A stretch of 64,000 bases of DNA from a virus (IMGVR_UViG_3300045996_003052:1-64000); one strand, 5' to 3'. Counted from the stretch's first letter, positions 1 to 64,000 are shown. Translations and numbers: made by a program. The notes: generated by a model not told the origin, from the sequence alone.

Positions 1-1100
1 GGCGATTTGCTGGCGCTCGGACTAACACTCGGAGACTCGCTTGCGGATGGCGACACGGACGCCGACGGCGATTTGCTAGCCGACGGGCTAATACTCGGCG
101 ACTCCGATGCCGACGGACTGACTGACGCTGACGGTGAGACTGATGGCGACTCACTCGCGCTGGGCGATTTCGAAGCGCTCGGTGAAATGCTTGGACTTTC
201 AGATGCCGACGGACTGATCGATGGCGATTCACTCGCGCTCGGTGAAATCGAAGGGGAGAACGCGGTGACTTCAATAATGCGTCGCCGCCAAACCATCCGC
301 GTCGTGCTGCGGAATACGTCGCGATATACATACGGCACGTACCGTACGAACTTTCGAATTGGCGTCGGCGGCATGGTTTCCGACGGACTCACGCTCGCAC
401 TCGGACTAATTGACGCAGACGGACTAATGGACGGGCTTTCACTCGACGACGGCGACGTTGAGGCACTCGGGCTGATCGACGGCGACGCGCTTGCCGACGG
501 AGACACGCTCGGCGATTCGCTCGCGCTGGGACTGACACTAGGGCTGGCGCTCGCGCTCGGCGAGACCGAGGCGCTCGGACTGACCGACGGACTAACGGAG
601 GGTGAATCAGCCGCCACAGCAAAGGGCGTATCGACCCGCGCATTCGTCGCTGCATGATTGAATGTCGGGCCAACCGCACCGCCGTGCGCGTTGTTGTTGG
701 TGACGCGGACTTCCAGGACGAAGCGATCACCCGACGCCCACGTGCCCAGACTCTGACTCGTGAAGGAGAACGTCTTGTCGCCGGTCGTCGCGGTGGATTG
801 TTCGGCTGAGTAGCCGGAGCTGGTCTGGATCGCGCCGCTACTGTCGACACGGTGGAGTTGGACGGCCGCCGTTGTACCGGCGGCGGCAACCGAGACGTTC
901 AAGACGATGCTGTAATCGCCAGTCGCGCCTCCAACACCTGGTATCCCTGCGAGTGTCGCAAAATACCCGCTGCTAGTGCCGCCCGAATTGGTCGCGGTAA
1001 TCGTGTCCGTGCCGCTGGCGGTCTCGTCCAGGATGTGCGTGAACGCCCCGCCGAGAGTGAGATCCGAGGCGCCGTCCTGGAAGCGGAAGGTGCGGGCCAT
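1..1100 (-). CDS. Virion protein with Ser-Pro hexapeptide repeats, 3' end off the window
   Basis: The reading frame opens with ATG at 1098-1100 and stays open to the left edge, so it is a partial gene of at least 366 codons. Residues 1-155 or so form a globular region rich in beta-prone Thr, Ser and Gly. The rest is S-P-S-A-S-x repeats, where x is mostly E, K, V, I or L. The repeats are broken at about 258-380 by a basic, aromatic stretch that reads through RKFVRYVPYVYRD to WRRRIIEV. It follows the 1101-1445 gene with no gap. By position and composition I infer a tail or head decoration protein; the family is not recognised. Confidence 0.75.
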   Translation of the reverse strand, partial: MARTFRFQDGASDLTLGGAFTHILDETASGTDTITATNSGGTSSGYFATLAGIPGVGGATGDYSIVLNVSVAAAGTTAAVQLHRVDSSGAIQTSSGYSAEQSTATTGDKTFSFTSQSLGTWASGDRFVLEVRVTNNNAHGGAVGPTFNHAATNARVDTPFAVAADSPSVSPSVSPSASVSPSASASPSVSPSASESPSVSPSASASPSISPSASTSPSSSESPSISPSASISPSASVSPSETMPPTPIRKFVRYVPYVYRDVFRSTTRMVWRRRIIEVTAFSPSISPSASESPSISPSASESPSISPSASKSPSASESPSVSPSASVSPSASESPSISPSASKSPSASVSPSASESPSVSPSASKS

Positions 1101-1445
1101 CTAGGGCCGCCTCTCACACGGAGCAGAGGTACCCGGCCACCAATGGCCCACTTTTAGCGCGCGTAACGGCAAGTCAGGCATAAATTCGCGTTGGCGCTCA
1201 TGCTGGCCACCATCGCTGAAAACAATTTCCGTGATCGGATTATGGTCGTATCGAACGGATCCACTACCGACCACAACGCTTCTATTTTCTTCATAGGCCC
1301 AGTAGAGCGACTGGCTTGCGAAGCGCACGATACCTAACGGATCCTGCACTTCGACCACGTCCACACCTTCACCTGGACTCGTCGGCCAGTCCTGAATCGT
1401 ACCGACCCAGGTAGCGCCATCAACATAGTGGACGCGAAGAATCAT
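1101..1445 (-). CDS. Hypothetical protein, 114 aa
   Basis: ATG start; its first four bases overlap the stop of the gene upstream (ATGA junction), a sign of translational coupling. Acidic protein with many beta-prone residues and no recognisable motif. The C-terminal 15 residues turn Pro/Arg-rich. It lies within the leftward late operon between two virion-type genes, so a structural or assembly role is possible but not shown. Confidence 0.7.
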   Translation of the reverse strand: MILRVHYVDGATWVGTIQDWPTSPGEGVDVVEVQDPLGIVRFASQSLYWAYEENRSVVVGSGSVRYDHNPITEIVFSDGGQHERQREFMPDLPLRALKVGHWWPGTSAPCERRP

Positions 1446-1912
1446 CCAATTTCTTCGAAAATAATTTCTCCACTAAGTGGAATGGCTCCACTGGGAGCCG
1501 CCTCAAGGCCGACCACGATTGTGCCTCCGGGCGGCACAATTACGCGCTGCTCCGGTGGGAAAATCAAATGGTAGCCATTTAGCACGTTTTCCCCAGCCCT
1601 GCGGATAACCTCGATGGTGCCGGTTGACGAGGCGCGCGATGTGTTGTTCCGTTCGACGGTCGACGTCGCCGCAGGATCTTGCACGCCTCCTAGTTTGCGT
1701 GGCGTCACGGCCGCACCGCCGCTGCCGGACGTCACGGTGGCTGGAATGCGCTTGACCGCAAACGGCAACTGTTGACTGACCTCGTCGCTGTCGTTCGTGA
1801 TATGCACCTCGTGCACCGCAACGACCACGGCTGCACCAGCTAGAAGCTCGAATAGATCCTGCGCGGCGGACACCGAAACTCCCTCGAAAACGGCGGAATA
1901 CATACGTCCCAT
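1442..1912 (-). CDS. Hypothetical virion-associated protein, 156 aa
   Basis: Starts ATG GGA CGT ATG. The N-terminal half contains a hydrophobic, Ala/Val-rich stretch (residues 20-35) that is more like a buried beta-sheet than a membrane span. The C-terminal part carries PPGGTIVVGLEA, in the style of small beta-sandwich virion proteins. It overlaps the next gene by 4 bp. I do not recognise the family; late-operon context favours a particle component. Confidence 0.7.
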   Translation of the reverse strand: MGRMYSAVFEGVSVSAAQDLFELLAGAAVVVAVHEVHITNDSDEVSQQLPFAVKRIPATVTSGSGGAAVTPRKLGGVQDPAATSTVERNNTSRASSTGTIEVIRRAGENVLNGYHLIFPPEQRVIVPPGGTIVVGLEAAPSGAIPLSGEIIFEEIG

Positions 1913-1922
1913 AACTGCTCTC

Positions 1923-3617
1923 CTATCGTGTAAGCATGGCTTTCATGCGCCACCGCCAATATGGTTGATACAGCCATTCCCCCGGTGGTGGGGGACTTGG
2001 TGAAATAGACGCGGACGGTGACACGCTTAAGCTCACGCTCGCACTCGGACTCACCGATGCCGAGGGACTGATTGACGGCGATTCACTCGCGCTTGGACTA
2101 ACGGACGCACTTGGACTTTGTGATGGCGATTCACTAGCGCTTGGAGATTTACTAGCCGACGGCGAAATACTCGGGCTTTCAGACGCACTCGGGCTTTTCG
2201 ACGCCGAAGGGCTGACCGACGGCGACTCTGATGCACTTGGTGAAACCGAGGCCGACGGGGATTTCGACGCCGAGGGCGAAACACTCGGTGACTCACTCGC
2301 GCTGGGACTTTTTGACGCACTCGGGGAGACGCTGGGGCTTTCCGAGGCGCTCGGACTCTTACTGGCGCTCGGCGAAATGCTGGGACTTTCGGACGCGCTT
2401 GGCGATTTCGACGCACTCGGTGATGTCGAGGCCGACGGGCTAACGGATGGACTAACCGACGATGATCCAGCAGCCGCTGGTACGAACTCCACAACCGCCC
2501 AGAGCGCCGAGACTCGCGTATCCGGGTTGCCGTCGGTCGTCTTCGCGCTGATCTGCATCGAGTCTATGGTGGTAGGTGTCCACGCCGCGCCATCCGGATC
2601 GACATAGCGCGTCAGTTTTGATTGCCGACTACCGGCTGTGTCGTCATTGGTGAACCATGAGGTTGATCCCCAAATCACCGCCGAAGCGGATGTAATGGTA
2701 CCGCCTGAGGCTTTCTTGATTTGAGGGAACCAGTTGCTCGCGGCCGAACCTGCCGCGCCGACTTGTGCGTGAACTTCGACGAGCGTGATGGTGTCGCCGG
2801 AACCGATTCCACCGACAGATCCGTTGTCGATGTCCACCCAGACATCGGAAGGATTGACAGGCAGAATCACATAATCGGTAGCATCATTCGGATCGGCTTC
2901 GTCGAGTTGCCCCTCAATCGTGCCGCTGTCGGCCCCGCCGCGTGTCGGTGACCCAGTGTCGGCATCGCCTGCCCCATTGACGCGCAAGTAGCCGACCGAT
3001 CCCACTCCAGGGAGGCCCGTCTGCGTTGACCCACTATTATCGTTTACGGCGAGGTCGTCAAAATACCATTCACCCGTCGTGTTGGCTTCGCTGTTAAGAT
3101 TGCCGCCTAACTGTATGCGCGCTGCCGTAACCGAAAGACTTCGAGTCCCCCCAATGACCTCCACCCCATCCACGAATAGACGCGAACTGTCGGAGATTCC
3201 TAAATCTGTGATGTATTCCAGTTCGATCCGATACTGCTGATTCGTCGCGAGCGCGTCTGCGGCAGCGCCGACTAATCCGTCTTCATCGTAGAGGCGTAGA
3301 ATGCCGTTCTCGTCCAAGGTCACGTACTGTCCTATAGACGCGAACTCGTTTGAAAACTGCAATATACGATTTTCCGCACTGGCGCGCGTGACGACGTATA
3401 AATAGACGCGCGGGAATAATCGGTCGAGACCAGTAGAGGCAAATTGAAACGTGTGCCCCTTGGGCGTGCCGGACGCGAGGCCGCTTATGCCCAGCGATCT
3501 ACTGCCCGTCCGCTTCTGAGTTGTGCTGCTTTGTGTAATGCCACCCTCAAGCGACTGGTGCGCGGGCTCATTCGCCAGCGTCAGGCATTCCCACCCACAG
3601 GTCAGGAGTCGCGCCAT
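1923..3617 (-). CDS. LamG-like virion protein with C-terminal SPSAS repeats, 564 aa
   Basis: I place the start at the ATG at 3615-3617, because an 81-codon in-frame extension upstream is Arg/Cys-rich and lies over the 3625-4080 gene. Residues about 20-200 look like a concanavalin-A/LamG-type jelly-roll, with hallmarks such as LFVDGVEV and GEWYFDDLAV, a fold common in phage adhesins. Residues about 200-395 form a second beta-rich domain. The C-terminal 150 or so residues are S-P-S-A-S-x repeats ending in a short Trp/Arg-rich tail. I infer a glycan-binding tail or capsid decoration protein. The Shine-Dalgarno is weak, which leaves some doubt about the start. Confidence 0.75.
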   Translation of the reverse strand: MARLLTCGWECLTLANEPAHQSLEGGITQSSTTQKRTGSRSLGISGLASGTPKGHTFQFASTGLDRLFPRVYLYVVTRASAENRILQFSNEFASIGQYVTLDENGILRLYDEDGLVGAAADALATNQQYRIELEYITDLGISDSSRLFVDGVEVIGGTRSLSVTAARIQLGGNLNSEANTTGEWYFDDLAVNDNSGSTQTGLPGVGSVGYLRVNGAGDADTGSPTRGGADSGTIEGQLDEADPNDATDYVILPVNPSDVWVDIDNGSVGGIGSGDTITLVEVHAQVGAAGSAASNWFPQIKKASGGTITSASAVIWGSTSWFTNDDTAGSRQSKLTRYVDPDGAAWTPTTIDSMQISAKTTDGNPDTRVSALWAVVEFVPAAAGSSSVSPSVSPSASTSPSASKSPSASESPSISPSASKSPSASESPSVSPSASKSPSASESPSVSPSASKSPSASVSPSASESPSVSPSASKSPSASESPSISPSASKSPSASESPSQSPSASVSPSASESPSISPSASVSPSASVSLSVSPSASISPSPPPPGEWLYQPYWRWRMKAMLTR

Positions 3618-3624
3618 CGGTGTT

Positions 3625-4080
3625 CTACGGCAGCGGCAGGAACTTCGACAGGAGATCGCCCGGTTGTCCGGCCGCCGCAACTGAGAACGAGTCGCCCGGC
3701 ACGATCTGCCAATAGTGCGTGCAGTTGCGGTTGATGTAGGCTTCTTGGCGCAGCCGCTGTTGCATCTCGGCGCGCGTGGGGTTCTGTCCGGTACCAATCT
3801 CAACCGTCCACCAGAGCGTCGTATCCTGTGAGTATTCGTTCCGCACGACCGCCGGAACATCCGAGTTCAGCATCACGCCGCCCTCGACGAGAATTTGCGG
3901 TGTACCGACGGGCAGTAGCGACTGTTTCAGCCGCCAGCGGTTATAGAGAGGCGGGTTCACGCCGGGTTCGGGGTCGATCCCTTCGATCACGTCGTAGACG
4001 CTGCCCGTCCCGCGAATCGTGCCGATGACCGCGTTACGGGCGTCGGTGTCGTCAATGGTAATCAGGACACAGGCTTTCAT
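3625..4080 (-). CDS. Hypothetical protein, 151 aa
   Basis: Starts with ATG and reads as a compact alpha/beta protein with an early ACVLITIDD segment. The C-terminal region has two Trp and a Gly-rich end. The stop lies 7 bp upstream of the start chosen for the LamG-like gene, and the 5' end overlaps the upstream wHTH-like gene by 29 bp. No family is recognised; it belongs to the late operon. Confidence 0.7.
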   Translation of the reverse strand: MKACVLITIDDTDARNAVIGTIRGTGSVYDVIEGIDPEPGVNPPLYNRWRLKQSLLPVGTPQILVEGGVMLNSDVPAVVRNEYSQDTTLWWTVEIGTGQNPTRAEMQQRLRQEAYINRNCTHYWQIVPGDSFSVAAAGQPGDLLSKFLPLP

Positions 4081-4582
4081 CGTCGTGTTCTCCTAAATTT
4101 CCGTTTCCGTTTCCGTTTTCTGACAACACCGGTACGTATTCGTAGAATCCGTGTGTCCCGGTGTGCCTGACTTTGCCCTCGCGAATAAGTCTGAGCATGG
4201 CGTTCTCGATAGGACCGCCGCCCAACAACTTGACGTGTTCGATGATCTCACGGCGGTGCACCGGGCGCGGATTGCCCTGAAGAAAGTTCGCGATCAGATC
4301 CCGGCGCTTCGTCGCCGCGATCACGCAGTCGCGCTGCTTTGAGGCGGCAATAAAAAGCGGAGAAGGACGATGGCCACGCCGTTTCTTCTTGACTGGTTCT
4401 TCTGCCGGACGGTCCTCTGCCGGACGGTCCTTCAGCACAATCTGATTGTTAACCGGCTCGGCCGACACGTAGGCGGGTTTGTCCTCGCCGAACGGCAACT
4501 GGAGTGCTCCGACGAGCTTGCGCACCTCGTCTACCGTGTCGCACTCCACCAGAATGTCGTCCATGCGAACCCTAAATGCCAT
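4052..4582 (-). CDS. Winged-helix-like basic protein, 176 aa
   Basis: N-terminal 50 residues are acidic. A repeated Asp-Arg-Pro-Ala-Glu pair is encoded by a 15-bp tandem DNA repeat near 4,410-4,440. A basic KKKRRG linker follows. Residues about 90-160 fit a small winged-helix fold: helix, VHRREIIEHVKLLGGG, recognition-type helix, then a wing ending GFYEYV. The tail is Asn/Gly-rich. A DNA-binding role is inferred. The layout recalls the two wHTH proteins at 25,161 and 39,971 in the early region. Confidence 0.6.
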   Translation of the reverse strand: MAFRVRMDDILVECDTVDEVRKLVGALQLPFGEDKPAYVSAEPVNNQIVLKDRPAEDRPAEEPVKKKRRGHRPSPLFIAASKQRDCVIAATKRRDLIANFLQGNPRPVHRREIIEHVKLLGGGPIENAMLRLIREGKVRHTGTHGFYEYVPVLSENGNGNGNLGEHDDESLCPDYH

Positions 4583-4586
4583 CAGA

Positions 4587-5606
4587 TCAGCGCCTCACAA
4601 CCGTCATGCTGGCCGTACCAACATTTCCTGAAGTATCCCTTACCTCCACGCGCACCAGGTAGGTGCCAGCAGTGCGGATGGTGGTATACATCGTGTAGCT
4701 GGTGCTCTGATGCGTCAGGTGCGCGGCCTCGACGGCGCCGATGTAGAGGTAGACATGCGCCACGTCTGTGGCGCGGGTCTTCACTGAGAAGTTGAAGTTA
4801 GGCGAGTTGCCAGACCGGCGGTAGGTCAGGTCGTACACGTCTGGAGCCTCGGTGTCAGTCGGCGGTGGCGGTGGCGGAGGTTGTGCCGCGCCTGACTGAG
4901 ACACGTTATACGTGACGGAACTTCCGGCAAAAGCCAGCATCGCCGTGCGCGGCGACGTGGAGGTATTGGGCGCGGCAGTAAAAGAGACGGCCACGCTGCC
5001 CGTGCCGTTGGTCGGGGTGAGTGTCAGCCAGGTCGACGAGTTACCCAAGGACCACTGACAATTCGTAGCCGACGCCTGCACGCCGAAGATACCTTGGCCG
5101 CCGGCGGCCGCAATGGGGTCGGTCGAAACAGGAATATTGAGTGTGAAGGTGCACGGCGGAGGCAGGGGCGGCGGTGTGCCGCCATCGCCATTAACTACAC
5201 GCGACGTTATCGGGCTCCACAGCGTTTCACTGACAACAGTGCCATCAGCCAGCGTCCGGGACGCCTGGATGGCGACTTGCGCTCCGAGCTGATGAGAGCC
5301 GGCCGTGAGCACGATGGGACCGGCGACGAACGGCACGATCCCAGTTACCGGGTCGTAGGTATAGGTCTCGCGATTCGCCGCACCCTCCCAGACCGCCACC
5401 CCGTCCACAGTCACCAGCACCCGCTGGATGGACTGGAGAGTGCCATCTGCCAGCCTGATCGGTTGACACACAATGACGCGCACGGGAACACCTACAGGCG
5501 CAACTAGCGGACTGGTATCTGGACAGGTGTTAAGGGTTTGAGCGGAGATATTACCTGCTAGGGTTAATAAAAGCAGGAGATACCAGAAAACTATTTTTCG
5601 AATCAC
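4587..5606 (-). CDS. Secreted BACON-domain protein, 339 aa
   Basis: GTG start with CAGGAGAA eight bases upstream. Residues 1-23 are a clear signal peptide (MIRKIVFWYLLLLLTLAGNI, cleavage near AQ). A beta domain follows, then a Pro-rich linker, then a BACON-type domain at about 155-245 with the typical CQWSL...STWLTLTP pattern and a Ser-Gly close. BACON domains are linked to carbohydrate or mucin binding, for example in gut phages. The C-terminal 85 residues look like an Ig/Fn3 fold. A signal peptide on a phage late protein suggests export to the host surface, or a structural protein captured from a host. It overlaps the glycosyltransferase stop-start by 4 bp. Confidence 0.7.
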   Translation of the reverse strand: MIRKIVFWYLLLLLTLAGNISAQTLNTCPDTSPLVAPVGVPVRVIVCQPIRLADGTLQSIQRVLVTVDGVAVWEGAANRETYTYDPVTGIVPFVAGPIVLTAGSHQLGAQVAIQASRTLADGTVVSETLWSPITSRVVNGDGGTPPPLPPPCTFTLNIPVSTDPIAAAGGQGIFGVQASATNCQWSLGNSSTWLTLTPTNGTGSVAVSFTAAPNTSTSPRTAMLAFAGSSVTYNVSQSGAAQPPPPPPPTDTEAPDVYDLTYRRSGNSPNFNFSVKTRATDVAHVYLYIGAVEAAHLTHQSTSYTMYTTIRTAGTYLVRVEVRDTSGNVGTASMTVVRR

Positions 5607-7252
5607 TTTACGTTCTCCTGAAGAAACTGCTCAAAGCGTCCCTTCGTGACGCCCCAACCCGGCACCTCGTCAACTAAAGCCCAACCCTCGCAAGCTTTAG
5701 GGTTCCGAAATTCGGACGGATCCCAACGCGACTCGGTCAGGTTCTGGGCGTGGCGAAGATCAACGTTGGGGAACGGACTCATCCATCGCTGCGCGGAATA
5801 GCTATCCACGCCTCGCGGTGGTCGATGGCACCCGGGTTCAAAACCCATCGCCCGAGTAAAACCTTCCCGCTCCACCCGCTCGATACGCTTTCGATAGTGC
5901 TCGATGAGCAATTTACGGTAAGCGCATAGCCCCGATGTCTGCTTCGTGTAATAGAAGACCGCTTGCCCTGTTTTTGTGTCAACTTTGTAGGTATTTTCAT
6001 TGTAGTAAAAGACGTCAGCCTGTGGCGGCGTAAACTCAAAGTGCGACGAGTGGTACAACACGTCGTGCTCACACAGGAAAACAATGTCGGCGTCGGTGGC
6101 CTCAAGGCCAGCGAGAATTTGGCGAAACATCGTCATAGTCCCGCGTTCAAGGGGGACTACGACGTTCCTGCCAAAATCCAGTGGTTTTAACGAAACCGAC
6201 ACCAAGTCGTGTCCGTTAAGGCTGTGCTGCAGCCGCTGCCGCACCGGCGCGGCCAGCTTCTCGTCAAGCCGGCTATCCGTATAATAGATCGCGGCTTTCT
6301 TTAGCGGTTTTCCGGCCACGTCCTCCCACCCTGGTACCGGCGCAAACTTCTTAATAAGCCACTCGAACGGCAATTTCGCGCCCGGCCACTTGTTTTCTAC
6401 CCACAACTGCCGGGAGTATTTACGCGCTTTCTCGACGTCCTTGGCAGGATTCTGGTAAGGAAAGCCAAAGTCACCGCCTTGGGTACGGAACATATGGGCG
6501 TACCAGGTCTTTTTGTTGACCACCTGCCGGCCACCGGAAAGCCAAGACTTGCAGGAAATCTCAACGCCCATCTGGCCCCAAGAACCATGGCGTTCGTCCA
6601 ATCCCCCAAGCTCCCAGTACCGTTTTCTGTGCATGAACCAACAGGCTCCAAGATTGCACATCACGTCAACGATGTCGCCTTGGGCCTCAGGGCGCGACTT
6701 GTAGCCGCCCCAGTACTGAAAATGAAGATCGCGGTCAAATCGCCACGCCTCAGTCATCTTATGTAGGCGCGGCTTCCAAATCATCTCGCGACGCATCCCA
6801 ATTCGCTTGCACAGTGGACACTTTTCAGGAGTCGGCCCCTGATAGATTCGGCCCTGGCAGCCTTTTCCATCGCCCTCGTAGCTGTGGCACACCCAGTCGA
6901 AAGCGTGCAAGTTATACATCCGTGGAATGACTGTCCAGTCACGCTCGCAGTCTGCCATTAACTTAACGTCGAAGCCCTCGTCAACCGAGCAGTGCGCGTC
7001 CAATTTCATGATAAACTTGGACTGCGACAACCACGCTGCCTGATTCGTCGCGCCGCGTTGACCGCGAGGGTTGGCGTTATAAATGACCTGAACCCTTGGG
7101 TCCTGTGGCAATTCAAACCCCGCCACTGCCCACTGCCCGTCAAACACAACGATGACCTCTGTATCTCCCCTAGAATTGTCAAGAACGTCCTTGACAGTTC
7201 GCGCCAGGAACATCTCGTTGCGCGCCGGAATAAGTACAGATAAATCTGCCAC
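5603..7252 (-). CDS. Two-domain GT-A glycosyltransferase (GT2-like), 549 aa
   Basis: GTG start. Residues 1-300 form a family-2-type GT-A domain: SVLIPARNE nucleotide-binding entry, EVIVVFDGQW, and KLDAHC in the place of the DxD metal site. A Cys cluster at about 135-155 (CQG...CPLC) suggests a zinc-stabilised insertion, and NKKTWYAH comes late in the domain. Residues about 320-549 form a second GT-A-like domain with FLCEHDVLYH as a candidate metal-binding motif. The N-terminal half is clearly paralogous to the protein at 10,240-11,217 (shared RTV-DVL, CWFM, NKKTWYAH). Probably transfers sugars to virion proteins or to modified DNA; the substrate is not readable from sequence. Confidence 0.8.
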   Translation of the reverse strand: MADLSVLIPARNEMFLARTVKDVLDNSRGDTEVIVVFDGQWAVAGFELPQDPRVQVIYNANPRGQRGATNQAAWLSQSKFIMKLDAHCSVDEGFDVKLMADCERDWTVIPRMYNLHAFDWVCHSYEGDGKGCQGRIYQGPTPEKCPLCKRIGMRREMIWKPRLHKMTEAWRFDRDLHFQYWGGYKSRPEAQGDIVDVMCNLGACWFMHRKRYWELGGLDERHGSWGQMGVEISCKSWLSGGRQVVNKKTWYAHMFRTQGGDFGFPYQNPAKDVEKARKYSRQLWVENKWPGAKLPFEWLIKKFAPVPGWEDVAGKPLKKAAIYYTDSRLDEKLAAPVRQRLQHSLNGHDLVSVSLKPLDFGRNVVVPLERGTMTMFRQILAGLEATDADIVFLCEHDVLYHSSHFEFTPPQADVFYYNENTYKVDTKTGQAVFYYTKQTSGLCAYRKLLIEHYRKRIERVEREGFTRAMGFEPGCHRPPRGVDSYSAQRWMSPFPNVDLRHAQNLTESRWDPSEFRNPKACEGWALVDEVPGWGVTKGRFEQFLQENVK

Positions 7253-7259
7253 GACCTAG

Positions 7260-7433
7260 CTACGCTCCCCCCGCCTGGCGAATTACCTCTTCTCGAAGTT
7301 TTTCACGATAATCTGGCAACAGTTCCTTACAGCTCCCGCAGAGCGGGATGCTGTACTGCCCAATCGGCGGCGTGTGCGTTTTGCCAGCGATACAGTCGTC
7401 GGTTTCCTGCTTGCAAATGAAGCACTTAGCCAT
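7260..7433 (-). CDS. Small zinc-ribbon protein, 57 aa
   Basis: Start placed at the ATG at 7431-7433, just inside the 3' end of the YkgJ-like gene. The longer in-frame extension upstream duplicates that gene's coding region. CFIC near the N-terminus and CGSC at about residue 38 give a four-cysteine zinc ribbon. The remainder is a charged helix. It sits between a metal-cluster protein and a glycosyltransferase; function unknown. Confidence 0.65.
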   Translation of the reverse strand: MAKCFICKQETDDCIAGKTHTPPIGQYSIPLCGSCKELLPDYREKLREEVIRQAGGA

Positions 7434-7773
7434 TGACCACCTGCAGAGGAATATATTTTCGGCTACTGTCGCATCGGTCTGAAAACACCATAATGGCGCG
7501 AGACTCGCAGCGATATTCACGGCACAGTTGAGGGCGACGCTCATAGATTCCGCACAGCCCCTCTTCCGTTAACTGATTACACCGGCGCCGAATCTTTACC
7601 TGCCCGTTCGACAGCACAGTAGACATTCGCCGTAACTCCTCAAGGGTCACGCCCCACAGGCCGTGAACTTCAAGGAAGTATTGCCCGTCAATAGTCAGGT
7701 AGAGCTCGGGGAACAAGAGGTGCAGCGGCTCGATGTCTAGGTCTTCGCAGCACTTGGAACAATACTTTGACAC
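7426..7773 (-). CDS. YkgJ-family cysteine-cluster protein, 115 aa
   Basis: GTG start behind a strong GGAGGGAGG. The C-terminal half carries the family signature: RRRCNQLTEEGLCGIY-RRPQLCREY-C. This matches the YkgJ (UPF0153) iron- or zinc-chelating cysteine cluster. In other systems the fold accompanies glycosyltransferase or methyltransferase genes, which fits its neighbours here. An extra N-terminal CSKC-C may bind a second metal. Biochemical role not established for the family. Confidence 0.75.
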   Translation of the reverse strand: MSKYCSKCCEDLDIEPLHLLFPELYLTIDGQYFLEVHGLWGVTLEELRRMSTVLSNGQVKIRRRCNQLTEEGLCGIYERRPQLCREYRCESRAIMVFSDRCDSSRKYIPLQVVNG

Positions 7774-7994
7774 CTCGCCTCCCTCCTGGCAGCCTTATCA
7801 GCTCGGCGTGCCGCTTTCCCGCGTACTTTCTTCACAACACGACGGATGACCTGCGTATCGTGGTCGCGTTGGTATATAGTCTGATCACTAGTCTTTAAGT
7901 AGCCTCGGTCCGTCTCGTGCGGTTCATATATGTGGTGAGACCGGCCTTTGCTAGAGAATGTTCGCTCAATAACTTGTCCAGTTTTACTGTCCAA
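7737..7994 (-). CDS. Hypothetical basic protein, 85 aa
   Basis: TTG start with AAGGAG at a good distance. That Shine-Dalgarno is formed by the last codons of the upstream methyltransferase gene, so translation is probably coupled. The C-terminal half is Lys/Arg/Ala-rich helix (VVKKVRGKAARRADKAARR), consistent with nucleic-acid or membrane-surface binding. It overlaps the YkgJ-like gene by 37 bp. No family recognised. Confidence 0.6.
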   Translation of the reverse strand: MDSKTGQVIERTFSSKGRSHHIYEPHETDRGYLKTSDQTIYQRDHDTQVIRRVVKKVRGKAARRADKAARREARCQSIVPSAAKT

Positions 7995-7997
7995 GGG

Positions 7998-8648
7998 CTA
8001 CTCCTTCACCCAAAACCAGGAACGCGGACGGTCGCGTTTCTCGCCTTCCTTTACGTCCTTGCGCCCGACGACGAACCACGGGCTAATGAAGAACGCGTCT
8101 GTGTAGGCGTTAACCGCCTGCACTACGTGGCACTGGTACGGCCCAGGACCGCGCCGACAGTAATCGTGGCCAGCCACGATACCGCCCTTCCGCACCTTCT
8201 TCTCCCAGGCGCAGATGTCGTCCATGACCCACGGCAGCCCGTGGTTCGCATCGATATAGACGAAGTCCAATGAAGTGTCCCTGAAATCTCGGGACGCCTC
8301 AACGCTAAACTTACGGATAAACTTTACCCGGCCTTCAAACGGCGCAAGGCGATCTTTCGCCGTAGCCAGGAGGCCGTCGACCTTGGACTGCGTGACGTGG
8401 TCACGGTAGCCCTGGTACGCCTTCCAAGCATCGACGCAAAAAAGTCGCAGGTTAGGATTACGCTTCAGCAGCACTTCAGAGTACTTGCCGGTCTCTACCC
8501 CAAGCTCCACACCCGTCTCATACCCAAGTTCAAAAAATAACGACGCGAGGTCGTCGCGGTCGACGTCAGGGAGCTCGACAGGCTGGCGAGCGTGTTTCGG
8601 GTCCGCTAACTCGTATTTCTTTGTAACATGCCACAACGTGTCAGGCAA
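7998..8648 (-). CDS. Class I SAM-dependent methyltransferase, 216 aa
   Basis: TTG start after GGGAGAGAGCG, overlapping the glycosyltransferase stop by 8 bp. Motif I is GVELGVETGKYSE (SAM-binding glycine loop) and motif II ends LRLFCVDAWKAY. LDFVYIDANH is followed by GGIVAGHDYC, as in the Methyltransf_24 class that modifies sugars or small molecules in glycan clusters. Its position between two glycosyltransferases suggests O-methylation of the sugar they add. The acceptor is not known. Confidence 0.8.
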   Translation of the reverse strand: MPDTLWHVTKKYELADPKHARQPVELPDVDRDDLASLFFELGYETGVELGVETGKYSEVLLKRNPNLRLFCVDAWKAYQGYRDHVTQSKVDGLLATAKDRLAPFEGRVKFIRKFSVEASRDFRDTSLDFVYIDANHGLPWVMDDICAWEKKVRKGGIVAGHDYCRRGPGPYQCHVVQAVNAYTDAFFISPWFVVGRKDVKEGEKRDRPRSWFWVKE

Positions 8649-9531
8649 GCGCTCTCTCCCAGAAACCTTTAATGATTTTCGGCCAGCTAAAGCGCTCGTG
8701 GGCTACCTGAATTTCTTCAGGCCGCACGCGACGGTAGGGCTGTTGAAACAGCGCCACCAGTTGGTCGATGACTTGTTGCCGCGGCAACTCCTCGATGTAC
8801 TCCGCAAGGTCCCCGTACCACTGCTGGTAATGTGGCCGATTGTACAGGACCGGGCGGGCACCGCAGAACAGCCCCTCGACGGCAGGCAGCTCGAAACCTT
8901 CTGTCCGGCGTAGGGGGCAGACGTACCGCACCTGAGACATAACCGACGCCAATTGGTCGTCGCTTATGTCTTGTTGGCAATCGATGTCCATCCCACGGTG
9001 AATAGGGCCACCCAAGTGAAACGCTTTTTTACCTACCAATCGAGTGGCCCAGGCCACCTCCCTAACCCCCTCCGTGAGCCACGACTGCCCGTGGGTCATC
9101 GAGAGGTAGGGGCGACTCCCGTTCAAACTCAACCTATCAAAGAACACACTACCGTGTGCTCCGAGGGGCGCGTGGTAGAACTCCCACGTTCGTTCACGGT
9201 TTTCACCGTCCTCAGCTGCCAAAGCATCAAGGTTGTAGTAGCTCCAAACCAACCTTGAATTTTTCCAAAGTGACCGCCAGTCCTGCGTGCGTGGTTTCTG
9301 CGTACTGCGTAAGCAGTACTGGATAACCGCGTATTTTTTCCCCGCAACCATCAGATCTCGCGCCTCGTTGTGGATCTGCTCACACCTACCGATGACGTGG
9401 AGCACTACGAGGTCCGCCTCGCCGACACGGTCAACGACGTGGACCTCAGGCGGGGCGTACTGCTTTAGGGCAGCTTCCACACGCCTGAGCGAGGGCGACT
9501 TGACCGGCGGTGGTTCGAGATAAACTTTCAA
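8641..9531 (-). CDS. GT-B glycosyltransferase (GT4-like), 296 aa
   Basis: TTG start with GGGAGACG upstream. The C-terminal half has the GT-B nucleotide-sugar pocket pattern: VCPLRRTEGFELPAVEGLFCGARPVLYN. This carries the E-x7-E arrangement of family 4 enzymes, though with spacing that should be checked by alignment. The N-terminal half is a degenerate Rossmann domain with a DLVVLHVIG strand. With the methyltransferase and the two GT-A enzymes it forms a phage glycosylation cluster. Confidence 0.78.
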   Translation of the reverse strand: MKVYLEPPPVKSPSLRRVEAALKQYAPPEVHVVDRVGEADLVVLHVIGRCEQIHNEARDLMVAGKKYAVIQYCLRSTQKPRTQDWRSLWKNSRLVWSYYNLDALAAEDGENRERTWEFYHAPLGAHGSVFFDRLSLNGSRPYLSMTHGQSWLTEGVREVAWATRLVGKKAFHLGGPIHRGMDIDCQQDISDDQLASVMSQVRYVCPLRRTEGFELPAVEGLFCGARPVLYNRPHYQQWYGDLAEYIEELPRQQVIDQLVALFQQPYRRVRPEEIQVAHERFSWPKIIKGFWERALA

Positions 9532-9658
9532 ACGTCTCCCTCATCGCGTCGATATAGGACGCGAGCTCCACGGGCATTGGCCCACGGTAGACCAGGTCCT
9601 GGTCCACAAAGACCAAGACCTGGTCGTCGGTCTCCCAAACCACGTAGAAATCGAACAC
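9446..9658 (-). CDS. Small acidic protein, 70 aa, start uncertain
   Basis: Open frame from GTG 9656-9658. It would read MFDFYVVWETDDQVLVFVDQ and then an amphipathic helix. The 3' end overlaps the GT-B gene by 86 bp, and there is no good Shine-Dalgarno. The N-terminal 45 residues look protein-like; the C-terminus (CGSCPKAVRPA) may be fortuitous. A longer in-frame extension is Arg-rich and antagonises the 9,666-9,863 gene, so I reject it. Confidence 0.4.
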   Translation of the reverse strand: MFDFYVVWETDDQVLVFVDQDLVYRGPMPVELASYIDAMRETFESLSRTTAGQVALAQACGSCPKAVRPA

Positions 9659-9665
9659 CGTAGCT

Positions 9666-9863
9666 TTAGGTGACGGCCGGCTCGTCCGTGGCGTCGGTGT
9701 CGTCTTCAGGTCGAGTCCAACCATCCGCCTTGTTACGCTCGCGCCATTCTTGGTTGGTGCCCTGCTTCGTCTCCGTCTCCCCAGTCGCTGGATTGACGCG
9801 TGTCCAAGTGCTAAGCTTCTGCTGACCACGCGCCGAGTCGGTACCACGATCTTCTGGCTTCAT
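9666..9863 (-). CDS. Hypothetical hydrophilic protein, 65 aa
   Basis: ATG behind AAAAAGGAGGATAGG, one of the best ribosome binding sites in the window. The product is strongly hydrophilic and likely disordered: Lys/Thr/Glu/Asp-rich with WTRVNPATGETE in the middle. That phrase recalls short phage proteins that end in an acidic tail. No function assigned. Confidence 0.65.
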   Translation of the reverse strand: MKPEDRGTDSARGQQKLSTWTRVNPATGETETKQGTNQEWRERNKADGWTRPEDDTDATDEPAVT

Positions 9864-9896
9864 CCTATCCTCCTTTTTGTTTACGCCGACGAGAAT

Positions 9897-10037
9897 TTAG
9901 CCCCGACGCCGTCTTCCGGCTCTAGGAGCGTGTCTATTCCTACCCAACAGAGACGGGGACATCCGCCCCGCATACCTTGGCACATCCCGCATTCTGCGGG
10001 AGGCGACAAGCGTTGCCTTCATCGTGTATTTCGGCAT
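9897..10037 (-). CDS. Small Arg-rich protein, 46 aa
   Basis: ATG preceded by GAGGAGGAAATAATCG. That site overlaps the last codons and stop of the next gene upstream, so the two are probably coupled. The protein carries about 13 Arg and ends RAGRRRRG, giving a very high positive charge. This would suit DNA compaction or binding to an acidic virion surface, but nothing in the sequence proves it. Confidence 0.5.
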   Translation of the reverse strand: MPKYTMKATLVASRRMRDVPRYAGRMSPSLLGRNRHAPRAGRRRRG

Positions 10038-10040
10038 CGA

Positions 10041-10181
10041 TTATTTCCTCCTCAATAGAACGTCATTGAGCTGATCCCGCAGCCTGGCCGCCTCTGGCCG
10101 GGTCATCACCGGCCGCGCGAGAATCTCCAACTTTTCTGAAGGCGTCCCCTCTGAGAAATGCATAAAGATCTCCAGCTTCAC
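10041..10181 (-). CDS. Hypothetical protein, 46 aa
   Basis: I choose GTG at 10179-10181 because GAGGAGGGCGGCAAC lies just in front of it. An earlier GTG at 10,253 would add 24 residues that overlap the glycosyltransferase end. The product reads KLEIFMHFSEGTPSEKL and then a basic amphipathic helix that ends LLRRK. Unknown role. Confidence 0.5.
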   Translation of the reverse strand: MKLEIFMHFSEGTPSEKLEILARPVMTRPEAARLRDQLNDVLLRRK

Positions 10182-10239
10182 GTTGCCGCCCTCCTCGCAC
10201 ACCAGGAGACGACGCCGCCCAAGGCACCTAACCATGTCC

Positions 10240-11217
10240 TTAAGGTGCGGCACCGACGACCTCTTTCTCCCTTTTCGCCGCCTTCAGCGCCTCGGGGCCA
10301 CCAGGAAACCGCGCCTCGTGCCGTAGTTGTTCCCAGTTGGTGGGCCAATGGGGCACGGGCCAGAAGCGCTCAATGAGCCACTTGATGTCGTGGACCCGTT
10401 GGGTCCATTCGTCGAACATCCAGAAGTCAACGGCGGCCTGTGCGCCCCGGGCCATTTCGCCTTTAGAGATAAAGTACCCGCGGCCGTACTCCTTGCCCTT
10501 GTGCAGGTGCGCGTACCACGTCTTCTTATTCACCAGGACGCGTCCGCCGCCCAACCAGGCCTTGAGCCCGATCTCTTGAAATTCTTGCACGAAATTTCCA
10601 TATCGGTCCGTATCTAACGGACCGATATGCCGATTGAAATATTTTCGTTGCATGAACCAACAAGAGCCCTGGGACGACATCTCCTCATCGATAAGGATGT
10701 CTTGACGTTCATGAGCCCGTTTGGTCCAAACGGTCCCATGAAGGCCGACGCCGGGGCGGTCGGCCTCATACGGCCATGACAGGTAGTGGTAGTCGACGGG
10801 TTTCTTGCCAGTTTCCTTGAACTTCCAATTTTCTGGGTCGAGGGAGTACCTACGGGGTACTACCACCGTCTGCCTATCGCATTCTTCCTGGAGGGCTACG
10901 TCGTAGCCCTCGGCAAGCATACAGTGGGCGTCGAGCTTCATTAGGAAATCGCCAGTCGCGACGCGCGCGCACGCGTTGATAACCGTGCGCATCCCCTGCG
11001 GCGCGCCGAAGTGGACGGCGTGAACCCGCGGATCCCGCCAATCTACCTCGTGGGTAGTCCCGTCCCCGTGGGTCACAGGGACAGGCCAATACCCATCGAG
11101 GCCTACCAGAACCTCCACGTCGCCCCGGGCCTTAGCCAGGACGTCGTTGACGGTCCGGGCCATGAACTGCTCGTTGCGCGACGGGATGATGACGGAGACT
11201 TTTAGCGTCTTGGGCAT
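10240..11217 (-). CDS. GT2-family glycosyltransferase, 325 aa
   Basis: Single GT-A domain: SVIIPSRNEQFMARTV, EVLVGLDGYW, KLDAHCMLAEGYD (candidate metal site), CWFMQRKYF and NKKTWYAHLHKG. It is a paralogue of residues 1-300 of the 549-residue enzyme at 5,603-7,252 but lacks the Cys insertion and the second domain. The coding DNA contains a perfect 13-bp inverted repeat at 10,599-10,629 and two shorter ones at 10,717-10,733 and 10,891-10,911. Likely acts on a virion or DNA acceptor together with the other transferases. Confidence 0.8.
   Translation of the reverse strand: MPKTLKVSVIIPSRNEQFMARTVNDVLAKARGDVEVLVGLDGYWPVPVTHGDGTTHEVDWRDPRVHAVHFGAPQGMRTVINACARVATGDFLMKLDAHCMLAEGYDVALQEECDRQTVVVPRRYSLDPENWKFKETGKKPVDYHYLSWPYEADRPGVGLHGTVWTKRAHERQDILIDEEMSSQGSCWFMQRKYFNRHIGPLDTDRYGNFVQEFQEIGLKAWLGGGRVLVNKKTWYAHLHKGKEYGRGYFISKGEMARGAQAAVDFWMFDEWTQRVHDIKWLIERFWPVPHWPTNWEQLRHEARFPGGPEALKAAKREKEVVGAAP
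10599..10629. repeat. Intragenic inverted repeat, 13-bp arms
   Basis: Arms CATATCGGTCCGT and ACGGACCGATATG are perfect complements around a 5-nt loop (ATCTA), inside the GT2 gene. There is no following T-tract in either direction. Confidence 0.9.
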
Positions 11218-11221
11218 ATTT

Positions 11222-11422
11222 TCAATATGCCTTGGACACTAACGTCACTTCAACGTCGCCGACCTGCACCTTGAGGTGGGCGGTGCCGTTGGCGGCCTCC
11301 ACCCACAAGTCCCCGTTAACCCGCTCGCGGGGAGCCATGAGCGTGGGGTTGGAGAGCTTCGTGACTTCCCGTTGGTCCCTAAAGATCTTAGACCGTCGCC
11401 TGGGAGGGCTTGTCTTCGCCAT
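11222..11422 (-). CDS. Hypothetical protein, 66 aa
   Basis: ATG after GGGAGGTAAATAG, a good ribosome binding site. The N-terminal 25 residues are basic (SPPRRRSKIFRDQR). The C-terminal half is a beta-prone segment that ends VGDVEVTLVSKAY. It is the second gene of the leftward late operon. No family recognised. Confidence 0.6.
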   Translation of the reverse strand: MAKTSPPRRRSKIFRDQREVTKLSNPTLMAPRERVNGDLWVEAANGTAHLKVQVGDVEVTLVSKAY

Positions 11423-11434
11423 CTATTTACCTCC

Positions 11435-11716
11435 CTAGCTCGGTGACACCGAGGCTGACGGGCTCTTAGAAGCTGAAGGTGACTTTGAGGCCGACGGGCT
11501 CTTGCTCAGTGATGGTGACGCGCTCAACGAAGGTGACGGGCTGTGCGACGGTGAAACCGACCGGCTCAAGCTGGCTGATGGGCTCTTTGAAGCCGAGGCT
11601 GATGGGCTCTCTGACGGCGACGCGGAGACGCCGAGGCGGTTCTCTACCTCCGCCATCTTTTCCTCTAGCAGGTCGACGCGGTCGCTAAGTAGCTTGAAGC
11701 GAAATTGCCAAGACAT
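11435..11716 (-). CDS. Coiled-coil protein with SPSAS tail, 93 aa
   Basis: First gene of the leftward operon. ATG follows TTAGGAGCC. Residues 1-30 form a short heptad-patterned coiled coil (RVDLLEEKMAEVENRLG). Residues 31-93 are S-P-S-A-S-x repeats running straight to the stop. The same repeat tail on a short oligomerisation helix looks like a minimal, multimeric display module. It is the shortest of the six repeat-bearing late proteins here. Confidence 0.65.
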   Translation of the reverse strand: MSWQFRFKLLSDRVDLLEEKMAEVENRLGVSASPSESPSASASKSPSASLSRSVSPSHSPSPSLSASPSLSKSPSASKSPSASKSPSASVSPS

Positions 11717-11811
11717 GAAGGCTCCTAATTTTCACCGCCTACCGCCTTAGGCGGTAGCGGAGACCATCACCCCGAGGTATTCGGGGCGACACACGGTAGC
11801 CGATTTGACTG

Positions 11812-11840
11812 ACTATATCACGGGCAATTTTGGTTGTACA
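11812..11840 (-). promoter_or_regulatory. Leftward late-operon promoter
   Basis: Read on the minus strand: TGTACA (11,835-11,840), 17-bp spacer, TATAGT (11,812-11,817). This is the same architecture as the rightward early promoters of this window. It lies about 95 bp upstream of the first leftward gene. Confidence 0.65.
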
Positions 11841-12016
11841 ATCCGATTATTAAAATTTTTCCCCCCGGGATTCTCTCTGCCCGATTTGGCTTTTTCGTTC
11901 CCCTGGGGATGTAGGGGGCAACAGTCCCAAAAGTAAAAATTAGTTGGATGTACAACAAAAATTTAATCATAAATTTATATTATCAAATCATAAAAAACAT
12001 TTATGAACGATTTTTG

Positions 12017-12044
12017 TTGCAATACATATTGAAAAATGTAGAAT
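12017..12044 (+). promoter_or_regulatory. Rightward promoter of the AT-rich island
   Basis: TTGCAA (12,017-12,022), 16-bp spacer, TAGAAT (12,039-12,044), in AT-rich DNA. It would transcribe the boxA-like left repeat arm and the 105-aa gene. Confidence 0.45.
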
Positions 12045-12064
12045 AGTCATGTAAGTAAATTGTG

Positions 12065-12095
12065 TTCTTTGAAAATTAAATAAAACCGATATGAC
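12065..12095 (+). repeat. 31-bp inverted repeat, left arm, with boxA-like start
   Basis: Pairs with 12,450-12,480 at 30 of 31 positions (one T/C difference). The 5' end, TGTTCTTTGAAAA at 12,063-12,075, matches the boxA antitermination element found in rRNA leaders of many bacteria. The arm lies between the promoter and the start of the 105-aa gene. Confidence 0.85.
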
Positions 12096-12116
12096 TTTTT
12101 CCGTGTGGAGAATAAC

Positions 12117-12434
12117 ATGGCAAAAGCTAGATTATATGCATATAACCCTGACGCGGTAAAAAATGGTGACGCAAAATTGCGCCGCTATGTTGGAGAATTA
12201 AAGGGTCAAGCAAAAGTAGTGCTTGACGAACTCCGACGAAATTTGAAACCACGTCTTGCTGTTGAAATTGAAAAAACGACACCGTTTTTCGAAACCCGTC
12301 AAGAGCGATTTCGCGTAGTTCTGTATTACATTCTTGTTTTTAAATCAAAGGGGATTATTTCTACGTATGACCCAGACGTAGAAAACGAAGATGAAAATGC
12401 GTTCGCAGGTTTGATTCCAACCGACGAAAACTAA
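12117..12434 (+). CDS. Hypothetical protein, 105 aa, in AT-rich island
   Basis: ATG at 12,117 with TGTGGAGAATAAC in front; a GTG 12 bp earlier is less likely. The N-terminal half is basic (KARLYAYNP, KLRRYVGELKGQ), then a helix and an acidic C-terminus (DPDVENEDENAF). Third codon positions are AT-rich, unlike its neighbours, so recent acquisition is likely. The whole gene is bracketed by the 31-bp inverted repeat. Unknown function; an early regulator or a cargo gene of a small mobile segment are both open. Confidence 0.65.
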   Translation: MAKARLYAYNPDAVKNGDAKLRRYVGELKGQAKVVLDELRRNLKPRLAVEIEKTTPFFETRQERFRVVLYYILVFKSKGIISTYDPDVENEDENAFAGLIPTDEN

Positions 12435-12449
12435 AAAATCAAAATCTTT

Positions 12450-12480
12450 GTCATATCGGTTTTATTTAGTTTTCAAAGAA
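12450..12480 (-). repeat. 31-bp inverted repeat, right arm
   Basis: Minus-strand copy of the left arm; the minus strand reads TTCTTTGAAAACTAAATAA and then the AACCGATATGAC end. Its boxA-like end therefore points leftward, toward the late-left operon. Confidence 0.85.
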
Positions 12481-12491
12481 AGGAAAAAAAA

Positions 12492-12617
12492 ATGTTAAAA
12501 ATTACTGATTTTATTCGTGAGATTTCAATTCAGATTTTTGGTGAAGGAAATCGAATTGATGATTTTCTTTGTCAGTGGCAATCAACCCATTATTTTGGAG
12601 GTAAAATTATTTATTAA
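12492..12617 (+). CDS. Small AT-rich protein, 41 aa
   Basis: ATG after AAAGAAAGGAAAAAAAA. Reads MLKITDFIREISIQIFGEGN with one amphipathic helix and ends GGKIIY. Same AT-rich composition as the 105-aa gene, but it lies outside the inverted repeat. No family recognised. Confidence 0.5.
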   Translation: MLKITDFIREISIQIFGEGNRIDDFLCQWQSTHYFGGKIIY

Positions 12618-12663
12618 AAAATAAAAACATGGCTTAATTTCCCACCAACTAGCCTGCCCCGCA

Positions 12664-12686
12664 CCCCGGGCACCGCGCCCGGGGTC
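12664..12686. repeat. GC-rich hairpin, 9-bp arms
   Basis: ACCCCGGGC and GCCCGGGGT around ACCGC, at the abrupt change from the AT-rich island to GC-rich DNA. No T-tract, so it is not a standard intrinsic terminator. Confidence 0.6.
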
Positions 12687-12747
12687 CCACCACCGACCCG
12701 TGGGCGGGGGCCGGCCCGGGTACTAGGGTCGAGGTAAGGAGCGAGGT

Positions 12748-12903
12748 ATGAATCTCACTGTGAACGGCAAGGTCTGGGCCATCGCGTGGATCGAGGTCGG
12801 CGGCTACTGGGAGGCCCGCTGCGGGCACAGGGTCCTCGAAACGTACACCATCGAGGAACTGTGTTACCTTCTTCCCCGCACGTACGTCGCCACGGAGAAC
12901 TGA
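12748..12903 (+). CDS. Hypothetical protein, 51 aa
   Basis: ATG after GTAAGGAGCGAGGT. The product reads MNLTVNGKVWAIAWIEVGGY with a short CGH and a TIEELCYLL helix. It is followed after 1 bp by the next small gene. Unknown. Confidence 0.55.
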   Translation: MNLTVNGKVWAIAWIEVGGYWEARCGHRVLETYTIEELCYLLPRTYVATEN

Positions 12904-12904
12904 G

Positions 12905-13024
12905 ATGACCGGGACCAAGAAACTGTGGTGTTGGAAATGCCGCGTGGAGCGCTGGATGGTCTGGCGCGCGGGGCTGGCTCGGTGTTATGAGTGCCTGCAT
13001 TGCGGGCGGATGACGAGGGGGTAG
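12905..13024 (+). CDS. Small zinc-ribbon protein, 39 aa
   Basis: Starts 1 bp after the previous stop (TGAGATG). CWKC at residues 9-12 and CYECLHCG near the end form a four-cysteine ribbon in a Trp/Arg-rich peptide. Probably a nucleic-acid or protein-binding mini-protein. Confidence 0.5.
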   Translation: MTGTKKLWCWKCRVERWMVWRAGLARCYECLHCGRMTRG

Positions 13025-13030
13025 CCAAGC

Positions 13031-13237
13031 ATGACGGTACGGTTCGAAATGTACAACGGGTCCGATACAGATAACAGGGGCTGGACGGAGTACGTAATCT
13101 ACGACGTGCGTTCCCTGTACTACGACCGCAACGACGCCTGGACGCTGCGTATTTCGGGCGTCTGGCCTTGGACTGGGAAAGAGGAACAGAGTACGTTCTT
13201 CTACAACCCGGTGCGTAACGTGCAAGTCGGGGACTAG
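13031..13237 (+). CDS. Hypothetical protein, 68 aa
   Basis: ATG start. Beta-rich protein with many aromatic residues (WTEYVIYDV, WPWTGK, TFFYNP). The stop codon lies in the loop of a 15-bp hairpin (13,220-13,253). Unknown function. Confidence 0.6.
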   Translation: MTVRFEMYNGSDTDNRGWTEYVIYDVRSLYYDRNDAWTLRISGVWPWTGKEEQSTFFYNPVRNVQVGD

Positions 13238-13253
13238 AGTCCCCGACTTGCAC
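13220..13253. repeat. 15-bp inverted repeat spanning a stop codon
   Basis: GTGCAAGTCGGGGAC and GTCCCCGACTTGCAC around TAGA; the TAG stop of the upstream gene is in the loop. Strong stem but no T-tract follows. Could end transcription with a factor or protect the 3' end. Confidence 0.85.
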
Positions 13254-13543
13254 GGGGTGGTAACCTAGGTAGATCCGCAGCGCGTAATTTGCGCGGGCCG
13301 CGCCCTGAAGTCTGCGTTCTGAAACGCCATACTTCGGAAATTAACCGGCATGCCCAAGTAAACCTGGTCATGGTTTTCGGAAATTAACTACCACGCCGTT
13401 GGGCCCTCGAACGGGATATTGGGAAACGATGTCGGAAACAATTTAACCCGCCGTGTCATTTCGATGTTCTCTTCGGGAAATAATGAGTATATAATATTCA
13501 TGATGAGAAATTTATCTCACTTAATTAATCACGGAGGAAAAAC
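13254..13543. other. Intergenic region with repeated TTCGGAAATTAAC
   Basis: No gene in 290 bp. TTCGGAAATTAAC occurs at 13,333-13,345 and 13,376-13,388, and a related copy near 13,430 reads TCGGAAACAATTTAAC. A -10 box follows at 13,490. The repeats look like operator or iteron-type sites. Confidence 0.5.
13467..13495 (+). promoter_or_regulatory. Rightward promoter, weak -35
   Basis: TATAAT at 13,490-13,495. The -35 region is poor (TTCTCT at 17 bp, or TGTTCT at 19 bp). An ATG lies 7 nt after the -10 box (13,503) and opens a 23-codon frame that overlaps the start of the 67-aa gene. Confidence 0.5.
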
Positions 13544-13747
13544 ATGGCAAACAGAAACGTGGCAGAGATCCTAAAAATGACGATCAGACAACCGCTTGCG
13601 CGGTTGTCGGAAAGCGAGGCTGCGGAACGGGCCGAGCGGCTACGATTAGCCGGCCACGGGTTCTCGACCGCGAGGCCCCAGAGCGAAACTCCTAAATTTC
13701 AGGAGTTCCGCAAAGACTGGCAACGCATGATGGTGCGGGAGGAATAA
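13544..13747 (+). CDS. Hypothetical protein, 67 aa
   Basis: ATG after CACGGAGGAAAAAC. Charged, helical product (ARLSESEAAERAERLRLAG) ending KDWQRMMVREE. First gene of the rightward run after the intergenic repeats. Contains a 9-bp hairpin at 13,587-13,608. Unknown. Confidence 0.6.
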   Translation: MANRNVAEILKMTIRQPLARLSESEAAERAERLRLAGHGFSTARPQSETPKFQEFRKDWQRMMVREE

Positions 13748-13748
13748 C

Positions 13749-14069
13749 ATGGATACCAAGAACCTCGATGATCTTCTAGAAAGCGGGGAACCTATCATGG
13801 TCGGCGACATCGAATTCACCTCGGCGGGTTTTCTGGATTACGGAAACAACGACTGTTGGGAGGTTCTCACCCCGAAGGTCCGGCCAGCTAACGCCGACGG
13901 GAACTTCGTTGAGTCCAACTACGACGTCTACTTCATCGAACACCAGGACTACCCGCACCAACTGACCGCTCGCGGTCAGTTTCTTGCGCAGGTGCCTGAC
14001 CAGCACCTCAACACCGTGATCATTCAACTCGGCCAGGTCCTGGCCGAGTACGACAAGGAAGGTGCCTGA
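13749..14069 (+). CDS. Hypothetical acidic protein, 106 aa
   Basis: ATG one base after the previous stop. Acidic alpha/beta protein: IMVGDIEFTSAGFLDYG, then YDVYFIEHQDYPH, and a C-terminal helix. Two inverted repeats lie in the coding DNA, 9-bp arms at 13,960-13,981 and 10-bp arms at 14,028-14,048. No family recognised. Confidence 0.6.
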   Translation: MDTKNLDDLLESGEPIMVGDIEFTSAGFLDYGNNDCWEVLTPKVRPANADGNFVESNYDVYFIEHQDYPHQLTARGQFLAQVPDQHLNTVIIQLGQVLAEYDKEGA

Positions 14070-14071
14070 CC

Positions 14072-14248
14072 ATGGACCTCGTCATTGGGTTCGTATTCCT
14101 GTTCTGTGGGCTCGGTCTCCTTCTTGGGACCGGGCCCCGCCGTAAGGGCTGGGGCCGGAAGCGCCGGCGCGGCAGCGGGGGCACTAGCATGAAGATGTCC
14201 TCGTACCGAAGCACCAAGTCGCGGGGTAAACCGCGGCCAGGAAACTAA
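14072..14248 (+). CDS. Single-pass membrane protein, 58 aa
   Basis: ATG start. Residues 2-20 (MDLVIGFVFLFCGLGLLLG) are one membrane span, followed by a strongly basic cytoplasmic tail (RRKGWGRKRRRG). Typical of small phage inner-membrane proteins; role unknown. Confidence 0.55.
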   Translation: MDLVIGFVFLFCGLGLLLGTGPRRKGWGRKRRRGSGGTSMKMSSYRSTKSRGKPRPGN

Positions 14249-14301
14249 CTAGTGGGTAGGGCCCAAATGCGGGGTATCAGGAAACGCACGCCGGACCAAT
14301 T

Positions 14302-14964
14302 TCACGTTTCCTGGTGCCCCGGCTCATCATTCGAGGCGTTTTTATCGCCAAATTCATCGCTTTTGGGCTCGCTGGAGGTCCCTGGGTCGCCATTTTCCGC
14401 GGATTGCGGCGCGGGAAACACGGGCCGGGCTACGTCTTTCACCGCATTTTCTACGACTTGCCCCTCTAGGACTGCGTCGAACGGTGACCTCTCGAGCAAT
14501 CTTTTGTCCACAGGGTGGCCTGCGGCGGCCAATCTTTCTAGTAAGGCGCGTGTCTTTTTATATACCTCGACATCAGGTAGGGCGCGCTTATCGTCGACTT
14601 CGACCTTGTGCATCGAGGCCGCGTTCAAACCAAGCAGCTTGGCCCGGCGCTCACAGAGCCGAATAAACGTGTCAACGTGCTCGAGCGAGCCGGCCTCAGC
14701 CTTGTCAGCCACAGCTTGGATCAAGCGATCAAGCCGAGCGAGCTCAAGTTCTAAAACCTGGCCTGCCTCCGCGGCCCGCAGGCGTGCCATTTTTTCAAGT
14801 TCTTGGTTCACGTACTTGTGCGCGGTGCCCAAAGAAACGCCAAGCGTGTCAGCGATGTCTGAATATGAGTATCCCTTTCGTCGTAACTCCAGCGCCTTTC
14901 GTACCACTTGGGGTAATTGCTCAGGGGTCCAAACGCGAATTCCCGGCTCGTTATGTGCGACCAT
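14302..14964 (-). CDS. HTH protein resembling small terminase subunits, 220 aa
   Basis: Minus-strand gene inside the rightward block. Residues 12-55 form a helix-turn-helix (RRKGYSYSDIADTLGVS, then LGTAHKYVNQEL). The following helices carry RLDRLIQAVADKAEAGSLEH and RRAKLLGLNAASM. That phrase recurs in small terminase-type HTH proteins of phages, which bind packaging sites. The C-terminus is Glu/Asp/Ser-rich and disordered. It faces the GTWAC array, which may be its target. An alternative is a transcription regulator; the large terminase is not in this window. Confidence 0.6.
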   Translation of the reverse strand: MVAHNEPGIRVWTPEQLPQVVRKALELRRKGYSYSDIADTLGVSLGTAHKYVNQELEKMARLRAAEAGQVLELELARLDRLIQAVADKAEAGSLEHVDTFIRLCERRAKLLGLNAASMHKVEVDDKRALPDVEVYKKTRALLERLAAAGHPVDKRLLERSPFDAVLEGQVVENAVKDVARPVFPAPQSAENGDPGTSSEPKSDEFGDKNASNDEPGHQET

Positions 14965-15008
14965 GGTAAGTCAATCGTACAATGCTTTTCATCAGCAAGT
15001 ACAATCCT

Positions 15009-15036
15009 ATTATAAGGCACTTTCCAAACAGAGCAA
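15009..15036 (-). promoter_or_regulatory. Promoter of the HTH/terminase-like gene
   Basis: On the minus strand: TTGCTC (15,031-15,036), 16-bp spacer, TATAAT (15,009-15,014). It leads into the gene starting at 14,964. Two TTGTAC repeats lie in the leader. Confidence 0.5.
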
Positions 15037-15057
15037 ACCAAAGTGGCCAGAGACCAG

Positions 15058-15274
15058 TGTAACGTCCAGTGGTGTTACGCATAAATTACCAGGTGTAACA
15101 CGTTACGTTGCGGTGAAACACAACTTATTTCCTGATGTTACGACCCAGTATAAAAAGATAGTGTCTTTTTATTCGGGTAACACGTCAAGATATAGCAATG
15201 TTACATACTTCGTACCCCTAAGTTATTACAACGAAAGGACTTACGTACCAAGATACGTTAAATGTAACAGTAAC
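15058..15274. promoter_or_regulatory. Array of nine GTWAC sites
   Basis: TGTAAC or TGTTAC (or one-base variants) at 15,058, 15,073, 15,094, 15,101, 15,136, 15,176, 15,199, 15,263 and 15,269, in both orientations. A random 217-bp stretch would hold fewer than one. Candidate operator, origin or packaging site. Confidence 0.6.
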
Positions 15275-15510
15275 ACTAAGTCCCGAGGAATATGCAGTGT
15301 GCGGTGTGCTCCTAAGTTGTTGATTTCATTACGTTTGCAGAATAATGAGTGCCCACATAATACTGCGGCGGGACGCACCCCATATGATATGGGGTTATTT
15401 AGATGTGCCGTATTTATAGGGAGTATTAACCCGATGACCGTGGCCGCACACCCCACTTTGGGGCCCCTTAGTATTACAAAATTTCACCGCTTCGGCACTA
15501 AACAAAAGAG

Positions 15511-15539
15511 TTTACAGCTAGATACAACCACATTATAAT
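15511..15539 (+). promoter_or_regulatory. Rightward promoter giving a leaderless mRNA
   Basis: TTTACA (15,511-15,516), 17-bp spacer, TATAAT (15,534-15,539). The ATG of the next gene is 7 nt after the -10 box, so transcription should start at or within a base or two of the start codon. Confidence 0.7.
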
Positions 15540-15546
15540 AGAGCCT

Positions 15547-16008
15547 ATGATGAAACGCATAGATAAAACGGTTGAACAGATTAACTTAATCAATTATGGT
15601 AGGTTTGAACGCCGACTCGGCGCCTTCTTCGTCTCAGGAATCTCTTTAGATTTCCTGATAAGCGAGGCACTCGAAAAAGGCCGTGAAAGTCGATGCTGGG
15701 TGTGGAAGTCCACCCTAGCAAAGCGCGGGAACTACGTGCTTCCTATGTTGAAGATCATCAACCCATATACTAAGAAGGATGAAAACGTCTATGCTAGACG
15801 ATTTGCCCGCTTTCTTACCTTCAAAGCCTATCCGCCAGTTGGGGCGTGGTTGGTACTTACATGCGGTGAGGAGAAGTGCGTTAACCCAGTTCATTGCATT
15901 GTAAGTGACGCTGAAAATTGGCACGCCGACAAGATGCAAGCGGTAATTACCGACCCTGTATTTGCCGCAGAAATTGCTGCCGCCGGAAAGAAGCAGGAGA
16001 ACAGGTAA
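15547..16008 (+). CDS. HNH-fold protein lacking the first His, 153 aa
   Basis: Starts ATG ATG (15,547 and 15,550), with no Shine-Dalgarno. The core resembles phage HNH proteins: RCWVWK, then an Arg-rich helix, then LTCGEEKCVNPVHCIV and an Asn-Trp. In active enzymes the position before the first Cys is His (V-x-H-x-C); here it is Thr. The zinc-binding scaffold looks intact while the catalytic base seems lost. It may be a DNA-binding treble-clef protein or a decayed homing endonuclease. It heads the early operon. Confidence 0.6.
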   Translation: MMKRIDKTVEQINLINYGRFERRLGAFFVSGISLDFLISEALEKGRESRCWVWKSTLAKRGNYVLPMLKIINPYTKKDENVYARRFARFLTFKAYPPVGAWLVLTCGEEKCVNPVHCIVSDAENWHADKMQAVITDPVFAAEIAAAGKKQENR

Positions 16009-16313
16009 TGTTAAAAGTTACTTTGATAACCAGTCCCTTCATAGATGAATTTTTAAAAACTCGTTTCTCACGTGCCGGCTACGCTAACATATTCGACAAC
16101 GTGCTGTCGGTCGAAACCAACGATATCCACATCATATTGACCGTGCTCAGGGAAGACAAAAAACATATCCCGCCACACCCAGATGAAGTTTCTACCGAAG
16201 CTGCCAGACTCACCTACCAGCCAAAATTCATCTCATATGGTTGGAAGCAGGTAGTCCTTAACCTAGAACGGCGGTTCTTCCTAGACACATTTAAGGTAGA
16301 ACGTATGGAGTAA
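16008..16313 (+). CDS. Hypothetical protein, 101 aa
   Basis: ATG overlaps the previous stop (TAATG), so translation is coupled. Reads MLKVTLITSPFIDEFLKTR, then an alpha/beta pattern ending in an FFLDTFKVERME tail. No family recognised. Confidence 0.6.
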   Translation: MLKVTLITSPFIDEFLKTRFSRAGYANIFDNVLSVETNDIHIILTVLREDKKHIPPHPDEVSTEAARLTYQPKFISYGWKQVVLNLERRFFLDTFKVERME

Positions 16314-16317
16314 CAAT

Positions 16318-16342
16318 GTACTCGGCTCGAGGCACATTGTTA
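16318..16342. repeat. Hairpin in front of the 16.3-kb promoter
   Basis: AACAATGT and ACATTGTT (8-bp arms, about 14-nt loop), ending just before the -35 box. Similar ACAATG sequences precede the 19.8, 22.0 and 25.1-kb promoters. Confidence 0.6.
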
Positions 16343-16372
16343 TTTACTTTCGCACCCCGGATGTTATATAAT
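16343..16372 (+). promoter_or_regulatory. Rightward promoter
   Basis: TTTACT (16,343-16,348), 18-bp spacer, TATAAT (16,367-16,372). The whole 38-bp stretch is almost identical to the promoter at 19.8 kb. An ATG lies 7 nt after the -10 box (16,380) and opens a 26-codon frame overlapping the 153-aa gene. Confidence 0.75.
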
Positions 16373-16420
16373 TATCACAATGAGTTTTTTATTCACCAAC
16401 TGTCACAACGGAGGTAAAAC

Positions 16421-16882
16421 ATGGCAATCGTCTACTTTGAAGTCGAGCCGGAGAGATTAAAGGAAACCGAGGAGTTCGTAGAGAAACGAGGAGGTAAGCT
16501 GTACCACAGCAGCAAGGTCCCGGTGACCCTGGCTACCCAGTCAGACGAGGCCCTCGAAACCATCCTGTCCGATCTCGGGTTCACCCACGAGGACCTGGAG
16601 GACGGTAGGGTCGAGCGGTATAAAACCGGTGAAGAGCGCCTCCTCGAGGAACTTAACGCCGACGACCCCGACAACGAGGTGTCCTACATGCAGGCCAGGC
16701 TCCTGGCCATCAGCCAAAAGCTTGGCGAGTGGCGCGAGTCCGCCAAGCGCCTCGAGAAGCTCGGTGACCCCCTCTCGCCTAAGGACGTCGCGAAGATCGA
16801 GTCCATCGACACACACGCCCTTCAGCTACGCGAGGAGCTTAGCGGGTTGTTTACTTGGAACGGCAACTTCGCAAGGAGGTAA
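16421..16882 (+). CDS. Hypothetical protein, 153 aa
   Basis: ATG after CAACGGAGGTAAAAC. Acidic. The N-terminus MAIVYFEVEPERLKETEEF suggests a small alpha/beta domain, followed by helical segments with coiled-coil character (QARLLAISQKLGEWRESAKR). First of about a dozen tightly packed early genes. Unknown role. Confidence 0.65.
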   Translation: MAIVYFEVEPERLKETEEFVEKRGGKLYHSSKVPVTLATQSDEALETILSDLGFTHEDLEDGRVERYKTGEERLLEELNADDPDNEVSYMQARLLAISQKLGEWRESAKRLEKLGDPLSPKDVAKIESIDTHALQLREELSGLFTWNGNFARR

Positions 16883-16885
16883 AGC

Positions 16886-17188
16886 ATGGCAACAGACAAG
16901 CAGCGCGAGGTCGCCCGTAAGCTCCTCGAGGAAGACCTCCAGGATTTTGGCGGGTACATCTGTCTCGATGAAGACTGTGAACGTACCGTTCACGTCACGG
17001 TAAGGTGCACGGCCAAGGAGTTCATGGAGTTCTGCGACCAACTAATCAAGGGGTTCCCTGAATTTACTGACGAGTTACTTCCCTGTGACGACAACAACTT
17101 CTGGGGCTGGACGGTCGAAGACATCTGCGAAAACCTATTCGAACTCCACCCCGAACAGGCCGCTAAACTCTATCCCGAAGCACTGTAG
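16886..17188 (+). CDS. Hypothetical acidic protein, 100 aa
   Basis: ATG after AAGGAGGTAAAGC. Helix-rich start, then strands with several Cys (CLDEDCER, VRCTAKEFMEFCDQ). Not spaced like a classic zinc finger. Ends HPEQAAKLYPEAL. Family unknown. Confidence 0.6.
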   Translation: MATDKQREVARKLLEEDLQDFGGYICLDEDCERTVHVTVRCTAKEFMEFCDQLIKGFPEFTDELLPCDDNNFWGWTVEDICENLFELHPEQAAKLYPEAL

Positions 17189-17199
17189 AGGAGGAAAAC

Positions 17200-17436
17200 A
17201 TGGCAAAGCGTATGTTCAACGTAAGCGTCGACATCGAAATCGACACGGAGACAGAAAACACGGGAGCGGATCTTGCCGCCAACGTTATCGCGCTCGGGCT
17301 CGATAACGCGATAGGCGGTGCCAATGGAGTTCTGGGGTACGACCTCGAGGTCATGTGGGTCTACTCAGACCCCCACGGTGAGGATGAGGAAGGCGGCCAC
17401 GAGCCAGAAAGAGTGGTGACGCGTGTCAGCTACTAA
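17200..17436 (+). CDS. Hypothetical protein, 78 aa
   Basis: ATG after GAGGAGGAAAAC. Reads FNVSVDIEIDTETENTGADL, a beta strand then helix as in small ferredoxin-like phage proteins of unknown role. Overlaps the next gene by 14 bp. Confidence 0.6.
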   Translation: MAKRMFNVSVDIEIDTETENTGADLAANVIALGLDNAIGGANGVLGYDLEVMWVYSDPHGEDEEGGHEPERVVTRVSY

Positions 17437-17668
17437 CAAGATCACCTGGCCAGCCTACAAGATCACCGAGACGCGGTCCGTCAACGTGCCGAGCTACCAA
17501 GGGCTCGCGTGCGAGGACTGCGACGGAAACTCGGGCCGCTGGCGTACCTACAACATCGCGGACCTAATCTTTGACAGTCCTGGTAGAACTTACCGGGTCT
17601 GTCAAGAGTGCGCGTGGGTTAACCACGGCGTCCTGGTCGCGCCGGTCTACAACGAGGAGGTTCTATGA
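17423..17668 (+). CDS. Zinc-ribbon protein, 81 aa
   Basis: GTG start within the end of the preceding gene. CEDCDG at about residue 30 and CQEC at about residue 61 form a four-cysteine ribbon, with an intervening strand pair. Ends with an overlap of 4 bp into the next gene. Confidence 0.6.
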   Translation: MSATNKITWPAYKITETRSVNVPSYQGLACEDCDGNSGRWRTYNIADLIFDSPGRTYRVCQECAWVNHGVLVAPVYNEEVL

Positions 17669-17952
17669 CTGCGGAACAAAAGGCGAAGGTTCGAGAACTT
17701 GCCGCGCGGCACAACCAACACCCCCAAAAGGGGGTCGGTATTAATGTCCAGGTAACGTGTCAGGTACACTCCGCCGTCTTATTCTTCGGTCTGTCTGAGG
17801 CAGACCTAATGGGTCTGACGGACGAGGAGTTCAACCAACTGTGCTTTGAGACGGCCCAGGACCCATATACCCAGGTCTGTGAGGGGACGTTGGACATGAA
17901 GCACGACGCCGAGTTCGTCAACCGGCGAGATTACGACGAGGAGGAATATTGA
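17665..17952 (+). CDS. Hypothetical protein, 95 aa
   Basis: ATG overlaps the upstream stop (ATGA), good GAGGAGG upstream. Reads EQKAKVRELAARHNQ, then a central strand and an LMGLTDEEFNQLCFETA helix, acidic C-terminus. No family recognised. Confidence 0.6.
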   Translation: MTAEQKAKVRELAARHNQHPQKGVGINVQVTCQVHSAVLFFGLSEADLMGLTDEEFNQLCFETAQDPYTQVCEGTLDMKHDAEFVNRRDYDEEEY

Positions 17953-18206
17953 TGCTTGAAGTCCCGGATTACCCCAACCAGGTCGACTGCGACGATTGCG
18001 GCGACCCCATCATCACCCGGTCGGAGACGGACTCCGACATCTACGCCGACGACAGCACAGACACGCTGTGTCGCCGGTGCTACGTTGAAAACTACCTGCA
18101 GCGCATCATGGAGGCCGTGTACGTGCTGCGGGAGATTGACGTCGACACTATCCCGCTGCAGTCAGCGGTCGGGAACGTGCGCGACGAGGAGGACATCCGC
18201 TCATGA
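17952..18206 (+). CDS. Zinc-finger protein, 84 aa
   Basis: ATG overlaps the previous stop (TGATG), so it is coupled. CDDCGD at residues 12-17 and CRRC at about 39-42 look like a TraR/DksA-size zinc finger. An acidic helical C-terminus follows. Possibly binds host RNA polymerase or another protein; inference only. Confidence 0.6.
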   Translation: MLEVPDYPNQVDCDDCGDPIITRSETDSDIYADDSTDTLCRRCYVENYLQRIMEAVYVLREIDVDTIPLQSAVGNVRDEEDIRS

Positions 18207-18520
18207 TCACTAGTAAGTCAGTTCGTGTTAGTGGCAAGGGCCAGACGGTCAACTTCGTGGAAAGTCTTTGGTACCAGGACAGTACCGACGCCGTCCACGT
18301 CCTTCGCGTTAAAATCCACAACGACAGCTACCGTGACCAGTCGTGGGGCAAGGTAGAGCGGTGGGACGGCACGCAGTGGCACGAGGTCGCGTCCATCAAC
18401 GGCGCGGAATTTAGCATGGAGCTTGGTATCGGTTACAAGCCGCGAACTATCACCGCCGCCGACTTTTGGCAGGACCGCGACCACCTGCTGCAGCTCGCCC
18501 AGGAGGTGCTGCTAGGATGA
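18203..18520 (+). CDS. Hypothetical protein, 105 aa
   Basis: ATG overlaps the upstream stop by 4 bp. Strand-rich protein (VRVSGKGQTVNFVESLWYQD, then VLRVKIHNDSY). It resembles small single-domain phage proteins without known role. Confidence 0.6.
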   Translation: MITSKSVRVSGKGQTVNFVESLWYQDSTDAVHVLRVKIHNDSYRDQSWGKVERWDGTQWHEVASINGAEFSMELGIGYKPRTITAADFWQDRDHLLQLAQEVLLG

Positions 18521-18675
18521 CAGTCACGTTGATTACCAAAGACGGTAACGCCGTCGTCTACAACCACGTCGTCGCGATCGAACACGACGATCGGACCATT
18601 ACAGTAACGCTGCCACGCGGTGTCTTCCACGTAGCGCCGCGTCAGTTCTATGAGGATACGTACTATGTGGACTAA
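18517..18675 (+). CDS. Hypothetical protein, 52 aa
   Basis: ATG overlaps the previous stop (GATGA). A compact beta protein: TVTLITKDGNAVVYNHVVAI and TVTLPRGVFHVAP. Unknown. Confidence 0.55.
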   Translation: MTVTLITKDGNAVVYNHVVAIEHDDRTITVTLPRGVFHVAPRQFYEDTYYVD

Positions 18676-18687
18676 GGAGGACTTCTA

Positions 18688-18981
18688 ATGGCGAACCTAT
18701 ATAAGGCCGACGGCACGGTGTCCGTCGTGACCCCCTCAAAGGGGTCGCGATGGACGCTTGGTGAGCTCCAGGGACACGTTGGTGGGTGCATCGAGCTGAT
18801 GCCCGGCCTGCGAAAAGTCCGCGTCATTATGAACCAGGAGGCCGCCCTCCGTGGACTGCCGGTCAACCGGCGAGCCACGGACCTCGTTTTGGAGCTCTTA
18901 GCCACCACCCCGGCACCGCTGAGGTACGTGCCGGTAATTCGCGGCGACGTCCTGGTGCTCACGCCAGGGGAGAGGATGTAG
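18688..18981 (+). CDS. DUF3846-like protein, 97 aa
   Basis: ATG after AGGAGGACTTCTA. The layout matches DUF3846: an N-terminal strand, WTLGELQGHVGGCIELMP, then MNQEAALRGLPVNRRAT, and a C-terminal RGDVLVLTPGE. The family is widespread in phages and plasmids and has no established function. Confidence 0.7.
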   Translation: MANLYKADGTVSVVTPSKGSRWTLGELQGHVGGCIELMPGLRKVRVIMNQEAALRGLPVNRRATDLVLELLATTPAPLRYVPVIRGDVLVLTPGERM

Positions 18982-18985
18982 GTTC

Positions 18986-19192
18986 GTGATACAAACAAAC
19001 CTGCTTGGCCGGTACGTCATCGATGCAGGCGAAAGTGATAGGGCTCCCAGGCACGAGGTCGTTGGTGTTTTCATCGAGGACGGTGTACCGGTGCTGATAC
19101 TTATGACTTCTAACGGGTACCTAATGACGGAAATCGCTAGCCGGAATCGCGTGGTTCCGCTGCGGGAGGTGACGGGTGAAGAGCAGAGATGA
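18986..19192 (+). CDS. Hypothetical protein, 68 aa
   Basis: GTG start 4 bp after the previous stop. Beta-rich (LLGRYVIDAGE, EVVGVFIEDGVPVLILM), SH3-like in length and pattern. Ends with a 4-bp overlap with the next gene. Confidence 0.55.
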   Translation: MIQTNLLGRYVIDAGESDRAPRHEVVGVFIEDGVPVLILMTSNGYLMTEIASRNRVVPLREVTGEEQR

Positions 19193-19485
19193 AGACCACC
19201 CACGTCGCACTGACCTACTTCAGGAAGACCGGCAAGTACTACGCCGGTGGCGAAATCGACTTACCGTACAATGTCGATAAGCCGTTGATGTTCCACGAGA
19301 CGCTTCAGCAGGTCGTAGACCTGCTGAACAGCGGGCAACGCCCAGGCCTAGTTGACGGCATGGGCTTCGACGTTTTGGTCACGGTCTATACTGAGTATGG
19401 CCCGCTACCGCACCTCTTTGTCCGGGACGTCGACGGGTACGTCGGCCAGCGGTCGCTACGTGTCAAGGAGGAGGACCCAGGATGA
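19189..19485 (+). CDS. Hypothetical protein, 98 aa
   Basis: ATG overlap with the upstream stop. The N-terminus YFRKTGKYYAGGE is shared in style with small phage proteins. The middle helix is encoded across an 11-bp inverted repeat (19,304-19,328). Unknown. Confidence 0.6.
   Translation: MKTTHVALTYFRKTGKYYAGGEIDLPYNVDKPLMFHETLQQVVDLLNSGQRPGLVDGMGFDVLVTVYTEYGPLPHLFVRDVDGYVGQRSLRVKEEDPG
19304..19328. repeat. Intragenic inverted repeat, 11-bp arms
   Basis: TTCAGCAGGTC and GACCTGCTGAA around GTA, inside coding sequence. Confidence 0.9.
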
Positions 19486-19757
19486 AGACCATCTTCAAAT
19501 ACGAGTTCAATATCACGGACGAGTTTTTCTTGACACTGCCTAAGGACGCCATAGTATTAACCGTGCAAACGCAACGCAATGTTCCGGTACTTTGGGCGCT
19601 GGTCGATCCCGAAGCGCCGACAGAGAACCGGTACTTCGCGCTTAGAGGGACCGGGCACAATGCGGACGACTTGGAAGAGAACAAGGACGCCCACTACGTG
19701 GGTACGTTCCAAATGCAAGGTGGCGCGCTCGTCTTTCACCTATTCGAGCGGTATTAA
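19482..19757 (+). CDS. Hypothetical protein, 91 aa
   Basis: ATG overlaps the upstream stop. Beta-rich protein with a KDAIVLTVQTQRNVPVLWAL strand run and a C-terminal QGGALVFHLFERY. This layout matches a phage family of unknown function in which a DUF-type beta sandwich is found. Followed by the 19.8-kb hairpin and promoter. Confidence 0.6.
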   Translation: MKTIFKYEFNITDEFFLTLPKDAIVLTVQTQRNVPVLWALVDPEAPTENRYFALRGTGHNADDLEENKDAHYVGTFQMQGGALVFHLFERY

Positions 19758-19763
19758 AGTTCC

Positions 19764-19797
19764 ATTGTGTCCCGTCCGTTAGGGGACGGGGCACAAT
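19764..19797. repeat. Hairpin in front of the 19.8-kb promoter
   Basis: ATTGTGTCCCGTCC pairs with GGACGGGGCACAAT (14 bp with one G-T pair) around GTTAGG. It ends 4 bp before the -35 box. No T-run suitable for intrinsic termination follows. Confidence 0.85.
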
Positions 19798-19801
19798 GTT
19801 A

Positions 19802-19831
19802 TTTACTTTCGCGCCCCGTATGTTATATAAT
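19802..19831 (+). promoter_or_regulatory. Rightward promoter
   Basis: TTTACT (19,802-19,807), 18-bp spacer, TATAAT (19,826-19,831); near-copy of the 16.3-kb promoter. The Shine-Dalgarno AGGAGGTG follows within 12 bp. Confidence 0.8.
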
Positions 19832-19850
19832 TACTATAGGAGGTGAAAAC

Positions 19851-20111
19851 GTGGCACAGAAGTGTAGGACCGAAGAGATTACCCGCAGGATGGTCACCGA
19901 CGACTTCTCCTGGCCGCAGCTCGTCCTGCCGCTAAAGCGGTGGACCCACGACCGCGTCGTGGAACACGCGTACCTATGTGACCCAGTTCCTTTGGGTCAC
20001 AAAGTCATGATCTACGTCGGGAACATGTGGGCGCCCAACCCCAAGAAGGACCCGGCGATCTTGTACGACAGCGTGGACGCCTTCATTGAGGCCGGCTGGG
20101 AGGTGGACTGA
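19851..20111 (+). CDS. Hypothetical protein, 86 aa
   Basis: GTG at 19,851, with AGGAGGTGAAAAC; an upstream in-frame extension would cross the promoter, so I reject it. Reads RRMVTDDFSWPQLVLPLKRW, then a beta segment ending EAGWEVD. Contains a 9-bp hairpin at 19,977-20,001. Unknown. Confidence 0.6.
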   Translation: MAQKCRTEEITRRMVTDDFSWPQLVLPLKRWTHDRVVEHAYLCDPVPLGHKVMIYVGNMWAPNPKKDPAILYDSVDAFIEAGWEVD

Positions 20112-20112
20112 C

Positions 20113-20961
20113 ATGCCGGCTCACTGGCTCCCACAGCCGGAAACCTCGGCGCAGCTCCTCGCCCGACTCGTCCACCATGGTGGGCGTGTACTAGTCGTCG
20201 GCGGCGGCACGGAGAACTTGCCCGACGTCTACACCCGCCACCCGCAACTCGTCTTTTGGGATGATGAGTCCCAGACTCATCATCACAAAGAGGTACCGGC
20301 TAACGTCAAGGCGATCCTCTGGAACCGCTGGATTTCGCACTCGACCGTCGCGCGCCTCAATGACGTCGTCAACAGGCGCCGCCTGTTGAAGTTCCCAATG
20401 CTTCGGACCGCGGAAATCAAGGAACTACTTAAGGAAATCGTCTACTTACAGCCGACGGTGTCGGCTGCAAAGGAGGTACGCGTGGTAGAACAAGAACATG
20501 AGGTCGTGGAACGTCCGGCACCAAAACAGCGGCTCGGGTCGCTAAAGGACTTCGTCCGCCAAAACTACGACAGATCGCGCGACTACTCGCAGGTTGGTGA
20601 GAAGACGAAGGAGTCTGACCGCCTACTTCCCCTCGTAGCGGCCGCGGGGCTCACGACCACGCCAGCTTCCCTGGCTGAATGCGTCCGGATGGTCATCAAA
20701 GAGTCCGGCGCGCCGCTGCCTCGGTCCTCGTCAACCCCTAAGGCGCCAGCGACGGTCGCTAAGCGAGTTGTTCGGACACGCCAGACACCGTCGCCCAAGG
20801 CGGCGGGGTCTGACGACTTCGAGCAGCTTGATAAGCTCATCGACGACGCCATCACAGCGCTCAAGCTGGTGCAGGAACACATGCCGCGCGTTCGGTTGGA
20901 AACCGAACGCTTACGGGACCTCAAGACCAAGGTCATCGCGATGTTGCAGGGAGGTGGCTAA
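20113..20961 (+). CDS. DUF2325-like protein with disordered linker, 282 aa
   Basis: ATG start. Residues 20-110 hold a Rossmann-like segment (RVLVVGGGTENLPDVY, then AILWNRWISHSTVARL). This is reminiscent of DUF2325, a family of small potentially redox or nucleotide-binding domains in phages and plasmids. Residues about 125-230 are a Pro/Arg/Ser-rich linker. A C-terminal coiled coil follows (LDKLIDDAITALKLVQEHM). Four inverted repeats lie in this one gene (20,260; 20,369; 20,449; 20,888). Confidence 0.5.
   Translation: MPAHWLPQPETSAQLLARLVHHGGRVLVVGGGTENLPDVYTRHPQLVFWDDESQTHHHKEVPANVKAILWNRWISHSTVARLNDVVNRRRLLKFPMLRTAEIKELLKEIVYLQPTVSAAKEVRVVEQEHEVVERPAPKQRLGSLKDFVRQNYDRSRDYSQVGEKTKESDRLLPLVAAAGLTTTPASLAECVRMVIKESGAPLPRSSSTPKAPATVAKRVVRTRQTPSPKAAGSDDFEQLDKLIDDAITALKLVQEHMPRVRLETERLRDLKTKVIAMLQGGG
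20260..20284. repeat. Intragenic inverted repeat, 11-bp arms
   Basis: GATGATGAGTC and GACTCATCATC around CCA. Confidence 0.9.
20888..20910. repeat. Intragenic inverted repeat, 10-bp arms
   Basis: GCGTTCGGTT and AACCGAACGC around GGA, in the coiled-coil segment of the DUF2325-like gene. Confidence 0.9.
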
Positions 20962-21503
20962 TGCGGCTACAGCTAAGGCGTCGGGAGTTTACGACCGCGT
21001 CCTCAGACCCCACGGTCGTCGTCGAGTACGAGGACAGAGCCGTCCACGTCAAAATCACCGAGTTCCAAAACGTGTACCGCACCGAGCCTACGGACCCACG
21101 GGCACCTGGTTGTGGCGAACTTGTTCAAGCACTCGGCGAGACGCTGCACCGGACGCTGGAGGAGCTGCACTGTAGCCATTTCGATGAATCTCATCGAAAT
21201 GACTACGTGGAGCACCTAGAGCAACAGCTCCGTGAAATTCGCCACCGCGCGGTCTGCGAACTCCTAGCTGACCGCGGCCTAGTCGCGAGCTACGAGTACC
21301 CCGGGTACGTCCACGTGTCCAAAGACACGGGGGCGTACTGGGCGTTTGGTATCAACCAGGAAGGCCAGGACGCCAGCGTCTGGACCGGGCAGCTGCACGA
21401 CTCGATGGGTGACGTCGTGGGGCTATTTGAGCGTCAGTTTCCTGACGCCAACGACGTTAAGGCGATCGCCGACGCCCTCGCGGAGGAGGTGAGAAAGTCA
21501 TGA
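20961..21503 (+). CDS. Hypothetical protein, 180 aa
   Basis: ATG overlaps the upstream stop by one base (TAATG). The N-terminal part is beta-rich, the middle a long helix (VEHLEQQLREIRHRAVCELL), and the C-terminus acidic and helical. A 15-nt-arm inverted repeat is in the middle (21,172-21,206). Unknown function. Confidence 0.6.
   Translation: MRLQLRRREFTTASSDPTVVVEYEDRAVHVKITEFQNVYRTEPTDPRAPGCGELVQALGETLHRTLEELHCSHFDESHRNDYVEHLEQQLREIRHRAVCELLADRGLVASYEYPGYVHVSKDTGAYWAFGINQEGQDASVWTGQLHDSMGDVVGLFERQFPDANDVKAIADALAEEVRKS
21172..21206. repeat. Intragenic inverted repeat, 11 + 4 bp arms
   Basis: CATTTCGATGA and TCATCGAAATG around ATC. After one mismatch the pairing goes on with GTAG and CTAC. 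Confidence 0.9.
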
Positions 21504-21838
21504 AGCTCTGGACCTACGAAGTAAGGGCGGTGAATCCAGAAGAGCGGGATGACGACGGGCTGTGGTGGCCGCGTAAGGTGTGGGGTACGAAGGAGGAGGC
21601 TCGGGCTGCCGCTGACCAATACTCACGGTCGGAGTGGGAGGGGAATCGAGACCTAGAGGGGGAGCTTCCAGGTCTCGAGGACTTTAAGCCGCTAGTTTGG
21701 TCTTTAGCTATTAATGAACCAAATGGTGATGAATTTGCGGAAGACGAATACAACGGCGACGAGTTCACGCTAGTCGTCGTTGCCTGGGAGCCCCAGGCAA
21801 TTATCGTAAAGGGGTACAATGATCACGAAAATGCGTAG
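21500..21838 (+). CDS. Hypothetical protein, 112 aa
   Basis: ATG overlaps the upstream stop by 4 bp; GGAGGTGAGA upstream. Reads MKLWTYEVRAVNPEE, with a very acidic middle and a C-terminal strand. A 9-bp inverted repeat lies at 21,780-21,800. Unknown. Confidence 0.6.
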   Translation: MKLWTYEVRAVNPEERDDDGLWWPRKVWGTKEEARAAADQYSRSEWEGNRDLEGELPGLEDFKPLVWSLAINEPNGDEFAEDEYNGDEFTLVVVAWEPQAIIVKGYNDHENA

Positions 21839-22025
21839 TGTCTCCGTGCCCGCTGCCAGGGACACTCTCTGGCAGCAGGCGCAAGTCCTCGCGCGTCGGC
21901 GCGGGATCTCTATGTCTAAGTTCGTCCTCGACTGCGTCGAGAAAGAAGTAAAGCGCGCGGAAATCCCCGACGCCTACCTACTAGAGCCGGACGACGAGGA
22001 CTTGGAGCCGGAAAGTGTCGACTGA
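21819..22025 (+). CDS. Ribbon-helix-helix-like protein, 68 aa
   Basis: ATG within the last codons of the previous gene. The pattern SVSVPAARDTLWQQAQVLA (strand and helix A), then RRRGISMSKFVLDCVEKEV (turn and helix B), fits the MetJ/Arc ribbon-helix-helix fold. Such proteins are DNA-binding repressors that dimerise. The C-terminus is acidic. It is a candidate regulator of the nearby promoters. Confidence 0.6.
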   Translation: MITKMRSVSVPAARDTLWQQAQVLARRRGISMSKFVLDCVEKEVKRAEIPDAYLLEPDDEDLEPESVD

Positions 22026-22056
22026 AACAATGCGCCACGTTCGCGTTAAAAAGTAG

Positions 22057-22086
22057 TGTACTTCCGTGCCCCGGGAGTTATATAAT
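22057..22086 (+). promoter_or_regulatory. Rightward promoter
   Basis: GTTAAAAAG, then TGTACT (22,057-22,062), 18-bp spacer, TATAAT (22,081-22,086). The spacer shares CCGTGCCCCGGGAG style with the 16.3 and 19.8-kb promoters. AGGAGGTA follows. Confidence 0.8.
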
Positions 22087-22108
22087 AGCTATAGGAGGTA
22101 AAAATCGG

Positions 22109-22294
22109 ATGTCCATCAATGAAAAGCGGTTGACTGAGGTGCTTGATGCGTGGCAACGTCTACGCGATAAGGCCCATGATCGTAACCTCAACCTAATAGT
22201 TGGGGAGGTGGCGCTTCTCGTGTTGGCCGCGGCGGTACACGAGCTCGATGACTCATTGTCAGTATATTTACCGAATGCCGGCCGTGGCGATTAA
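22109..22294 (+). CDS. Hypothetical helical protein, 61 aa
   Basis: ATG after AGGAGGTAAAAATCGG. Mostly helix (KRLTEVLDAWQRLRDKAHD) with a hydrophobic middle. Overlaps the next small gene by 20 bp. Unknown. Confidence 0.6.
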   Translation: MSINEKRLTEVLDAWQRLRDKAHDRNLNLIVGEVALLVLAAAVHELDDSLSVYLPNAGRGD

Positions 22295-22454
22295 CGAGGA
22301 GGTTCCCAAGTCACCGGCCCACGATGAAGAGGCCGAAGGCCAGCCGGCGTGGCCGGCGGACTTCGACCAGTACGAGGTACCATACAACTACGACAACGAG
22401 CTACCTGATGGCGAGGAGCTCATCGAACGGCGGAAAGAGTGGGAGGGGGAGTAA
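22275..22454 (+). CDS. Hypothetical acidic protein, 59 aa
   Basis: ATG 22,275 overlaps the previous gene end. Highly acidic, Pro-rich and likely disordered (PADFDQYEVPYNYDNELPDG). It could be a host-protein inhibitor in the style of DNA-mimic proteins, but that is speculation. Confidence 0.5.
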   Translation: MPAVAINEEVPKSPAHDEEAEGQPAWPADFDQYEVPYNYDNELPDGEELIERRKEWEGE

Positions 22455-22455
22455 C

Positions 22456-22950
22456 ATGGCAAATCAGGTAGAAGCGCTCCGGCAGGCTACGGCCTGCCTG
22501 GACGAGTACGAGCAAGAGCTTCGAAAGCGAATCGAGCGGCTAAAGGACTTCAAGGCACTTCAGCAGATCGTCGTCGAGCTACTTCAGCGGTTCCCAGAGC
22601 CAATGGCAGGGGACGAGTTCTACAACTCACCTGAGGTACGTACGAGTTTTAACCTGGATGCCGGTACCCACCAGGCACTTATGGTGAACCGCGACTGCAA
22701 GTCGATCCAAGAGGTCATAGAACCGCTACGCTTTCTACGAAAGCGGCTGGGAAAGTACGAGGTCACGGACGACCCCGACTTTAAGCGGCGGATCTACAAA
22801 TTCAACGTCGACGGCTGTGCCTTGGTCTTCCAGGCATTCTTTTGGGCTAGTGAGGACCAGCTTTGCAAGTACGTCCAGATCGGCGTCAAGGAGGAGCCGG
22901 TGTTTAAGCTGCGGTGTGCCGGCCAGGAGGTGACGGATGAGGTTTCCTGA
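22456..22950 (+). CDS. Hypothetical protein with coiled coil, 164 aa
   Basis: ATG after GGGGGAGTAAC, one base past the previous stop. N-terminal coiled coil (EYEQELRKRIERLKDFKAL), then an alpha/beta domain. Two short inverted repeats occur (22,481 and 22,729). No family recognised. Confidence 0.6.
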   Translation: MANQVEALRQATACLDEYEQELRKRIERLKDFKALQQIVVELLQRFPEPMAGDEFYNSPEVRTSFNLDAGTHQALMVNRDCKSIQEVIEPLRFLRKRLGKYEVTDDPDFKRRIYKFNVDGCALVFQAFFWASEDQLCKYVQIGVKEEPVFKLRCAGQEVTDEVS

Positions 22951-23114
22951 CGGCTCAGCCGTGCGGCGAGGTGCTGGGCTACGACAACGGGGTCTACCTA
23001 GTCAGCATCTTTGAGGAGTACCGCGAGGCGGATGACGTGGACGGCCTCGTGGAGGTGCCGCCTGAACAGCTTGAACTGCTTGACGAGGAAGACTTCGCAG
23101 ACTGGAGTGAATGA
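22937..23114 (+). pseudogene. Small gene split by a frameshift near 22,965
   Basis: ATG at 22,937 has a good GGAGGTGACGG and reads MRFPDGSAV. From about 22,964 the plausible protein continues in a different frame as GEVLGYDNGVYLVSIFEEYR and then an acidic tail to TGA at 23,112-23,114. Joined across one extra base (or two missing) in GTGCGGCGAGG, it would be one ordinary 59-residue protein. Either a real frameshift, a programmed one, or a sequence error. Confidence 0.5.
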
Positions 23115-23491
23115 TGAAACCAACTCGTGAACAAGTACAACAGTTCGTCGACGACGCGGCGGCCGACGGCTGGCAGGTTAAGGCGATATACCGTAACGAT
23201 TTGGGTGACATAAAGCTGTCGAGGGATGGCTTCATCGTACACGCGTATCTCGATCCAAATCGTTTGGATTCTCGCACACCGCAGCTCTCGGCCTGGGGCC
23301 CGGACGGCCTGGCGATTTCCCCCGTGCCGATGCCATACAGCATGACAAGGTTTCTAGAAACCTTGACGTATTGCAGCCACTGTGGTGCCAAAGGCGTCGA
23401 GACCTTCAGGTACAGTTTCGCCGGCCGGGCTTGCTCTCAATGTTTACCGGCACTGAAGGCGGAGCACGAGAAGCCGGGGTGGACTAACTAA
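23114..23491 (+). CDS. Protein with C-terminal zinc ribbon, 125 aa
   Basis: ATG at 23,114 (an ATG 3 bp earlier is possible). N-terminal domain MKPTREQVQQFVDDAAADGW. The C-terminal ribbon is built from CSHCGAKG and CSQC. Contains 8- to 9-bp inverted repeats at 23,252-23,270 and 23,346-23,365. Unknown role. Confidence 0.6.
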   Translation: MKPTREQVQQFVDDAAADGWQVKAIYRNDLGDIKLSRDGFIVHAYLDPNRLDSRTPQLSAWGPDGLAISPVPMPYSMTRFLETLTYCSHCGAKGVETFRYSFAGRACSQCLPALKAEHEKPGWTN

Positions 23492-23493
23492 TT

Positions 23494-23802
23494 ATGAAAC
23501 CAATAAATGAGTGCAAGACCGTCCGCGAGCTGCTCGCTGGCGAATCTCGCTGGACGACTCGGTACTACGCGCGGGACAACGGCGGCTACGGTATCTTTCC
23601 AAAAAGCACACACGCCGTATGTTTCTGCCTCTCTGGGGCAGTCCTTCGAATTTATGGTGAAGGCGAGGCGGCCTACGCCGTTAACGACCGTTTACTGGTG
23701 GCCATCCACAAACGTACACGTGAGGCTATAGGGGTCGCGACGTTTAATGATGTACACGGCTACAAGGCCGTCATGGCGGTGGTCAAGGAGGCCGGCGTTT
23801 AA
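23494..23802 (+). CDS. Hypothetical protein, 102 aa
   Basis: ATG 2 bp after the previous stop. Reads KTVRELLAGESRWTTRYYAR, followed by a CFCLSGAVLRIYGEGEAAY segment. That resembles phage and bacterial small proteins with an ALRCFCLSGA-type motif of unknown function. Moderately confident as a gene. Confidence 0.65.
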   Translation: MKPINECKTVRELLAGESRWTTRYYARDNGGYGIFPKSTHAVCFCLSGAVLRIYGEGEAAYAVNDRLLVAIHKRTREAIGVATFNDVHGYKAVMAVVKEAGV

Positions 23803-23825
23803 TGGCCACGCCTATGTTCCTTAGG

Positions 23826-23849
23826 TATGCCTAGGGATCCCTAGGCATA
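23826..23849. repeat. 24-bp perfect palindrome
   Basis: TATGCCTAGGGA and TCCCTAGGCATA meet without a loop. It lies in the 126-bp gap between the 102-aa gene and the MGCDIH gene. Candidate operator or cruciform; no T-tract. Confidence 0.9.
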
Positions 23850-23928
23850 ACCAAGTGAATACAAAGGCATGGTACGTGATAGTAACGATAACGTACCCGC
23901 TTAATTTCAAAGGGGAGGTGTAGGGCAT

Positions 23929-24606
23929 ATGGGCTGTGACATCCACATTGCGATTCAACGCCAAGAAGGCGACGGTACGTGGCGCGAGGTCATCTACCAA
24001 GACGAACTGTATGATTTTCAGAAAGAGCAGGGAGATAAGCCAGTTGACGGAATTCCCGTCGCGCCTCGGGTATTCCACGGGCGTAACTACGACCTGTTTG
24101 CTATCCTCGCCAATGTCCGCAACGGTCGAGGTTTTGCCGGCATTAAGACGGGCGACGGTTGGCCGTCTATCGCGTCGGACCGGGGCTGGCCAAGCGACTT
24201 CATCGAGCCGGCGCCCAACCCAGCGTACCTAGAGGACGGGCCGCGGTACATGGGCGACCACTCGTTCACTTGGATCTCCCTTGACGAACTGAAGGCGTTT
24301 GACTGGGACGGGAACACGTCAACGCTTTGTGGCGTCGTTTCAGCAAAAGAGTATGAAAAGTTGAAGGGGGAGCCGCCAGAGTCGTATTGTGCCGGGGTCG
24401 ATGGTCCTGGAATCTTTACGTACACTGAAAGTCAGTACCTTAACGCGAAGCTACACGGTGCGCTAGCTCCCAAGCCGCACGTTAGGGTCGAGTGGCAAGA
24501 GTCGGCACGGTCAGCGACGTACGACTGGCCTGGCAAGGTTATCCCGTGGCTTGAACAGCTCGCCGGCGGCCGTCCGCTCCGGCTTATCCTGGGGTTTGAC
24601 AGCTAA
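23929..24606 (+). CDS. MGCDIH-type conserved phage protein, 225 aa
   Basis: ATG after GGGGAGGTGTAGGGCAT. Begins MGCDIHIAIQRQ and later RNYDLFAILANVRNG, then DHSFTWISLDELKAFDW. These are signatures of a conserved family in phages and some bacteria. The invariant Cys, Asp and His at the N-terminus suggest metal binding or an enzyme, but no role is established. Confidence 0.7.
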   Translation: MGCDIHIAIQRQEGDGTWREVIYQDELYDFQKEQGDKPVDGIPVAPRVFHGRNYDLFAILANVRNGRGFAGIKTGDGWPSIASDRGWPSDFIEPAPNPAYLEDGPRYMGDHSFTWISLDELKAFDWDGNTSTLCGVVSAKEYEKLKGEPPESYCAGVDGPGIFTYTESQYLNAKLHGALAPKPHVRVEWQESARSATYDWPGKVIPWLEQLAGGRPLRLILGFDS

Positions 24607-24830
24607 TGGTAAAGAAAGAATCAATTAGGGTACCACGAATGCTTCGGGTAGAGAGCATTATCTTTAAGCGTTCTCAAAAAAGCCCGGAGGAGGCCGGCCT
24701 CCTGATTAATGAGGGAGAGGGTCCGATCATCGACATGTTGGGGAAGGTGGTTCCTGCGCCAATTTGGAGCTGGAATCCTGACCACGAATTTACCTTCATC
24801 TACCGCCCACAGGACAGGAGGTTCAAATGA
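24606..24830 (+). CDS. Hypothetical protein, 74 aa
   Basis: ATG overlaps the previous stop by one base (TAATG). Basic N-terminus (KKESIRVPRMLRVESIIFKR), the rest beta-prone with a WSWNPDHEFTF segment. Unknown. Confidence 0.6.
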   Translation: MVKKESIRVPRMLRVESIIFKRSQKSPEEAGLLINEGEGPIIDMLGKVVPAPIWSWNPDHEFTFIYRPQDRRFK

Positions 24831-25033
24831 CTACAAATGAAGTGAATAGGCCCACGGTGAAGCTCATCGGTGCCGACGGCAACGTCTTCAACATCCTCGG
24901 CCTCTGTATGAGGGCCGCCAGGAAGGCTGGGTGGCCAAAAAAGCGGGTCGACGAGTTCGTCGGCCGCTGTACCAGCTCCGGCAGCTACGACGCGGTCCTC
25001 GGCATCGTCATGGAAGAATTCGAGGTCGAGTAA
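24827..25033 (+). CDS. Conserved small phage protein, 68 aa
   Basis: ATG overlaps the upstream stop by 4 bp, after AGGAGGTTCAA. Pattern VKLIGADGNVFNILGLCMRA, AARKAGWPKKRVDEF, and a C-terminal YDAVLGIVMEEFEVE. The same pattern recurs in many phages of unrelated hosts (K-L-x-G-x-D-G-N-A-F). Function unknown; often next to replication or regulatory genes. Confidence 0.65.
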   Translation: MTTNEVNRPTVKLIGADGNVFNILGLCMRAARKAGWPKKRVDEFVGRCTSSGSYDAVLGIVMEEFEVE

Positions 25034-25071
25034 GCGTCGAAACAATGTGCAGCGATCAGGACAAAAAGTAT

Positions 25072-25100
25072 TGTACATCAGAGCAAATTTAAGATACAAT
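25072..25100 (+). promoter_or_regulatory. Rightward promoter
   Basis: AAAAAG, then TGTACA (25,072-25,077), 17-bp spacer, TACAAT (25,095-25,100). Confidence 0.75.
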
Positions 25101-25160
25101 AGTTCTTGAAGATTGAGCTTGACCACAATTTTTGTGGTCAACAACAAGGAGGGTAGAAAA

Positions 25161-25757
25161 ATGGCAACAGTAAGACGGTACAGCGTTCACAAGGTGCCCG
25201 AAGACAAGGTGTTCAAGGGGCAGCCGAAGGTCATCATGGACCACCTGGCGAAGCACCCGCGGTCAACCGTGGCCGAGATGGCGAAGGTCCTAACCTTCGA
25301 GGGGTCGCGGCAGGCGCCGGAACGTGTCATCGCGTTCTACATGACGACCTTCAAGAAGACCGGCCTCGTCAAGGCCGAGGAAGAGGTCGTCGAGGACACA
25401 GCCGGTAAGGCCGCGGAGGCCGACTCTGGCGAGGAGGACGAGGCCGACGAGGACGAACAGGATGAAAACGGCGAGATCAACGAAGAGAGGCTACCCGTTG
25501 AGGAACGGGTAGCCTACCACGAGGAACTCTCTGCCGCCGAGCCGTCGCCTGGGGGCAAGTACGACGGCCTCAAGATGACCGAGGCAGTTTTACGGGTCCT
25601 TAAGTCCCGGAAAACTGCCAACGCGGAGGACATCGCCAAGTACCTAGTAGAAAACGGGTACCAGGCGCAGCCGAAGCAGGTCACCGGCGCGCTCATCAAC
25701 CTCATCAAGCAGGGGGTCGCGAAGAAAGGCGATCTCAATACCTACTCCCTCAAGTAG
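25161..25757 (+). CDS. Tandem winged-helix protein with acidic linker, 198 aa
   Basis: ATG at 25,161 after AGGAGGGTAGAAAA. Residues about 15-65 form a first winged helix (VIMDHLAKHPRSTVAEMAKV, then QAPERVIAFYMTTFKKTGLV). Residues about 75-125 are an acidic linker. Residues about 140-198 form a second winged helix (AVLRVLKSRKTANAEDIAKY and LINLIKQGVAKKGD). The first domain is paralogous to the C-terminal part of the 39,971-40,603 protein, sharing QAPERV and FK-GLV. I infer a DNA-binding regulator or chromatin-like protein with its own promoter. Carries two large inverted repeats. Confidence 0.7.
   Translation: MATVRRYSVHKVPEDKVFKGQPKVIMDHLAKHPRSTVAEMAKVLTFEGSRQAPERVIAFYMTTFKKTGLVKAEEEVVEDTAGKAAEADSGEEDEADEDEQDENGEINEERLPVEERVAYHEELSAAEPSPGGKYDGLKMTEAVLRVLKSRKTANAEDIAKYLVENGYQAQPKQVTGALINLIKQGVAKKGDLNTYSLK
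25488..25515. repeat. Intragenic inverted repeat, 12-bp arms
   Basis: AGGCTACCCGTT and AACGGGTAGCCT around GAGG, within the acidic linker of the winged-helix gene. Confidence 0.9.
25583..25619. repeat. Intragenic inverted repeat, 9 + 4 bp arms
   Basis: GGCAGTTTT and AAAACTGCC, then an A/G mismatch and CGGG/CCCG around a 9-nt loop. Second hairpin in the winged-helix gene. Confidence 0.85.
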
Positions 25758-25763
25758 GTAGCC

Positions 25764-26057
25764 ATGGCGAGGCGCTCTTGGCGAAATTTTTTGGAGCCGG
25801 CGGCTCCAAAGAAGCCCGAAAAACACGGACCGTATTCCGTTCTTCCGGCGCATCCCGGAAGGACGGAACGCGCTGCGGACATCTACGCAAACCACGCGAG
25901 GCTGGAGGAGGCCGCAGCTCAACTGCGGCTCTCCTCCGACCTCTATTGTCTCCAAGCGGCTACCCTGGTCGAAGCGGCCCTCGAGGTCTTGCAAGAGGGT
26001 CTAGTTAACTTGTGCGGCAAAAAGCCGAAAAACAAGCCAAATGACCCAACAGACTAA
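25764..26057 (+). CDS. Hypothetical protein, 97 aa
   Basis: ATG 6 bp after the winged-helix stop. Basic, Pro-rich start (KKPEKHGPYSVLPAHPGR), then an amphipathic helix (ARLEEAAAQLRLSSDLYCLQ) and a Lys-rich end. The last 57 bp overlap the minus-strand membrane gene. Unknown. Confidence 0.55.
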   Translation: MARRSWRNFLEPAAPKKPEKHGPYSVLPAHPGRTERAADIYANHARLEEAAAQLRLSSDLYCLQAATLVEAALEVLQEGLVNLCGKKPKNKPNDPTD

Positions 26058-26393
26058 CGCAAAGACGAGAATGTTGGCTGCGCAAACGAGTTGGTATAAC
26101 GCCTCGAGCATGAGCCGCTCGTTGGGGTACTTGTTGCCAGCAATTGCGGTGCGGAGGCGAGACGTTAGCGGGTCCTTCATGATAACGGATAGTACTACGA
26201 ATAATTCGGGTTGTACACCTTCGTTGACTAATGTCTTAGGGACATTAGTCAACGATGCTCCTAAGCGCAACGCAAAGCCATCGGGCGCAAGCGGGCCGTG
26301 GGTGTCTAATGGTAGCCTATGGTCAAAATTACCTTCGTTGCCTAGCGCCAGCGGCTCTGCTTTAAGTCGGTCGAGGCCCAATGTATGAGACAT
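26001..26393 (-). CDS. Lone minus-strand membrane protein, 130 aa
   Basis: The minus-strand frame opens with ATG after CTCGAGGCACA. It reads as a protein throughout, unlike the opposite frame. Residues about 100-122 are a membrane span (ANILVFALVCWVIWLVFRLF); the rest is soluble. It is encoded against the flow of the early operon and overlaps the 97-aa gene by 57 bp. Its middle carries the 15-bp inverted repeat at 26,221-26,255. Possible holin, superinfection-exclusion or toxin-like function; none is shown. Confidence 0.55.
   Translation of the reverse strand: MSHTLGLDRLKAEPLALGNEGNFDHRLPLDTHGPLAPDGFALRLGASLTNVPKTLVNEGVQPELFVVLSVIMKDPLTSRLRTAIAGNKYPNERLMLEALYQLVCAANILVFALVCWVIWLVFRLFAAQVN
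26221..26255. repeat. Intragenic inverted repeat, 15-bp arms
   Basis: TCGTTGACTAATGTC and GACATTAGTCAACGA, perfect complements around TTAGG. Confidence 0.92.
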
Positions 26394-26419
26394 TGTGCCT
26401 CGAGCGGGTTAAAAAGAGG

Positions 26420-26449
26420 TATACTTCTGGGCAAAACGGGTGTTATAAT
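26420..26449 (+). promoter_or_regulatory. Rightward promoter
   Basis: GGTTAAAAAG, then TATACT (26,420-26,425), 18-bp spacer, TATAAT (26,444-26,449). A GTG 7 nt after the -10 box (26,457) is in frame with the next gene. Confidence 0.75.
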
Positions 26450-26567
26450 TATTTTTGTGGGTGAATATCTGCTATCGGTTGACCGTGCTTGGGTTTCCGC
26501 CATGTTATCCTTGGAGCGCGTTGACCTTTTGTGGGGTTCACCCACCCTTTTTTCTAAAAGGAGACAG

Positions 26568-26807
26568 ATGAGATTTCAAAATGGCGATCGGGTATTTGTC
26601 AAAGAGTGCGTTACGAAGGATAAAATCTGCCCTGCGCTTATCGGCACCGTCGTTCATGACTATGGGGAATGCGTTGAAGTCCGGTTAGACAGAGTGGTAA
26701 CGGATGTGCCGGGTGTTGGGGACGTTGTCCAATGGACGGACCCAGAAGATAAAGTTCAAGACTTTTTGCACGAATTCCTCGTGCCTATTGTTGGGGAGTC
26801 GAAGTGA
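26568..26807 (+). CDS. Hypothetical beta-barrel-like protein, 79 aa
   Basis: ATG after AAAAGGAGACAG. Reads MRFQNGDRVFVKECVTKDK, then IGTVVHDYGECVEVRLD. This is typical of a small SH3/KOW-like barrel. An in-frame leaderless GTG at 26,457 would add 37 residues; the Shine-Dalgarno favours the shorter form. Confidence 0.6.
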   Translation: MRFQNGDRVFVKECVTKDKICPALIGTVVHDYGECVEVRLDRVVTDVPGVGDVVQWTDPEDKVQDFLHEFLVPIVGESK

Positions 26808-27241
26808 ACTGCGCGAATTGCGGTAACTCCATCCCTGAAGCCCGGCAGCTAGCGCTGCCTGGCGAGACTTGGTGCCGCGACTGTGTCGAGGCAGATGGGG
26901 ACGTGGAGCGCGTCCGCGGTGCCATGACGTGGGAACACAAGACGGCACCGACGCTAGTCCTTGGCCACGCGGCGGACATCATCCGCGGGTATGACCGCCG
27001 CGGGTTCCACGCGGCGCTGCCCATGAACTCGCCCAACAACCCGCGCATGCAAGCCTCAGCTGCGAAGCAGCAAGACTTGAAGGATTTGCGGAGTATTATG
27101 CGGGAAGAAGAAACTCCCGCAAAGACTTATGACGACGTCCCTCGTGCCCGGTGCCACCCAGATCGTCCAAAAGTTGGGACTAGCGGCAAGTGCTACGAGT
27201 GCGCGGTCAAGTGGTATGAGGAGCGAGCTCGTGTCCGGTAA
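26804..27241 (+). CDS. DksA/TraR-like double zinc-finger protein, 145 aa
   Basis: GTG overlaps the upstream stop by 4 bp. N-terminal CANCGNSIPEAR...WCRDC fits a DksA/TraR-type C4 finger. A second ribbon (CHPDRP-KCYEC) is at the C-terminus. TraR-type proteins bind the secondary channel of RNA polymerase; here that is a possibility, not a demonstrated role. Confidence 0.6.
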   Translation: MNCANCGNSIPEARQLALPGETWCRDCVEADGDVERVRGAMTWEHKTAPTLVLGHAADIIRGYDRRGFHAALPMNSPNNPRMQASAAKQQDLKDLRSIMREEETPAKTYDDVPRARCHPDRPKVGTSGKCYECAVKWYEERARVR

Positions 27242-28130
27242 CCTACACTATACTGACGTGTGTCGGTGCAATCACTATCGTGCAGTACATCTCAACGGAC
27301 GATGCATAGGATGGACATCACCATATGTCAGTGGATGTACCTGTATTGAATTCCAAATTGTCAATCCCACGCCCGCCCTCCGGGAGCAGATCGAACAAGA
27401 GATTGAGGATACTGAAAGCTTGCCCGAACTCGGGGCGACATCACAACAGCAGTATTTCGAACAGTGCGGGCGTATGGCTGGCCTTCGATGGGTGCTAGAT
27501 CTACTGGCGTCCTCCGGCCCCGTCGTCGCCGCGCCGCCAAAACAGGGAGAGGTGCTCCTACATCTCTCGCCAGAGAATGACCGCTGGAACAAGATGGCGC
27601 TCGGGATTCGTGACGCCGATGTGCCCGCCGCGGTCGTCGTGCCGTCCCGAGAGACGCCGCCGCAGGGGTTTGCAGCGTTACGTGGGGCGATTCCGGCTGA
27701 GGAATCAGACGAGGATTTTAATGCCGCCTGTGCGTCGCTGCGGGACACCACGTCTCCCGCGTCCTCCCTGTCACGAGCGGCGCTGGAACGCCCGAAGATT
27801 ATTTGCCTCTGCGGTTCGACAAAATTCATCGACCATTTCGCGATCCAGACATGGGAACTGGAACTAACAGGCGCGATTGTGCTTGGCTGCACGTTGCTGC
27901 CGTCATGGTATTGCCCGGTGCGCGATCACTTTGCAGAACTGCAAGGCGTGAAGGGGCAGCGAGACGAGCATCACCTGCGCAAGATCGATCTTGCCGACGA
28001 AGTGCTCGTGCTGAACATTGGCGGCTACATCGGTGAATCGACGCGGAATGAAATCGCCTACGCCACGAAAACCGGCAAGCCCGTGCGCTATTTGGAACCA
28101 CTGGCGGCTCCAGAGAGACGAGACGAGTAG
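27231..28130 (+). CDS. Nucleoside 2-deoxyribosyltransferase-like protein with zinc N-terminus, 299 aa
   Basis: GTG at 27,231 after GAGGAGCGAGCTC; earlier in-frame codons overlap the previous gene. The N-terminal 40 residues carry CRCNHYRAVHLNGRC and CTC (zinc-binding pattern). The central part is helical. Residues about 185-299 match the nucleoside 2-deoxyribosyltransferase fold (KIICLCGSTKFIDHF, then ADEVLVLNIGGYIGESTRNE and a GKPVRYLE end). Members act on nucleosides or ADP-ribose-like substrates and some serve in phage nucleotide metabolism or defence evasion. The gene heads a hairpin-poor block. Confidence 0.7.
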   Translation: MSGNLHYTDVCRCNHYRAVHLNGRCIGWTSPYVSGCTCIEFQIVNPTPALREQIEQEIEDTESLPELGATSQQQYFEQCGRMAGLRWVLDLLASSGPVVAAPPKQGEVLLHLSPENDRWNKMALGIRDADVPAAVVVPSRETPPQGFAALRGAIPAEESDEDFNAACASLRDTTSPASSLSRAALERPKIICLCGSTKFIDHFAIQTWELELTGAIVLGCTLLPSWYCPVRDHFAELQGVKGQRDEHHLRKIDLADEVLVLNIGGYIGESTRNEIAYATKTGKPVRYLEPLAAPERRDE

Positions 28131-28134
28131 TGAA

Positions 28135-28434
28135 GTGAGTAACCTGAGTTATGGCGATCTCGTCACCATTATACGGGCGTTTGAACGACTCTACCCAACG
28201 CCTCCACGGTTCAGGATACGTCCAAGTGAGTACGTATCCGAAGACACTTGTTACCGGCTACAGATCCCGGCCGAGTTTGCTGAGTTTGATAAATGCGACG
28301 TTCTGTATGTGCTTCATCCCGATACATTGTTCGATTTACGTCAGCGCGGATTTACTGACGAAGAACTCAGTGTGGCGTTAGAGGAATTGTCAAAGCGGAC
28401 GTCAGAAGGGTCTAGCGCGCGGCTGCGCGGGTAA
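28135..28434 (+). CDS. Hypothetical protein, 99 aa
   Basis: GTG 28,135, 4 bp after the previous stop; the Shine-Dalgarno is poor. Reads DLVTIIRAFERLYPTPPRF and a C-terminal helix DEELSVALEELSKR. Unknown. Confidence 0.5.
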   Translation: MSNLSYGDLVTIIRAFERLYPTPPRFRIRPSEYVSEDTCYRLQIPAEFAEFDKCDVLYVLHPDTLFDLRQRGFTDEELSVALEELSKRTSEGSSARLRG

Positions 28435-28440
28435 AGGACA

Positions 28441-28860
28441 TTGAGTCGAATCAAGATCACTAAAACGCCGATCTACCTTTACGTCGTCACCTGCGAATCT
28501 CCAAACCATTACTATGTGGGGATTTCGGCCGACGTGAAGCATCGGTTTCGTAAGCATCGCATGGGAAAGGGGTCGGCTTTCACCGCTAAGTGCGGGGCGA
28601 AATCGGTCGAGGTGGTAGGAACGTATCAGACACAAGAAGAAGCGGAAGCGGCTGAGAAGGCCTACACCTTGTCACTGCGAGAGAGGACAGGCGGTGTCGT
28701 CGCCGGCGGAGGGCGCTGTTGGGCAAAGTGGGGCATTGAGGAAGGCAGGGCGAGGGGTATGAGTCCGGTGGTGAAGACCGCATGGGTCTGTATCGACGGC
28801 CAGTGGAAAGCGATTGCAACGTGCGCGGACGGTTCTTACTTCACGCTGTGGCCAAAGTAG
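28441..28860 (+). CDS. GIY-YIG-like nuclease, 139 aa
   Basis: TTG after AAAGGACA. Residues 11-75 resemble the GIY-YIG fold: YLYVVTC (first strand), YYVGIS (second, YVG in place of YIG), HRFRKHR, and a following EAEAAEKAYTLSLR helix with the conserved Glu. The C-terminal 50 residues are not part of the fold. Probably a homing or repair-type nuclease carried with the block 27.1-30.7 kb. Confidence 0.65.
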   Translation: MSRIKITKTPIYLYVVTCESPNHYYVGISADVKHRFRKHRMGKGSAFTAKCGAKSVEVVGTYQTQEEAEAAEKAYTLSLRERTGGVVAGGGRCWAKWGIEEGRARGMSPVVKTAWVCIDGQWKAIATCADGSYFTLWPK

Positions 28861-29052
28861 AGCAGTCTTCAGGCCCACAGGCCCAGAAGGAAGGTTAGTG
28901 AAAGATCGCGGGAAGCTCCGGAGCTCCAAATGGTCCTTCAGCTCGGACCTAGACTAGAGCCAGGGCGTCCAACGAGCTGCGCCGTGTGAGGTGAGAAACA
29001 CTCACCGGGGCTTCCCCGATGCAAGGAGCAGAGCAGGAGTCACGAATTATTT
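28861..29052. other. 192-bp intergenic segment with hairpins
   Basis: No gene. Contains AGCTCCGGAGCT (palindrome near 28,914), GGTGAG/CTCACC around AAACA (about 28,990-29,007), and GGGGCTTCCCC. It could be a structured leader RNA; no known RNA family is recognisable by eye. Confidence 0.35.
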
Positions 29053-29292
29053 ATGCCTAACCAATTTACTTTTAATGTCGAATTTGAGTTCGATACGTCC
29101 GCAGCGTGTCTAAGTCTGCAAAATGTATTTAATGACGCGATGGACAAAGCGATGAAGCTAGAAGGGGTTACGTCTAAAGGAGCGACGACCGGAGCCACTG
29201 GATGGGACGATGGCACTCGGCCGAGTAACTATCGCGAAGGTCCAAAGTGGGAAGTTATTCCAGAGACGGGCGCGCGTGGAGCGCACCCATGA
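29053..29292 (+). CDS. Hypothetical protein, 79 aa
   Basis: ATG start. Reads FTFNVEFEFDTSAACLSLQN, a strand-helix protein of unknown role; the C-terminus is Gly/Arg-rich. Overlaps the next gene by 4 bp. Confidence 0.55.
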   Translation: MPNQFTFNVEFEFDTSAACLSLQNVFNDAMDKAMKLEGVTSKGATTGATGWDDGTRPSNYREGPKWEVIPETGARGAHP

Positions 29293-29528
29293 GCCTACTG
29301 TTAACCGACCACGAGCGTGAACGCTTCGCCGCCTACCTTGAAGCCGAGGCGGAATCGGCGGACGGGATTGCGGCGCAGATGGAAACCATCCGCACCCATG
29401 AAGCGATCATTAAACGGTTTCGCCTTGAAGCGATTGCTGCGAGGATTATCGCCGCAAAACTTCGCGCGACAGAATCATTTACCTGTGGCGCCCGAAAGGA
29501 CACCCTAACGCATGAGCCGCGAACCTGA
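29289..29528 (+). CDS. Hypothetical helical protein, 79 aa
   Basis: ATG overlaps the upstream stop. Helical, charged (HERERFAAYLEAEAESADGI, then HEAIIKRFRLEAIA). This style is common in actinobacterial-type phages. The C-terminus overlaps the next gene. Unknown. Confidence 0.55.
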   Translation: MSLLLTDHERERFAAYLEAEAESADGIAAQMETIRTHEAIIKRFRLEAIAARIIAAKLRATESFTCGARKDTLTHEPRT

Positions 29529-29688
29529 ACCTGAAATGGAAATTATCCTGCGGTTGTTGCCGTGGACGCATTGGGACGTCAAGCAGCAGTCGCGCGTCTG
29601 CCTGTTTTGCAATCGCGTCGATACCATCTGTGTCGCTGAACCGTGCCTCGGTCGCATGCGCGAGATCAAACGGAAAGGCCAGCCATGA
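29512..29688 (+). CDS. Small zinc-binding-like protein, 58 aa
   Basis: ATG within the previous gene's end. CLFC at about residue 30 with later single Cys (ICVAEPCLG) suggests a zinc site. The last codons are AAAGGCCAGCC, and TGA overlaps the next ATG. Confidence 0.5.
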   Translation: MSREPEPEMEIILRLLPWTHWDVKQQSRVCLFCNRVDTICVAEPCLGRMREIKRKGQP

Positions 29689-30572
29689 TCCCCGAGTCAC
29701 CCGCTATTGCGGAACGCCTGAAAGAACTCGCGCAGGAATATTGGGGTGAGGACGAGAACGGTGAATGTGCTCATAAGAAGCCGGAAGCCGAGCAACATAA
29801 ACTCGACACGCTTTGGGCTGAGAACCCGGTGGAATGCCTCACGCGATTAGCCGCCTATGCCTATCAACTCGGACTCGCTGCCGCCGAGGCCCGCCTCGTG
29901 ACCCTCGAACGGGAACGGGAAGAGTTGAAAGATGGACCGCCAAATCCTGTCGAATTATTGCGCGGCGATTCTAGTCTGCGGCAGCTAAATTGGGATAGCT
30001 ATGGCGCGCCGTCGGTCACCAATGAAGCATTAGACGCCGCTGCGCGGTTGATAAGTCGATTGGCAGCCGTTCCCACAGTGCTCGGCGGCGTGCAATTAGA
30101 AGTTCACAGCGATGGCTGGGATATAGAGATCGAAATCGGCCCGAACGGGTTACCAGAAAGCGCCTACGTTAAGGGGCCGAAAGAAGAAGAAGAATCACAA
30201 CTCACCGAGGCCCAGGACACGATCGCCCGACTCCAGCAGGAACTTGAAGAATGGCGGGAGGCGCTAGCGCGACAGAAATCCAATGGGGAGTGGGAAACTC
30301 CAACGGAAGTGGCGAACAGTTTAGCGGCATCGCATAAGACAATAGGCCGGACACTTAGAACTGCCGAAGCCACCCTCCGTGTGGCCGAGGCACGGCTGCG
30401 CGAGTACGGGCAACATAAAAGAGGCTGTGCCGTGTGGATTTGCGGTAACTGCGGCGCTCGCGGCATTTATTTTGGCGGCAAACTATGCTGTACAAGTTGT
30501 GAGAAATTCAGCGAACAGTCCTGCACCTGCGGATTCGTCATCGAGGGGCGCACGACGGAGCCGCGAGGATGA
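29685..30572 (+). CDS. Coiled-coil protein with C-terminal zinc ribbons, 295 aa
   Basis: ATG at 29,685 overlaps the previous stop by 4 bp; the earlier in-frame region belongs to the gene before. N-terminal helix, a central DSYGAPSVTNEALDAAARLI segment (a region also found in small phage proteins that precede replication genes), then a long coiled coil (about residues 160-250). The C-terminal 50 residues carry CGNCGARG, CCTSC and a CTC (two ribbons). Unknown function. Confidence 0.6.
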   Translation: MIPESPAIAERLKELAQEYWGEDENGECAHKKPEAEQHKLDTLWAENPVECLTRLAAYAYQLGLAAAEARLVTLEREREELKDGPPNPVELLRGDSSLRQLNWDSYGAPSVTNEALDAAARLISRLAAVPTVLGGVQLEVHSDGWDIEIEIGPNGLPESAYVKGPKEEEESQLTEAQDTIARLQQELEEWREALARQKSNGEWETPTEVANSLAASHKTIGRTLRTAEATLRVAEARLREYGQHKRGCAVWICGNCGARGIYFGGKLCCTSCEKFSEQSCTCGFVIEGRTTEPRG

Positions 30573-30751
30573 CTTTGCAAATGCATTTGCTCTTGTTGCT
30601 GGCCGAAGCCCTGATCGATCACCTCGAAGGCAACGACGGCTTCTCGCACGGCGCTTACGGGATCGGCACCCCGGCGTATCATACCCGGCACGAACGCGTC
30701 ACAGAATTGCGGTGGATGGTCGAAGAACTTAAAAAACTAGGGTCGGCGTAA
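30569..30751 (+). CDS. Hypothetical protein, 60 aa
   Basis: ATG overlaps the upstream stop by 4 bp. Leu-rich helix (MTLQMHLLLLLAEALIDHLE), then a charged helix. Not long enough for a clear membrane assignment. Last gene of the hairpin-poor block. Confidence 0.5.
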   Translation: MTLQMHLLLLLAEALIDHLEGNDGFSHGAYGIGTPAYHTRHERVTELRWMVEELKKLGSA

Positions 30752-30758
30752 AAAGGTG

Positions 30759-30787
30759 TGTACAGCGAGAACTTCGCAAATTATAAT
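30759..30787 (+). promoter_or_regulatory. Rightward promoter
   Basis: TAAAAAG, then TGTACA (30,759-30,764), 17-bp spacer, TATAAT (30,782-30,787). The ATG of the next gene is 6 nt downstream. Confidence 0.78.
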
Positions 30788-30793
30788 AGGGGT

Positions 30794-31153
30794 ATGGAAA
30801 TACTAACCCCCGTTGACGAGGTAAGCGAGAGCCTCGCGTTGCTGGCCCCTAAGTTAGATGGGGAATCCGCGCAGCCACAGGAGCTTGACGATGAGCCACA
30901 ACAAATCGCGCGTTTGCTAGAGCGACAGAACGTCACGTATGACCCAGTCTGGGAAGCCACGGAACGCTGTTACCCGCAATGGTTGCCAGTGCGCTGTAAC
31001 TCCCTTCGCCGGGCCATTCTTCTAGCGAGCTCCGCGACGCAACACCGCACCCGGGCATTTACGGTGCAACGGAGGGGGCGACTGGTATGTCTACGACTAA
31101 TTCCGAAGGAAATCTCATCCAGCGAGGGGCACGAGCTTGTGCATACTGCTTGA
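30794..31153 (+). CDS. Hypothetical protein, 119 aa, probably leaderless
   Basis: ATG at 30,794, 6 nt after TATAAT; an in-frame extension upstream would overlap the promoter. The N-terminal 50 residues are acidic, then a basic region (RCNSLRRAILLA, RRGRLVCLRLIP). Overlaps the next gene by 67 bp. Unknown; it is the first gene of the replication region. Confidence 0.55.
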   Translation: MEILTPVDEVSESLALLAPKLDGESAQPQELDDEPQQIARLLERQNVTYDPVWEATERCYPQWLPVRCNSLRRAILLASSATQHRTRAFTVQRRGRLVCLRLIPKEISSSEGHELVHTA

Positions 31154-31290
31154 CACTAATCAAGCAGTATTATTGCCATCACCACGACGCTATTTGGGTT
31201 ACGCGTAAGAACGGCGACTTCTTTATGCGGTGTATGGATTGTCTGTACGAAAGCCCCGACGTTGTTATCAGTCGATCCCGCCAAGTTTAA
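31087..31290 (+). CDS. Zinc-finger protein, 67 aa
   Basis: ATG within the preceding gene. CAYC at about residues 18-21 and CMDC at about residues 49-52, with two His between, form a likely zinc finger. It overlaps the helicase start by 29 bp. An 11-bp inverted repeat is at 31,143-31,170. Confidence 0.55.
   Translation: MSTTNSEGNLIQRGARACAYCLTLIKQYYCHHHDAIWVTRKNGDFFMRCMDCLYESPDVVISRSRQV
31143..31170. repeat. Inverted repeat, 11-bp arms
   Basis: ATACTGCTTGA and TCAAGCAGTAT around CACTAA, in the overlap of two small genes. Confidence 0.9.
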
Positions 31291-32761
31291 GACTCCGGCG
31301 TACCAGCACCAAATAGAGGGCGTTGAGTTCTTAGTCAACCGCCCCTACGCGGCGTTATTTGACCAGCCAGGCGTCGGCAAATCAAAGCAGGTCGTTGACG
31401 CCGCTTGTCTCTTGTTCATAGAACAAGAGATAAGCGGCGTCGTCGTGGTTTGTCCCGCTGGAGCAAAGCGGGTATGGACCAACCTCCGCATCGGCGAGGT
31501 CGCGAAGCACGTCTGGGTTGATTCCGTGATGAACGAGTGGGACTCAAGTTCTGATGAAATCAGAACTAAAGTCGGTAAGCTTACCTGGACCGTGGTCAGT
31601 TACGAGTGCCTGCGGGTAGCTAACAACGTTACGCGCCTGATGAAGGCCCTTAAGGGTCGACAGGTTCTAATCGTCGCGGACGAAAGCATCAAGATTAAGG
31701 GCCATAAATCGCAACAGACGGTCGGAGCGCTTAGGCTCCGACAGGCTTGTAACCGTGCCTATATCTTGAACGGGACGCCAACGGGTGGAAATCCGTTAGA
31801 TTTGTACTGCCAGATGGAGTTCCTCTCGCCCCAGATCCTTCGGTGCGACAGCTTCTACCAATTCCGTAACAGACACGCTATCATCCAGCAGGCTAGGACA
31901 AAGGCTGGAAAAAAGTACCCAACGATCATCGGGTATACTCGCCTCGAGGTCCTTAAGAACCAAATCAAGCCCTACGCCATCAGGCGGTTGAGGAAGAACT
32001 GTCTCGATTTGCCGCAGAAAATCTACTACATCCGTGAAGTACCGTTTACTGAGTCCAGTTGGGCTCAGTATAAGGAAATGCGCGACCGGATGATCGTGGA
32101 GCTAAGCGGCCCCGACGTCGTCGTGGCGCGGCAAGCCATCGTCAAGAACATCCGGCTGCGCCAGCTTACGTCAGGCTTTATTGGTGGCCTGGAATCAACT
32201 GGTGGCGAAGCGGTTACAAGTTCGGAAAAGATGGACTTTGTGCTCGATCAGATCGATGACCTGATTGAGCAGGAGATTAACCCCGCTATCATTATTTGGG
32301 TTTACTTCACGTTTGAGTCGGAGCAGTATTACGCGCGTCTGAAGGATAAATACCCAACCGTGAGAATTCGCGGTGGCATTAAGCAGGAGGAGCGGAACTT
32401 TGCCGAGGAGGCCTTCAACGCCGATAGCGGGGATATGACTAGTGGGAGGCCAGTCATATTGCTTGGGCAGCCGCAGGCGGGTGGCCTAGGGCTGACCCTA
32501 ACCCGCAGCCACCACGTCTTTTACAGTTCCCAAGACTATAACCTGGTCACTCGCATTCAGTCAGAAGACCGCGTTGATCGCCCAGGACAACTTGCTAGTC
32601 CGAATATCTACGACGTGCTCGTTACAGGGCCGCAGGGCCAACGGACCATCGACCACGTTATCTATAAGGCCTTAAAGACGAAAGACGACATGGCGACGTG
32701 GACGGCAGCTGATTGGGTGCGGGCCATTGGCGACGAGTCGCCGGAGGAGTTTTTGTTTTGA
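31262..32761 (+). CDS. SNF2/DEAD-like superfamily 2 helicase, 499 aa
   Basis: Start TTG at 31,262 (no better start nearby). Walker A is DQPGVGKSKQ (residues 34-43), motif II is ADES (139-142), motif III-like NGTPTGG (170-176), and motif VI is SEDRVDRPGQ near 445. These identify an SNF2-type translocase, as found in many phages next to primase genes. It would remodel or unwind DNA during replication or recombination. Length is near that of phage SNF2 proteins. The coding DNA carries seven strong inverted repeats, including the 21-bp one at 31,397. Confidence 0.85.
   Translation: MLSVDPAKFKTPAYQHQIEGVEFLVNRPYAALFDQPGVGKSKQVVDAACLLFIEQEISGVVVVCPAGAKRVWTNLRIGEVAKHVWVDSVMNEWDSSSDEIRTKVGKLTWTVVSYECLRVANNVTRLMKALKGRQVLIVADESIKIKGHKSQQTVGALRLRQACNRAYILNGTPTGGNPLDLYCQMEFLSPQILRCDSFYQFRNRHAIIQQARTKAGKKYPTIIGYTRLEVLKNQIKPYAIRRLRKNCLDLPQKIYYIREVPFTESSWAQYKEMRDRMIVELSGPDVVVARQAIVKNIRLRQLTSGFIGGLESTGGEAVTSSEKMDFVLDQIDDLIEQEINPAIIIWVYFTFESEQYYARLKDKYPTVRIRGGIKQEERNFAEEAFNADSGDMTSGRPVILLGQPQAGGLGLTLTRSHHVFYSSQDYNLVTRIQSEDRVDRPGQLASPNIYDVLVTGPQGQRTIDHVIYKALKTKDDMATWTAADWVRAIGDESPEEFLF
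31397..31441. repeat. Intragenic inverted repeat, 21-bp arms
   Basis: GACGCCGCTTGTCTCTTGTT(C) pairs with (G)AACAAGAGATAAGCGGCGTC over 21 positions with one G-T pair; the loop is ATA. It encodes residues around the first helix after Walker A. Longest hairpin in the window. Confidence 0.93.
32241..32271. repeat. Intragenic inverted repeat, 11-bp arms
   Basis: TGCTCGATCAG and CTGATTGAGCA (one G-T pair), 9-nt loop, in the helicase gene. A further 10-bp pair lies at 32,047-32,070 (loop AGTT). Confidence 0.85.
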
Positions 32762-32771
32762 GGGCACTAAC

Positions 32772-32809
32772 TAACCTGAACGAGGTAAATAATTACCTCG
32801 TTCAGGTTA
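32772..32809. repeat. 17-bp hairpin in front of the 32.8-kb promoter
   Basis: TAACCTGAACGAGGTAA and TTACCTCGTTCAGGTTA, perfect, loop ATAA. It sits just after the helicase stop and runs into the AAAAAG of the next promoter. On the plus strand there is no T-tract after the stem. Confidence 0.92.
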
Positions 32810-32817
32810 AAAAGTGG

Positions 32818-32847
32818 TGTACAACTTGTGGTTTCGGGGACTATAAT
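32818..32847 (+). promoter_or_regulatory. Rightward promoter
   Basis: GGTTAAAAAG, then TGTACA (32,818-32,823), 18-bp spacer, TATAAT (32,842-32,847). ATG of the next gene is 7 nt downstream. Confidence 0.8.
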
Positions 32848-32854
32848 AATACCA

Positions 32855-33079
32855 ATGGAAACGCTTGACTTTAGCGGTGAAACGATTCGCGTTACCAATA
32901 AATCGGGCTTTAGGTACGACAAGTTGCCAATGCTGTCGTATGCCCCGGTAGTCTACGACCGCCTCGCCGACGCTTATAATCGGCGAGATTGGCGCGAGAT
33001 GAACCGCCTCGGGGCGCGGTGGTGGGACCCCTACGGCGAGCGCTGGCACAAATTTGGACCAAATTTTTGGGATGCCTAA
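32855..33079 (+). CDS. Hypothetical protein, 74 aa, probably leaderless
   Basis: ATG at 32,855, 7 nt after TATAAT and with no Shine-Dalgarno. Aromatic-rich protein (AYNRRDWREMNRLGARWWDP, then FGPNFWDA). Bracketed by two hairpin-promoter units (32.8 and 33.1 kb), so it is a single-gene transcription unit. Unknown. Confidence 0.6.
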   Translation: METLDFSGETIRVTNKSGFRYDKLPMLSYAPVVYDRLADAYNRRDWREMNRLGARWWDPYGERWHKFGPNFWDA

Positions 33080-33104
33080 GTCATTGAATATCAAGGACTT
33101 AGGC
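33074..33104. repeat. Hairpin in front of the 33.1-kb promoter
   Basis: GCCTAAGTC and GACTTAGGC, 13-nt loop with an inner TTG/CAA; includes the stop of the previous gene. Confidence 0.85.
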
Positions 33105-33118
33105 CCGTTAAAAAAGAG

Positions 33119-33147
33119 TGTACTGATAGAAATTCGGGGAATATAAT
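33119..33147 (+). promoter_or_regulatory. Rightward promoter
   Basis: CGTTAAAAAAG, then TGTACT (33,119-33,124), 17-bp spacer, TATAAT (33,142-33,147). Confidence 0.8.
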
Positions 33148-33176
33148 GGTTAATTTGCCATTTAGAAGGGAGAGCC

Positions 33177-33662
33177 GTGCCTGGACAGTTCACACCGTTT
33201 AGGGGGAAGCTGGAGAAGGTTCAAGAAGACCCAGAACGTCAAGAGAAGCTAAATGCCATCAAGGCGGACCTTGATAGCAAGAAGATGGGCGAGGTGGCGG
33301 AAGAGTACCGCGCGTACTACGACCGCAAGGAGAAGCTGAAGGAGGAGGAGTCTGAAGTCCAACTTCAGCTAGACGCGCGGATCCAGCTGCTCGTCGCTAA
33401 CCTAGAAGCGGCTGGGCTGGAGCAAGTTCGAACTAACGACGGCGGCACCACCCTCTTCATTAAGGACGACGTCTACTGCTCCCAGGAAAACCGCGAGGTG
33501 TTCCTCAATTGGATCAGGGAGACCAACAAGGAGGAAATGTTGACGGTGCACTACTCGACGATGAGCGCGATGGCGAAGGACGCGCTCCAGAAAGGCAGGC
33601 CGCTGCCTCCTGGCCTCAAGGCGTACTTTAAGCAGACAATCGGCATCCGGCGGAATAAGTAA
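33177..33662 (+). CDS. Conserved coiled-coil phage protein, 161 aa
   Basis: GTG after AAGGGAGAGCC. N-terminal charged coiled coil (AEEYRAYYDRKEKLKEEESE), then a domain with TNDGGTTLFIKDDVYC and a C-terminal PLPPGLKAYFKQTIGIRR. This layout recurs in phages just upstream of a putative ssDNA-binding or primase gene. It is probably a replication accessory protein, function unproven. Confidence 0.6.
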   Translation: MPGQFTPFRGKLEKVQEDPERQEKLNAIKADLDSKKMGEVAEEYRAYYDRKEKLKEEESEVQLQLDARIQLLVANLEAAGLEQVRTNDGGTTLFIKDDVYCSQENREVFLNWIRETNKEEMLTVHYSTMSAMAKDALQKGRPLPPGLKAYFKQTIGIRRNK

Positions 33663-33672
33663 AGGAGACGGC

Positions 33673-34467
33673 ATGGCGAAGACCGACCTAGAAAAACCTG
33701 GCACCACGGCAATCGACATTCAAAAATCACGGCCCGAGTTTCTAAAGGAGCGCGAGGGGAAAGAGATTCGGGGACTCGAGGAGGTTGGCTCCGACGAGAT
33801 GGTGCTGCCGCGGCTGACCCTGACGCAGGGAACGACGCCGCAGCGGCAAGAGGCGAACGCAAGCTTCATCCCCAACCTCAAGGAAGGCGACTTCTTCAAC
33901 TCCCTCACGAAACAAATCTATGGGCGGCGCGTTGTGGTGATGCCGCTACTCTTCAGAAAGTCGCGCATCTACTTTAAAGACATCAACGAGGGCGGTGGCT
34001 TGATCTGCCGCGCACCCCACGGCAATGACTGCCAGCTAAATGCGGGCGGCCTGTGCCTCCACTCCCGCTGGCAGGCTGATGGCACGCCGCCGGCGTGCAC
34101 GGAGTTCTACAACTACGCGTGCCTGCTGTATCCTAGCAACGAGCCCATCGTAGTGAGCTTGAAGGTGACCGGCATTCGTGCCGGTAAGGAGTGGAACAGC
34201 AAGATGCGGATGCGTGGTGCCGACCCGTTCGCTGGACTTTATGAGATTAAGTCCATCCAAGTGCCCAACAAAACCCGCCAGCTGTATTGGACGTATCAAA
34301 TCGACAACGCGGTCGAGGACGGTGGTTGGGTGAGCAACGACCAGTTCCAATACAACGAGAAGCAGTACATGCTTTGGTCAGAGAACCTTGATACTGGCAA
34401 GGCGAAGGTCGACGAGTCAACGCTTTCAGAAGAACAATTTGCGATGCGTGACGCTGCTGAAATGTAA
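33673..34467 (+). CDS. Putative replication protein (ssDNA-binding-like), 264 aa
   Basis: ATG after AAAGGAGACGGC. Pattern MVLPRLTLTQGTTPQRQE, then KEGDFFNSLTKQIYGRRVVV and a Cys cluster (CRAPHGNDC-LNAGGLC...C) that may bind zinc. This arrangement is that of a phage family sometimes proposed as ssDNA-binding proteins. Position between the coiled-coil protein and the primase supports a replication role; biochemical proof is not available to me. Confidence 0.55.
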   Translation: MAKTDLEKPGTTAIDIQKSRPEFLKEREGKEIRGLEEVGSDEMVLPRLTLTQGTTPQRQEANASFIPNLKEGDFFNSLTKQIYGRRVVVMPLLFRKSRIYFKDINEGGGLICRAPHGNDCQLNAGGLCLHSRWQADGTPPACTEFYNYACLLYPSNEPIVVSLKVTGIRAGKEWNSKMRMRGADPFAGLYEIKSIQVPNKTRQLYWTYQIDNAVEDGGWVSNDQFQYNEKQYMLWSENLDTGKAKVDESTLSEEQFAMRDAAEM

Positions 34468-34496
34468 GGCAAATACATTTGTAAAATGTTAATGTA

Positions 34497-35996
34497 ATGC
34501 GTGAAGACCTACTTGAAAAGTTCAAGGAACTTTTTAAGGGGGAAAATCGCGCCTACGGGCAGTGGCACCCAACGGACGGTCCCAGTACAAAACATGGGGC
34601 CGTCCCTACTTCAGCATATGAAGCGCACCTAACAGGCAGGGTAGGCTTAGGTATTGTTCCGGTCAATGAAAGCGGGCTATGTCGTTTCGGAGCAATTGAC
34701 ATTGACGTCGACACCATTGACCACAGCGAGTTGTACCGAAAGATTGAGGGGCGAAAGATGCCCCTTAACGTGTGCCGCAGTAAATCTGGGGCGGCGCACG
34801 TTTACCTATTTACGAAAGAACCTGGGTTGCCGGCGGCGGCAATCCAGCAGGTGTTGCAGAAGTGGGCGGGGGTGCTCGGTTACCCGACGGCGGAGATTTT
34901 TCCTAAACAGACACGCCTAGGCGCAAAAAACATCGGGAGCTGGATTAACCTGCCGTATTTCGGCGGGGACGATACGACCCGATACGCCGTAGGTCCCACT
35001 GGGGCGAGAAGTCTTGAAGACTTCTTGGATACCGTAGTCTATTACGATGCCGTTAACGGCGTCGTAATAGACGAAGCATCAACAACCCTGAAAGGCATGC
35101 CACCGTGTCTCACCGCATTGTGTGAACAGGGAATTGGGCAGGGGTTTAGGAACCAGGCGCTGTTCAACTTCGCAATCTTCTATAGGAAATCGGACCCAGG
35201 TAACTGGGCGGAGGCAACCCAGAAATTGAATAAGGAGTACTTTAGCCCGCCACTCGACTACCGCGAGGTGTCAGGTATCGTGGACTCTATCGGCAGGACG
35301 AAGTACCAATACCTTTGCGAGCAGTCACCCATTAGGGAACATTGCAACCGCGCAGTTTGCGAGACGCTGGTCTTTGGCGTGGGCAACAAGCCGTGGCATG
35401 AGGACGGGAGCTTCGACGACTTCGTCACGAGCAATTGTCGCAAGTTCTTATCAGACCCACCGCGCTACCTGGTCGAGGTTAACGGCCAAGACGTGACGCT
35501 AGAGTGGGATGACCTGTTTAATTTCCGGAACTTCAAAAGTAGCGTCGGTCAGAAGCTGAATATCATCATCCCAAACCTTAAGCAGCCTCAGTGGGAGCAG
35601 CAACTTCGCGAGCTGCTGTCGAAGAAGGTCGACATCGAGGCGCCTGAGGACGCCAGCACGATGGGCATCGTGCTTGAGAAGTTCGGCGAGTTCCTGACCC
35701 TCCGCGAACGTGCGTCGGAAAAGGAAGACCTACTTAAGGGGTTACCGATCCAAGTGGGCGAGGAGGTCATGTTCCGCGCCTCAGACTTTAAGCGGTACCT
35801 CCAGACCTATAAGCTGGACAAGGAAAACCTCCAAGACGTCTTCCTCGTACTGCGCCGCCAGGGCTGCCGCCACCACACGATGCGCGTCAAGGGCAAGGTT
35901 ACCCGGGTTTGGGCGTACCCGCTCAACCAGACAAACGAGCAGACTGAGGTCTTCTCGGCCGTCGACTTTAAGAACGATTTCGGCGAGGAGATGTGA
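34497..35996 (+). CDS. Archaeo-eukaryotic-type primase, 499 aa
   Basis: ATG start. Motif I is GAIDIDVD (Asp68 and Asp70). SKSGAAHVYLF (95-105) and EIFPKQTRLG with GSWINLPYFGG complete the AEP/PrimPol catalytic core. A Cys-rich segment (CEQSPIREHCNRAVC, about 280-300) is the likely zinc site. The C-terminus contains winged-helix-like regions. It would prime phage DNA synthesis. It contains an 18-bp-arm palindrome (35,037-35,072) in codons for YYDAVNGVVID. Confidence 0.8.
   Translation: MREDLLEKFKELFKGENRAYGQWHPTDGPSTKHGAVPTSAYEAHLTGRVGLGIVPVNESGLCRFGAIDIDVDTIDHSELYRKIEGRKMPLNVCRSKSGAAHVYLFTKEPGLPAAAIQQVLQKWAGVLGYPTAEIFPKQTRLGAKNIGSWINLPYFGGDDTTRYAVGPTGARSLEDFLDTVVYYDAVNGVVIDEASTTLKGMPPCLTALCEQGIGQGFRNQALFNFAIFYRKSDPGNWAEATQKLNKEYFSPPLDYREVSGIVDSIGRTKYQYLCEQSPIREHCNRAVCETLVFGVGNKPWHEDGSFDDFVTSNCRKFLSDPPRYLVEVNGQDVTLEWDDLFNFRNFKSSVGQKLNIIIPNLKQPQWEQQLRELLSKKVDIEAPEDASTMGIVLEKFGEFLTLRERASEKEDLLKGLPIQVGEEVMFRASDFKRYLQTYKLDKENLQDVFLVLRRQGCRHHTMRVKGKVTRVWAYPLNQTNEQTEVFSAVDFKNDFGEEM
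35037..35072. repeat. 36-nt palindrome inside the primase gene
   Basis: GTCTATTACGATGCCGTT meets AACGGCGTCGTAATAGAC, 18-bp arms with one G-T pair and no spacer. A second 9-bp palindrome (AGAAGTCTT-G-AAGACTTCT) is 12 bp upstream at 35,007-35,025. Confidence 0.93.
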
Positions 35997-36169
35997 TGGT
36001 CTTTATGCCACAGCAGCCGTTTTTCTTAATTTGCCCACATTGCACAAATAACGACCCTACGATGTTTTCGTTACTAGGTTACCTAATGAGTAGCAAGGGA
36101 CGGATGTACCTCTGCGAGGTTTGTTCGCGCGCATTTAAGGTGCTGGACGATGATACAGCTAACAGATAG
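35996..36169 (+). CDS. Zinc-finger protein, 57 aa
   Basis: ATG overlaps the primase stop by one base (GTGATG). CPHC at residues 13-16 and CEVC near residue 40 form a four-cysteine ribbon. Overlaps the HNH gene by 20 bp. Not recognised further. Confidence 0.55.
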   Translation: MVFMPQQPFFLICPHCTNNDPTMFSLLGYLMSSKGRMYLCEVCSRAFKVLDDDTANR

Positions 36170-36593
36170 GCAAATAGAACGTTTTTGGTCCCGTGTTAAT
36201 AAAACAGAAAGTTGTTGGCTTTGGACCCATACATTATTAGAAAATAGATACGGAATGTTTGGTGGCAAACCAGCACACCGAGTAGCATGGATGATTACCA
36301 ATGGAGAAATTATTAACGGTCTGCACGTGCTTCACAAGTGCGATGTAGGAATATGTGTTAGACCAGATCACTTGTTTTTAGGTACGCATACAGATAATAT
36401 GCAAGACATGATCAAGAAAGATCGTGCCCACTATTTAAGTGGTGAAAGTAATCGTGCAAGTAAATTAACAAGGTTACAAGTAGACGAAATAAGAAGAATT
36501 CGTAATCATACTACTTTAGACCAGTTATCGCGCCAATTTAATGTTTCAGTATCTACCGTAATGAATGTTATTCATTTCAGAACATGGCGATAG
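36150..36593 (+). CDS. HNH homing endonuclease with C-terminal HTH, 147 aa
   Basis: ATG start. Core HNH pattern is intact: SCWLW, HRVAW, HVLHKC (first His), CVRPDHLFLGT and N-x-x-D. The C-terminus has a short HTH (TLDQLSRQFNVSVSTVMNVI) as in free-standing phage homing endonucleases. AT-rich third positions differ from neighbouring genes, and the AT-rich tract runs into the helicase gene downstream. It probably spreads between phages by cutting that gene in recipients lacking it. Confidence 0.8.
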   Translation: MIQLTDRQIERFWSRVNKTESCWLWTHTLLENRYGMFGGKPAHRVAWMITNGEIINGLHVLHKCDVGICVRPDHLFLGTHTDNMQDMIKKDRAHYLSGESNRASKLTRLQVDEIRRIRNHTTLDQLSRQFNVSVSTVMNVIHFRTWR

Positions 36594-38086
36594 AAACCTT
36601 GAAAGTGTTTGGGGCACCTGGTTGCGGGAAAACCTTTAAGCTCCTAGAACTGTTTGAGAAAGAATTAAAAGAAACTGCACCTGATCGCATTGCCTTTGTA
36701 ACATTTACAAGGGCAGCCAGGGCCGAAGTACTTAGTCGTACAAGTTTAGTAGAAGATGAGTTGCCTTATATTCGTACGCTTCATTCATTATGTTACCGAC
36801 TACTCAAAGTCCATCATGAAGACTTGGTTTCGCCAAAAGACTTAAAGGAATTCGGTAAAAAGATTGGGGTAGTGTTAACTGGGTACATGCCTGAATTAAC
36901 TAGCTTAGACATCATTGATGGTGGCGCTTTCAAACAGCCTACAAAAGCAGACCGATTATTACAGCTAAATCATTTAGGTCGGCACCGTGGTTTGAAATTA
37001 AGGGAAACATTGCGGGATGCGCCTGTTGAACTTGATTTTGCGTTTGCTAAATGGTTTACTGAGGCGTATCGTGATTGGAAGACGCAGAAAGGATTATTGG
37101 ACTATACCGATTTGCTAACTGAATACTTAAACCGCGGTCCAGAACTTGATGCTGATATTTTATTTGTAGATGAGAGCCAAGATTTAAGCTGGCTACAATG
37201 GGCCGTAGTAAGAAAGCTAGGACGCAATGTTAAGCGTCGGTACCTTTCGGGGGATGATGATCAGACAATTTTTTCGTGGTGCGGTGCCTCGGCTGAACTT
37301 TTTCTAACGGAGCCATGCGATGACTACTTGGTCCTTCCCCAGTCTTACCGCATTCCTGAGACGGTGCACCGGCTTTCTCAAAGCATTATCAGGAGAGTCA
37401 GGGTCCGACAACCTAAGGAATTTAGGTCCCGCGACGTCCCCGGCTTCGTCAAGCCCACCGGAAATCTTTCTCCAAAGCTCCTGAACCAAGGTGGGACGAG
37501 TCTGGTACTGTTCCGAAACCATCATCGCGGCGCCGAATTATCTAAGGTACTCCAGGATGACGGGGTTCCCTTTCTCGGCAACTATTCACCCCTTAGTAAG
37601 CGAGATGTTGTTCTCGCCCTCGAAGGATGGTGGCGGATTTCCAAAGATAACCCAGTTACCACCGAACAAGCACGAGCCATGGTCTCGTTTGCCAGCGACC
37701 GCTACCTGCAGCCTGGTGCGCGGACGCGCACCAGTGGACACGGTGGAGAATTTGCCGCGTCTGCTTTCTTTACTGTTGACGCCTTAGCTCTTCCCTGGTA
37801 CCAGCTAATGCCGCGGATTCCACAGCTCGGATACCTAGAACGCGCAGTCCAACGGTATGGTTGGAAGGATACCTTGGCACCTCGAACCCAGTTAATGTCG
37901 ATTCACCAGAGCAAGGGCCGGGAGGCCGACACGGTTATTCTAGACCTAGAGTTCGCGCGCCGGACCTACGACGCGTACCTCAACAACCCGGACGACGAAC
38001 ACCGCGTCTTGTATGTGGCGGTTACACGTACAAGAGAGCGTTTGTATACTTTATTACCAAGCGGACCGATGCATTATCAGCTATGA
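36584..38086 (+). CDS. UvrD/Rep-like superfamily 1 helicase, 500 aa
   Basis: ATG overlaps the HNH gene by 10 bp. Walker A GAPGCGKT (10-17), motif Ia FTRAARAE, motif II VDESQD (195-200), GDDDQTIFSWCGA, and motif VI YVAVTRTRERLY near the end. Length fits a compact phage UvrD (about 500 rather than 700 aa). The first 230 codons are AT-rich at third positions and then composition shifts, which points to a recombination junction or co-conversion tract near 37,270. Expected role is unwinding in replication or recombination. Confidence 0.85.
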   Translation: MAIETLKVFGAPGCGKTFKLLELFEKELKETAPDRIAFVTFTRAARAEVLSRTSLVEDELPYIRTLHSLCYRLLKVHHEDLVSPKDLKEFGKKIGVVLTGYMPELTSLDIIDGGAFKQPTKADRLLQLNHLGRHRGLKLRETLRDAPVELDFAFAKWFTEAYRDWKTQKGLLDYTDLLTEYLNRGPELDADILFVDESQDLSWLQWAVVRKLGRNVKRRYLSGDDDQTIFSWCGASAELFLTEPCDDYLVLPQSYRIPETVHRLSQSIIRRVRVRQPKEFRSRDVPGFVKPTGNLSPKLLNQGGTSLVLFRNHHRGAELSKVLQDDGVPFLGNYSPLSKRDVVLALEGWWRISKDNPVTTEQARAMVSFASDRYLQPGARTRTSGHGGEFAASAFFTVDALALPWYQLMPRIPQLGYLERAVQRYGWKDTLAPRTQLMSIHQSKGREADTVILDLEFARRTYDAYLNNPDDEHRVLYVAVTRTRERLYTLLPSGPMHYQL

Positions 38087-38247
38087 CGAAAAAAGAAATC
38101 ATAAATCGAGTTCAAGAAATATTACACGGCATAGACAAAGATGAGGTGGAAGAACCAGACGGGTGGTGGGAGACAGGCGCTGGGGCTGAATTTGGCAAGG
38201 AACGCCTTAACTTGATAATAGAACTTCTTCAACGTGAATTACCATGA
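38083..38247 (+). CDS. Hypothetical protein, 54 aa
   Basis: ATG overlaps the helicase stop by 4 bp. Reads MTKKEIINRVQEILHGIDKD and a C-terminal KERLNLIIELLQRELP helix. Unknown. Confidence 0.55.
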   Translation: MTKKEIINRVQEILHGIDKDEVEEPDGWWETGAGAEFGKERLNLIIELLQRELP

Positions 38248-38423
38248 CTAAAATCATTAAACAGATAAGGGCTTACGAGGACGAAACTGTCGTAATTGTC
38301 TGGACGCTTAACGACAGGAGCGTATACGAACAGACGGTAACCCCTCCGCCTAAACCGACGAGGGAAGCGCGCGTCGCGAAGGAGGACTTACCAGATCCTC
38401 GACCGATTAACCCAGGTTGGTAA
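38244..38423 (+). CDS. Hypothetical protein, 59 aa
   Basis: ATG overlaps the previous stop by 4 bp. Beta-prone N-terminus (DETVVIVWTLNDRSVYEQ), then a Pro-rich tail. Ends 30 bp before the next promoter. Confidence 0.5.
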   Translation: MTKIIKQIRAYEDETVVIVWTLNDRSVYEQTVTPPPKPTREARVAKEDLPDPRPINPGW

Positions 38424-38452
38424 CTTTATGTTGCGAACGGGACAATAAAGTA

Positions 38453-38481
38453 TTTACAAAATAAATTTTTTATTGTAAAAT
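38453..38481 (+). promoter_or_regulatory. Rightward promoter
   Basis: TTTACA (38,453-38,458), 17-bp spacer, TAAAAT (38,476-38,481), overlapping an ACAATAAA/TTTATTGT inverted repeat. It is followed by the 23-nt AATGTAAAAAT-A-ATTTTTACATT palindrome (38,488-38,510) in the leader. Confidence 0.7.
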
Positions 38482-38487
38482 TATCCT

Positions 38488-38510
38488 AATGTAAAAATAA
38501 TTTTTACATT
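38488..38510. repeat. AT-rich hairpin in leader, 11-bp arms
   Basis: AATGTAAAAAT and ATTTTTACATT with a single A between, ending 20 bp before the start of the 104-aa gene and just ahead of its Shine-Dalgarno. Confidence 0.85.
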
Positions 38511-38529
38511 TTTATATTAGGAGGACAGA

Positions 38530-38844
38530 ATGGCTGATCAAGGGTTTGAGGTCGTACAGCGGCCACGTGGCGGAGGAAACGTACCAGACGCGCTGATGAA
38601 GGCACTAATCGAGACGGTAAATACCGACAAGGCGGTACGTGTCAAGCTAGACGGACACGCGGCGTTCACGAACTGGCAGGCGACGATTCGCGCGCGATTG
38701 CGCACAGATCACCAGCTGCGGTTGCGGACGAAGTTCAACAAGGCGAACAACGTGGTCACAGCGTGGGTTGAGAAGTTCGACCCCCGGGAAACGGGAGAGG
38801 GCATGACAGATGAGGACCTTGGCGTATCCGAAGATAAGTCCTAA
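38530..38844 (+). CDS. Hypothetical protein, 104 aa
   Basis: ATG after TTAGGAGGACAGA. Basic, helix-strand protein (TDKAVRVKLDGHAAFTNWQA, TIRARLRTDHQLRLRTKFN). Such small proteins with a regular N-terminal helix occur next to DNA-modification genes in phages. Overlaps the next gene by 35 bp. Unknown. Confidence 0.55.
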   Translation: MADQGFEVVQRPRGGGNVPDALMKALIETVNTDKAVRVKLDGHAAFTNWQATIRARLRTDHQLRLRTKFNKANNVVTAWVEKFDPRETGEGMTDEDLGVSEDKS

Positions 38845-39658
38845 GTTCGATCCGCACGCGCCGAGTCCCAGGATGTTCTGGGAGTTCTGCGCAATTCGGA
38901 TGGACGAGTGGTGGAACCGACACGAGGGGCTAGGGCCGCCGTATACGGCGGACCCAGCCCTCCAACGCTACGTAGGAGATATACCAAATGTCTTTAGGGA
39001 ACTCGACGAGCCGAACATCTACCTCCATAACTGCATCAACGGCCAAGGTACGGGGGTGGCGTTATTTGGGGCCGTGGCCTTTAGACTCACTAATAAAATT
39101 GGTATACATCAAGGTTTTGGCGGGGTCCCACGTCCAGATCAATATCCAGCTTGGCGGGAATATTTCCTTGATGCACGTAGTCGAGGCGTCACAGCTTATA
39201 CGCGAATATTTCAAACTCCAACAACGACGCAGTACCTTGAGACGCTTGGCGAGCTTGCAGAAGGAATGCCTGCCATCGCTGCTCAAATTGATGCGTGTAC
39301 AACGCTCCACGACGCGTACCACGTCATTAACAAGATTAACCGCGTCCGGAATTTCTTCGCGTGGCAAGTCTGCGCGGACATGCTCGAGGCCAAGGCGCTG
39401 AACTACGACGAGAACTCTTGGTGCTACCTCGGGCCGGGACCGCTTCACTGCTTCCACTTGATCTTTGGGCGGCGGTTTTCGCAGAGCGAGGCGCTGGGGA
39501 TCGCTCGCCGAATGCATGAGGTTCAGCACAGGGCCTTGGCGAATACCCTTGTACCTTGGCGGTTACCTCCAGGGTACAAGGAGCTTACGCTAAAGAACAT
39601 CGAGCACGCCGCCTGTGAATATTATAGATGGGTCAAAGCGCACTGGAGGATACTATAA
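38810..39658 (+). CDS. 5-hmdU DNA kinase helical-domain-like protein, 282 aa
   Basis: ATG within the end of the preceding gene. The N-terminal pattern FWEFCAIRMDEWWNRHEG, then TADPALQRYVGDIPNVFREL, matches the helical domain of 5-hydroxymethyl-deoxyuridine DNA kinases and the related glycosylase-like modification proteins of hypermodified phages. The later YLGPGPLHCFHLIFGRRFSQ and NIEHAACEYYRWVK are also typical. In those systems the fold binds modified bases in DNA. It has no kinase P-loop of its own here; the P-loop protein at 43,195 may supply that. This assignment is by pattern recall and needs a profile search. Confidence 0.6.
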   Translation: MRTLAYPKISPKFDPHAPSPRMFWEFCAIRMDEWWNRHEGLGPPYTADPALQRYVGDIPNVFRELDEPNIYLHNCINGQGTGVALFGAVAFRLTNKIGIHQGFGGVPRPDQYPAWREYFLDARSRGVTAYTRIFQTPTTTQYLETLGELAEGMPAIAAQIDACTTLHDAYHVINKINRVRNFFAWQVCADMLEAKALNYDENSWCYLGPGPLHCFHLIFGRRFSQSEALGIARRMHEVQHRALANTLVPWRLPPGYKELTLKNIEHAACEYYRWVKAHWRIL

Positions 39659-39659
39659 A

Positions 39660-39917
39660 ATGCAAAATCTTCGGATGAAAGAGTACCTAGAGAACGGAAG
39701 CTGCCTGGACGTTAATGCTGTGGGCGTACCGGTGGAGGGGTTTGAGGGGGTTGCCTGGGAGCTCAAGAAATTCTTGGACGGCTACGACTACTGCGACGCG
39801 AAGAATGAGCGGTGGATGTGGAGCATCGGACAGCGCGTCACTGATAGCCGTATTTTTGCGGCTACAGACACGAGGTTCTACGCGAACCCGATGTTCAAAT
39901 GCCTGTGGTTGCGGTAA
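39660..39917 (+). CDS. Hypothetical protein, 85 aa
   Basis: ATG at 39,660 after TGGAGGATACTATAAA, 1 bp past the previous stop. Reads MQNLRMKEYLENGSCLDVNA and ends FYANPMFKCLWLR. Unknown. Codes between two modification-region genes. Confidence 0.55.
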   Translation: MQNLRMKEYLENGSCLDVNAVGVPVEGFEGVAWELKKFLDGYDYCDAKNERWMWSIGQRVTDSRIFAATDTRFYANPMFKCLWLR

Positions 39918-39970
39918 GTAAAAAAAGATGAGTCTACGGCGCATTATTTTGTGTACAAGCGGAGGGTAAC

Positions 39971-40603
39971 ATGATAGAGTTACCTACATTGAGAGAGGGA
40001 ATGTTGGTACGCTACCCAAATAATTCCATTTGGTATGTGGACTACATCAGCCCCTCAGGCGCCTACGTCATACCCATCACTGGGTACGAGACGGAGATCG
40101 TCACATCTGCTCGCAAGGGACGAAAGCGAGCAGCTGTAGTGAAATATCCTGCTCCGCAGGTAATTTCACTACACTCCGTACTCGAGGTGCTTGACCCAAC
40201 TTCCTTCAACGTGAAGGACATCATGAGGAGAGTTATGGCGAGAAAAGCAGCAAACGAAGGTGGCGTGGCGGAGATGGATCCGGGAGCAACGGTAGAAGGC
40301 GCGAAGGCGGAGCGGGCGCCACGCACCACGCAGAAGTACGTGCGCACGACAAAAGAAGCCAAGGAGATGCGCGGCCAGGGCCGCGTGGTCCTCGACTTCC
40401 TGAACGCGACGACTGAACCGAAGTCGGTCGCCGAGGTGACCGAAGCGGTCAAGGGCGCGATTGGCGGCAAGCAGGCGCCGGAGCGGGTGGTTGGCTACTA
40501 CCTGACACGCTTCAAGCGCGATGGCCTGGTCAATGTCGTGAAGTCCGACGGCACGTCCACCCCAGGAGCTGGGGTGGAGGGCCTCGAGTCAGTAAACGCG
40601 TAA
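39971..40603 (+). CDS. Two-domain protein with winged helix, 210 aa
   Basis: ATG after GGAGGGTAAC. N-terminal 80 residues form a small barrel (LREGMLVRYPNNSIWYVDYI). The C-terminal winged helix (RVVLDFLNATTEPKSVAEVT, QAPERVVGYYLTRFKRDGLV) is clearly related to the first domain of the 25,161-25,757 protein. DNA-binding is inferred. Three inverted repeats lie in the coding sequence, followed by an intrinsic terminator at 40,629. Confidence 0.6.
   Translation: MIELPTLREGMLVRYPNNSIWYVDYISPSGAYVIPITGYETEIVTSARKGRKRAAVVKYPAPQVISLHSVLEVLDPTSFNVKDIMRRVMARKAANEGGVAEMDPGATVEGAKAERAPRTTQKYVRTTKEAKEMRGQGRVVLDFLNATTEPKSVAEVTEAVKGAIGGKQAPERVVGYYLTRFKRDGLVNVVKSDGTSTPGAGVEGLESVNA
40135..40173. repeat. Intragenic inverted repeat, 11 + 5 bp arms
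   Basis: TGTAGTGAAAT/ATTTCACTACA, two mismatched positions, then CCTGC/GCAGG, loop TCC. A separate 8-bp pair (CTGCTCGC/GCGAGCAG) is 20 bp upstream. Confidence 0.85.
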
Positions 40604-40628
40604 ATCCCGCACAGGGAGGTACGCAATT

Positions 40629-40660
40629 CGGGAGGGGGAAACCCCTCCCGATTTTCGTTT
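40629..40660 (+). terminator. Intrinsic terminator
   Basis: CGGGAGGGG and CCCCTCCCG around GAAA (40,629-40,650), then ATTTTCGTTT. Best plus-strand intrinsic terminator in the window; it separates the winged-helix gene from the next small gene. Confidence 0.7.
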
Positions 40661-40672
40661 AAGGAGGACCAC

Positions 40673-40936
40673 GTGGCAAAGTGCTTAAAGTGCGACCAAT
40701 GTGGTCTTGTTTCAGGCGCAACTTTCGACAGCAAGGCGTGGGGGTTTCTCAAGGTAAGTTTTGACGATAACTTTGTTCAAACATATAATGAAAATGGAAC
40801 CCCGTTGGATTTTTGCAGCCTTCGCTGCCTTTCGAATTGGGCTAATTCTAAGGTTGCCCATGAGGAGAACAAAGATGGCGTTAAAGATCAAGTGCTACAA
40901 AGACGCCCGGGGCGAGTTCCGTTGGACGGCGCTTGA
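40673..40936 (+). CDS. Zinc-ribbon protein, 87 aa
   Basis: GTG after AAGGAGGACCAC. CLKCDQCG near the start and CSLRC near residue 50 give zinc-ribbon character. It is typical of phage proteins with a rubredoxin-like knuckle. Its last 62 bp overlap the DUF1508 gene. Confidence 0.55.
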   Translation: MAKCLKCDQCGLVSGATFDSKAWGFLKVSFDDNFVQTYNENGTPLDFCSLRCLSNWANSKVAHEENKDGVKDQVLQRRPGRVPLDGA

Positions 40937-41093
40937 CGGCAACAACAAGGTCATCGCGGACGGGAGCGAAGGGTACAGCACAGAACGTAATTTGGTGTTG
41001 GCGCTCAAGAACACGCTGGCCGAGTTTCGCGAACCCGTGAAATTTGTCGGCTTTCAAATTCCGCTTCAAGCGAAGCGGACACCGGAGCTATGA
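40875..41093 (+). CDS. DUF1508/YegP-like protein, 72 aa
   Basis: ATG at 40,875 after GAGGAGAACAAAG. The pattern IKCYKDARGEFRWTALDGNN, then ADGSEGYSTERNL, matches the YegP/DUF1508 fold (small tandem-repeat beta-alpha-beta domain), for which no function is established. Confidence 0.65.
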   Translation: MALKIKCYKDARGEFRWTALDGNNKVIADGSEGYSTERNLVLALKNTLAEFREPVKFVGFQIPLQAKRTPEL

Positions 41094-41176
41094 CAATGAC
41101 CACAGTCATTGTCATTGCCACGTTTATCGCCGTCTTCCTGGTCGTGTACTTCGTCGGCCGAAGGCTTGCGGGTTAA
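41090..41176 (+). CDS. 28-residue single-span membrane peptide
   Basis: ATG overlaps the DUF1508 stop by 4 bp. Sequence MTMTTVIVIATFIAVFLVVY and then FVGRRLAG: one membrane span with a basic C-terminus. Its first codons form a 10-bp hairpin TGACAATGAC-CACA-GTCATTGTCA (41,091-41,114). Too short for most gene finders. Confidence 0.5.
   Translation: MTMTTVIVIATFIAVFLVVYFVGRRLAG
41091..41114. repeat. Intragenic inverted repeat, 10-bp arms
   Basis: TGACAATGAC and GTCATTGTCA around CACA, starting one base inside the membrane-peptide gene. Confidence 0.9.
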
Positions 41177-41183
41177 AAAAAGA

Positions 41184-41212
41184 TGTACATCACGATAATC
41201 TCGTGATATAAT
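41184..41212 (+). promoter_or_regulatory. Rightward promoter with operator-like spacer
   Basis: GGTTAAAAAAAG, then TGTACA (41,184-41,189), 17-bp spacer, TATAAT (41,207-41,212). The spacer holds ATCACGA/TCGTGAT, an inverted repeat that could be an operator. An ATG 6 nt downstream (41,219) opens an 11-codon peptide whose stop overlaps the next start. Confidence 0.8.
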
Positions 41213-41247
41213 CTTCTTATGAATCTTAGGCGTTCAGAACCAACAAG

Positions 41248-42528
41248 ATGTTAAACGAACAACCACAGCGAAGTAAGCGTGTCAGGGAAGACCGACGCTT
41301 CGACAAGACGCAGCTCAAGGCCGCTGGACACGGGAGGACTGTGAACCGAGATTACGGATCCCATGCCTTGCGGTGGAACTTTGTTGTTAATGAGGTAAAC
41401 AAGCCTATGGAAGAAGCGTTAGGATTCTGGGCAGCTGGCCTTATTGACGGCGAAGGCTGCTTCGACATCAGGGTCTCTCGAGAAGGTCGAAATTCACTAC
41501 AGTTTATTTTTCAGCTAGGGTTACGAGCTGACGATGAAGAAACTATAGAGCTTTTGCGCAACCTCCTGAAGGTTGGTAAGATTAGCGACCAACAAAACGA
41601 ACGTATTACCAACGCCAAACCGATTAAAATGCTAACGGTTTGTAGTCTTGAAGATTGTCTTGTTCTCAGAGACTTCTTTCTCGACGCGCCGTTGCGTTCT
41701 AAGAAACGTTTCGACTTTGCAGTATGGGCTGAAGCGTTAACAGCCTTTGAAGTCCACAAGAAAACCAATTATCAGCTTACTGACGAGCTGATGTCGAAGA
41801 TGGAAAACTACCAGAAGGAGTTAAGAGAAGGCAGAAAATTTCCATCAACCGCTCTTCCACCCAGGAAAGACTACATTAAGGATACTTTTCTACGTTGGGG
41901 CTGGGCAGCCCGACAAATCAAGCAGGGAGAGTCCATTCTCGACGTAGGTTGTGGGCAAGATCAGCCGCTACTGTACGTTCTCGCTTCACGGAAACAAACC
42001 GTCCCCGACGTGTACGTTGGGGTCGATTTAAACCGGATCGTGAAGAAATCGGCCTGCAGGTGGGCCGACATTTACGACGAGTTCGACTTCGTTAACAACG
42101 GCAGGTGGCTGATCGACAACGAGAAGGGCTACACGCCCTTCGACAAGGCGGTGTGCTTTGAGGTTATTGAACACATGGCTCCCGAAGACGGAATTAAGTT
42201 ATTGGAAACCCTTCACTACTGCCTACGTCAAGGGGGTATTCTCTTCCTATCCACACCCGTGTTTGATGGTTATCGTGCCGCTAACCACATCCATGAGTAC
42301 ACCATCCCAGAACTCAGCGCTACGATTCAAAATTCAGGTTTTCGAGTTCAACGTCGAATTGGTACGTTTGCTTCTAAGCCTGAAATTCGACCGGTCTTAG
42401 ATGAGCACGAGAGGGCTGTCTACGAACGGCTAGAGGAGTGGTTCGGCGGCGACGTCCTGTCGACGATCTTCGCATCCCTCCACCCTGACCAGAGCAGGAA
42501 TAACCTCTGGGTTTGCGAGCGCGTATGA
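41248..42528 (+). CDS. Methyltransferase interrupted in frame by a LAGLIDADG domain, 426 aa
   Basis: ATG overlaps the leader peptide's stop. Residues 1-47 and 205-426 fit a phage SAM-dependent methyltransferase: ESILDVGCGQDQPL (motif I), VYVGVDLNR, FEVIEHM and a GGILFLSTP strand. Between them, residues about 50-200 hold a LAGLIDADG homing-endonuclease core (ALGFWAAGLIDGEGCFDIRV and a degenerate second half). Exon-like text is doubled at the junctions (RDYGSHALRW before, RKDYIKDTFLRW after). No intein N/C splicing blocks are visible and there is little room for a group I intron, so this looks like an in-frame insertion. Activity of either part is uncertain. Confidence 0.7.
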   Translation: MLNEQPQRSKRVREDRRFDKTQLKAAGHGRTVNRDYGSHALRWNFVVNEVNKPMEEALGFWAAGLIDGEGCFDIRVSREGRNSLQFIFQLGLRADDEETIELLRNLLKVGKISDQQNERITNAKPIKMLTVCSLEDCLVLRDFFLDAPLRSKKRFDFAVWAEALTAFEVHKKTNYQLTDELMSKMENYQKELREGRKFPSTALPPRKDYIKDTFLRWGWAARQIKQGESILDVGCGQDQPLLYVLASRKQTVPDVYVGVDLNRIVKKSACRWADIYDEFDFVNNGRWLIDNEKGYTPFDKAVCFEVIEHMAPEDGIKLLETLHYCLRQGGILFLSTPVFDGYRAANHIHEYTIPELSATIQNSGFRVQRRIGTFASKPEIRPVLDEHERAVYERLEEWFGGDVLSTIFASLHPDQSRNNLWVCERV

Positions 42529-42977
42529 GGTTCTGTACACCGCATTGGACAAAGCTGCGTGAGGCTATCGACAGCCGTGGCCTGACACCGTTCATCGCTA
42601 AGGACGGGAAGGTCGCTACAAAGCAGCTCATCAAACAGCTTGAGGACCAAGACGTCACGAAAGCCACGTTCGACCCACTAATGTCGGCGCACTGGGCCAT
42701 TGCGGGAAATACTATGAGCCTAATTGACCAGACTGGCAACAACCCGCTGTACTTGCTGGCGGGTGAAGAGGCGCCGGAAGACCCGGTTAAAGGTTATCCT
42801 GGCTTTGAAAGCCGAACGTGGCCCCGGTGCCCGCTGTGTTACATCAACCTGGCACATGAGGTCTCGTGCACGAACCCTAAGTGTATGCTAGACAAACAGC
42901 ACGGTTACGATTGGATGATCGAACGCGCGGCGGACGACGCACTCGCACGGGCGCGCGAATTTGGACTGATAGCTTAA
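42525..42977 (+). CDS. Conserved phage zinc protein, 150 aa
   Basis: ATG overlaps the previous stop by 4 bp. N-terminus MRFCTPHWTKLREAIDSRGL, centre FDPLMSAHWAIAGN, and a C-terminal CPLCYINLAHEVSCTNPKC cluster. This is a recurring phage family of unknown function with a likely zinc site. Confidence 0.65.
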   Translation: MRFCTPHWTKLREAIDSRGLTPFIAKDGKVATKQLIKQLEDQDVTKATFDPLMSAHWAIAGNTMSLIDQTGNNPLYLLAGEEAPEDPVKGYPGFESRTWPRCPLCYINLAHEVSCTNPKCMLDKQHGYDWMIERAADDALARAREFGLIA

Positions 42978-42989
42978 CGGAGGGGATTC

Positions 42990-43190
42990 ATGAATGGAAA
43001 AATCGCGCGGCTCGTCAAGGACAAAGGGTTCGGGTTTATTAAGGCAGGTGGGTCAGACTACTTCTTCCATCGGTCATCGGTCAAAGGCGTCGCCTTTGAG
43101 GACCTGAAGGAAGGTGCTGAGGTAACGTTCGAGGAAGCGGAAGGTGCGAAAGGGCCGCGGGCCGAGGACGTCTACCTCCGGGACAACTAG
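42990..43190 (+). CDS. Cold-shock-domain protein, 66 aa
   Basis: ATG after ACGGAGGGGATTC. KGFGFIK (RNP1) and YFFHRS (RNP2) in a 66-residue OB fold identify a CspA-type single-strand nucleic-acid-binding protein. It could act as RNA chaperone or aid replication, and it fits a genome with many hairpins. The C-terminus is standard. Confidence 0.85.
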   Translation: MNGKIARLVKDKGFGFIKAGGSDYFFHRSSVKGVAFEDLKEGAEVTFEEAEGAKGPRAEDVYLRDN

Positions 43191-43194
43191 GGCT

Positions 43195-44124
43195 ATGATT
43201 TGCATTTTGGAGGGACCGGACGGAAGCGGCAAGACCACGCTAGCGAGGCACCTTGAAAAAAACTATAGCTTTCAATACCGACATATGGGGCCGCCAAGCG
43301 GCATACCGCCGCTTCAAGAGTATGGACGCGCTCTTTACGACGCTGCTTGCGGAGGTGGAGACGTCGTCTTCGACCGCCTACACGTTGGCGAGCGGGTTTA
43401 CGGACCAACACTTAGAGGTGTTGATTTACTTGGGCGAGGGGGTGAGGTTCTCATTCACCGTTTGCTCACCGCCTATGGGGCCCGACTTGTCTTCTGCCTT
43501 CCACCGTACAGTGTCGCGTTTGAAAACTGGCTCGAGCGCCACCAAGGTGGCGCCGAACTCATCAAGAAAAGTCAAACCTACGAGCAAGTCTACTACGCGT
43601 ACAAGGCGCTGAGCAACGACTTATTCTATGCCGACTCCGTCTGGTGGGACTATACGCTACAGCCTATGGAGCTCGCGGCAAAGACGTTGTTAACCTTCGA
43701 CGCGAAACGCCCGCGGTGTCCCGAGGGCGTGGTGGGAAGTCCAAACCCACAATTTTTATTCGTGGGGGAACAGGCAAACCAGGAGTACCTAGACATTCCG
43801 TTCTTCGCGCTTGACAACTCCAGCCACTTCCTAAACTCCTGCATCAAAGATGCAGGATTTCAGGAAAGAGACATTGCTCTTGTTAACGCTAAGGCTTTGG
43901 ATGGCGCTAAAGCACCCCTAGGCGCAATTTATATGGCCCTTAGGGAACCGAAAGTTATAGCTCTAGGGTCACATGCATCTCACGCGTTAAAAGCCCAAGG
44001 GGTCACGCACCATAAACTCCCGCATCCAAGTTATTGGAAGCGCTTTCACAGCTCGAGGCCCGACGAGTATGTCCGACAGCTCCGAGAAATTCGTATCAAC
44101 TCCTACCACGTTCAGCGCGCGTGA
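43195..44124 (+). CDS. P-loop nucleotide kinase fused to UDG-like domain, 309 aa
   Basis: ATG 4 bp after the cold-shock gene. Residues 1-170: thymidylate-kinase-type P-loop GPDGSGKTT, VVFDRLHVGE and a lid region. Residues about 180-309 have uracil-DNA-glycosylase-superfamily features: PQFLFVGEQANQEY, then FFALDNSSHFLNSC, ERDIALVNA, and KVIALGSHAS ending LPHPSYWKRF. Phages with hypermodified thymine use kinases and glycosylase-like enzymes in the pathway. I infer a bifunctional modification enzyme. Fusion seems genuine because the frame is continuous and a 9-bp hairpin (43,837) lies in it. Confidence 0.65.
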   Translation: MICILEGPDGSGKTTLARHLEKNYSFQYRHMGPPSGIPPLQEYGRALYDAACGGGDVVFDRLHVGERVYGPTLRGVDLLGRGGEVLIHRLLTAYGARLVFCLPPYSVAFENWLERHQGGAELIKKSQTYEQVYYAYKALSNDLFYADSVWWDYTLQPMELAAKTLLTFDAKRPRCPEGVVGSPNPQFLFVGEQANQEYLDIPFFALDNSSHFLNSCIKDAGFQERDIALVNAKALDGAKAPLGAIYMALREPKVIALGSHASHALKAQGVTHHKLPHPSYWKRFHSSRPDEYVRQLREIRINSYHVQRA

Positions 44125-44968
44125 ATTTCACACGGCCTGGGATGAACTGCTACGTTACCTGTTTTACCATGGCCAGACCGCGAGTCCTCGCGGGCTGACC
44201 ATCAAAGAACAGCTAAACGTCACAATTCATGTCAGAGACGCGTACCGAAACATCCTAGTCAACCCGTCGCGCAATATCGGTTACCGCGCAATGGTGGCCG
44301 AGTGGCTGTGGATTGCCGGCGGTTTCAACGACCTTGAATCGCTGGCCCAGTACAACGCAAACTACCGTAAGTTTAGCGACGACGGTGAGACGTTATACGG
44401 CGCATACGGCCCCAGGATTAGACTGAACTGGGGCGTTGTGCGCGATCAGTTGAATACTGATCGCGACACACGGCAGGCCTACCTGCCAATCTGGGGACCG
44501 GACACCAGGCGCAACACGAAGGACACGCCTTGCACGTTGGGGATGCAATTTCTAATTCGAGGCGGACAACTGCACCTGACGGTAGGGATGCGAAGTTCTG
44601 ACGCGTGGCTAGGCTTACCGAACGATTTCTACGTGTTCTCACAGCTGCAGAACGAGATGGCTGCGGCGTTAACGGTTCCAATAGGCTCACTGACGTTGAA
44701 CCTAGGATCATCGCACCTCTACGAAACTAACTTTAACCTAGTTGAACAGTCGTTCGAACACGAAAGCCGCACAATCAGAACCCCAAGTTTTAGCTATGCT
44801 ATTGAATTTTTGCCTGAACTATATCGACGTTTTCAGACAATGTCGGGTACACAGATGTCGGTTGGAGGAGAAACGATATGGGACCTCTACGCGAAGATCT
44901 TAGTGACCCCCAGTCGGGTGGACGCCTTAGCCTTGTTGAAGAAGATCGAAAAAATGACGGACGACTAG
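44069..44968 (+). CDS. Thymidylate-synthase-like dCMP (hydroxy)methylase, 299 aa
   Basis: ATG inside the kinase-fusion gene (56-bp overlap). TS fold signatures: NPSRNIGYRAMVAEWLWIAG, YGPRIR, catalytic Cys155 in KDTPCTLGMQF, and RSSDAWLGLPND (175-186). In thymidylate synthases the last Asp is Asn (E. coli Asn177), which selects dUMP. Asp at this position is found in dCMP hydroxymethylases (T4 gp42) and gives dCMP specificity in engineered TS. So I expect 5-methyl- or 5-hydroxymethyl-dCMP as product. Contains a 10-bp inverted repeat at 44,441-44,465. Confidence 0.7.
   Translation: MSDSSEKFVSTPTTFSAREFHTAWDELLRYLFYHGQTASPRGLTIKEQLNVTIHVRDAYRNILVNPSRNIGYRAMVAEWLWIAGGFNDLESLAQYNANYRKFSDDGETLYGAYGPRIRLNWGVVRDQLNTDRDTRQAYLPIWGPDTRRNTKDTPCTLGMQFLIRGGQLHLTVGMRSSDAWLGLPNDFYVFSQLQNEMAAALTVPIGSLTLNLGSSHLYETNFNLVEQSFEHESRTIRTPSFSYAIEFLPELYRRFQTMSGTQMSVGGETIWDLYAKILVTPSRVDALALLKKIEKMTDD
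44441..44465. repeat. Intragenic inverted repeat, 10-bp arms
   Basis: CGCGATCAGT and ACTGATCGCG around TGAAT, in the TS-like gene. Confidence 0.9.
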
Positions 44969-45387
44969 ACATCCACGAGTACTACCTACAAATGCTCTCC
45001 TTGGTCGCGTCGCGGTCCACCTGCCGACGACGTGCCGTCGCCGCCATCATTACGGACCACAAGGGCATGGTCCTGTCAACCGGCTACAACGGTGTGCCGC
45101 GAGGTATTGCGCACTGCCTCGTGAACCCGTGTCCCGGTGTCAGCGACCGTCCAGGCGACTCATCGCGGTGTGAAGCGGTTCACGCCGAAGTCAACAGCAT
45201 CGTCCAGTGCGCGGACCTTAGCCGCGCGACGATCATGTATGTCTCTTGCACGCCTTGTTTTAGCTGCGCGAAGATGATTCTCAACACGCCGATAAAAGTA
45301 GTTAGGTGCGTAGAGGCGTACGCTGACAGGTCGGGCATTGAGATGCTAAGTCGTGGTGGTATTCAAGTTTTCGTAGGCCGTGGCTAA
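44878..45387 (+). CDS. dCMP deaminase-like protein, 169 aa
   Basis: ATG after GGTTGGAGGAGAAACGAT, overlapping the TS-like gene by 91 bp. Zinc site H102-A-E104 and CTPCFSC (Cys127/Cys130). The TGYNGVPRGIAHC and PG--S-RCEAVHAE regions match dCMP deaminases of T4 type. It converts dCMP to dUMP and so would control the pool used by the neighbouring TS-like enzyme. Confidence 0.85.
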   Translation: MGPLREDLSDPQSGGRLSLVEEDRKNDGRLDIHEYYLQMLSLVASRSTCRRRAVAAIITDHKGMVLSTGYNGVPRGIAHCLVNPCPGVSDRPGDSSRCEAVHAEVNSIVQCADLSRATIMYVSCTPCFSCAKMILNTPIKVVRCVEAYADRSGIEMLSRGGIQVFVGRG

Positions 45388-45523
45388 GGAAACGGATCTT
45401 GCTTGGGCCGCTGGCTTTTTTGACGGAGAAGGTTGCACTCTGTTTAGAATAACCAAGTACAATGGTCGCTTTCTTTCAGTGCAAATTACGCAAAAATATG
45501 TTTTAAACATCAAATTAATTTAA
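45380..45523 (+). pseudogene. Truncated LAGLIDADG endonuclease, 47 aa
   Basis: GTG at 45,380, inside the deaminase stop. Reads DLAWAAGFFDGEGCTLFRIT, the first LAGLIDADG helix and strand, then NGRFLSVQITQKY and stops. No second half follows. It is a remnant of a homing endonuclease; the AT-rich DNA after it extends into the first ~90 codons of the polymerase gene. Confidence 0.65.
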
Positions 45524-45562
45524 AACCGAATTGTAAACGTAGACAGATACCGGAATTTTTAA

Positions 45563-47404
45563 GTGAAGCCATCAGCTAATCAAGGATCGCTTTTTGTTCG
45601 AGAATCAATTTCTGGGTGGCGTGCGCCTGAAGTATTTCCTGAAATAGACTCAAGGTACACGCGTATTGGATTTGATACAGAAACTTCCCACAAAGGGTGG
45701 CGTGACCCAAAAAATAAAGTCGTCGGAGTTTCTTTAGCTTTAGAAGATGGCCGGGATTTCTATTTCCCGTGGGGACATCTTGGAGGTGGTAACTTAGATA
45801 AAAGTAGAGTTCTAAACTTCCTGAGCAAGACCCTCAAAGGTAAGACCTTAGTTTGCGCAGAAGCGAAGCACGAGATCCAGATGATGCGCCGGGAGGGCGT
45901 AGACTTCGAGGCTATGGGGTGTGCCATCCGAGAGGTTCAATACCCGCCCGCTCTATTATCTGACGCGCGGCGTTCTTTTCAGCTTAACGACTTAGCCAAG
46001 GACTTCCTTGGCCGCGAAAAGATCGACCTAGACGCGGCAAAGATCTGGGAAATGCCAGCTAGCGAAGTTGGCCCGTACGCCGAACTCGATGCCCGCCTAA
46101 ACCTAGACCTAGACACCGTATACGCACCGCTTATTCAAGAGCAAGACCTTGGAAAGGTTCTACAACTAGAATACGACCTGATCTACTGCGTTTGTGAGAT
46201 GGAGCGGAACGGAGTCCCGCTCGACGTACCTAAGCTAGCGCGTTGGCGCCGAGAGGCAGGGCAGCGGTGGGACCAGGCAGTCTACCAAGTCCACCGCGAC
46301 AGCGGGCTGAAACTCAACTTTAACTCGCCGCTCCAAGTAGCGCAGCTCTTTGACAAGCTCGGTCTTGAGTATCCCAAGACAGCGGGTACGAAGCAGCACC
46401 CTGAAGGTTTTCCAAGCTTCACCGACGCCTTCTTGTCGGACATCGACCACCCCCTGGTGCAGTCAGTGCGCCGGGCTAAAGCCGTCGATTCGTTGCGAAC
46501 CAAATACCTTGACAAGTACTGGGACGCACTAGTTGACGGCTACCTCCACTACAACCTTCACCAGCTGAAGGCAAACGAGTATGGTACTATCTCGGGAAGA
46601 TTCTCTTCAAGTAGCGTTAATATTCAACAGGTGTTTGATCCAGAACGACAAGAAGATAAGCTGGGCTTCATGGAGTGGCTCATCCGCGAACTTTTCTTGC
46701 CAGTACCTCCCAGGACACCTGGGAGATACTGGTGGGTTAAGCTCGACGCGTCCCAAATTGAATTTCGACTCTTTGTGCACTACTCGCGGTCTGCGCGGCT
46801 TATTAAGCGATTTTGTGAAGACCGTGGGGTCGACTTCCATCAAATGGTCGCCGACCTTTGCCGTATCAAGCGTAAGCCCGCCAAGAATATCAATTTCGGA
46901 AAACTATTTGGCATGGGCCGAGAAAAAATGGCGCGTCAGCTTGGACTACCGCAAGATGAAGCTGACAGTCTATTTGATCAGTACAACGCGATGTTTCCCG
47001 AAACCCAGGAGCTGATGAACGCCACAATGTCCCTGGCTAAGGCGCGCGGCTATGTGAAAACGAGACTCGGACGCCGAGCTCGTTTTCCCGACGGGGAGCG
47101 CCTGCATTCTGCCTTAAATAGGGTGATTCAAGGCAGTGCGGCAGACGTACTGAAGCTAAAGCTGTTGGAGGTCTACAACAACCGCAAGTTCTTCGACATC
47201 CATAAGCTGCTGTTCACAGTCCACGACGACATCAACATCGCGACCCAGAACCTACGACGGGTTCGAGACATTAAAGAATGTCTCGAAGCCCCCATACCCA
47301 ACCTGCCGTTTCGCGTCCCCATCCTGTGGGACGCGGACGTTGGTCCTAATTGGGCGGTTAACTACCGCGAGAAGCAGCAGACCAAACTAAGGAGGGCTGC
47401 GTGA
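45563..47404 (+). CDS. Family A DNA polymerase with exonuclease domain, 613 aa
   Basis: GTG start. 3'-5' exonuclease: FDTET (Asp38, Glu40) and YAELDARLNLDL. Polymerase motif A KLDASQIEFRL (Asp395), motif B RKPAKNINFG (Lys441, Phe445 in place of E. coli Phe762), motif C FTVHDD (553-556). No 5' nuclease domain, so a phage-type replicative polymerase. Phe at the 762-like site is the bulk-type residue (Tyr or Leu variants are found in other phages). Three strong inverted repeats (46,700; 47,056; 47,262) and a smaller one (47,312) lie in the gene. Confidence 0.9.
   Translation: MKPSANQGSLFVRESISGWRAPEVFPEIDSRYTRIGFDTETSHKGWRDPKNKVVGVSLALEDGRDFYFPWGHLGGGNLDKSRVLNFLSKTLKGKTLVCAEAKHEIQMMRREGVDFEAMGCAIREVQYPPALLSDARRSFQLNDLAKDFLGREKIDLDAAKIWEMPASEVGPYAELDARLNLDLDTVYAPLIQEQDLGKVLQLEYDLIYCVCEMERNGVPLDVPKLARWRREAGQRWDQAVYQVHRDSGLKLNFNSPLQVAQLFDKLGLEYPKTAGTKQHPEGFPSFTDAFLSDIDHPLVQSVRRAKAVDSLRTKYLDKYWDALVDGYLHYNLHQLKANEYGTISGRFSSSSVNIQQVFDPERQEDKLGFMEWLIRELFLPVPPRTPGRYWWVKLDASQIEFRLFVHYSRSARLIKRFCEDRGVDFHQMVADLCRIKRKPAKNINFGKLFGMGREKMARQLGLPQDEADSLFDQYNAMFPETQELMNATMSLAKARGYVKTRLGRRARFPDGERLHSALNRVIQGSAADVLKLKLLEVYNNRKFFDIHKLLFTVHDDINIATQNLRRVRDIKECLEAPIPNLPFRVPILWDADVGPNWAVNYREKQQTKLRRAA
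46700..46732. repeat. Intragenic inverted repeat, 15-nt arms, in polymerase
   Basis: CCAGTACCTCCCAGG and CCTGGGAGATACTGG, 14 of 15 pairs, loop ACA; just before motif A. Confidence 0.88.
47056..47087. repeat. Bulged inverted repeat in polymerase
   Basis: GAAAACGAG/CTCGTTTTC, one bulged A, then CTCGG/CCGAG, loop ACG. A single unpaired base is the only interruption. Confidence 0.85.
47262..47287. repeat. Intragenic inverted repeat, 11-bp arms, in polymerase
   Basis: TTCGAGACATT and AATGTCTCGAA around AAAG, shortly after motif C. Confidence 0.9.
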
Positions 47405-47568
47405 CAGCAACAGAAGAACAAGAAATGCATGAACTTGCATTACAGCTAGCAAACCTAACTTTTGGTTCAGGGTGGGAGGCAATGCGATATATGGCGATTG
47501 CCCAAGTAATGGAAAAGCTTGCTGAATACTGCGCGGTACGGTGTAAAAAGTGTGAAGGATCAAAATGA
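47401..47568 (+). CDS. Hypothetical protein, 55 aa
   Basis: GTG overlaps the polymerase stop by 4 bp (GTGA). Helical protein (EEQEMHELALQLANLTFGSG) with a C-terminal CAVRCKKC. Overlaps the nuclease start by 4 bp. Possible polymerase accessory; unproven. Confidence 0.5.
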   Translation: MTATEEQEMHELALQLANLTFGSGWEAMRYMAIAQVMEKLAEYCAVRCKKCEGSK

Positions 47569-48026
47569 CGAAGCTAGCGTACAACGAGAGCTATTGGACG
47601 CGCCAGCTAATGGCGTACCTAGCTGAGAAACACCGCGACTGGCTCTGTTATAAGCTCGCCGACACGTTTACGTCGGGTATTCCTGACGTCCACGTAGCGG
47701 CAGAAGGGATGGCAACGTGGCTAGAGCTAAAGGTACTGCGGCCAAAGCAAAGTGTATCTGACCGCATTAAGATGCGGTCCGACAGGCACGCGAAGCTTCA
47801 ACTGCACGATATGTGTAAGATTGAAGATAATGGCGTCAACGCTGCGTACCTCTTCTTTTTTCCGCTTGGCGACCTTCACTACGTCGTGCTTAAACCGAGT
47901 ACCGTAAAGGAATGGGTCGACGTTGGAGATAGTCTAAGCTATCAGGAACTTTATCGTGATTCGTACGACGACTTCGTAAAGGTATCGAATTTCTGCGGAG
48001 GTGAGTACAGTGCGCTTCAATTTTGA
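47565..48026 (+). CDS. VRR-NUC-like PD-(D/E)xK nuclease, 153 aa
   Basis: ATG overlaps the previous stop. TSGIPDVHVAAEGMATWLELK carries the GxPD and E-x-K pattern of the PD-(D/E)xK fold, with a preceding helix (SYWTRQLMAYLAEKHRDWLC) as in VRR-NUC and archaeal Holliday-junction-type proteins. In phages such proteins resolve branched DNA. It could cut the cruciforms formed by the many palindromes here, which is speculation. Confidence 0.65.
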   Translation: MTKLAYNESYWTRQLMAYLAEKHRDWLCYKLADTFTSGIPDVHVAAEGMATWLELKVLRPKQSVSDRIKMRSDRHAKLQLHDMCKIEDNGVNAAYLFFFPLGDLHYVVLKPSTVKEWVDVGDSLSYQELYRDSYDDFVKVSNFCGGEYSALQF

Positions 48027-48561
48027 CGACGTCGGCGATTTTCACCGAAAGTTTGGGCTTCACAACGTAACATACACCGCCGCAGAACCGGTAGAGTACA
48101 CTGATGACCTGATTAAATTCAGGCTTAAATTCCTACTGGAGGAGCTCCAGGAGATCGTGGAGGGCTGCGGCTACTGCGTCGCGCACGTCAGTGAACCTCA
48201 GGGCGGTTCCCACCTTGAGGCTGTCAAGAAACCCAACGGTAGCATGAAACACGAGGCCGTCTTCGACGGCCTCTTGGACCTGGCGTACGTGACCTTTGGC
48301 ATGGCGCACGTCCTCGGGTACCCGTGGCAGGACGGTTGGGACGAGGTGCAACGCGCCAACATTACGAAGGAACGCTGCGGCATCAACCACACGTACATAG
48401 ATTCAGGACACCAAGACTATGAAGGATGCGTTTCTTGCGGTAAACCACGCGAACAACATTCACTGCGCGGCTCAGCCTACGACGTCATTAAGCCGCGAGG
48501 TTGGCATGCGCCGGACATCAAGAGCATCCTAAAGCGCGTCGGATTTATCTTGGGTGGCTAG
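48010..48561 (+). CDS. MazG-like NTP pyrophosphohydrolase, 183 aa
   Basis: GTG at 48,010 with GGAGGTGAGTACA; an earlier GTG at 48,001 is adjacent to that site and less likely. The all-alpha fold has RLKFLLEELQEIVEG (E-E-x-x-E) and a later EAVFDGLLDLAYVTFGMAHV, then PWQDGWDEVQRAN. This matches phage MazG/PRA-PH-type pyrophosphatases that trim nucleotide pools or act on (p)ppGpp-like signals. A 9-bp inverted repeat at 48,253-48,273 spans GAGGCCGTC/GACGGCCTC. Confidence 0.75.
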   Translation: MRFNFDDVGDFHRKFGLHNVTYTAAEPVEYTDDLIKFRLKFLLEELQEIVEGCGYCVAHVSEPQGGSHLEAVKKPNGSMKHEAVFDGLLDLAYVTFGMAHVLGYPWQDGWDEVQRANITKERCGINHTYIDSGHQDYEGCVSCGKPREQHSLRGSAYDVIKPRGWHAPDIKSILKRVGFILGG

Positions 48562-48603
48562 AAAAAATAGGGGTACAATGACACTATTGTCATTTTACCC
48601 CTA
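48562..48603 (-). terminator. Intrinsic terminator of the leftward lysis-tail operon
   Basis: TAGGGGTA/TACCCCTA, one mismatch, AATGACA/TGTCATT, loop CTAT (48,568-48,603). Read on the minus strand it is followed by TTTTTTC. It lies where the rightward early and leftward late operons converge. Confidence 0.8.
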
Positions 48604-48619
48604 TGCGTTCCACAAGGGT

Positions 48620-48850
48620 TTACCCAGGAATCATCTCGCGCATGCGCGCGATGTCCTCGTCCAGGGCCGACGCGTTGGCCCTGAGCTTCGCTTCCAGCAT
48701 ATCCGCCAGTTCCGTTCCAGACGGCCCTGAGCCGGTGACTCCCTTTATGATCGCCGCAATGGCGACTACTGTTGACACGACGAGCGGAATTGCCGTGTTA
48801 GCGTTGATGAGCGTTTCAGTAAGGTCAGTAAGAACCCTGTTGATGTTCAT
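48620..48850 (-). CDS. Small membrane-anchored protein, 76 aa
   Basis: ATG start. N-terminal helix, then one membrane span (AIPLVVSTVVAIAAIIKGV), then a helical tail (TELADMLEAKLRANASALDE). The last gene of the leftward operon before the terminator; holin- or spanin-associated role is possible. Confidence 0.55.
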   Translation of the reverse strand: MNINRVLTDLTETLINANTAIPLVVSTVVAIAAIIKGVTGSGPSGTELADMLEAKLRANASALDEDIARMREMIPG

Positions 48851-48851
48851 G

Positions 48852-49313
48852 TTAGGCGCTCTCCTTTAACTTGGCAATCTCGACCAGGGTGGTAGTGATG
48901 GTTTTTTGGGCCGCGCGAATTAAGTCAACAAGCTGTTGCGCGGAACCGCTTATCGGTACGCCGGCGATGACCACCGACATGTCCTGGCTAACGTTCTCCA
49001 AGATGACCAAAGCCTTGTCGACCAGGGAGAGGTCGGGGTTATTGACGTCGATCAAGCGCAAGATCCCCGGTAACGGTTCCAAGGCCGCGTTTACGGCCTT
49101 GAGGCGTTCAAGAACAGCAATCCCCTGCTCCGGCGTCAAGGCCTTCTGGTCGACCAGCGCCGTCGTCGCCTTCCTGACCTCGTCTACCGACTGCGCCACG
49201 GCTAGGCCAGTCTGCCCAGTCAATGTCACGACCCGGTTTCCATCGCAACTTGCCCCCATGGCCGCGTAAGCGGCCATGGCTATCAACACGAAACTGGCAA
49301 TTCTTTTTCTCAT
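48852..49313 (-). CDS. Lipoprotein, spanin-like, 153 aa
   Basis: ATG start. N-terminal signal with a lipobox-like ending: basic MRKR, a hydrophobic core FVLIAMAAYAAMG and then ASC. The mature part is helical. Such outer lipoproteins can be spanin components of the lysis cassette, but the length exceeds a typical Rz1. A 10-bp inverted repeat (49,256-49,279) is in the signal-peptide codons. Confidence 0.6.
   Translation of the reverse strand: MRKRIASFVLIAMAAYAAMGASCDGNRVVTLTGQTGLAVAQSVDEVRKATTALVDQKALTPEQGIAVLERLKAVNAALEPLPGILRLIDVNNPDLSLVDKALVILENVSQDMSVVIAGVPISGSAQQLVDLIRAAQKTITTTLVEIAKLKESA
49256..49279. repeat. Intragenic inverted repeat, 10-bp arms
   Basis: CCATGGCCGC and GCGGCCATGG around GTAA, in the lipoprotein signal sequence. 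Confidence 0.9.
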
Positions 49314-49324
49314 TCCGTCCTCCT

Positions 49325-49711
49325 TTAGGTAATTTTCTTCGACGCCTTGACGTCGTGTGTCGGCATCTCCTGCGGCTTCCTGGTACCTTCGTACACGAGC
49401 TGCTGAAGTCCAAAGATACTAGCCCAGTCGAACGTTGTGAATCCAGCCCACATAGTGTTAACGTTAGGAAACGCGATGTTTAGGTCCCAACCTCCGGTGG
49501 TGGGGTTTGCTGCGAACGCCCAGTTAATACCTACTGCGGTAACCAAGGAAAGAAACGCGGCAACAAGCCGGTACGCCCAGACGTCAGCGGCTGGAAAGTT
49601 CTTAACCGAGTTTCGGTACCATTCCTGGCGCTTCAACCACTTCATAAGAAAGTACACGACCGCTGCCGCCGCCGACATCTGCTGAAACGTAAGTCCCGGT
49701 ACTGTATCCAT
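49325..49711 (-). CDS. Holin-like membrane protein, 128 aa
   Basis: ATG start. Two hydrophobic segments: about residues 8-27 (MSAAAAVVYFLMKWL) and about 43-67 (VWAYRLVAAFLSLVTAVGIN). The order of genes (endolysin-type, glycosidase, this, lipoprotein) fits a lysis cassette. No family assigned with certainty. Confidence 0.55.
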   Translation of the reverse strand: MDTVPGLTFQQMSAAAAVVYFLMKWLKRQEWYRNSVKNFPAADVWAYRLVAAFLSLVTAVGINWAFAANPTTGGWDLNIAFPNVNTMWAGFTTFDWASIFGLQQLVYEGTRKPQEMPTHDVKASKKIT

Positions 49712-49724
49712 GCTGTCCTCCTAG

Positions 49725-51008
49725 TTAACGTACAAGCCGCACAAGTGAATTGCTAGGTCCCCAAACTTCTTCTTTGCGCCAGCCATTCATGGCCTTTGGC
49801 TCTAACGGGCCGCACCGAACACTTACCGCTCGGTTGTCGTGAAGAGACGTGTAGGTCCAAATAGGCTGGCCGTTGATGTCCACATCATCAACCGGACTGT
49901 CGTGGTTCTCGCTGTGGTTGTATTCACCCGTTTGCCACTCTGGTCCTATCTTGTTCCACACGTGTTCAACAATGGCGTCAAGACAGGTGGACTGTAATCC
50001 CGCTGGGATGCGTCCCCACTTTCCATCCTCGCAGTGGTAGGTGCTTCCCGGGGTCCAGAGCGCGCAAACACCGTGGTGCCACACGCTTTCCCGCGGCGCG
50101 GTGTTCGGGTCATTCTTGCCACCGGGGTAGTTGAAACCCGGCTCAACGATCTTGGCTGGCTCGTCAGAAATCGTAGGGCGCTTGAACTTTTCCTGAAACT
50201 CCTGCGCGTGTCGCGCCTTTCTGTGCCAGGCGCTGTCTCGTAGTGTGTGAATTGTACAGTATTTACCCTGTGGAGCGTTTTGGCTTCGCGCGTCGTTGTA
50301 GAAGAAGCCGTAGTCCCCACAGGACCAAAGCACGTCGTAACGGTTCACTGAACCAATGCCTAATAGGTCAATCCGGTTCACGTGAGGTTCGTTTGCATCT
50401 TCAATGAAGACGTTGTCGTGGTCCTTAGCAATATCGTACGCAGCTTGAAGAGACTGCCGCGCTCCGTCAAACGCCATGCATAGCGGCACAAATTCGCAAT
50501 AGATACCGAACCCAGCGAGTGTCTTAAAGAACTCTCCCAGCCGGTTGTATGAAAACCCAGCGTTGTAGTCTGGCGTTTCAAGCCAGGGAAGCCGTCCAAA
50601 AACACGCACGACATTTATGCCCTTCTGTTGAAAGAAAGTCAGATCGAAACGGATGTCCTCACCACGAAGAAACTTGCGATACCCTAAGAACCAAGAGTAA
50701 CCGTGCCAGGAGAAGAGCGAACCGTCCGGCTTCCTAAATGTCTTTTCCGACACAGACAGCTTGGCAATTTGACCTGGCGCGGGAGGACCCGGCTCACCAT
50801 AATCTACAGGGTCGACGCCGATTTCTTCCAGCACCCGCCTCACCGGTTTCTTGTCGACCAGGCGCCGCCACGCCATGTCCCCGATTTTTTCAAACAGATG
50901 CTCTACCTGGTCGTCGCTGAGTTCCTTTGGAAACGACTCAGGGTTCTTGTGGCGCCACGCTCGACCGATGCGGCGAATTTCGTCGAACACAAATTTACCG
51001 TAGTCCAC
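49725..51008 (-). CDS. TIM-barrel glycoside hydrolase-like lysis/tail enzyme, 427 aa
   Basis: GTG at 51,008 with AAAGGAGGTGATT in front. N-terminal 75 residues are helical. The remainder has TIM-barrel features of clan A hydrolases: SWHGYSWFLGYRKF, FQQKGINVVRVFGRLPW, a candidate acid DANEP, and a later ISDEPAK with NHSENHD near the end. These are in the order Glu ... Glu of cellulase-like enzymes. It may degrade host surface polysaccharide during entry or lysis. Confidence 0.65.
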   Translation of the reverse strand: MDYGKFVFDEIRRIGRAWRHKNPESFPKELSDDQVEHLFEKIGDMAWRRLVDKKPVRRVLEEIGVDPVDYGEPGPPAPGQIAKLSVSEKTFRKPDGSLFSWHGYSWFLGYRKFLRGEDIRFDLTFFQQKGINVVRVFGRLPWLETPDYNAGFSYNRLGEFFKTLAGFGIYCEFVPLCMAFDGARQSLQAAYDIAKDHDNVFIEDANEPHVNRIDLLGIGSVNRYDVLWSCGDYGFFYNDARSQNAPQGKYCTIHTLRDSAWHRKARHAQEFQEKFKRPTISDEPAKIVEPGFNYPGGKNDPNTAPRESVWHHGVCALWTPGSTYHCEDGKWGRIPAGLQSTCLDAIVEHVWNKIGPEWQTGEYNHSENHDSPVDDVDINGQPIWTYTSLHDNRAVSVRCGPLEPKAMNGWRKEEVWGPSNSLVRLVR

Positions 51009-51020
51009 CAATCACCTCCT

Positions 51021-51055
51021 TTCGTAACCTCCCACCTAAAGCGGGAAGTTACGAA
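51021..51055. repeat. Intergenic hairpin, 8 + 4 bp
   Basis: TTCGTAAC/GTTACGAA, one mismatch, TCCC/GGGA, loop ACCTAAAGC. It spans the gap between the endolysin and the hydrolase and includes the Shine-Dalgarno side. Confidence 0.8.
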
Positions 51056-51594
51056 CAGATAATGCGCTGTAGCTTAGTTGTGCGGTTCCACCAACCCAGG
51101 GTCCAGATACGTTGTGACGGTTTCTTAGCAATTAGCCGCTGCATAAATTCCTCGCGGTACGTCATGAGCCTGAACGCCAGCAGCAGCTTGTCGTCAAACA
51201 GGTTATACGTGCCTAATGTAATCGGACCAATTACGCCGTCACGGTTGTCCATCCCCATCGCCGCCTGTAAGTCGGAGATCGCCGTCACCTGGCCGCTGTG
51301 GAAACCGTAGTCGTAGGTCACCAACTGGACCTTCCAGTTGGTGATGTCCGAAATCCGCGGCTCCTTCATAAACACTCTAACGCCGCAAGACACCGCCTCA
51401 TCAATTGTCAGATTCTTTACGTCCGCCTTAGTGACTACCAAATTGGGATTGCCGGAAACGAGTCGGCGGTAATACTGGATCGTGCGTAACGTAAAGCCAA
51501 ATTTCGTCGCTCCCCCGGTATCTAGGGGGTGGTCAGTGTAAAGTTTCCCTTCAAACGTGTCGATAACAAACCTAACGATGGCAGTGGGGGTCAC
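51049..51594 (-). CDS. Endolysin, GH108-type muramidase, 181 aa
   Basis: GTG overlapping the upstream TGA. DTFEGKLYTDHPLDTGGATKF holds the catalytic Glu15 and the conserved DxxLDxGGAT motif. The C-terminal DYGFHSGQ, DGVIGPITL and a PG-binding-3-like domain follow, with GWWNR near the end. GH108 lysozymes cleave peptidoglycan and are common phage endolysins. An 11-bp hairpin (51,318-51,344) lies in the gene. Confidence 0.85.
   Translation of the reverse strand: MTPTAIVRFVIDTFEGKLYTDHPLDTGGATKFGFTLRTIQYYRRLVSGNPNLVVTKADVKNLTIDEAVSCGVRVFMKEPRISDITNWKVQLVTYDYGFHSGQVTAISDLQAAMGMDNRDGVIGPITLGTYNLFDDKLLLAFRLMTYREEFMQRLIAKKPSQRIWTLGWWNRTTKLQRIICS
51318..51344. repeat. Intragenic inverted repeat, 11-bp arms
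   Basis: TCACCAACTGG and CCAGTTGGTGA around ACCTT, in the endolysin gene. Confidence 0.9.
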
Positions 51595-51731
51595 CGCAGT
51601 AGCCTTATAACGATCAGGATCAGCGCTAGTACCACTAGCACGTGGACCAGGGAACCGCCTACGGGCACAACGAACGCCCCCGCAAGCCAGAGGATGAACA
51701 GAATCAGCGCGATAAGTAGTAGTGGGTCCAT
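51591..51731 (-). CDS. Lmo0937-family-like two-span membrane protein, 46 aa
   Basis: ATG after GGAGAGCTGAC; its TGA overlaps the GTG of the endolysin. Two hydrophobic spans with a short VPVGGSLVH turn (MDPLLLIALILFILWLAG, then VHVLVVLALILIVIRLLR). This matches the small Lmo0937-type membrane family and is a plausible holin or antiholin-type partner of the endolysin. Confidence 0.6.
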   Translation of the reverse strand: MDPLLLIALILFILWLAGAFVVPVGGSLVHVLVVLALILIVIRLLR

Positions 51732-51753
51732 GTCAGCTCTCCTTTTCCTACTG

Positions 51754-52248
51754 TCAATGTTGCTGTCTTAGAAGGTAGGTGTTCATCGCTTCAATTAAGC
51801 GGTCAATCTTTCGATCCTGTGCGCGCAGCCGTGCGCTCATCTCCGAGGTTTGTTTCACCGAGACAGCCGAGAGATCCTTCGTTTCCTCGACCGCGACCGC
51901 GCGATCGTAATTCGTGGTTGCATTTAATTCTTGCCACGCTTCAATATTCTGAAGCCTATTATGGATGTCTTCATGCTGCTTACGCATGAGTTCGGTCCGC
52001 TTTGCAAATTCGGCTAGGTCTGCAGTTGTCTGTTGGAACCGGCCTCCTGCGAGAAAAATCATGAGAATGACCCATAAGATGCGGTCAAGCGTAATATTTC
52101 GAGAAAGCCATTCAGTTAACGTTGACCCATTCTTCTTTAGTGCCTGAAGGCCGATGTTATGTCGAATGGCGTCGTCAACAACAGCGTGCAGCCAACGCTC
52201 CTGCTCTTCTTGGTTACGTCGATCTGGATTGTCGGGTTTCTCAGTCAA
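51754..52248 (-). CDS. Membrane-anchored coiled-coil protein, 164 aa
   Basis: TTG start. N-terminal charged region, one membrane span (about residues 57-70, ILWVILMIFLAGG), then a long coiled coil to the C-terminus. Could be an inner-membrane spanin (long helix) or a tail accessory; position next to the lysis genes favours the former. Confidence 0.55.
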   Translation of the reverse strand: MTEKPDNPDRRNQEEQERWLHAVVDDAIRHNIGLQALKKNGSTLTEWLSRNITLDRILWVILMIFLAGGRFQQTTADLAEFAKRTELMRKQHEDIHNRLQNIEAWQELNATTNYDRAVAVEETKDLSAVSVKQTSEMSARLRAQDRKIDRLIEAMNTYLLRQQH

Positions 52249-52272
52249 GACAACCTCGCGAAATATTTCTAT

Positions 52273-55200
52273 TCATGTCGCAACCCTTACCATGTCCCAG
52301 GCCGTCAAAATTATCTGCTCCTCACCAAGGTTTGGGTTGATGAGGTGCCGCAGAATGAGAACTTGTGACTCCGACGCAGGGCGCAAACTGTTCCAATGGT
52401 CTACAAGTATCCGATCGCCAAGTTCATCATGCAGCGCCGTTAAATCTTGAGACGGCATTGGTATAGAGTAATGAATAGGCGCTTTTCGGTAACAGCTAAT
52501 AAAGTTTGACATCGCGGCTAGCGCTGTTGCAGGGTCCCTCGTACAATACAGCTGTAACGTCTCCGTCGGTTCATAAACTCTTCGTTGACCTTGAGTTCCA
52601 TGAGCTTGCTGCGACGGAATGTCCTCAACAGGCCCTTGGTCTAATACCCTAAACTGCCGTAGGTCTGTGTCCCAATCAAAGTCGTAATATAGCCGATTTA
52701 CGCGTTGTGAAGGAACCGGTGTTCCTTGCGGTAACGATTCTAGGTTATAAGGGAACTTATAGAGTCGCCCGGTGGTTAACGAAGCAGTCGTATACGGTAG
52801 TACAGGGAATGGTTGACCGAAATGATTTACCCCCATCAATGCGCCAAACGTTGAAAAGAATCGGCGAATAAATTCGCGAAGCGTCATAGGCTCGTCAATG
52901 CACCAGGCGCCTAAAAAGCCAATATCGTTACCTATTAAAGTTTTAGAAATTTGTTGCGCGCGTTCGTACATTGTAGTTTGGAGCACTGGTCGACTATCTA
53001 CGTATGTTTCAAGGGTGTGCATGTCCCCGCGCCGATAACCCTTGCCCCTATCCTTAAAAACGAACTCGTTAAAAAACAGTTGGAGCTGGTAGAAAGCTTG
53101 CGTAACTACCAAATTGTTCGTGCCGCGATAACCGCAAACGTTAAACGCAATCGTGACGGTTTCATCAATGTGGTGCTGCAGCCTAGGTCCCCGGATTAAA
53201 GCTGCGGTAAACCGAAACACCTCCCCATCCGAGTTTGCCTTCTCAATCCATGGGTTGGGAAACGGCCACTGCGGACTAGTCGGTAAAATGTACTCTACGC
53301 CTTCAAGGGACGGGTCCATTGGCGCCCGCGTCGGTTGTGCCTCAGGTGCCAGGTTTGAGGCATATGGGGTATCCTTAATCGTAACTTCACCAATGGACAC
53401 CACGATCATCCCCCAATAATCATCAACGGTACCAGAAACGGCCGTTGACTCAATCGGCGGGCTATAGCTCTTCGCGTGGTCTACGTCTGTAGTAGTCGGC
53501 GTTGGCGCTGGTTTCGCGCCATCGTTATAGTACGCGCGGTCGGGTTGCGTAGTACCTTGTCCGTATCCGTAATACGATTCATCTAGCCAGCTGGTAGGTG
53601 GACTTGTGTATCGCCCCCACCAGCGAACTTTGTTTTCGTCATTGGGTCCGGCGTCAAAATCGCACCGCATCTTTACGTAGTTACTCAAACCCAACGCAGC
53701 GTCTGTTGGGGCGTTCCGCACGACTAAAACGTCAGAAACGCGCGACTCGCCGTAAGGCGTAATGACGGACGCAAAAAAATACCTTGTTTGATCGCCTTCA
53801 GGGCCTACAAGTTCGTATTGAAGGTTACTGGGTGGTGGAACCATGGGCGGTGGTGTTGGGTCAATCTCACCGCCACCACCGATGCGATACATCCCAGTAT
53901 ATTTCCCTGGAATCAAACCCTTATCTGCTCGCAAACCATCAGCTGACTTAGACCCTACGTCGTTATGTTCGCCTAAAACAATAGGGTAATATAGCACTGA
54001 ATCTTCAGGTAAATTTTCGTGCTCGTCACCAATCGGGATCGCCAAGTCCCGCTCCAAGTTAAACGCGGAGAACTCAGAACCTATAATGTCGATGACCTCG
54101 AACGACACGATGCGTTCGTCGAGCAGCTGCGGGTGACCCGCTAAAATTCCCCTGAAGACCGTCCACGGTTCTAGGCCAGCCTCCAAGCCCTCGTCCGACA
54201 GCAGTAGGATGTCGCCCTCCCAGCCATCCCAGTACGACGTCTCCTCATCAGTCAGGAGTCCTCTGATAAGGCCGTCTTCGTCTGATACTACCACGGTTAT
54301 CCTGGTGACCTCGAACGCGCCGTTCGGCGTGGAGAGCGCCCGATCAATTTGCGAAATACTAATCAGGCGATCTTCCTTCCAGGAACCCGGCAGTGACTTG
54401 GGCTGGTACGACCACTCGAAAATGTCGGTACCAGCCGACATAGGGTTACGTTCAGCCCGTAATCTAAACCAGAAATTCGGACGTTTGGGGGTGGGCGGCG
54501 CTGATGGCGACGGTGAAGTGCTAGCTGATGGTGACACCGACGCAGATGGTGTTGGTGACGGCGACGGGGACCTTGACGGCGAAGCGCTAGCTGAGGGTGA
54601 GATCGACTGCGATGGCGAGACCGAGGGTGAAAGGCTAGGCGATAACGAAGCGGAAGGCGACCTCGAGGGCGATGGTGACTCGGAGGCAGACGGCGACTGT
54701 GATGCTGAAGGTGAAGGAGTCGGCGATGGCGAAGCCGAGGGCGACAGGGAGGCTGACTGGGAGATGCTCGCGCTTGGCGATTGTGACGGCGACTGTGACG
54801 CTGAGGGCGACTTTGAGGCGCTTGGTGACTCAGACGCCGATGGCGATTCAGAGGCCGACGGAGAAAGAGACGGAGACGGCGTTGGCGATGGCGACGCAGA
54901 GGGCGATAAGGACGCCGAGGGTGAAGTAGACTTTGACGCAGACGGCGACTTAGACGCCGAGGGCGACTTCGACGCGCTAGGAGACTTTGACGCCGACGTT
55001 GAAGGAGACTTTGACGCCGACGGTGACTTAGACGCGCTAGGAGAAATCGAGGGGGAAGAACTAGCTGACGGCGAAATTGATGCCGATGGTGAGCTACCAG
55101 AAATACCAGCTGCTACGTAGCCAACAAAGGCCGCGACACCATCAGCGGTATCCGCTACTATAGTAAATCCGCCGCTATCAAACGATTGAAGGTCGTGTTC

Positions 55201-56304
55201 TGCGACAATTGCCGTAGCATCGTTTTGGTCAAGAAAGACAACTACCTGGTCGTGCGATACGGCCGTTCCAGCCGTTACGTCGGCGGTGGCGTCGGCGTCA
55301 GAAGTAGCGTGGGCACCGCGTTGTGTCGTAGAACTAGCGGCCCCCATGCTCCATTCGTCAGTGGATGACGGCGTATCGCTAGCAGATTCCGCTCGGTGTG
55401 CGGAAACACAAAGCAATGCGTTAGGTTGAAACCCAAACCCCGAGGGTGCCGTCGTACCTCCGCCAGTAGTTGGAGTTGTAAAGTTACCAACTTTCCAATT
55501 TCCGCCTTTAATGGCAAGGTAAAGATACGGTCTATTTGTAAGCGTGCGTTCAGCGTAGTTTAGACGGAATCCGTTAACTAGCATCGACGTAATCGATGCC
55601 CGTACGTTTATTACGGAAACCGTTGAATTATGCATCGCGATCACGCCGCCGGAGCGCATATACGATGCTGTATTCGCCGCCGCTACGTTGCCACCTTGGC
55701 TACCGCTCGCACAAACCCATTGGTTAAGTGCCCCGTCACAGGCACCTATCATCAACAGACCTGTACCTGTGGGGGCTGGAAGCGTGGCACTTGCAACGTT
55801 ACCAGCTCCGAGTAGCAGCACTAAGTCGGGTTGAAAACCTGGGGCGGTAACGTCAACGTCACCAGTTGCCGCAGGTTCGAGGGTAATTCCGACAGCTAAG
55901 TTAGTGATGGCACCGGCTAAGGCGAGGTAGTGGATTCGCTGGTCCCTAGGAAACGCGTCGATAACTTCTAAGGTAAAGCCACCGGCATCAAACGATTTTA
56001 GGCGCGCGGAACCATCGATGGTAGTCGTGAAACTAACAGAAACAACGCACCCTTCATCGGTCTGCGCGGCGTTTGAATCGGTAGCGGTATTGCCGTCATC
56101 AGAGTTTGAACAAATCGCGTAATTAGACCCAACCCCGATAGTCCAGCCGATATGTCGAAATATATCCTCACCGCCGACGGCGTCAGACGTTTCGGTACGG
56201 CCGGAAGACCAAAAAATTACGCAAGTCGGCTGAAATCCTAGACCCGCGACGACAATGTCGCTTGTACCAGTGCCTGTATTGAACGACCCAACGCGGCTAC
56301 TCAT
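52273..56304 (-). CDS. Large tail-tip protein with central SPSAS linker, 1,343 aa
   Basis: ATG overlaps the upstream stop by 4 bp. Three regions. Residues 1-400: three copies of a beta domain that each begin GFQP (PTCVIFWSSG, PDLVLLLGAG, PNALLCVSAH), a domain seen in phage tail proteins. Residues about 405-605: S-P-S-A-S-x and S-P-S-P-S repeats. Residues about 605-1,343: a tail-tip/baseplate-like part with WTVFRGILAG, DERIVSFEVIDI, and a late TLREFIRRFFSTFGALMGV, in the manner of tail-tip proteins that carry receptor-binding domains. Likely forms the tail tip. Confidence 0.75.
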   Translation of the reverse strand: MSSRVGSFNTGTGTSDIVVAGLGFQPTCVIFWSSGRTETSDAVGGEDIFRHIGWTIGVGSNYAICSNSDDGNTATDSNAAQTDEGCVVSVSFTTTIDGSARLKSFDAGGFTLEVIDAFPRDQRIHYLALAGAITNLAVGITLEPAATGDVDVTAPGFQPDLVLLLGAGNVASATLPAPTGTGLLMIGACDGALNQWVCASGSQGGNVAAANTASYMRSGGVIAMHNSTVSVINVRASITSMLVNGFRLNYAERTLTNRPYLYLAIKGGNWKVGNFTTPTTGGGTTAPSGFGFQPNALLCVSAHRAESASDTPSSTDEWSMGAASSTTQRGAHATSDADATADVTAGTAVSHDQVVVFLDQNDATAIVAEHDLQSFDSGGFTIVADTADGVAAFVGYVAAGISGSSPSASISPSASSSPSISPSASKSPSASKSPSTSASKSPSASKSPSASKSPSASKSTSPSASLSPSASPSPTPSPSLSPSASESPSASESPSASKSPSASQSPSQSPSASISQSASLSPSASPSPTPSPSASQSPSASESPSPSRSPSASLSPSLSPSVSPSQSISPSASASPSRSPSPSPTPSASVSPSASTSPSPSAPPTPKRPNFWFRLRAERNPMSAGTDIFEWSYQPKSLPGSWKEDRLISISQIDRALSTPNGAFEVTRITVVVSDEDGLIRGLLTDEETSYWDGWEGDILLLSDEGLEAGLEPWTVFRGILAGHPQLLDERIVSFEVIDIIGSEFSAFNLERDLAIPIGDEHENLPEDSVLYYPIVLGEHNDVGSKSADGLRADKGLIPGKYTGMYRIGGGGEIDPTPPPMVPPPSNLQYELVGPEGDQTRYFFASVITPYGESRVSDVLVVRNAPTDAALGLSNYVKMRCDFDAGPNDENKVRWWGRYTSPPTSWLDESYYGYGQGTTQPDRAYYNDGAKPAPTPTTTDVDHAKSYSPPIESTAVSGTVDDYWGMIVVSIGEVTIKDTPYASNLAPEAQPTRAPMDPSLEGVEYILPTSPQWPFPNPWIEKANSDGEVFRFTAALIRGPRLQHHIDETVTIAFNVCGYRGTNNLVVTQAFYQLQLFFNEFVFKDRGKGYRRGDMHTLETYVDSRPVLQTTMYERAQQISKTLIGNDIGFLGAWCIDEPMTLREFIRRFFSTFGALMGVNHFGQPFPVLPYTTASLTTGRLYKFPYNLESLPQGTPVPSQRVNRLYYDFDWDTDLRQFRVLDQGPVEDIPSQQAHGTQGQRRVYEPTETLQLYCTRDPATALAAMSNFISCYRKAPIHYSIPMPSQDLTALHDELGDRILVDHWNSLRPASESQVLILRHLINPNLGEEQIILTAWDMVRVAT

Positions 56305-57167
56305 GATATCCAGGACTCGGGATCAATGAGGTCGGGAGCCATTGGTACTGTGCCCAGACCGTCACAAGTAGGGTACCAAGTAGGGTCGGTAGCGATTGGC
56401 AAATTTCCAACAACTCCGGTAGTATCATCGTCGCGTTTCGCTGCGTTCGTACCGTCGCTACAGCACTCCGTAGAACTAACTACCGTAGATTCAGGCAAGC
56501 TTGTAGTTGGAGCCGCTGAGGGTGACGCCGAGGACGACGGTGACTTTGACGCTGACGGTGACTTTGACGCTGACGGTGATTTTGACGCCGAAGGGGACCG
56601 CGTTGGGGAAGGGGACGCCGACGGCGAACCTGATGCGGATGGCGACTTTGACGGCGATCCGCCAATCGACGCATACTCCCACTGCACGCGAACAGTAAAC
56701 CCCTGAATTTGAAATGTTCGGTGGCTGCTGGAAAACAAGACGTTCCCGTTTATTACCTTTACGACGGTACCCCAACGGTAAGAAAAAACTTCTGCCCTAG
56801 TAAACGGTACTCCCGACCATGGGTTATAGTGCTGATACGGCGGCACCCATAGATAATTTAGGCGTCCGTAATCCTGACAAGAAATTTCATTATCGCCGTA
56901 ACCCTCTCCCGCAACATCGACGCTTTCTGCGTCAACAGACACCGTCGGTGCGAGGCAAAAGTTAGAAAAATTTACAGGAATGTACCCGGGAACAAAGGAG
57001 CCTGCGCAGAGCGTCATGCCAAGACCCGTAATAATGGCGTCGACAGGAACGTCTCCGTAGTCAGGCAACGTATAGGTGACGTAGTCCCAGGTCTTGATCT
57101 CTTCCGGCGCCATTGTTTGCGAAGGAACTTCTACGCCAACGGCAACGGGGATGTCGGTAAAAGGCAT
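56301..57167 (-). CDS. Tail protein with central SPSAS linker, 288 aa
   Basis: ATG overlaps the upstream stop by 1 bp. N-terminal 170 residues form a beta-rich domain (WVPPYQHYNPWSGVPFTRAE). S-P-S-A-S-x repeats occupy about 170-220. A short C-terminal domain carries four Cys. It lies between the distal-tail and tail-tip genes. Confidence 0.7.
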   Translation of the reverse strand: MPFTDIPVAVGVEVPSQTMAPEEIKTWDYVTYTLPDYGDVPVDAIITGLGMTLCAGSFVPGYIPVNFSNFCLAPTVSVDAESVDVAGEGYGDNEISCQDYGRLNYLWVPPYQHYNPWSGVPFTRAEVFSYRWGTVVKVINGNVLFSSSHRTFQIQGFTVRVQWEYASIGGSPSKSPSASGSPSASPSPTRSPSASKSPSASKSPSASKSPSSSASPSAAPTTSLPESTVVSSTECCSDGTNAAKRDDDTTGVVGNLPIATDPTWYPTCDGLGTVPMAPDLIDPESWIS

Positions 57168-57904
57168 TAGGCGTTATTCCACTCGATGCGGGCAAATTCT
57201 AGAAAGTTTAAGGTTATATCATAAGTTTCAGGATTCTGCTTCACAAAGTCGAACCCAAGAAACTTAACAACGAAGCAGTCGTTTATCTCCAGGTCTGGCA
57301 CAATGACTGAAGGTTTAACGCCGTTATAGGTCTGTTCCTCCCAAAGCTGAATAGCTTCATACTGCGCCTTAGTGACGGTAACGTCAAAGCTGTGGCGCCA
57401 ACGGTTTTGTCGCGGGCTATAACCCGGCACGCTGCTCCAGCCCTGGGGAGAAGTCACGTGGTATTCTTTCACGCGACGGCCACCGGGCTTCGTACCACGC
57501 GTTAGTTCAAGCGCTTGGCCAGCAAACACCTCGCCAATAGTTACGGGGTTGGAGTTTGCTGTGACTGAAAATACTAAGCTTGAAACTGCCGCCAGGGAGA
57601 CTGATGTCCAAGGGTTTTTACAAATATTGTCTCCTCGCCGATTAACTACGAGGTTAGCTGACACACCGCCGCTAACCGCGATAGTCTGGCCATTGTCAAG
57701 GTTACAGTTAGAAACTGCCACAAAATTAACGTTACCAGAACCGGTAACCGTCCACGCGTTAGTGCCGCTGGTCGCTCGCGCGGGTCGCCCGGGACGTCCG
57801 TCGGTTAACCAAGAGCGTTGGTGCTTTGGGTCAATGGTTCCGCCAGAAACTGTGGCATAAAGAGTAACCATGTTACCCGGTGGAAGGTACAGAAAGAGTG
57901 CCAT
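57167..57904 (-). CDS. Distal tail-type protein, 245 aa
   Basis: ATG overlaps the tape-measure stop by one base. C-terminal half has VTKAQYEAIQLWEEQTYNGV, KPSVIVPDLEINDCFVVKFL and a TYDITLNFLEFARI end, typical of the beta-barrel proteins that follow tape-measure genes. The N-terminal half is beta-rich. Assigned by synteny and fold pattern. Confidence 0.65.
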   Translation of the reverse strand: MALFLYLPPGNMVTLYATVSGGTIDPKHQRSWLTDGRPGRPARATSGTNAWTVTGSGNVNFVAVSNCNLDNGQTIAVSGGVSANLVVNRRGDNICKNPWTSVSLAAVSSLVFSVTANSNPVTIGEVFAGQALELTRGTKPGGRRVKEYHVTSPQGWSSVPGYSPRQNRWRHSFDVTVTKAQYEAIQLWEEQTYNGVKPSVIVPDLEINDCFVVKFLGFDFVKQNPETYDITLNFLEFARIEWNNA

Positions 57905-60900
57905 TACCGCCGTACCCCGCGAACAAGCGACTCGAAGTGTTCGTAGGTTTTACCACCGTCATGCACCGCGCCAAGTACCCCAGGCGCAAGTTTCTTCTTA
58001 ATCATCTCGATTTCTTCGCCCAGGGTAAAGGTCTTAATATTCATATCACCGTTCCAAACCATCCCAGCGCCTTGAATTGCAGTCTGCCGCGCGATGCTGT
58101 CAGATTGTTCAAGTACCCTGTTAATACCTAGCTTATCCGCCGTAAACTCAGGGGCAAGTTCGGGCACGAGCTTCATGCGATTGATGAGGGAGTCCATGGC
58201 CAAGGAGCCATCCCTCGCGAACGCCAGCATATCTTTGCGTGACTTATTTAACAGGGGTGACCATTCCTTTAGTCCACCTGGAGAGCTCCCAAAGGAAACC
58301 CCGTCAACCGCTGCCTGAGCATCCCTAGCGGCATCAACGGCGGCGTCTCCCCAGTCCTGCCACTGCCCCTCGGCACGGTCGAGGGCACCAGAGACATCCT
58401 TAACTTTGCGGTGCGCCTCCTCAGCGGCCTGGGCCGCTCTCTTGGCCTGAATCTCTGCCTCATTACCCATCTTCTTCCAAGCTTCAGGAAGATCGCCGCC
58501 AACCGCCTTAATAATGGCTCCAAGACCCTCCATCAGGATGTCGTTGGTCGTAATCTGCTTATCCTTTATGATGCCCTCCTCGCGGGCTTGGGCGATAAGC
58601 TTCGCGGTCTCGTCGTCGATCACCTCACCGCGTTCCTCGTGGGCGAGGATAACGGACTCAAGGAAGCCCTTCATCTGTTGGAGCGACTCACTCTCGGTAA
58701 AGCCGGCGGCCTTCAGCTTCGCGTAAGTCTCCAGGCCCTGGGCTTGGAGGTCAGCAAACCCTTCCGCGTCAAGCGCGCGGAGGTTAATGGACGCCACCAA
58801 GATGTCATTCAGGCCCTGGGCCTGCTCAAGCAGCGGGCGATTAATCTCAACCAGCTCACGCCAACGCTTCAGCTTATCAAATGCCTTGCTGCCATTCAGC
58901 CCGAGAATTTCCTGTACTTTTGCAAGCTTGTCAACCGAGGCACCAATCGCGTCGATGGCCTCAACGGGAGATTTTCCTTCAGCGACCATCGCGTTGAAAG
59001 TGCGTAATGTGATTCGGTTAAGCCTGTCGAACTCAACTTGGCCCTCCTTAGCGATCTTATCAAGTTGCTCAGCCGCCTCTTTTTGCGTCTGCGACAAACC
59101 CTTAAATTGGTGTTGAAGGGTCTTAAGCTTCTCCTCAAGTTGAGAAAGATTCTCACGCTGCTTTCGCGTCAGCTCCCCGAGCTTGTCCTTATCTTTCAGG
59201 TCCTTTATCTCGGCCTCAAGCAGGAAGATTTCCTTCGTAAGCCCCTTAACGTAGTTTCCACCAGTCTTAAAGGCGTCTTCCCCGGCCTTACCAAACAAGC
59301 CACCCTCTAGGTTAGCATTGGCGGAGTTAGCCGCCTCGCCAAGCTTAATAATCTTATCAGCAAAACCGTCAATAACCTTAGTTGTGCCCCCAGCAAGTTT
59401 CGTCACCTGGGCATCGAGCAGGTCGGTAACCGCTTGGATCTCTAGGCCCTCGCGCTTTGTAAGGTCAATAAGCTCGCGGAACTGGCTGTTCCACATTCCG
59501 CCGGCCTTCTCAAAGGTCTTAGCGAGGTCAGGGATAACCTCGTTAAGGGACTTCGCCGCCTCCTCGGAGGTAATGATGCCGCGTTCAAGGAAAACAAATA
59601 GGTCGCGTGTTTTCGCAATCCACTTATTGACGTTGGCCGTAGTGACGCCGCCAGCTTCTTCAATAACCGCCTTAAGGTGTAACCCGGTAGCAGCCATTCG
59701 GTCGCCGAGACGTTTCGCGTCGGCTGTAATCTTATCGATCAATCCATCGGAGAACGCTTGCCCGTACTCGCGGCCAAGGTCCGCGGCGACCTTCTTCTCC
59801 ATCGACGGCCCAGTAAACAACCTCTTAATGCCCTTGGCAATGGGTCCAGCAAGCATACCAATGATGGGCCCAATAAGTGGAATCATGTTAAGCACGCCTC
59901 TAGCAATTCCACCTAGCAGTCCTGCTTTTGAAGCAATTCCACCGCCCGCGGAGCCGCCTGTTAAGGCGTCGCTCATTTTCTTACCAAGGCCACCGCCCTC
60001 CATGCTAAATAATTTTGGTCCAAGAACGTTACCAATAGCCGCGCTGATGGTGTTCATTACGTTGCCGCCGCCGGAAAACGCACTGAGTAGCGCTTGCGGT
60101 AACGTTTTAGTGAGTTCCGTAATAGTAGAACCCCACGTACTTTTAACCTTATCAGTAGCAGCGACGTGGGCTCTACCAATTGCTGAAGCCGCCTCCATCC
60201 ACTCTGTTTCAAAACCCTGAACCATAGGGCCAAGCTTAGCCATGGCCTCTTCGTATTCAGTGTCAAGCAGCGCTAGCCGGTCTTCTCGGCCATTATCCAT
60301 CAGCTTAAAGTACTTTTTATCAAATTCAGTCTTTAAGCTAAGCATTCTTTCCTGAACTTCACCCATCTTTGTGATATGGGCCTCGAGGTCCTCGTTGCCC
60401 TGCTTGATGTTCGCCAAAGTCTCGCGGTACGCGCGGAACGAGTCAGACCAAGACGCCACCATCGCCGGTACCTTCAAATTAAACGCGTGGGACCGGTCAT
60501 TGGCGTCTTGGATGGCCGCACCGAATTCGCGCAGTACTTCTTCAAACGGAATATCCTTAGGTAAAAGTTGTAAAACGCGTTCAAGATTTTCAACGTTCTT
60601 AATGAACTTATCGCGTACAGGTAACGCCTTCTCCATGGCGTCAACCCAGCGGTTAATTGAGTCAGGAACAGCAGTACCAAATACCTGGGACCGATTGCTA
60701 ACGTCGGTAATTGCGGCGCCGTATTCCTTAATAACGGTGGCAGCAGGTACCCCATTCTTTTCCGCCATTTCCAAGGCGGCGGCAAGTTCTGCAGTTTTCT
60801 TAAGCAGCGCGTCCCGCTGCTTGCTACCGGCCTCAAGCGTCTGGTTAAGCTCGTCTTCCGTGCTCTCCCACTTATGGAGCCCGGTTATGGTACCGTCTAC

Positions 60901-62958
60901 CACGGTACTGTAGTCGGCCTGTTCCTTCTTAGCGCGCTCCATGTTCTCACGAAGCTGCTTAAGGAACTGCCCAGTCTGATCAAGCGCATTAAACAACTTG
61001 CCTTGACCGTTAGCCCAGTCGATTGAAGTCTTTAGCGCCTGCTTATTCCGCTCAATGAGCCCGTCTTGGGTCATGATGAACAGCTCGGCGTCCGTCCTCA
61101 TGTCCCGCCACATTCGGCGAGCGTTGCCAAATGAAAGTACTTCTCGCGCCGCGGCAAAGTCGCGGACGACTGCCGCCAACCCCTTAGACGTTTGCGAAAG
61201 AAGTAAGCTGAATTCGTTCCAGCCTTTCAGGACCCCCGCCAGCACTTGGAGGCTTACGCGGCCAAACGGAACTAAAGCCTCCGCGGCACGCACGGTAAAG
61301 ATTGCTACATCCTCAATTAAGCCCACTATGCGGCTAATGTTATCAGCGCTCGTCTTACCGAACGTCTGGGAAAATAAAGTACCGATGTGGAACAGTGCCT
61401 CGCGAAGCACAGGAGAAAGGTTAACGGCAAGCGCGAGTTTATTTACCCAGTTCGTCCAGTGGACCTGCATGATTTGCATGCGGTCAGACAACGTGAGCGT
61501 AAAGTCGCCGAGGTTCTTAAGATGTTCCTCAATCTTCTTGAGCGACATCTCATAAAAGGCTTGCACGCGGTTTGCCGCGGTCATCGCCTCAACGGTCGTG
61601 TGGTGGGCCTTCGCCCACTCGCGGTTAGCCTCACCGACCTTAACGATGATGCCGAGGTTGTCCAAGATGCGCGGAGACACACGGCCAAGGGCCAGGACGA
61701 GGTCGTCCATCGCACGCGGTGCCTCAATGCCCATGGCGCGGCCAAGCTTGATGGCCGCCTCACCAAGGAGTCCGAATTTCTCCGGCGTCACCTCGAGACC
61801 GAACAACATCGCGCGGTTGGCCTGCCGCATTAAGTCGAAGTCGGTAATAAGGCCGCGTGTCTTTTCCCGAGCAACCTCAATGGTACGGCCACCAAGCTGA
61901 CCAATGGCGTTTTGGAGGCGGAAGAAGCCCTCGGAAATCATCTGCACCTTAGAGCCTTGGGCACCAAGCTCAATAACTGTGCTAATAATTCCGGTGACGC
62001 TATCCTTAATAAATCCGAGAGTCTTAACAACAGCCTGGGCGGCTAGGTCGGCTAGGGTAATTGCCCCAGTAAGCCTAAAGAAGGCCCGGTCAAAGAAGGC
62101 ACCAGTTTTCGTAGCCTCCGTACCTATCTTACTTGTTTCAACGGCTAGCTTCTTCGTCTCATCCGCAAGCTTTTGAAGTGCGGCTGGAGCTTGCTGTCCA
62201 AGAGCCTGATACTTCGCGACGGCTTCAGTAACGACCTGATTGACTCGGCGCTGCTCGCTCTCGGTAAGTTTTGCCGCACTACCTACCCTAGCGACAGCCG
62301 CCGCCATGTTATTGGCAGCACTAATCGTTTTAGAACCGCTAAACTCAGCGTAAAGTCTGTTAATTTCGCGTTGCGTCGCTGAAAGGCCTTGGGTCGCTTT
62401 CTGTAGCGCGATGAGCTGAGTAGGAGCGGTTCTTCCAAGCGCTTGGTACTTGGCAATTGCCTCGTTAACGGCGGCACTAACTGCGCGAGTATCAGCAGCG
62501 GTAAGCTTAGACGCGCCGCCGATCTCCCGAACAGCCTTGACGTAATTGAGAGCGTGGGTAATGGTCTTTGTACCACTTACCTGCTCAAGTTCCTTTGCAT
62601 AGCTCTTAGTAGCGGCAGTAACCTGCCTTGTCGCCTCAAAAAGTTCCCTTAGCGCTTTTGGAGCCCGTTGACCTAGGGCGGCGTACTTAGCGAGTGCCTC
62701 TTCAAGAACGCGGTTGGCCTGGCGGGACTCGTCGGCGGTAAGCTTAGAGGCTCCGCCAACTTCTCGAATGGCCTGGATGATGGCTTGGGATTGCCGAATA
62801 ATCCGGTCGCCAGAAAACTGGTTGTAGGCTTTATTGACGTTGGCGAAGGCCTGGGTAAACTCCGAAGCTACCTTAAGGTACTCATTACGAAGTTTGACAA
62901 CTTCGCGAAGAGCCTGGGTAACTTCAGCAGTTATCCGGAGTGTAACTTCATCAGCCAA
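57904..62958 (-). CDS. Tape-measure protein, 1,684 aa
   Basis: TTG start (the Shine-Dalgarno is weak). Extended helical protein with three tandem repeats of about 75-80 residues in the first 260 residues, each with a KLT-x-x-x-x-R core and a Y-x-ALG segment. A hydrophobic middle (about residues 1,000-1,070, GGIARGVLNMIPLIGPII) and a long coiled C-terminus follow. This is the standard form of tape measures of long-tailed phages. At roughly 0.15 nm per residue the tail would be about 250 nm. Confidence 0.9.
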   Translation of the reverse strand: MADEVTLRITAEVTQALREVVKLRNEYLKVASEFTQAFANVNKAYNQFSGDRIIRQSQAIIQAIREVGGASKLTADESRQANRVLEEALAKYAALGQRAPKALRELFEATRQVTAATKSYAKELEQVSGTKTITHALNYVKAVREIGGASKLTAADTRAVSAAVNEAIAKYQALGRTAPTQLIALQKATQGLSATQREINRLYAEFSGSKTISAANNMAAAVARVGSAAKLTESEQRRVNQVVTEAVAKYQALGQQAPAALQKLADETKKLAVETSKIGTEATKTGAFFDRAFFRLTGAITLADLAAQAVVKTLGFIKDSVTGIISTVIELGAQGSKVQMISEGFFRLQNAIGQLGGRTIEVAREKTRGLITDFDLMRQANRAMLFGLEVTPEKFGLLGEAAIKLGRAMGIEAPRAMDDLVLALGRVSPRILDNLGIIVKVGEANREWAKAHHTTVEAMTAANRVQAFYEMSLKKIEEHLKNLGDFTLTLSDRMQIMQVHWTNWVNKLALAVNLSPVLREALFHIGTLFSQTFGKTSADNISRIVGLIEDVAIFTVRAAEALVPFGRVSLQVLAGVLKGWNEFSLLLSQTSKGLAAVVRDFAAAREVLSFGNARRMWRDMRTDAELFIMTQDGLIERNKQALKTSIDWANGQGKLFNALDQTGQFLKQLRENMERAKKEQADYSTVVDGTITGLHKWESTEDELNQTLEAGSKQRDALLKKTAELAAALEMAEKNGVPAATVIKEYGAAITDVSNRSQVFGTAVPDSINRWVDAMEKALPVRDKFIKNVENLERVLQLLPKDIPFEEVLREFGAAIQDANDRSHAFNLKVPAMVASWSDSFRAYRETLANIKQGNEDLEAHITKMGEVQERMLSLKTEFDKKYFKLMDNGREDRLALLDTEYEEAMAKLGPMVQGFETEWMEAASAIGRAHVAATDKVKSTWGSTITELTKTLPQALLSAFSGGGNVMNTISAAIGNVLGPKLFSMEGGGLGKKMSDALTGGSAGGGIASKAGLLGGIARGVLNMIPLIGPIIGMLAGPIAKGIKRLFTGPSMEKKVAADLGREYGQAFSDGLIDKITADAKRLGDRMAATGLHLKAVIEEAGGVTTANVNKWIAKTRDLFVFLERGIITSEEAAKSLNEVIPDLAKTFEKAGGMWNSQFRELIDLTKREGLEIQAVTDLLDAQVTKLAGGTTKVIDGFADKIIKLGEAANSANANLEGGLFGKAGEDAFKTGGNYVKGLTKEIFLLEAEIKDLKDKDKLGELTRKQRENLSQLEEKLKTLQHQFKGLSQTQKEAAEQLDKIAKEGQVEFDRLNRITLRTFNAMVAEGKSPVEAIDAIGASVDKLAKVQEILGLNGSKAFDKLKRWRELVEINRPLLEQAQGLNDILVASINLRALDAEGFADLQAQGLETYAKLKAAGFTESESLQQMKGFLESVILAHEERGEVIDDETAKLIAQAREEGIIKDKQITTNDILMEGLGAIIKAVGGDLPEAWKKMGNEAEIQAKRAAQAAEEAHRKVKDVSGALDRAEGQWQDWGDAAVDAARDAQAAVDGVSFGSSPGGLKEWSPLLNKSRKDMLAFARDGSLAMDSLINRMKLVPELAPEFTADKLGINRVLEQSDSIARQTAIQGAGMVWNGDMNIKTFTLGEEIEMIKKKLAPGVLGAVHDGGKTYEHFESLVRGVRR

Positions 62959-62976
62959 CTAAGGGGTCTGGGTACG

Positions 62977-63144
62977 CTATTTTCCGTGTAGCTTGGCAAC
63001 CTGGCGTCCCCAGTCCTCCCCTATCCTTTCACAGGCTGCGTCCAAATCAATGGCAAACATCTTCTCACGCAGAGATAGCTTTTCGTTCGGGTAAATCCAA
63101 GAGCTCGGCTTCTGGCCGTACCGGCGCCCCAACCGGTCGAGCAT
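62977..63144 (-). CDS. Tail assembly chaperone, second frame
   Basis: The frame is open from 63,222 to 62,977 and overlaps the 63,065-63,640 gene in a different register (+1). From ATG 63,144 it reads MLDRLGRRYGQKPSSWIYPN and ends QVAKLHGK. Just upstream of the tape measure this is where a G/T-type chaperone extension sits. It could be made by ribosomal frameshift or by internal start; no classical -1 slippery heptamer is visible. Confidence 0.6.
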   Translation of the reverse strand: MLDRLGRRYGQKPSSWIYPNEKLSLREKMFAIDLDAACERIGEDWGRQVAKLHGK

Positions 63145-63640
63145 GAGCAGCAGCAAGCGGCTGCGGCCCACGAAATTCGGTAGCCTCGTCCTTATTAATG
63201 ACTGGGGCCTCCTTCTCCTCACCCTCGGGTGAAGCGTAGAAAATCCCCAGGAGCTGATCGGACGTCAACATTGTTACCGGAATATGCTCGGGGTTACCGT
63301 CATCCTCCTGCACGATGACAGGTTTCACGACGTGGATTATGGCATACTGGCGCATCGCGTCCAGCATGTCCCTCATCAAGGTTTTATCCACCTGGGCATA
63401 CTGCTCTAATTGAGTTTGCGGCGGCAATCCATCCGCCTTACGTTTCTCCGCGTTGGCCGCCAGCTGGGCCTCAAAATTCATCGCGGAGTCCAGCATAGGT
63501 AACGGCATCGCATTGTTCAGGAGCATAGTCATCATGTCCATGCGACGCAACTCGACGGTTAAAGTGCTGTCGATTTTGACGGTGAAAGTGAACCTACGCC
63601 GGAAATCTGCCGCCGACGTAGGTTTAAGCTGCTCTGCCAT
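63065..63640 (-). CDS. Tail assembly chaperone, first frame, 191 aa
   Basis: ATG after GGAGGCGAGACC. Conserved parts: RRRFTFTVKIDSTLTVELRR, MLLNNAMPLPMLDS, and an acidic, Pro-rich C-terminus that overlaps the next frame. Position between the major tail protein and the tape measure, and two overlapping frames, fit the tail-chaperone pair. Confidence 0.7.
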   Translation of the reverse strand: MAEQLKPTSAADFRRRFTFTVKIDSTLTVELRRMDMMTMLLNNAMPLPMLDSAMNFEAQLAANAEKRKADGLPPQTQLEQYAQVDKTLMRDMLDAMRQYAIIHVVKPVIVQEDDGNPEHIPVTMLTSDQLLGIFYASPEGEEKEAPVINKDEATEFRGPQPLAAAHARPVGAPVRPEAELLDLPERKAISA

Positions 63641-63667
63641 GGTCTCGCCTCCAAGGCCTGTTTGAGT

Positions 63668-64000
63668 TTACGCCGACGGCGACACTGAAGCCGAAGGTGA
63701 CTGGGACCCAGATGGTGATTGTGTTGCCGAGGATGAAGCTGACGGCGACGGCGATGACACGCCAAACGTAGCCGCCGCCTTCTCACGACTTAGCTGAAAG
63801 ATCTGATCGCCTCGGGTACGCGTCGTATCCGGCAGGCACTGGAACATGACGGCGTAGGTGCTGGGCGCGGTACGACTATAGGTCAGCGGCATCGCGTTAA
63901 TGGAGATGCACTTGTACGCCACAAGAATCTCGTAGGCGCCGGCGATGTCGCGTCGAGCCGACGATAAGAAAATCGTCGTATAGAGAGGCGCGATGATGCT
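63668..64000 (-). CDS. Major tail or tube-like protein with SPSAS tail, 5' end off the window
   Basis: Open from the right edge, so the start is missing. Visible 110 residues: beta-rich segment (APLYTTIFLSSARRDIAGAY, then CISINAMPLTYSRTAPSTYA and YAVMFQCLPD) and a C-terminal S-P-S-A-S-x tail of about 25 residues. Directly upstream of the tail chaperones, as expected for the tube protein. Confidence 0.65.
   Translation of the reverse strand, partial: SIIAPLYTTIFLSSARRDIAGAYEILVAYKCISINAMPLTYSRTAPSTYAVMFQCLPDTTRTRGDQIFQLSREKAAATFGVSSPSPSASSSATQSPSGSQSPSASVSPSA

Follow-up and report, generated by a model that had tools for sequence, protein, structure and literature searches.

A predicted cytosine-modification operon with a thymine-pathway component in an uncultured phage

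Which pyrimidine does a phage modify when a protein known from thymine hypermodification stands beside an operon of the cytosine type, and what could that protein do there? This question is raised by a 64-kb stretch of DNA, called the window below, taken from a 75.7-kb IMG/VR virus record of an uncultured phage. A nucleotide search found no known phage with DNA-level similarity to it. The original prediction had assigned five genes of the window to a variant of the pathway by which hypermodified phages decorate the pyrimidines of their DNA. ORF calling and profile searches find all five at the expected coordinates and on the same strand (Table 1), with every family backed by a profile match. 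Two more members of the predicted pathway lie downstream, namely a MazG-like pyrophosphohydrolase and a DNA polymerase (PolA), whose match of 785 bits is to a profile built from related phages and including the window sequence. A role of the cluster in pyrimidine modification, with a component of the type found in phage M6, is supported. The base is another matter, as Asp186, Cys155 and Ser176 mark the thymidylate synthase (TS) homologue as a dCMP-type enzyme.

Table 1. Coordinates of the predicted modification cluster in the window
Feature	Position	Strand	Support
HMUDK_hel (PF18723) protein, standalone, 282 aa	38810..39658	+	E 3.6e-31, 109 bits vs cut-off 25
Methyltransferase ORF (Methyltransf_23)	41248-42528	+	E 1.1e-13; LAGLIDADG_1 in frame inside
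N-terminal methyltransferase fragment, RSKRVREDRRFDKTQLKAAGHGRTVNRDYGSHALRW	41248..41385	+	profile positions 2-44; intact in L115
LAGLIDADG homing-endonuclease domain, in-frame insert	41434..41736	+	PF00961 E 3.4e-13
Catalytic methyltransferase part (Methyltransf_23)	41863..42528	+	profile positions 30-263
P-loop kinase + UDG-like fusion ORF	43195-44124	+	phrog_761 E 7e-13; PF03167 E 7e-4
P-loop deoxynucleoside-monophosphate kinase domain	43195..43689	+	phrog_761 E 7e-13; Foldseek
UDG-superfamily domain fused to kinase	43720..44121	+	PF03167 E 7e-4; PDB profile; Foldseek
TS-family enzyme, dCMP hydroxymethylase type, 299 aa	44069..44968	+	PF00303 8e-17; phrog_5131 5e-46
dCMP deaminase	44878..45387	+	PF00383 1e-16; phrog_174 7e-37
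DNA polymerase A (PolA), same operon	45563..47404	+	PolA profile from related phages
MazG/PRA-PH-like NTP pyrophosphohydrolase	48001..48561	+	PF01503 E 6e-8; phrog_671 2e-18

In the TS homologue, the catalytic cysteine is Cys155 (codon 44531-44533), and alignment places Asp186 (codon 44624-44626) at the position of Asn177 in E. coli ThyA. Within the TS superfamily, cytosine users have Asp and uracil users Asn (PMC5175136), and the dCMP specificity of the T4 enzyme is set by Asp179 (PMC6400193). The ThyA-177 position was found to be Asp in the T4 gp42 dCMP hydroxymethylase and in MilA, and Asn in SPO1 gp29, M6, PhiW-14, the ViI-like phage moki, Pam3, PaMx11 and others, including all reference phages with a known modified thymine. 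The reference phages with HMUDK_hel also have Asn, except for Lucky3. Ser176 (codon 44594-44596) and Arg135 make the enzyme one of the deoxyribose type (Ser167/Arg126), as opposed to the Ala/Lys of MilA (rule from PMC5175136). Among solved structures, the CMP hydroxymethylase MilA is the closest match (4e-20; ThyA 2e-11). In an experimental metagenome study, Asp177 and residue 147 of TS showed the strongest association with cytosine modification, and on modified-cytosine contigs TS co-occurred with PF01503 and PF00383 domains (PMC8670742); the window holds this same set. Position 147 in our TS alignment is Thr together with Asp in 83, and Asn together with Asn in 80, of 174 rows. Given the Asp at the ThyA-177 position, the modified base is most likely cytosine and not thymine.

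The operon is found in other phages as well. Using tblastn, the kinase-UDG fusion was matched in Stenotrophomonas phage AXL3, Pseudoxanthomonas phage PW916, Actinomycetia phage DSL-LC01 and ctUtU524. In all four it directly precedes the TS homologue, followed by the dCMP deaminase, and in three of them a methyltransferase-family gene and an NTP pyrophosphohydrolase come before it. Direct protein searches of IMG/VR gave no close relatives of HMUDK_hel or the kinase-UDG protein, but alignment queries did find relatives, and a profile-guided scan located 80 further kinase-UDG loci. The grouping is not due to chance, since the named phages and dozens of IMG/VR contigs have the kinase-UDG gene, the TS homologue and the dCMP deaminase in this same order. 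A close relative, contig L115, has the order of the window (primase, helicase, methyltransferase, kinase-UDG, TS homologue, dCMP deaminase, PolA, NTP-PPase), and no HMUDK_hel was found within its 20.9-kb stretch. At 9244-10011, between the methyltransferase and kinase-UDG genes, L115 has an ORF resembling ThyX by eye, and AXL3 also encodes a ThyX (gp50); a ThyX would fit a TS homologue that makes no dTMP. Downstream of HMUDK_hel, the window encodes a 210-aa protein that belongs to no known family (39971-40603), with a distant paralogue at 25110-25757 and a homologue at the same operon position in L115.

Among ca 170 typed loci, which are related by descent and come from two separately seeded searches (with HMUDK_hel patterns derived mostly from Asn-type members), kinase-UDG occurs in 69 Asp-type and 0 Asn-type loci, and HMUDK_hel in 78 Asn-type and three Asp-type ones (L018, L124 and L156), the window being the fourth of the latter kind. 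The operon methyltransferase is likewise confined to Asp-type loci of this set. It is important to point out that the Fisher values (<1e-30) overstate the evidence, since the loci share ancestry and the searches were seeded apart. Despite this, the split is plain, and HMUDK_hel is out of place in the Asp-type (cytosine) operon background. Published digestions bear on the same point. The DNA of AXL3 resists 35 of 37 enzymes, among them HaeIII, SmaI, NotI and HhaI, whose sites lack T; the only enzymes to digest it recognise AATT and TTAA, and the authors could not name the base (PMC7504290). A modified cytosine explains this pattern, while a modified thymine alone does not.

We now consider the fusion protein at 43,195. 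A role as a glycosylase-type transferase in the M6 pathway is contradicted by its presence only in Asp-type operons among the loci examined, and by its kinase half, which resembles deoxynucleoside and deoxynucleoside-monophosphate kinases (Foldseek matches to YorR, dTMP kinases and deoxynucleoside kinases, using an AlphaFold model with pLDDT 95.5). This P-loop half may be an hm-dCMP kinase. The profile match of the UDG domain is weak and below the family cut-off; its fold is nevertheless backed by the model, the C-terminal half of which matches UdgX and the Thermus family-4 UDG (Tth) in Foldseek at 2e-5 to 5e-5. A profile comparison with the PDB gives the same Thermus enzyme at 6e-5. The motifs (GE...PF...N...LG..A...HPSYWKRF) include those of the UDG superfamily (GE...PF, N, LG..A and HP), and the domain alignment contains no conserved set of four Cys for the family-4 Fe-S cluster. 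The UDG half probably recognises or removes deaminated bases, that is, U/5hmU or deaminated cytosine derivatives.

The HMUDK_hel protein had been described as resembling the helical domain of 5-hmdU DNA kinases. In M6, however, it is a separate protein (gp55) that adjoins the kinase gp54 (PF18748) and lies near the transferase gp51 (PF18724), so it is not the DNA kinase itself. Moreover, profile searches of the 75.7-kb record found neither the PF18748 DNA kinase nor the PF18724 amino acid:DNA transferase, with M6 and Pam3 as positive controls. The same holds for LuckyBarnes and Lucky3, which also have HMUDK_hel without these two families. Ten residues are invariant in 69 homologues, and the window protein keeps all of them (R30, N60, R63, D66, F182, D190, G208, G210, C269 and E270). 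Its AlphaFold model is confident (pLDDT 91.8) and all-helical. Since sequence comparison found no solved relative, and Foldseek no significant fold match, one can only guess at the reaction: the protein might serve as a scaffold that resembles DNA glycosylases and flips hydroxymethylpyrimidine bases out of the DNA to act on them. Among the best-probability Foldseek matches, none significant, are the 8-oxoguanine glycosylase MjOgg (0.35) and the PaMx11 glycinyltransferase PUGT (8z2m, 0.28); the hhalign comparison with ADDT, a protein with an HhH-glycosylase-like fold, is at most suggestive (P 0.0036, probability 9%).

The four Asp-type proteins are scattered over four positions of the HMUDK_hel tree, where supported branches require four changes, though their own branches are long and the exact placement unsure. 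A single origin was rejected on the basis of these separate placements. No Asp-specific residue was consistent among the three Asp-type sequences compared. Our tentative suggestion, one we would not yet back against its alternatives, is that HMUDK_hel is a tailoring enzyme or base-flipping partner for 5-hydroxymethylpyrimidines in DNA, turned to 5hmC here and independently in Lucky3, L124 and L156 to give a hypermodified cytosine not yet described. In the Asp-type contig L156 (15353-17173), a C5-cytosine DNA methylase (PF00145) is located directly 3' of HMUDK_hel, which hints at a further cytosine link. In LuckyBarnes (10369-12831), HMUDK_hel is immediately preceded by genes for two TAGT glycosyltransferases and for a TS homologue of the Asn type.

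The methyltransferase of the window is split in a way shared by 0 of ca 30 homologues. Its catalytic part is preceded by a repeat of the DYxxxxxLRW segment, so that the segment around the insertion point is present twice; the uninterrupted sequence in L115 is RDYASHFFRWGWVSRQVKQGE. A group I/II intron or other structured RNA was rejected as the cause (no Rfam match, even at E 10), as was an intein (no intein domain in a Pfam search). The operon methyltransferase is interrupted by a LAGLIDADG homing-endonuclease gene. Close to the operon, an HNH_3 endonuclease with an HTH (36150-36593) may be another homing endonuclease.

Building on the gene identities, the specificity residue, the operon conservation and the co-occurrence counts, we infer a cytosine-modification pathway in which HMUDK_hel acts on 5hmC in DNA. 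We consider this reading probable as a whole, the roles of HMUDK_hel and the UDG domain and the last step with its product being the most conjectural parts. The TS homologue would convert dCMP into 5-hydroxymethyl-dCMP, which the P-loop half of the fusion would phosphorylate towards hm-dCTP. The MazG-like pyrophosphohydrolase, presumably a dCTPase, would destroy dCTP, such that the modified nucleotide takes its place, and the dCMP deaminase would supply dUMP/dTMP synthesis. PolA would then build hm-dCTP into DNA, where HMUDK_hel, from the thymine-hypermodification toolbox, would act on 5hmC by base flipping or tailoring to yield a 5hmC derivative, with the fused UDG-like domain recognising or removing deaminated bases (U/5hmU). 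The combination of a cytosine operon with a thymine-pathway protein suggests that the DNA carries an elaborated cytosine not described so far. As judged from sequence, the operon would represent a widespread, uncharacterised type of cytosine modification, here with a rare thymine-pathway component.

A simpler outcome, to which we give a modest chance, is that the DNA contains plain 5hmC, or 5hmC capped with sugar by phage glycosyltransferases, and that HMUDK_hel is idle or has some other role. All parts for 5hmC are present, the window encodes two GT2-family proteins at 5606-7252 (-) and 10243-11217 (-), and LuckyBarnes combines HMUDK_hel with its two TAGT glycosyltransferases while lacking PF18748 and PF18724. 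The GT2 genes are, however, far from the operon, near a BACON-domain protein and others without a link to modification, and their products have no PHROG match; an idle HMUDK_hel is at odds with its conserved invariant residues. Beside the BACON-domain protein, the GT2 pair could cap 5hmC or modify surfaces.

Another option, which we regard as rather improbable, is that the Asp-type TS homologue methylates dCMP as in Xp12 and the DNA carries 5mC. Residue 177 cannot separate hydroxymethylation from methylation: the Asn177Asp variant of ThyA yields 5-methyl-dCMP (PMC8670742), and the residue alone therefore cannot exclude methylation. The AXL3 digestion pattern is compatible with 5mC too. Hydroxymethylation is instead favoured by the nearest solved relative being a hydroxymethylase, by the TS profile match that stops at residue 235 and leaves the C-terminal tail unmatched, and by the occurrence of HMUDK_hel elsewhere in loci of the hydroxymethylpyrimidine type. 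Finally, thymine hypermodification via 5hmdU, as in the original prediction, is very hard to maintain: HMUDK_hel does adjoin the 5hmdU kinase in M6 and 78 of its 81 typed loci are of the Asn (dUMP) type, but the TS homologue has Asp at the specificity residue, the PF18748 kinase and PF18724 transferase are absent, and the operon is wholly within the Asp group.

To our knowledge, most elaborate non-sugar modifications that start from a hydroxymethyl group concern thymine, and the cytosine elaborations we know to be described are glycosylation, carbamoylation and a carboxymethyl route. A cytosine operon with a thymine-pathway protein suggests an exchange of parts between the two toolboxes, and offers a natural system for probing the role of HMUDK_hel without its usual kinase and transferase. 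With the Asp/Asn rule and the kinase-UDG fusion as guides, many genes annotated 'thymidylate synthase/kinase' could be reassigned to a cytosine pathway; the two also suggest how the so far puzzling restriction pattern of the cultured phage AXL3 may arise.

It is instructive to compare the window with known systems. The 5hmC pathway of T4 consists of the gp42 dCMP hydroxymethylase, the gp1 dNMP kinase, the gp56 dCTPase and the cd deaminase. The window likewise has a dCMP-type TS homologue, a nucleotide kinase, an NTP pyrophosphohydrolase and a dCMP deaminase, and would follow the same pool-replacement logic. It differs in that the kinase is fused to a UDG-like domain, and in having a PolA-type polymerase, the operon methyltransferase and HMUDK_hel; no T4-type glucosyltransferase was seen among the window genes scanned. 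With the thymidine hypermodification of Pseudomonas phages M6 and Pam3 it shares HMUDK_hel and a TS-family enzyme near PolA. Two genes at 33177-34467, DUF7307 and Pam3_Gp34-like, have counterparts in M6 (gp43 and gp44) and are thus common to the window and thymine-modifying phages. The M6/Pam3 enzyme is, however, an Asn-type dUMP enzyme, in contrast to Asp186 here, and their PF18748 kinase, PF18724 transferase, PLP enzyme and radical SAM enzyme were not found in the window phage. AXL3 and PW916 share the methyltransferase, NTP-PPase, kinase-UDG, Asp-type TS homologue and dCMP deaminase, but their methyltransferase is intact and their whole genomes contain no HMUDK_hel. In the Microbacterium phage Lucky3 (Kojivirus), HMUDK_hel adjoins a Ploopntkinase3 gene, and the 14.8-kb stretch examined has no kinase-UDG profile match; like the window, however, this phage combines HMUDK_hel with an Asp-type TS homologue.
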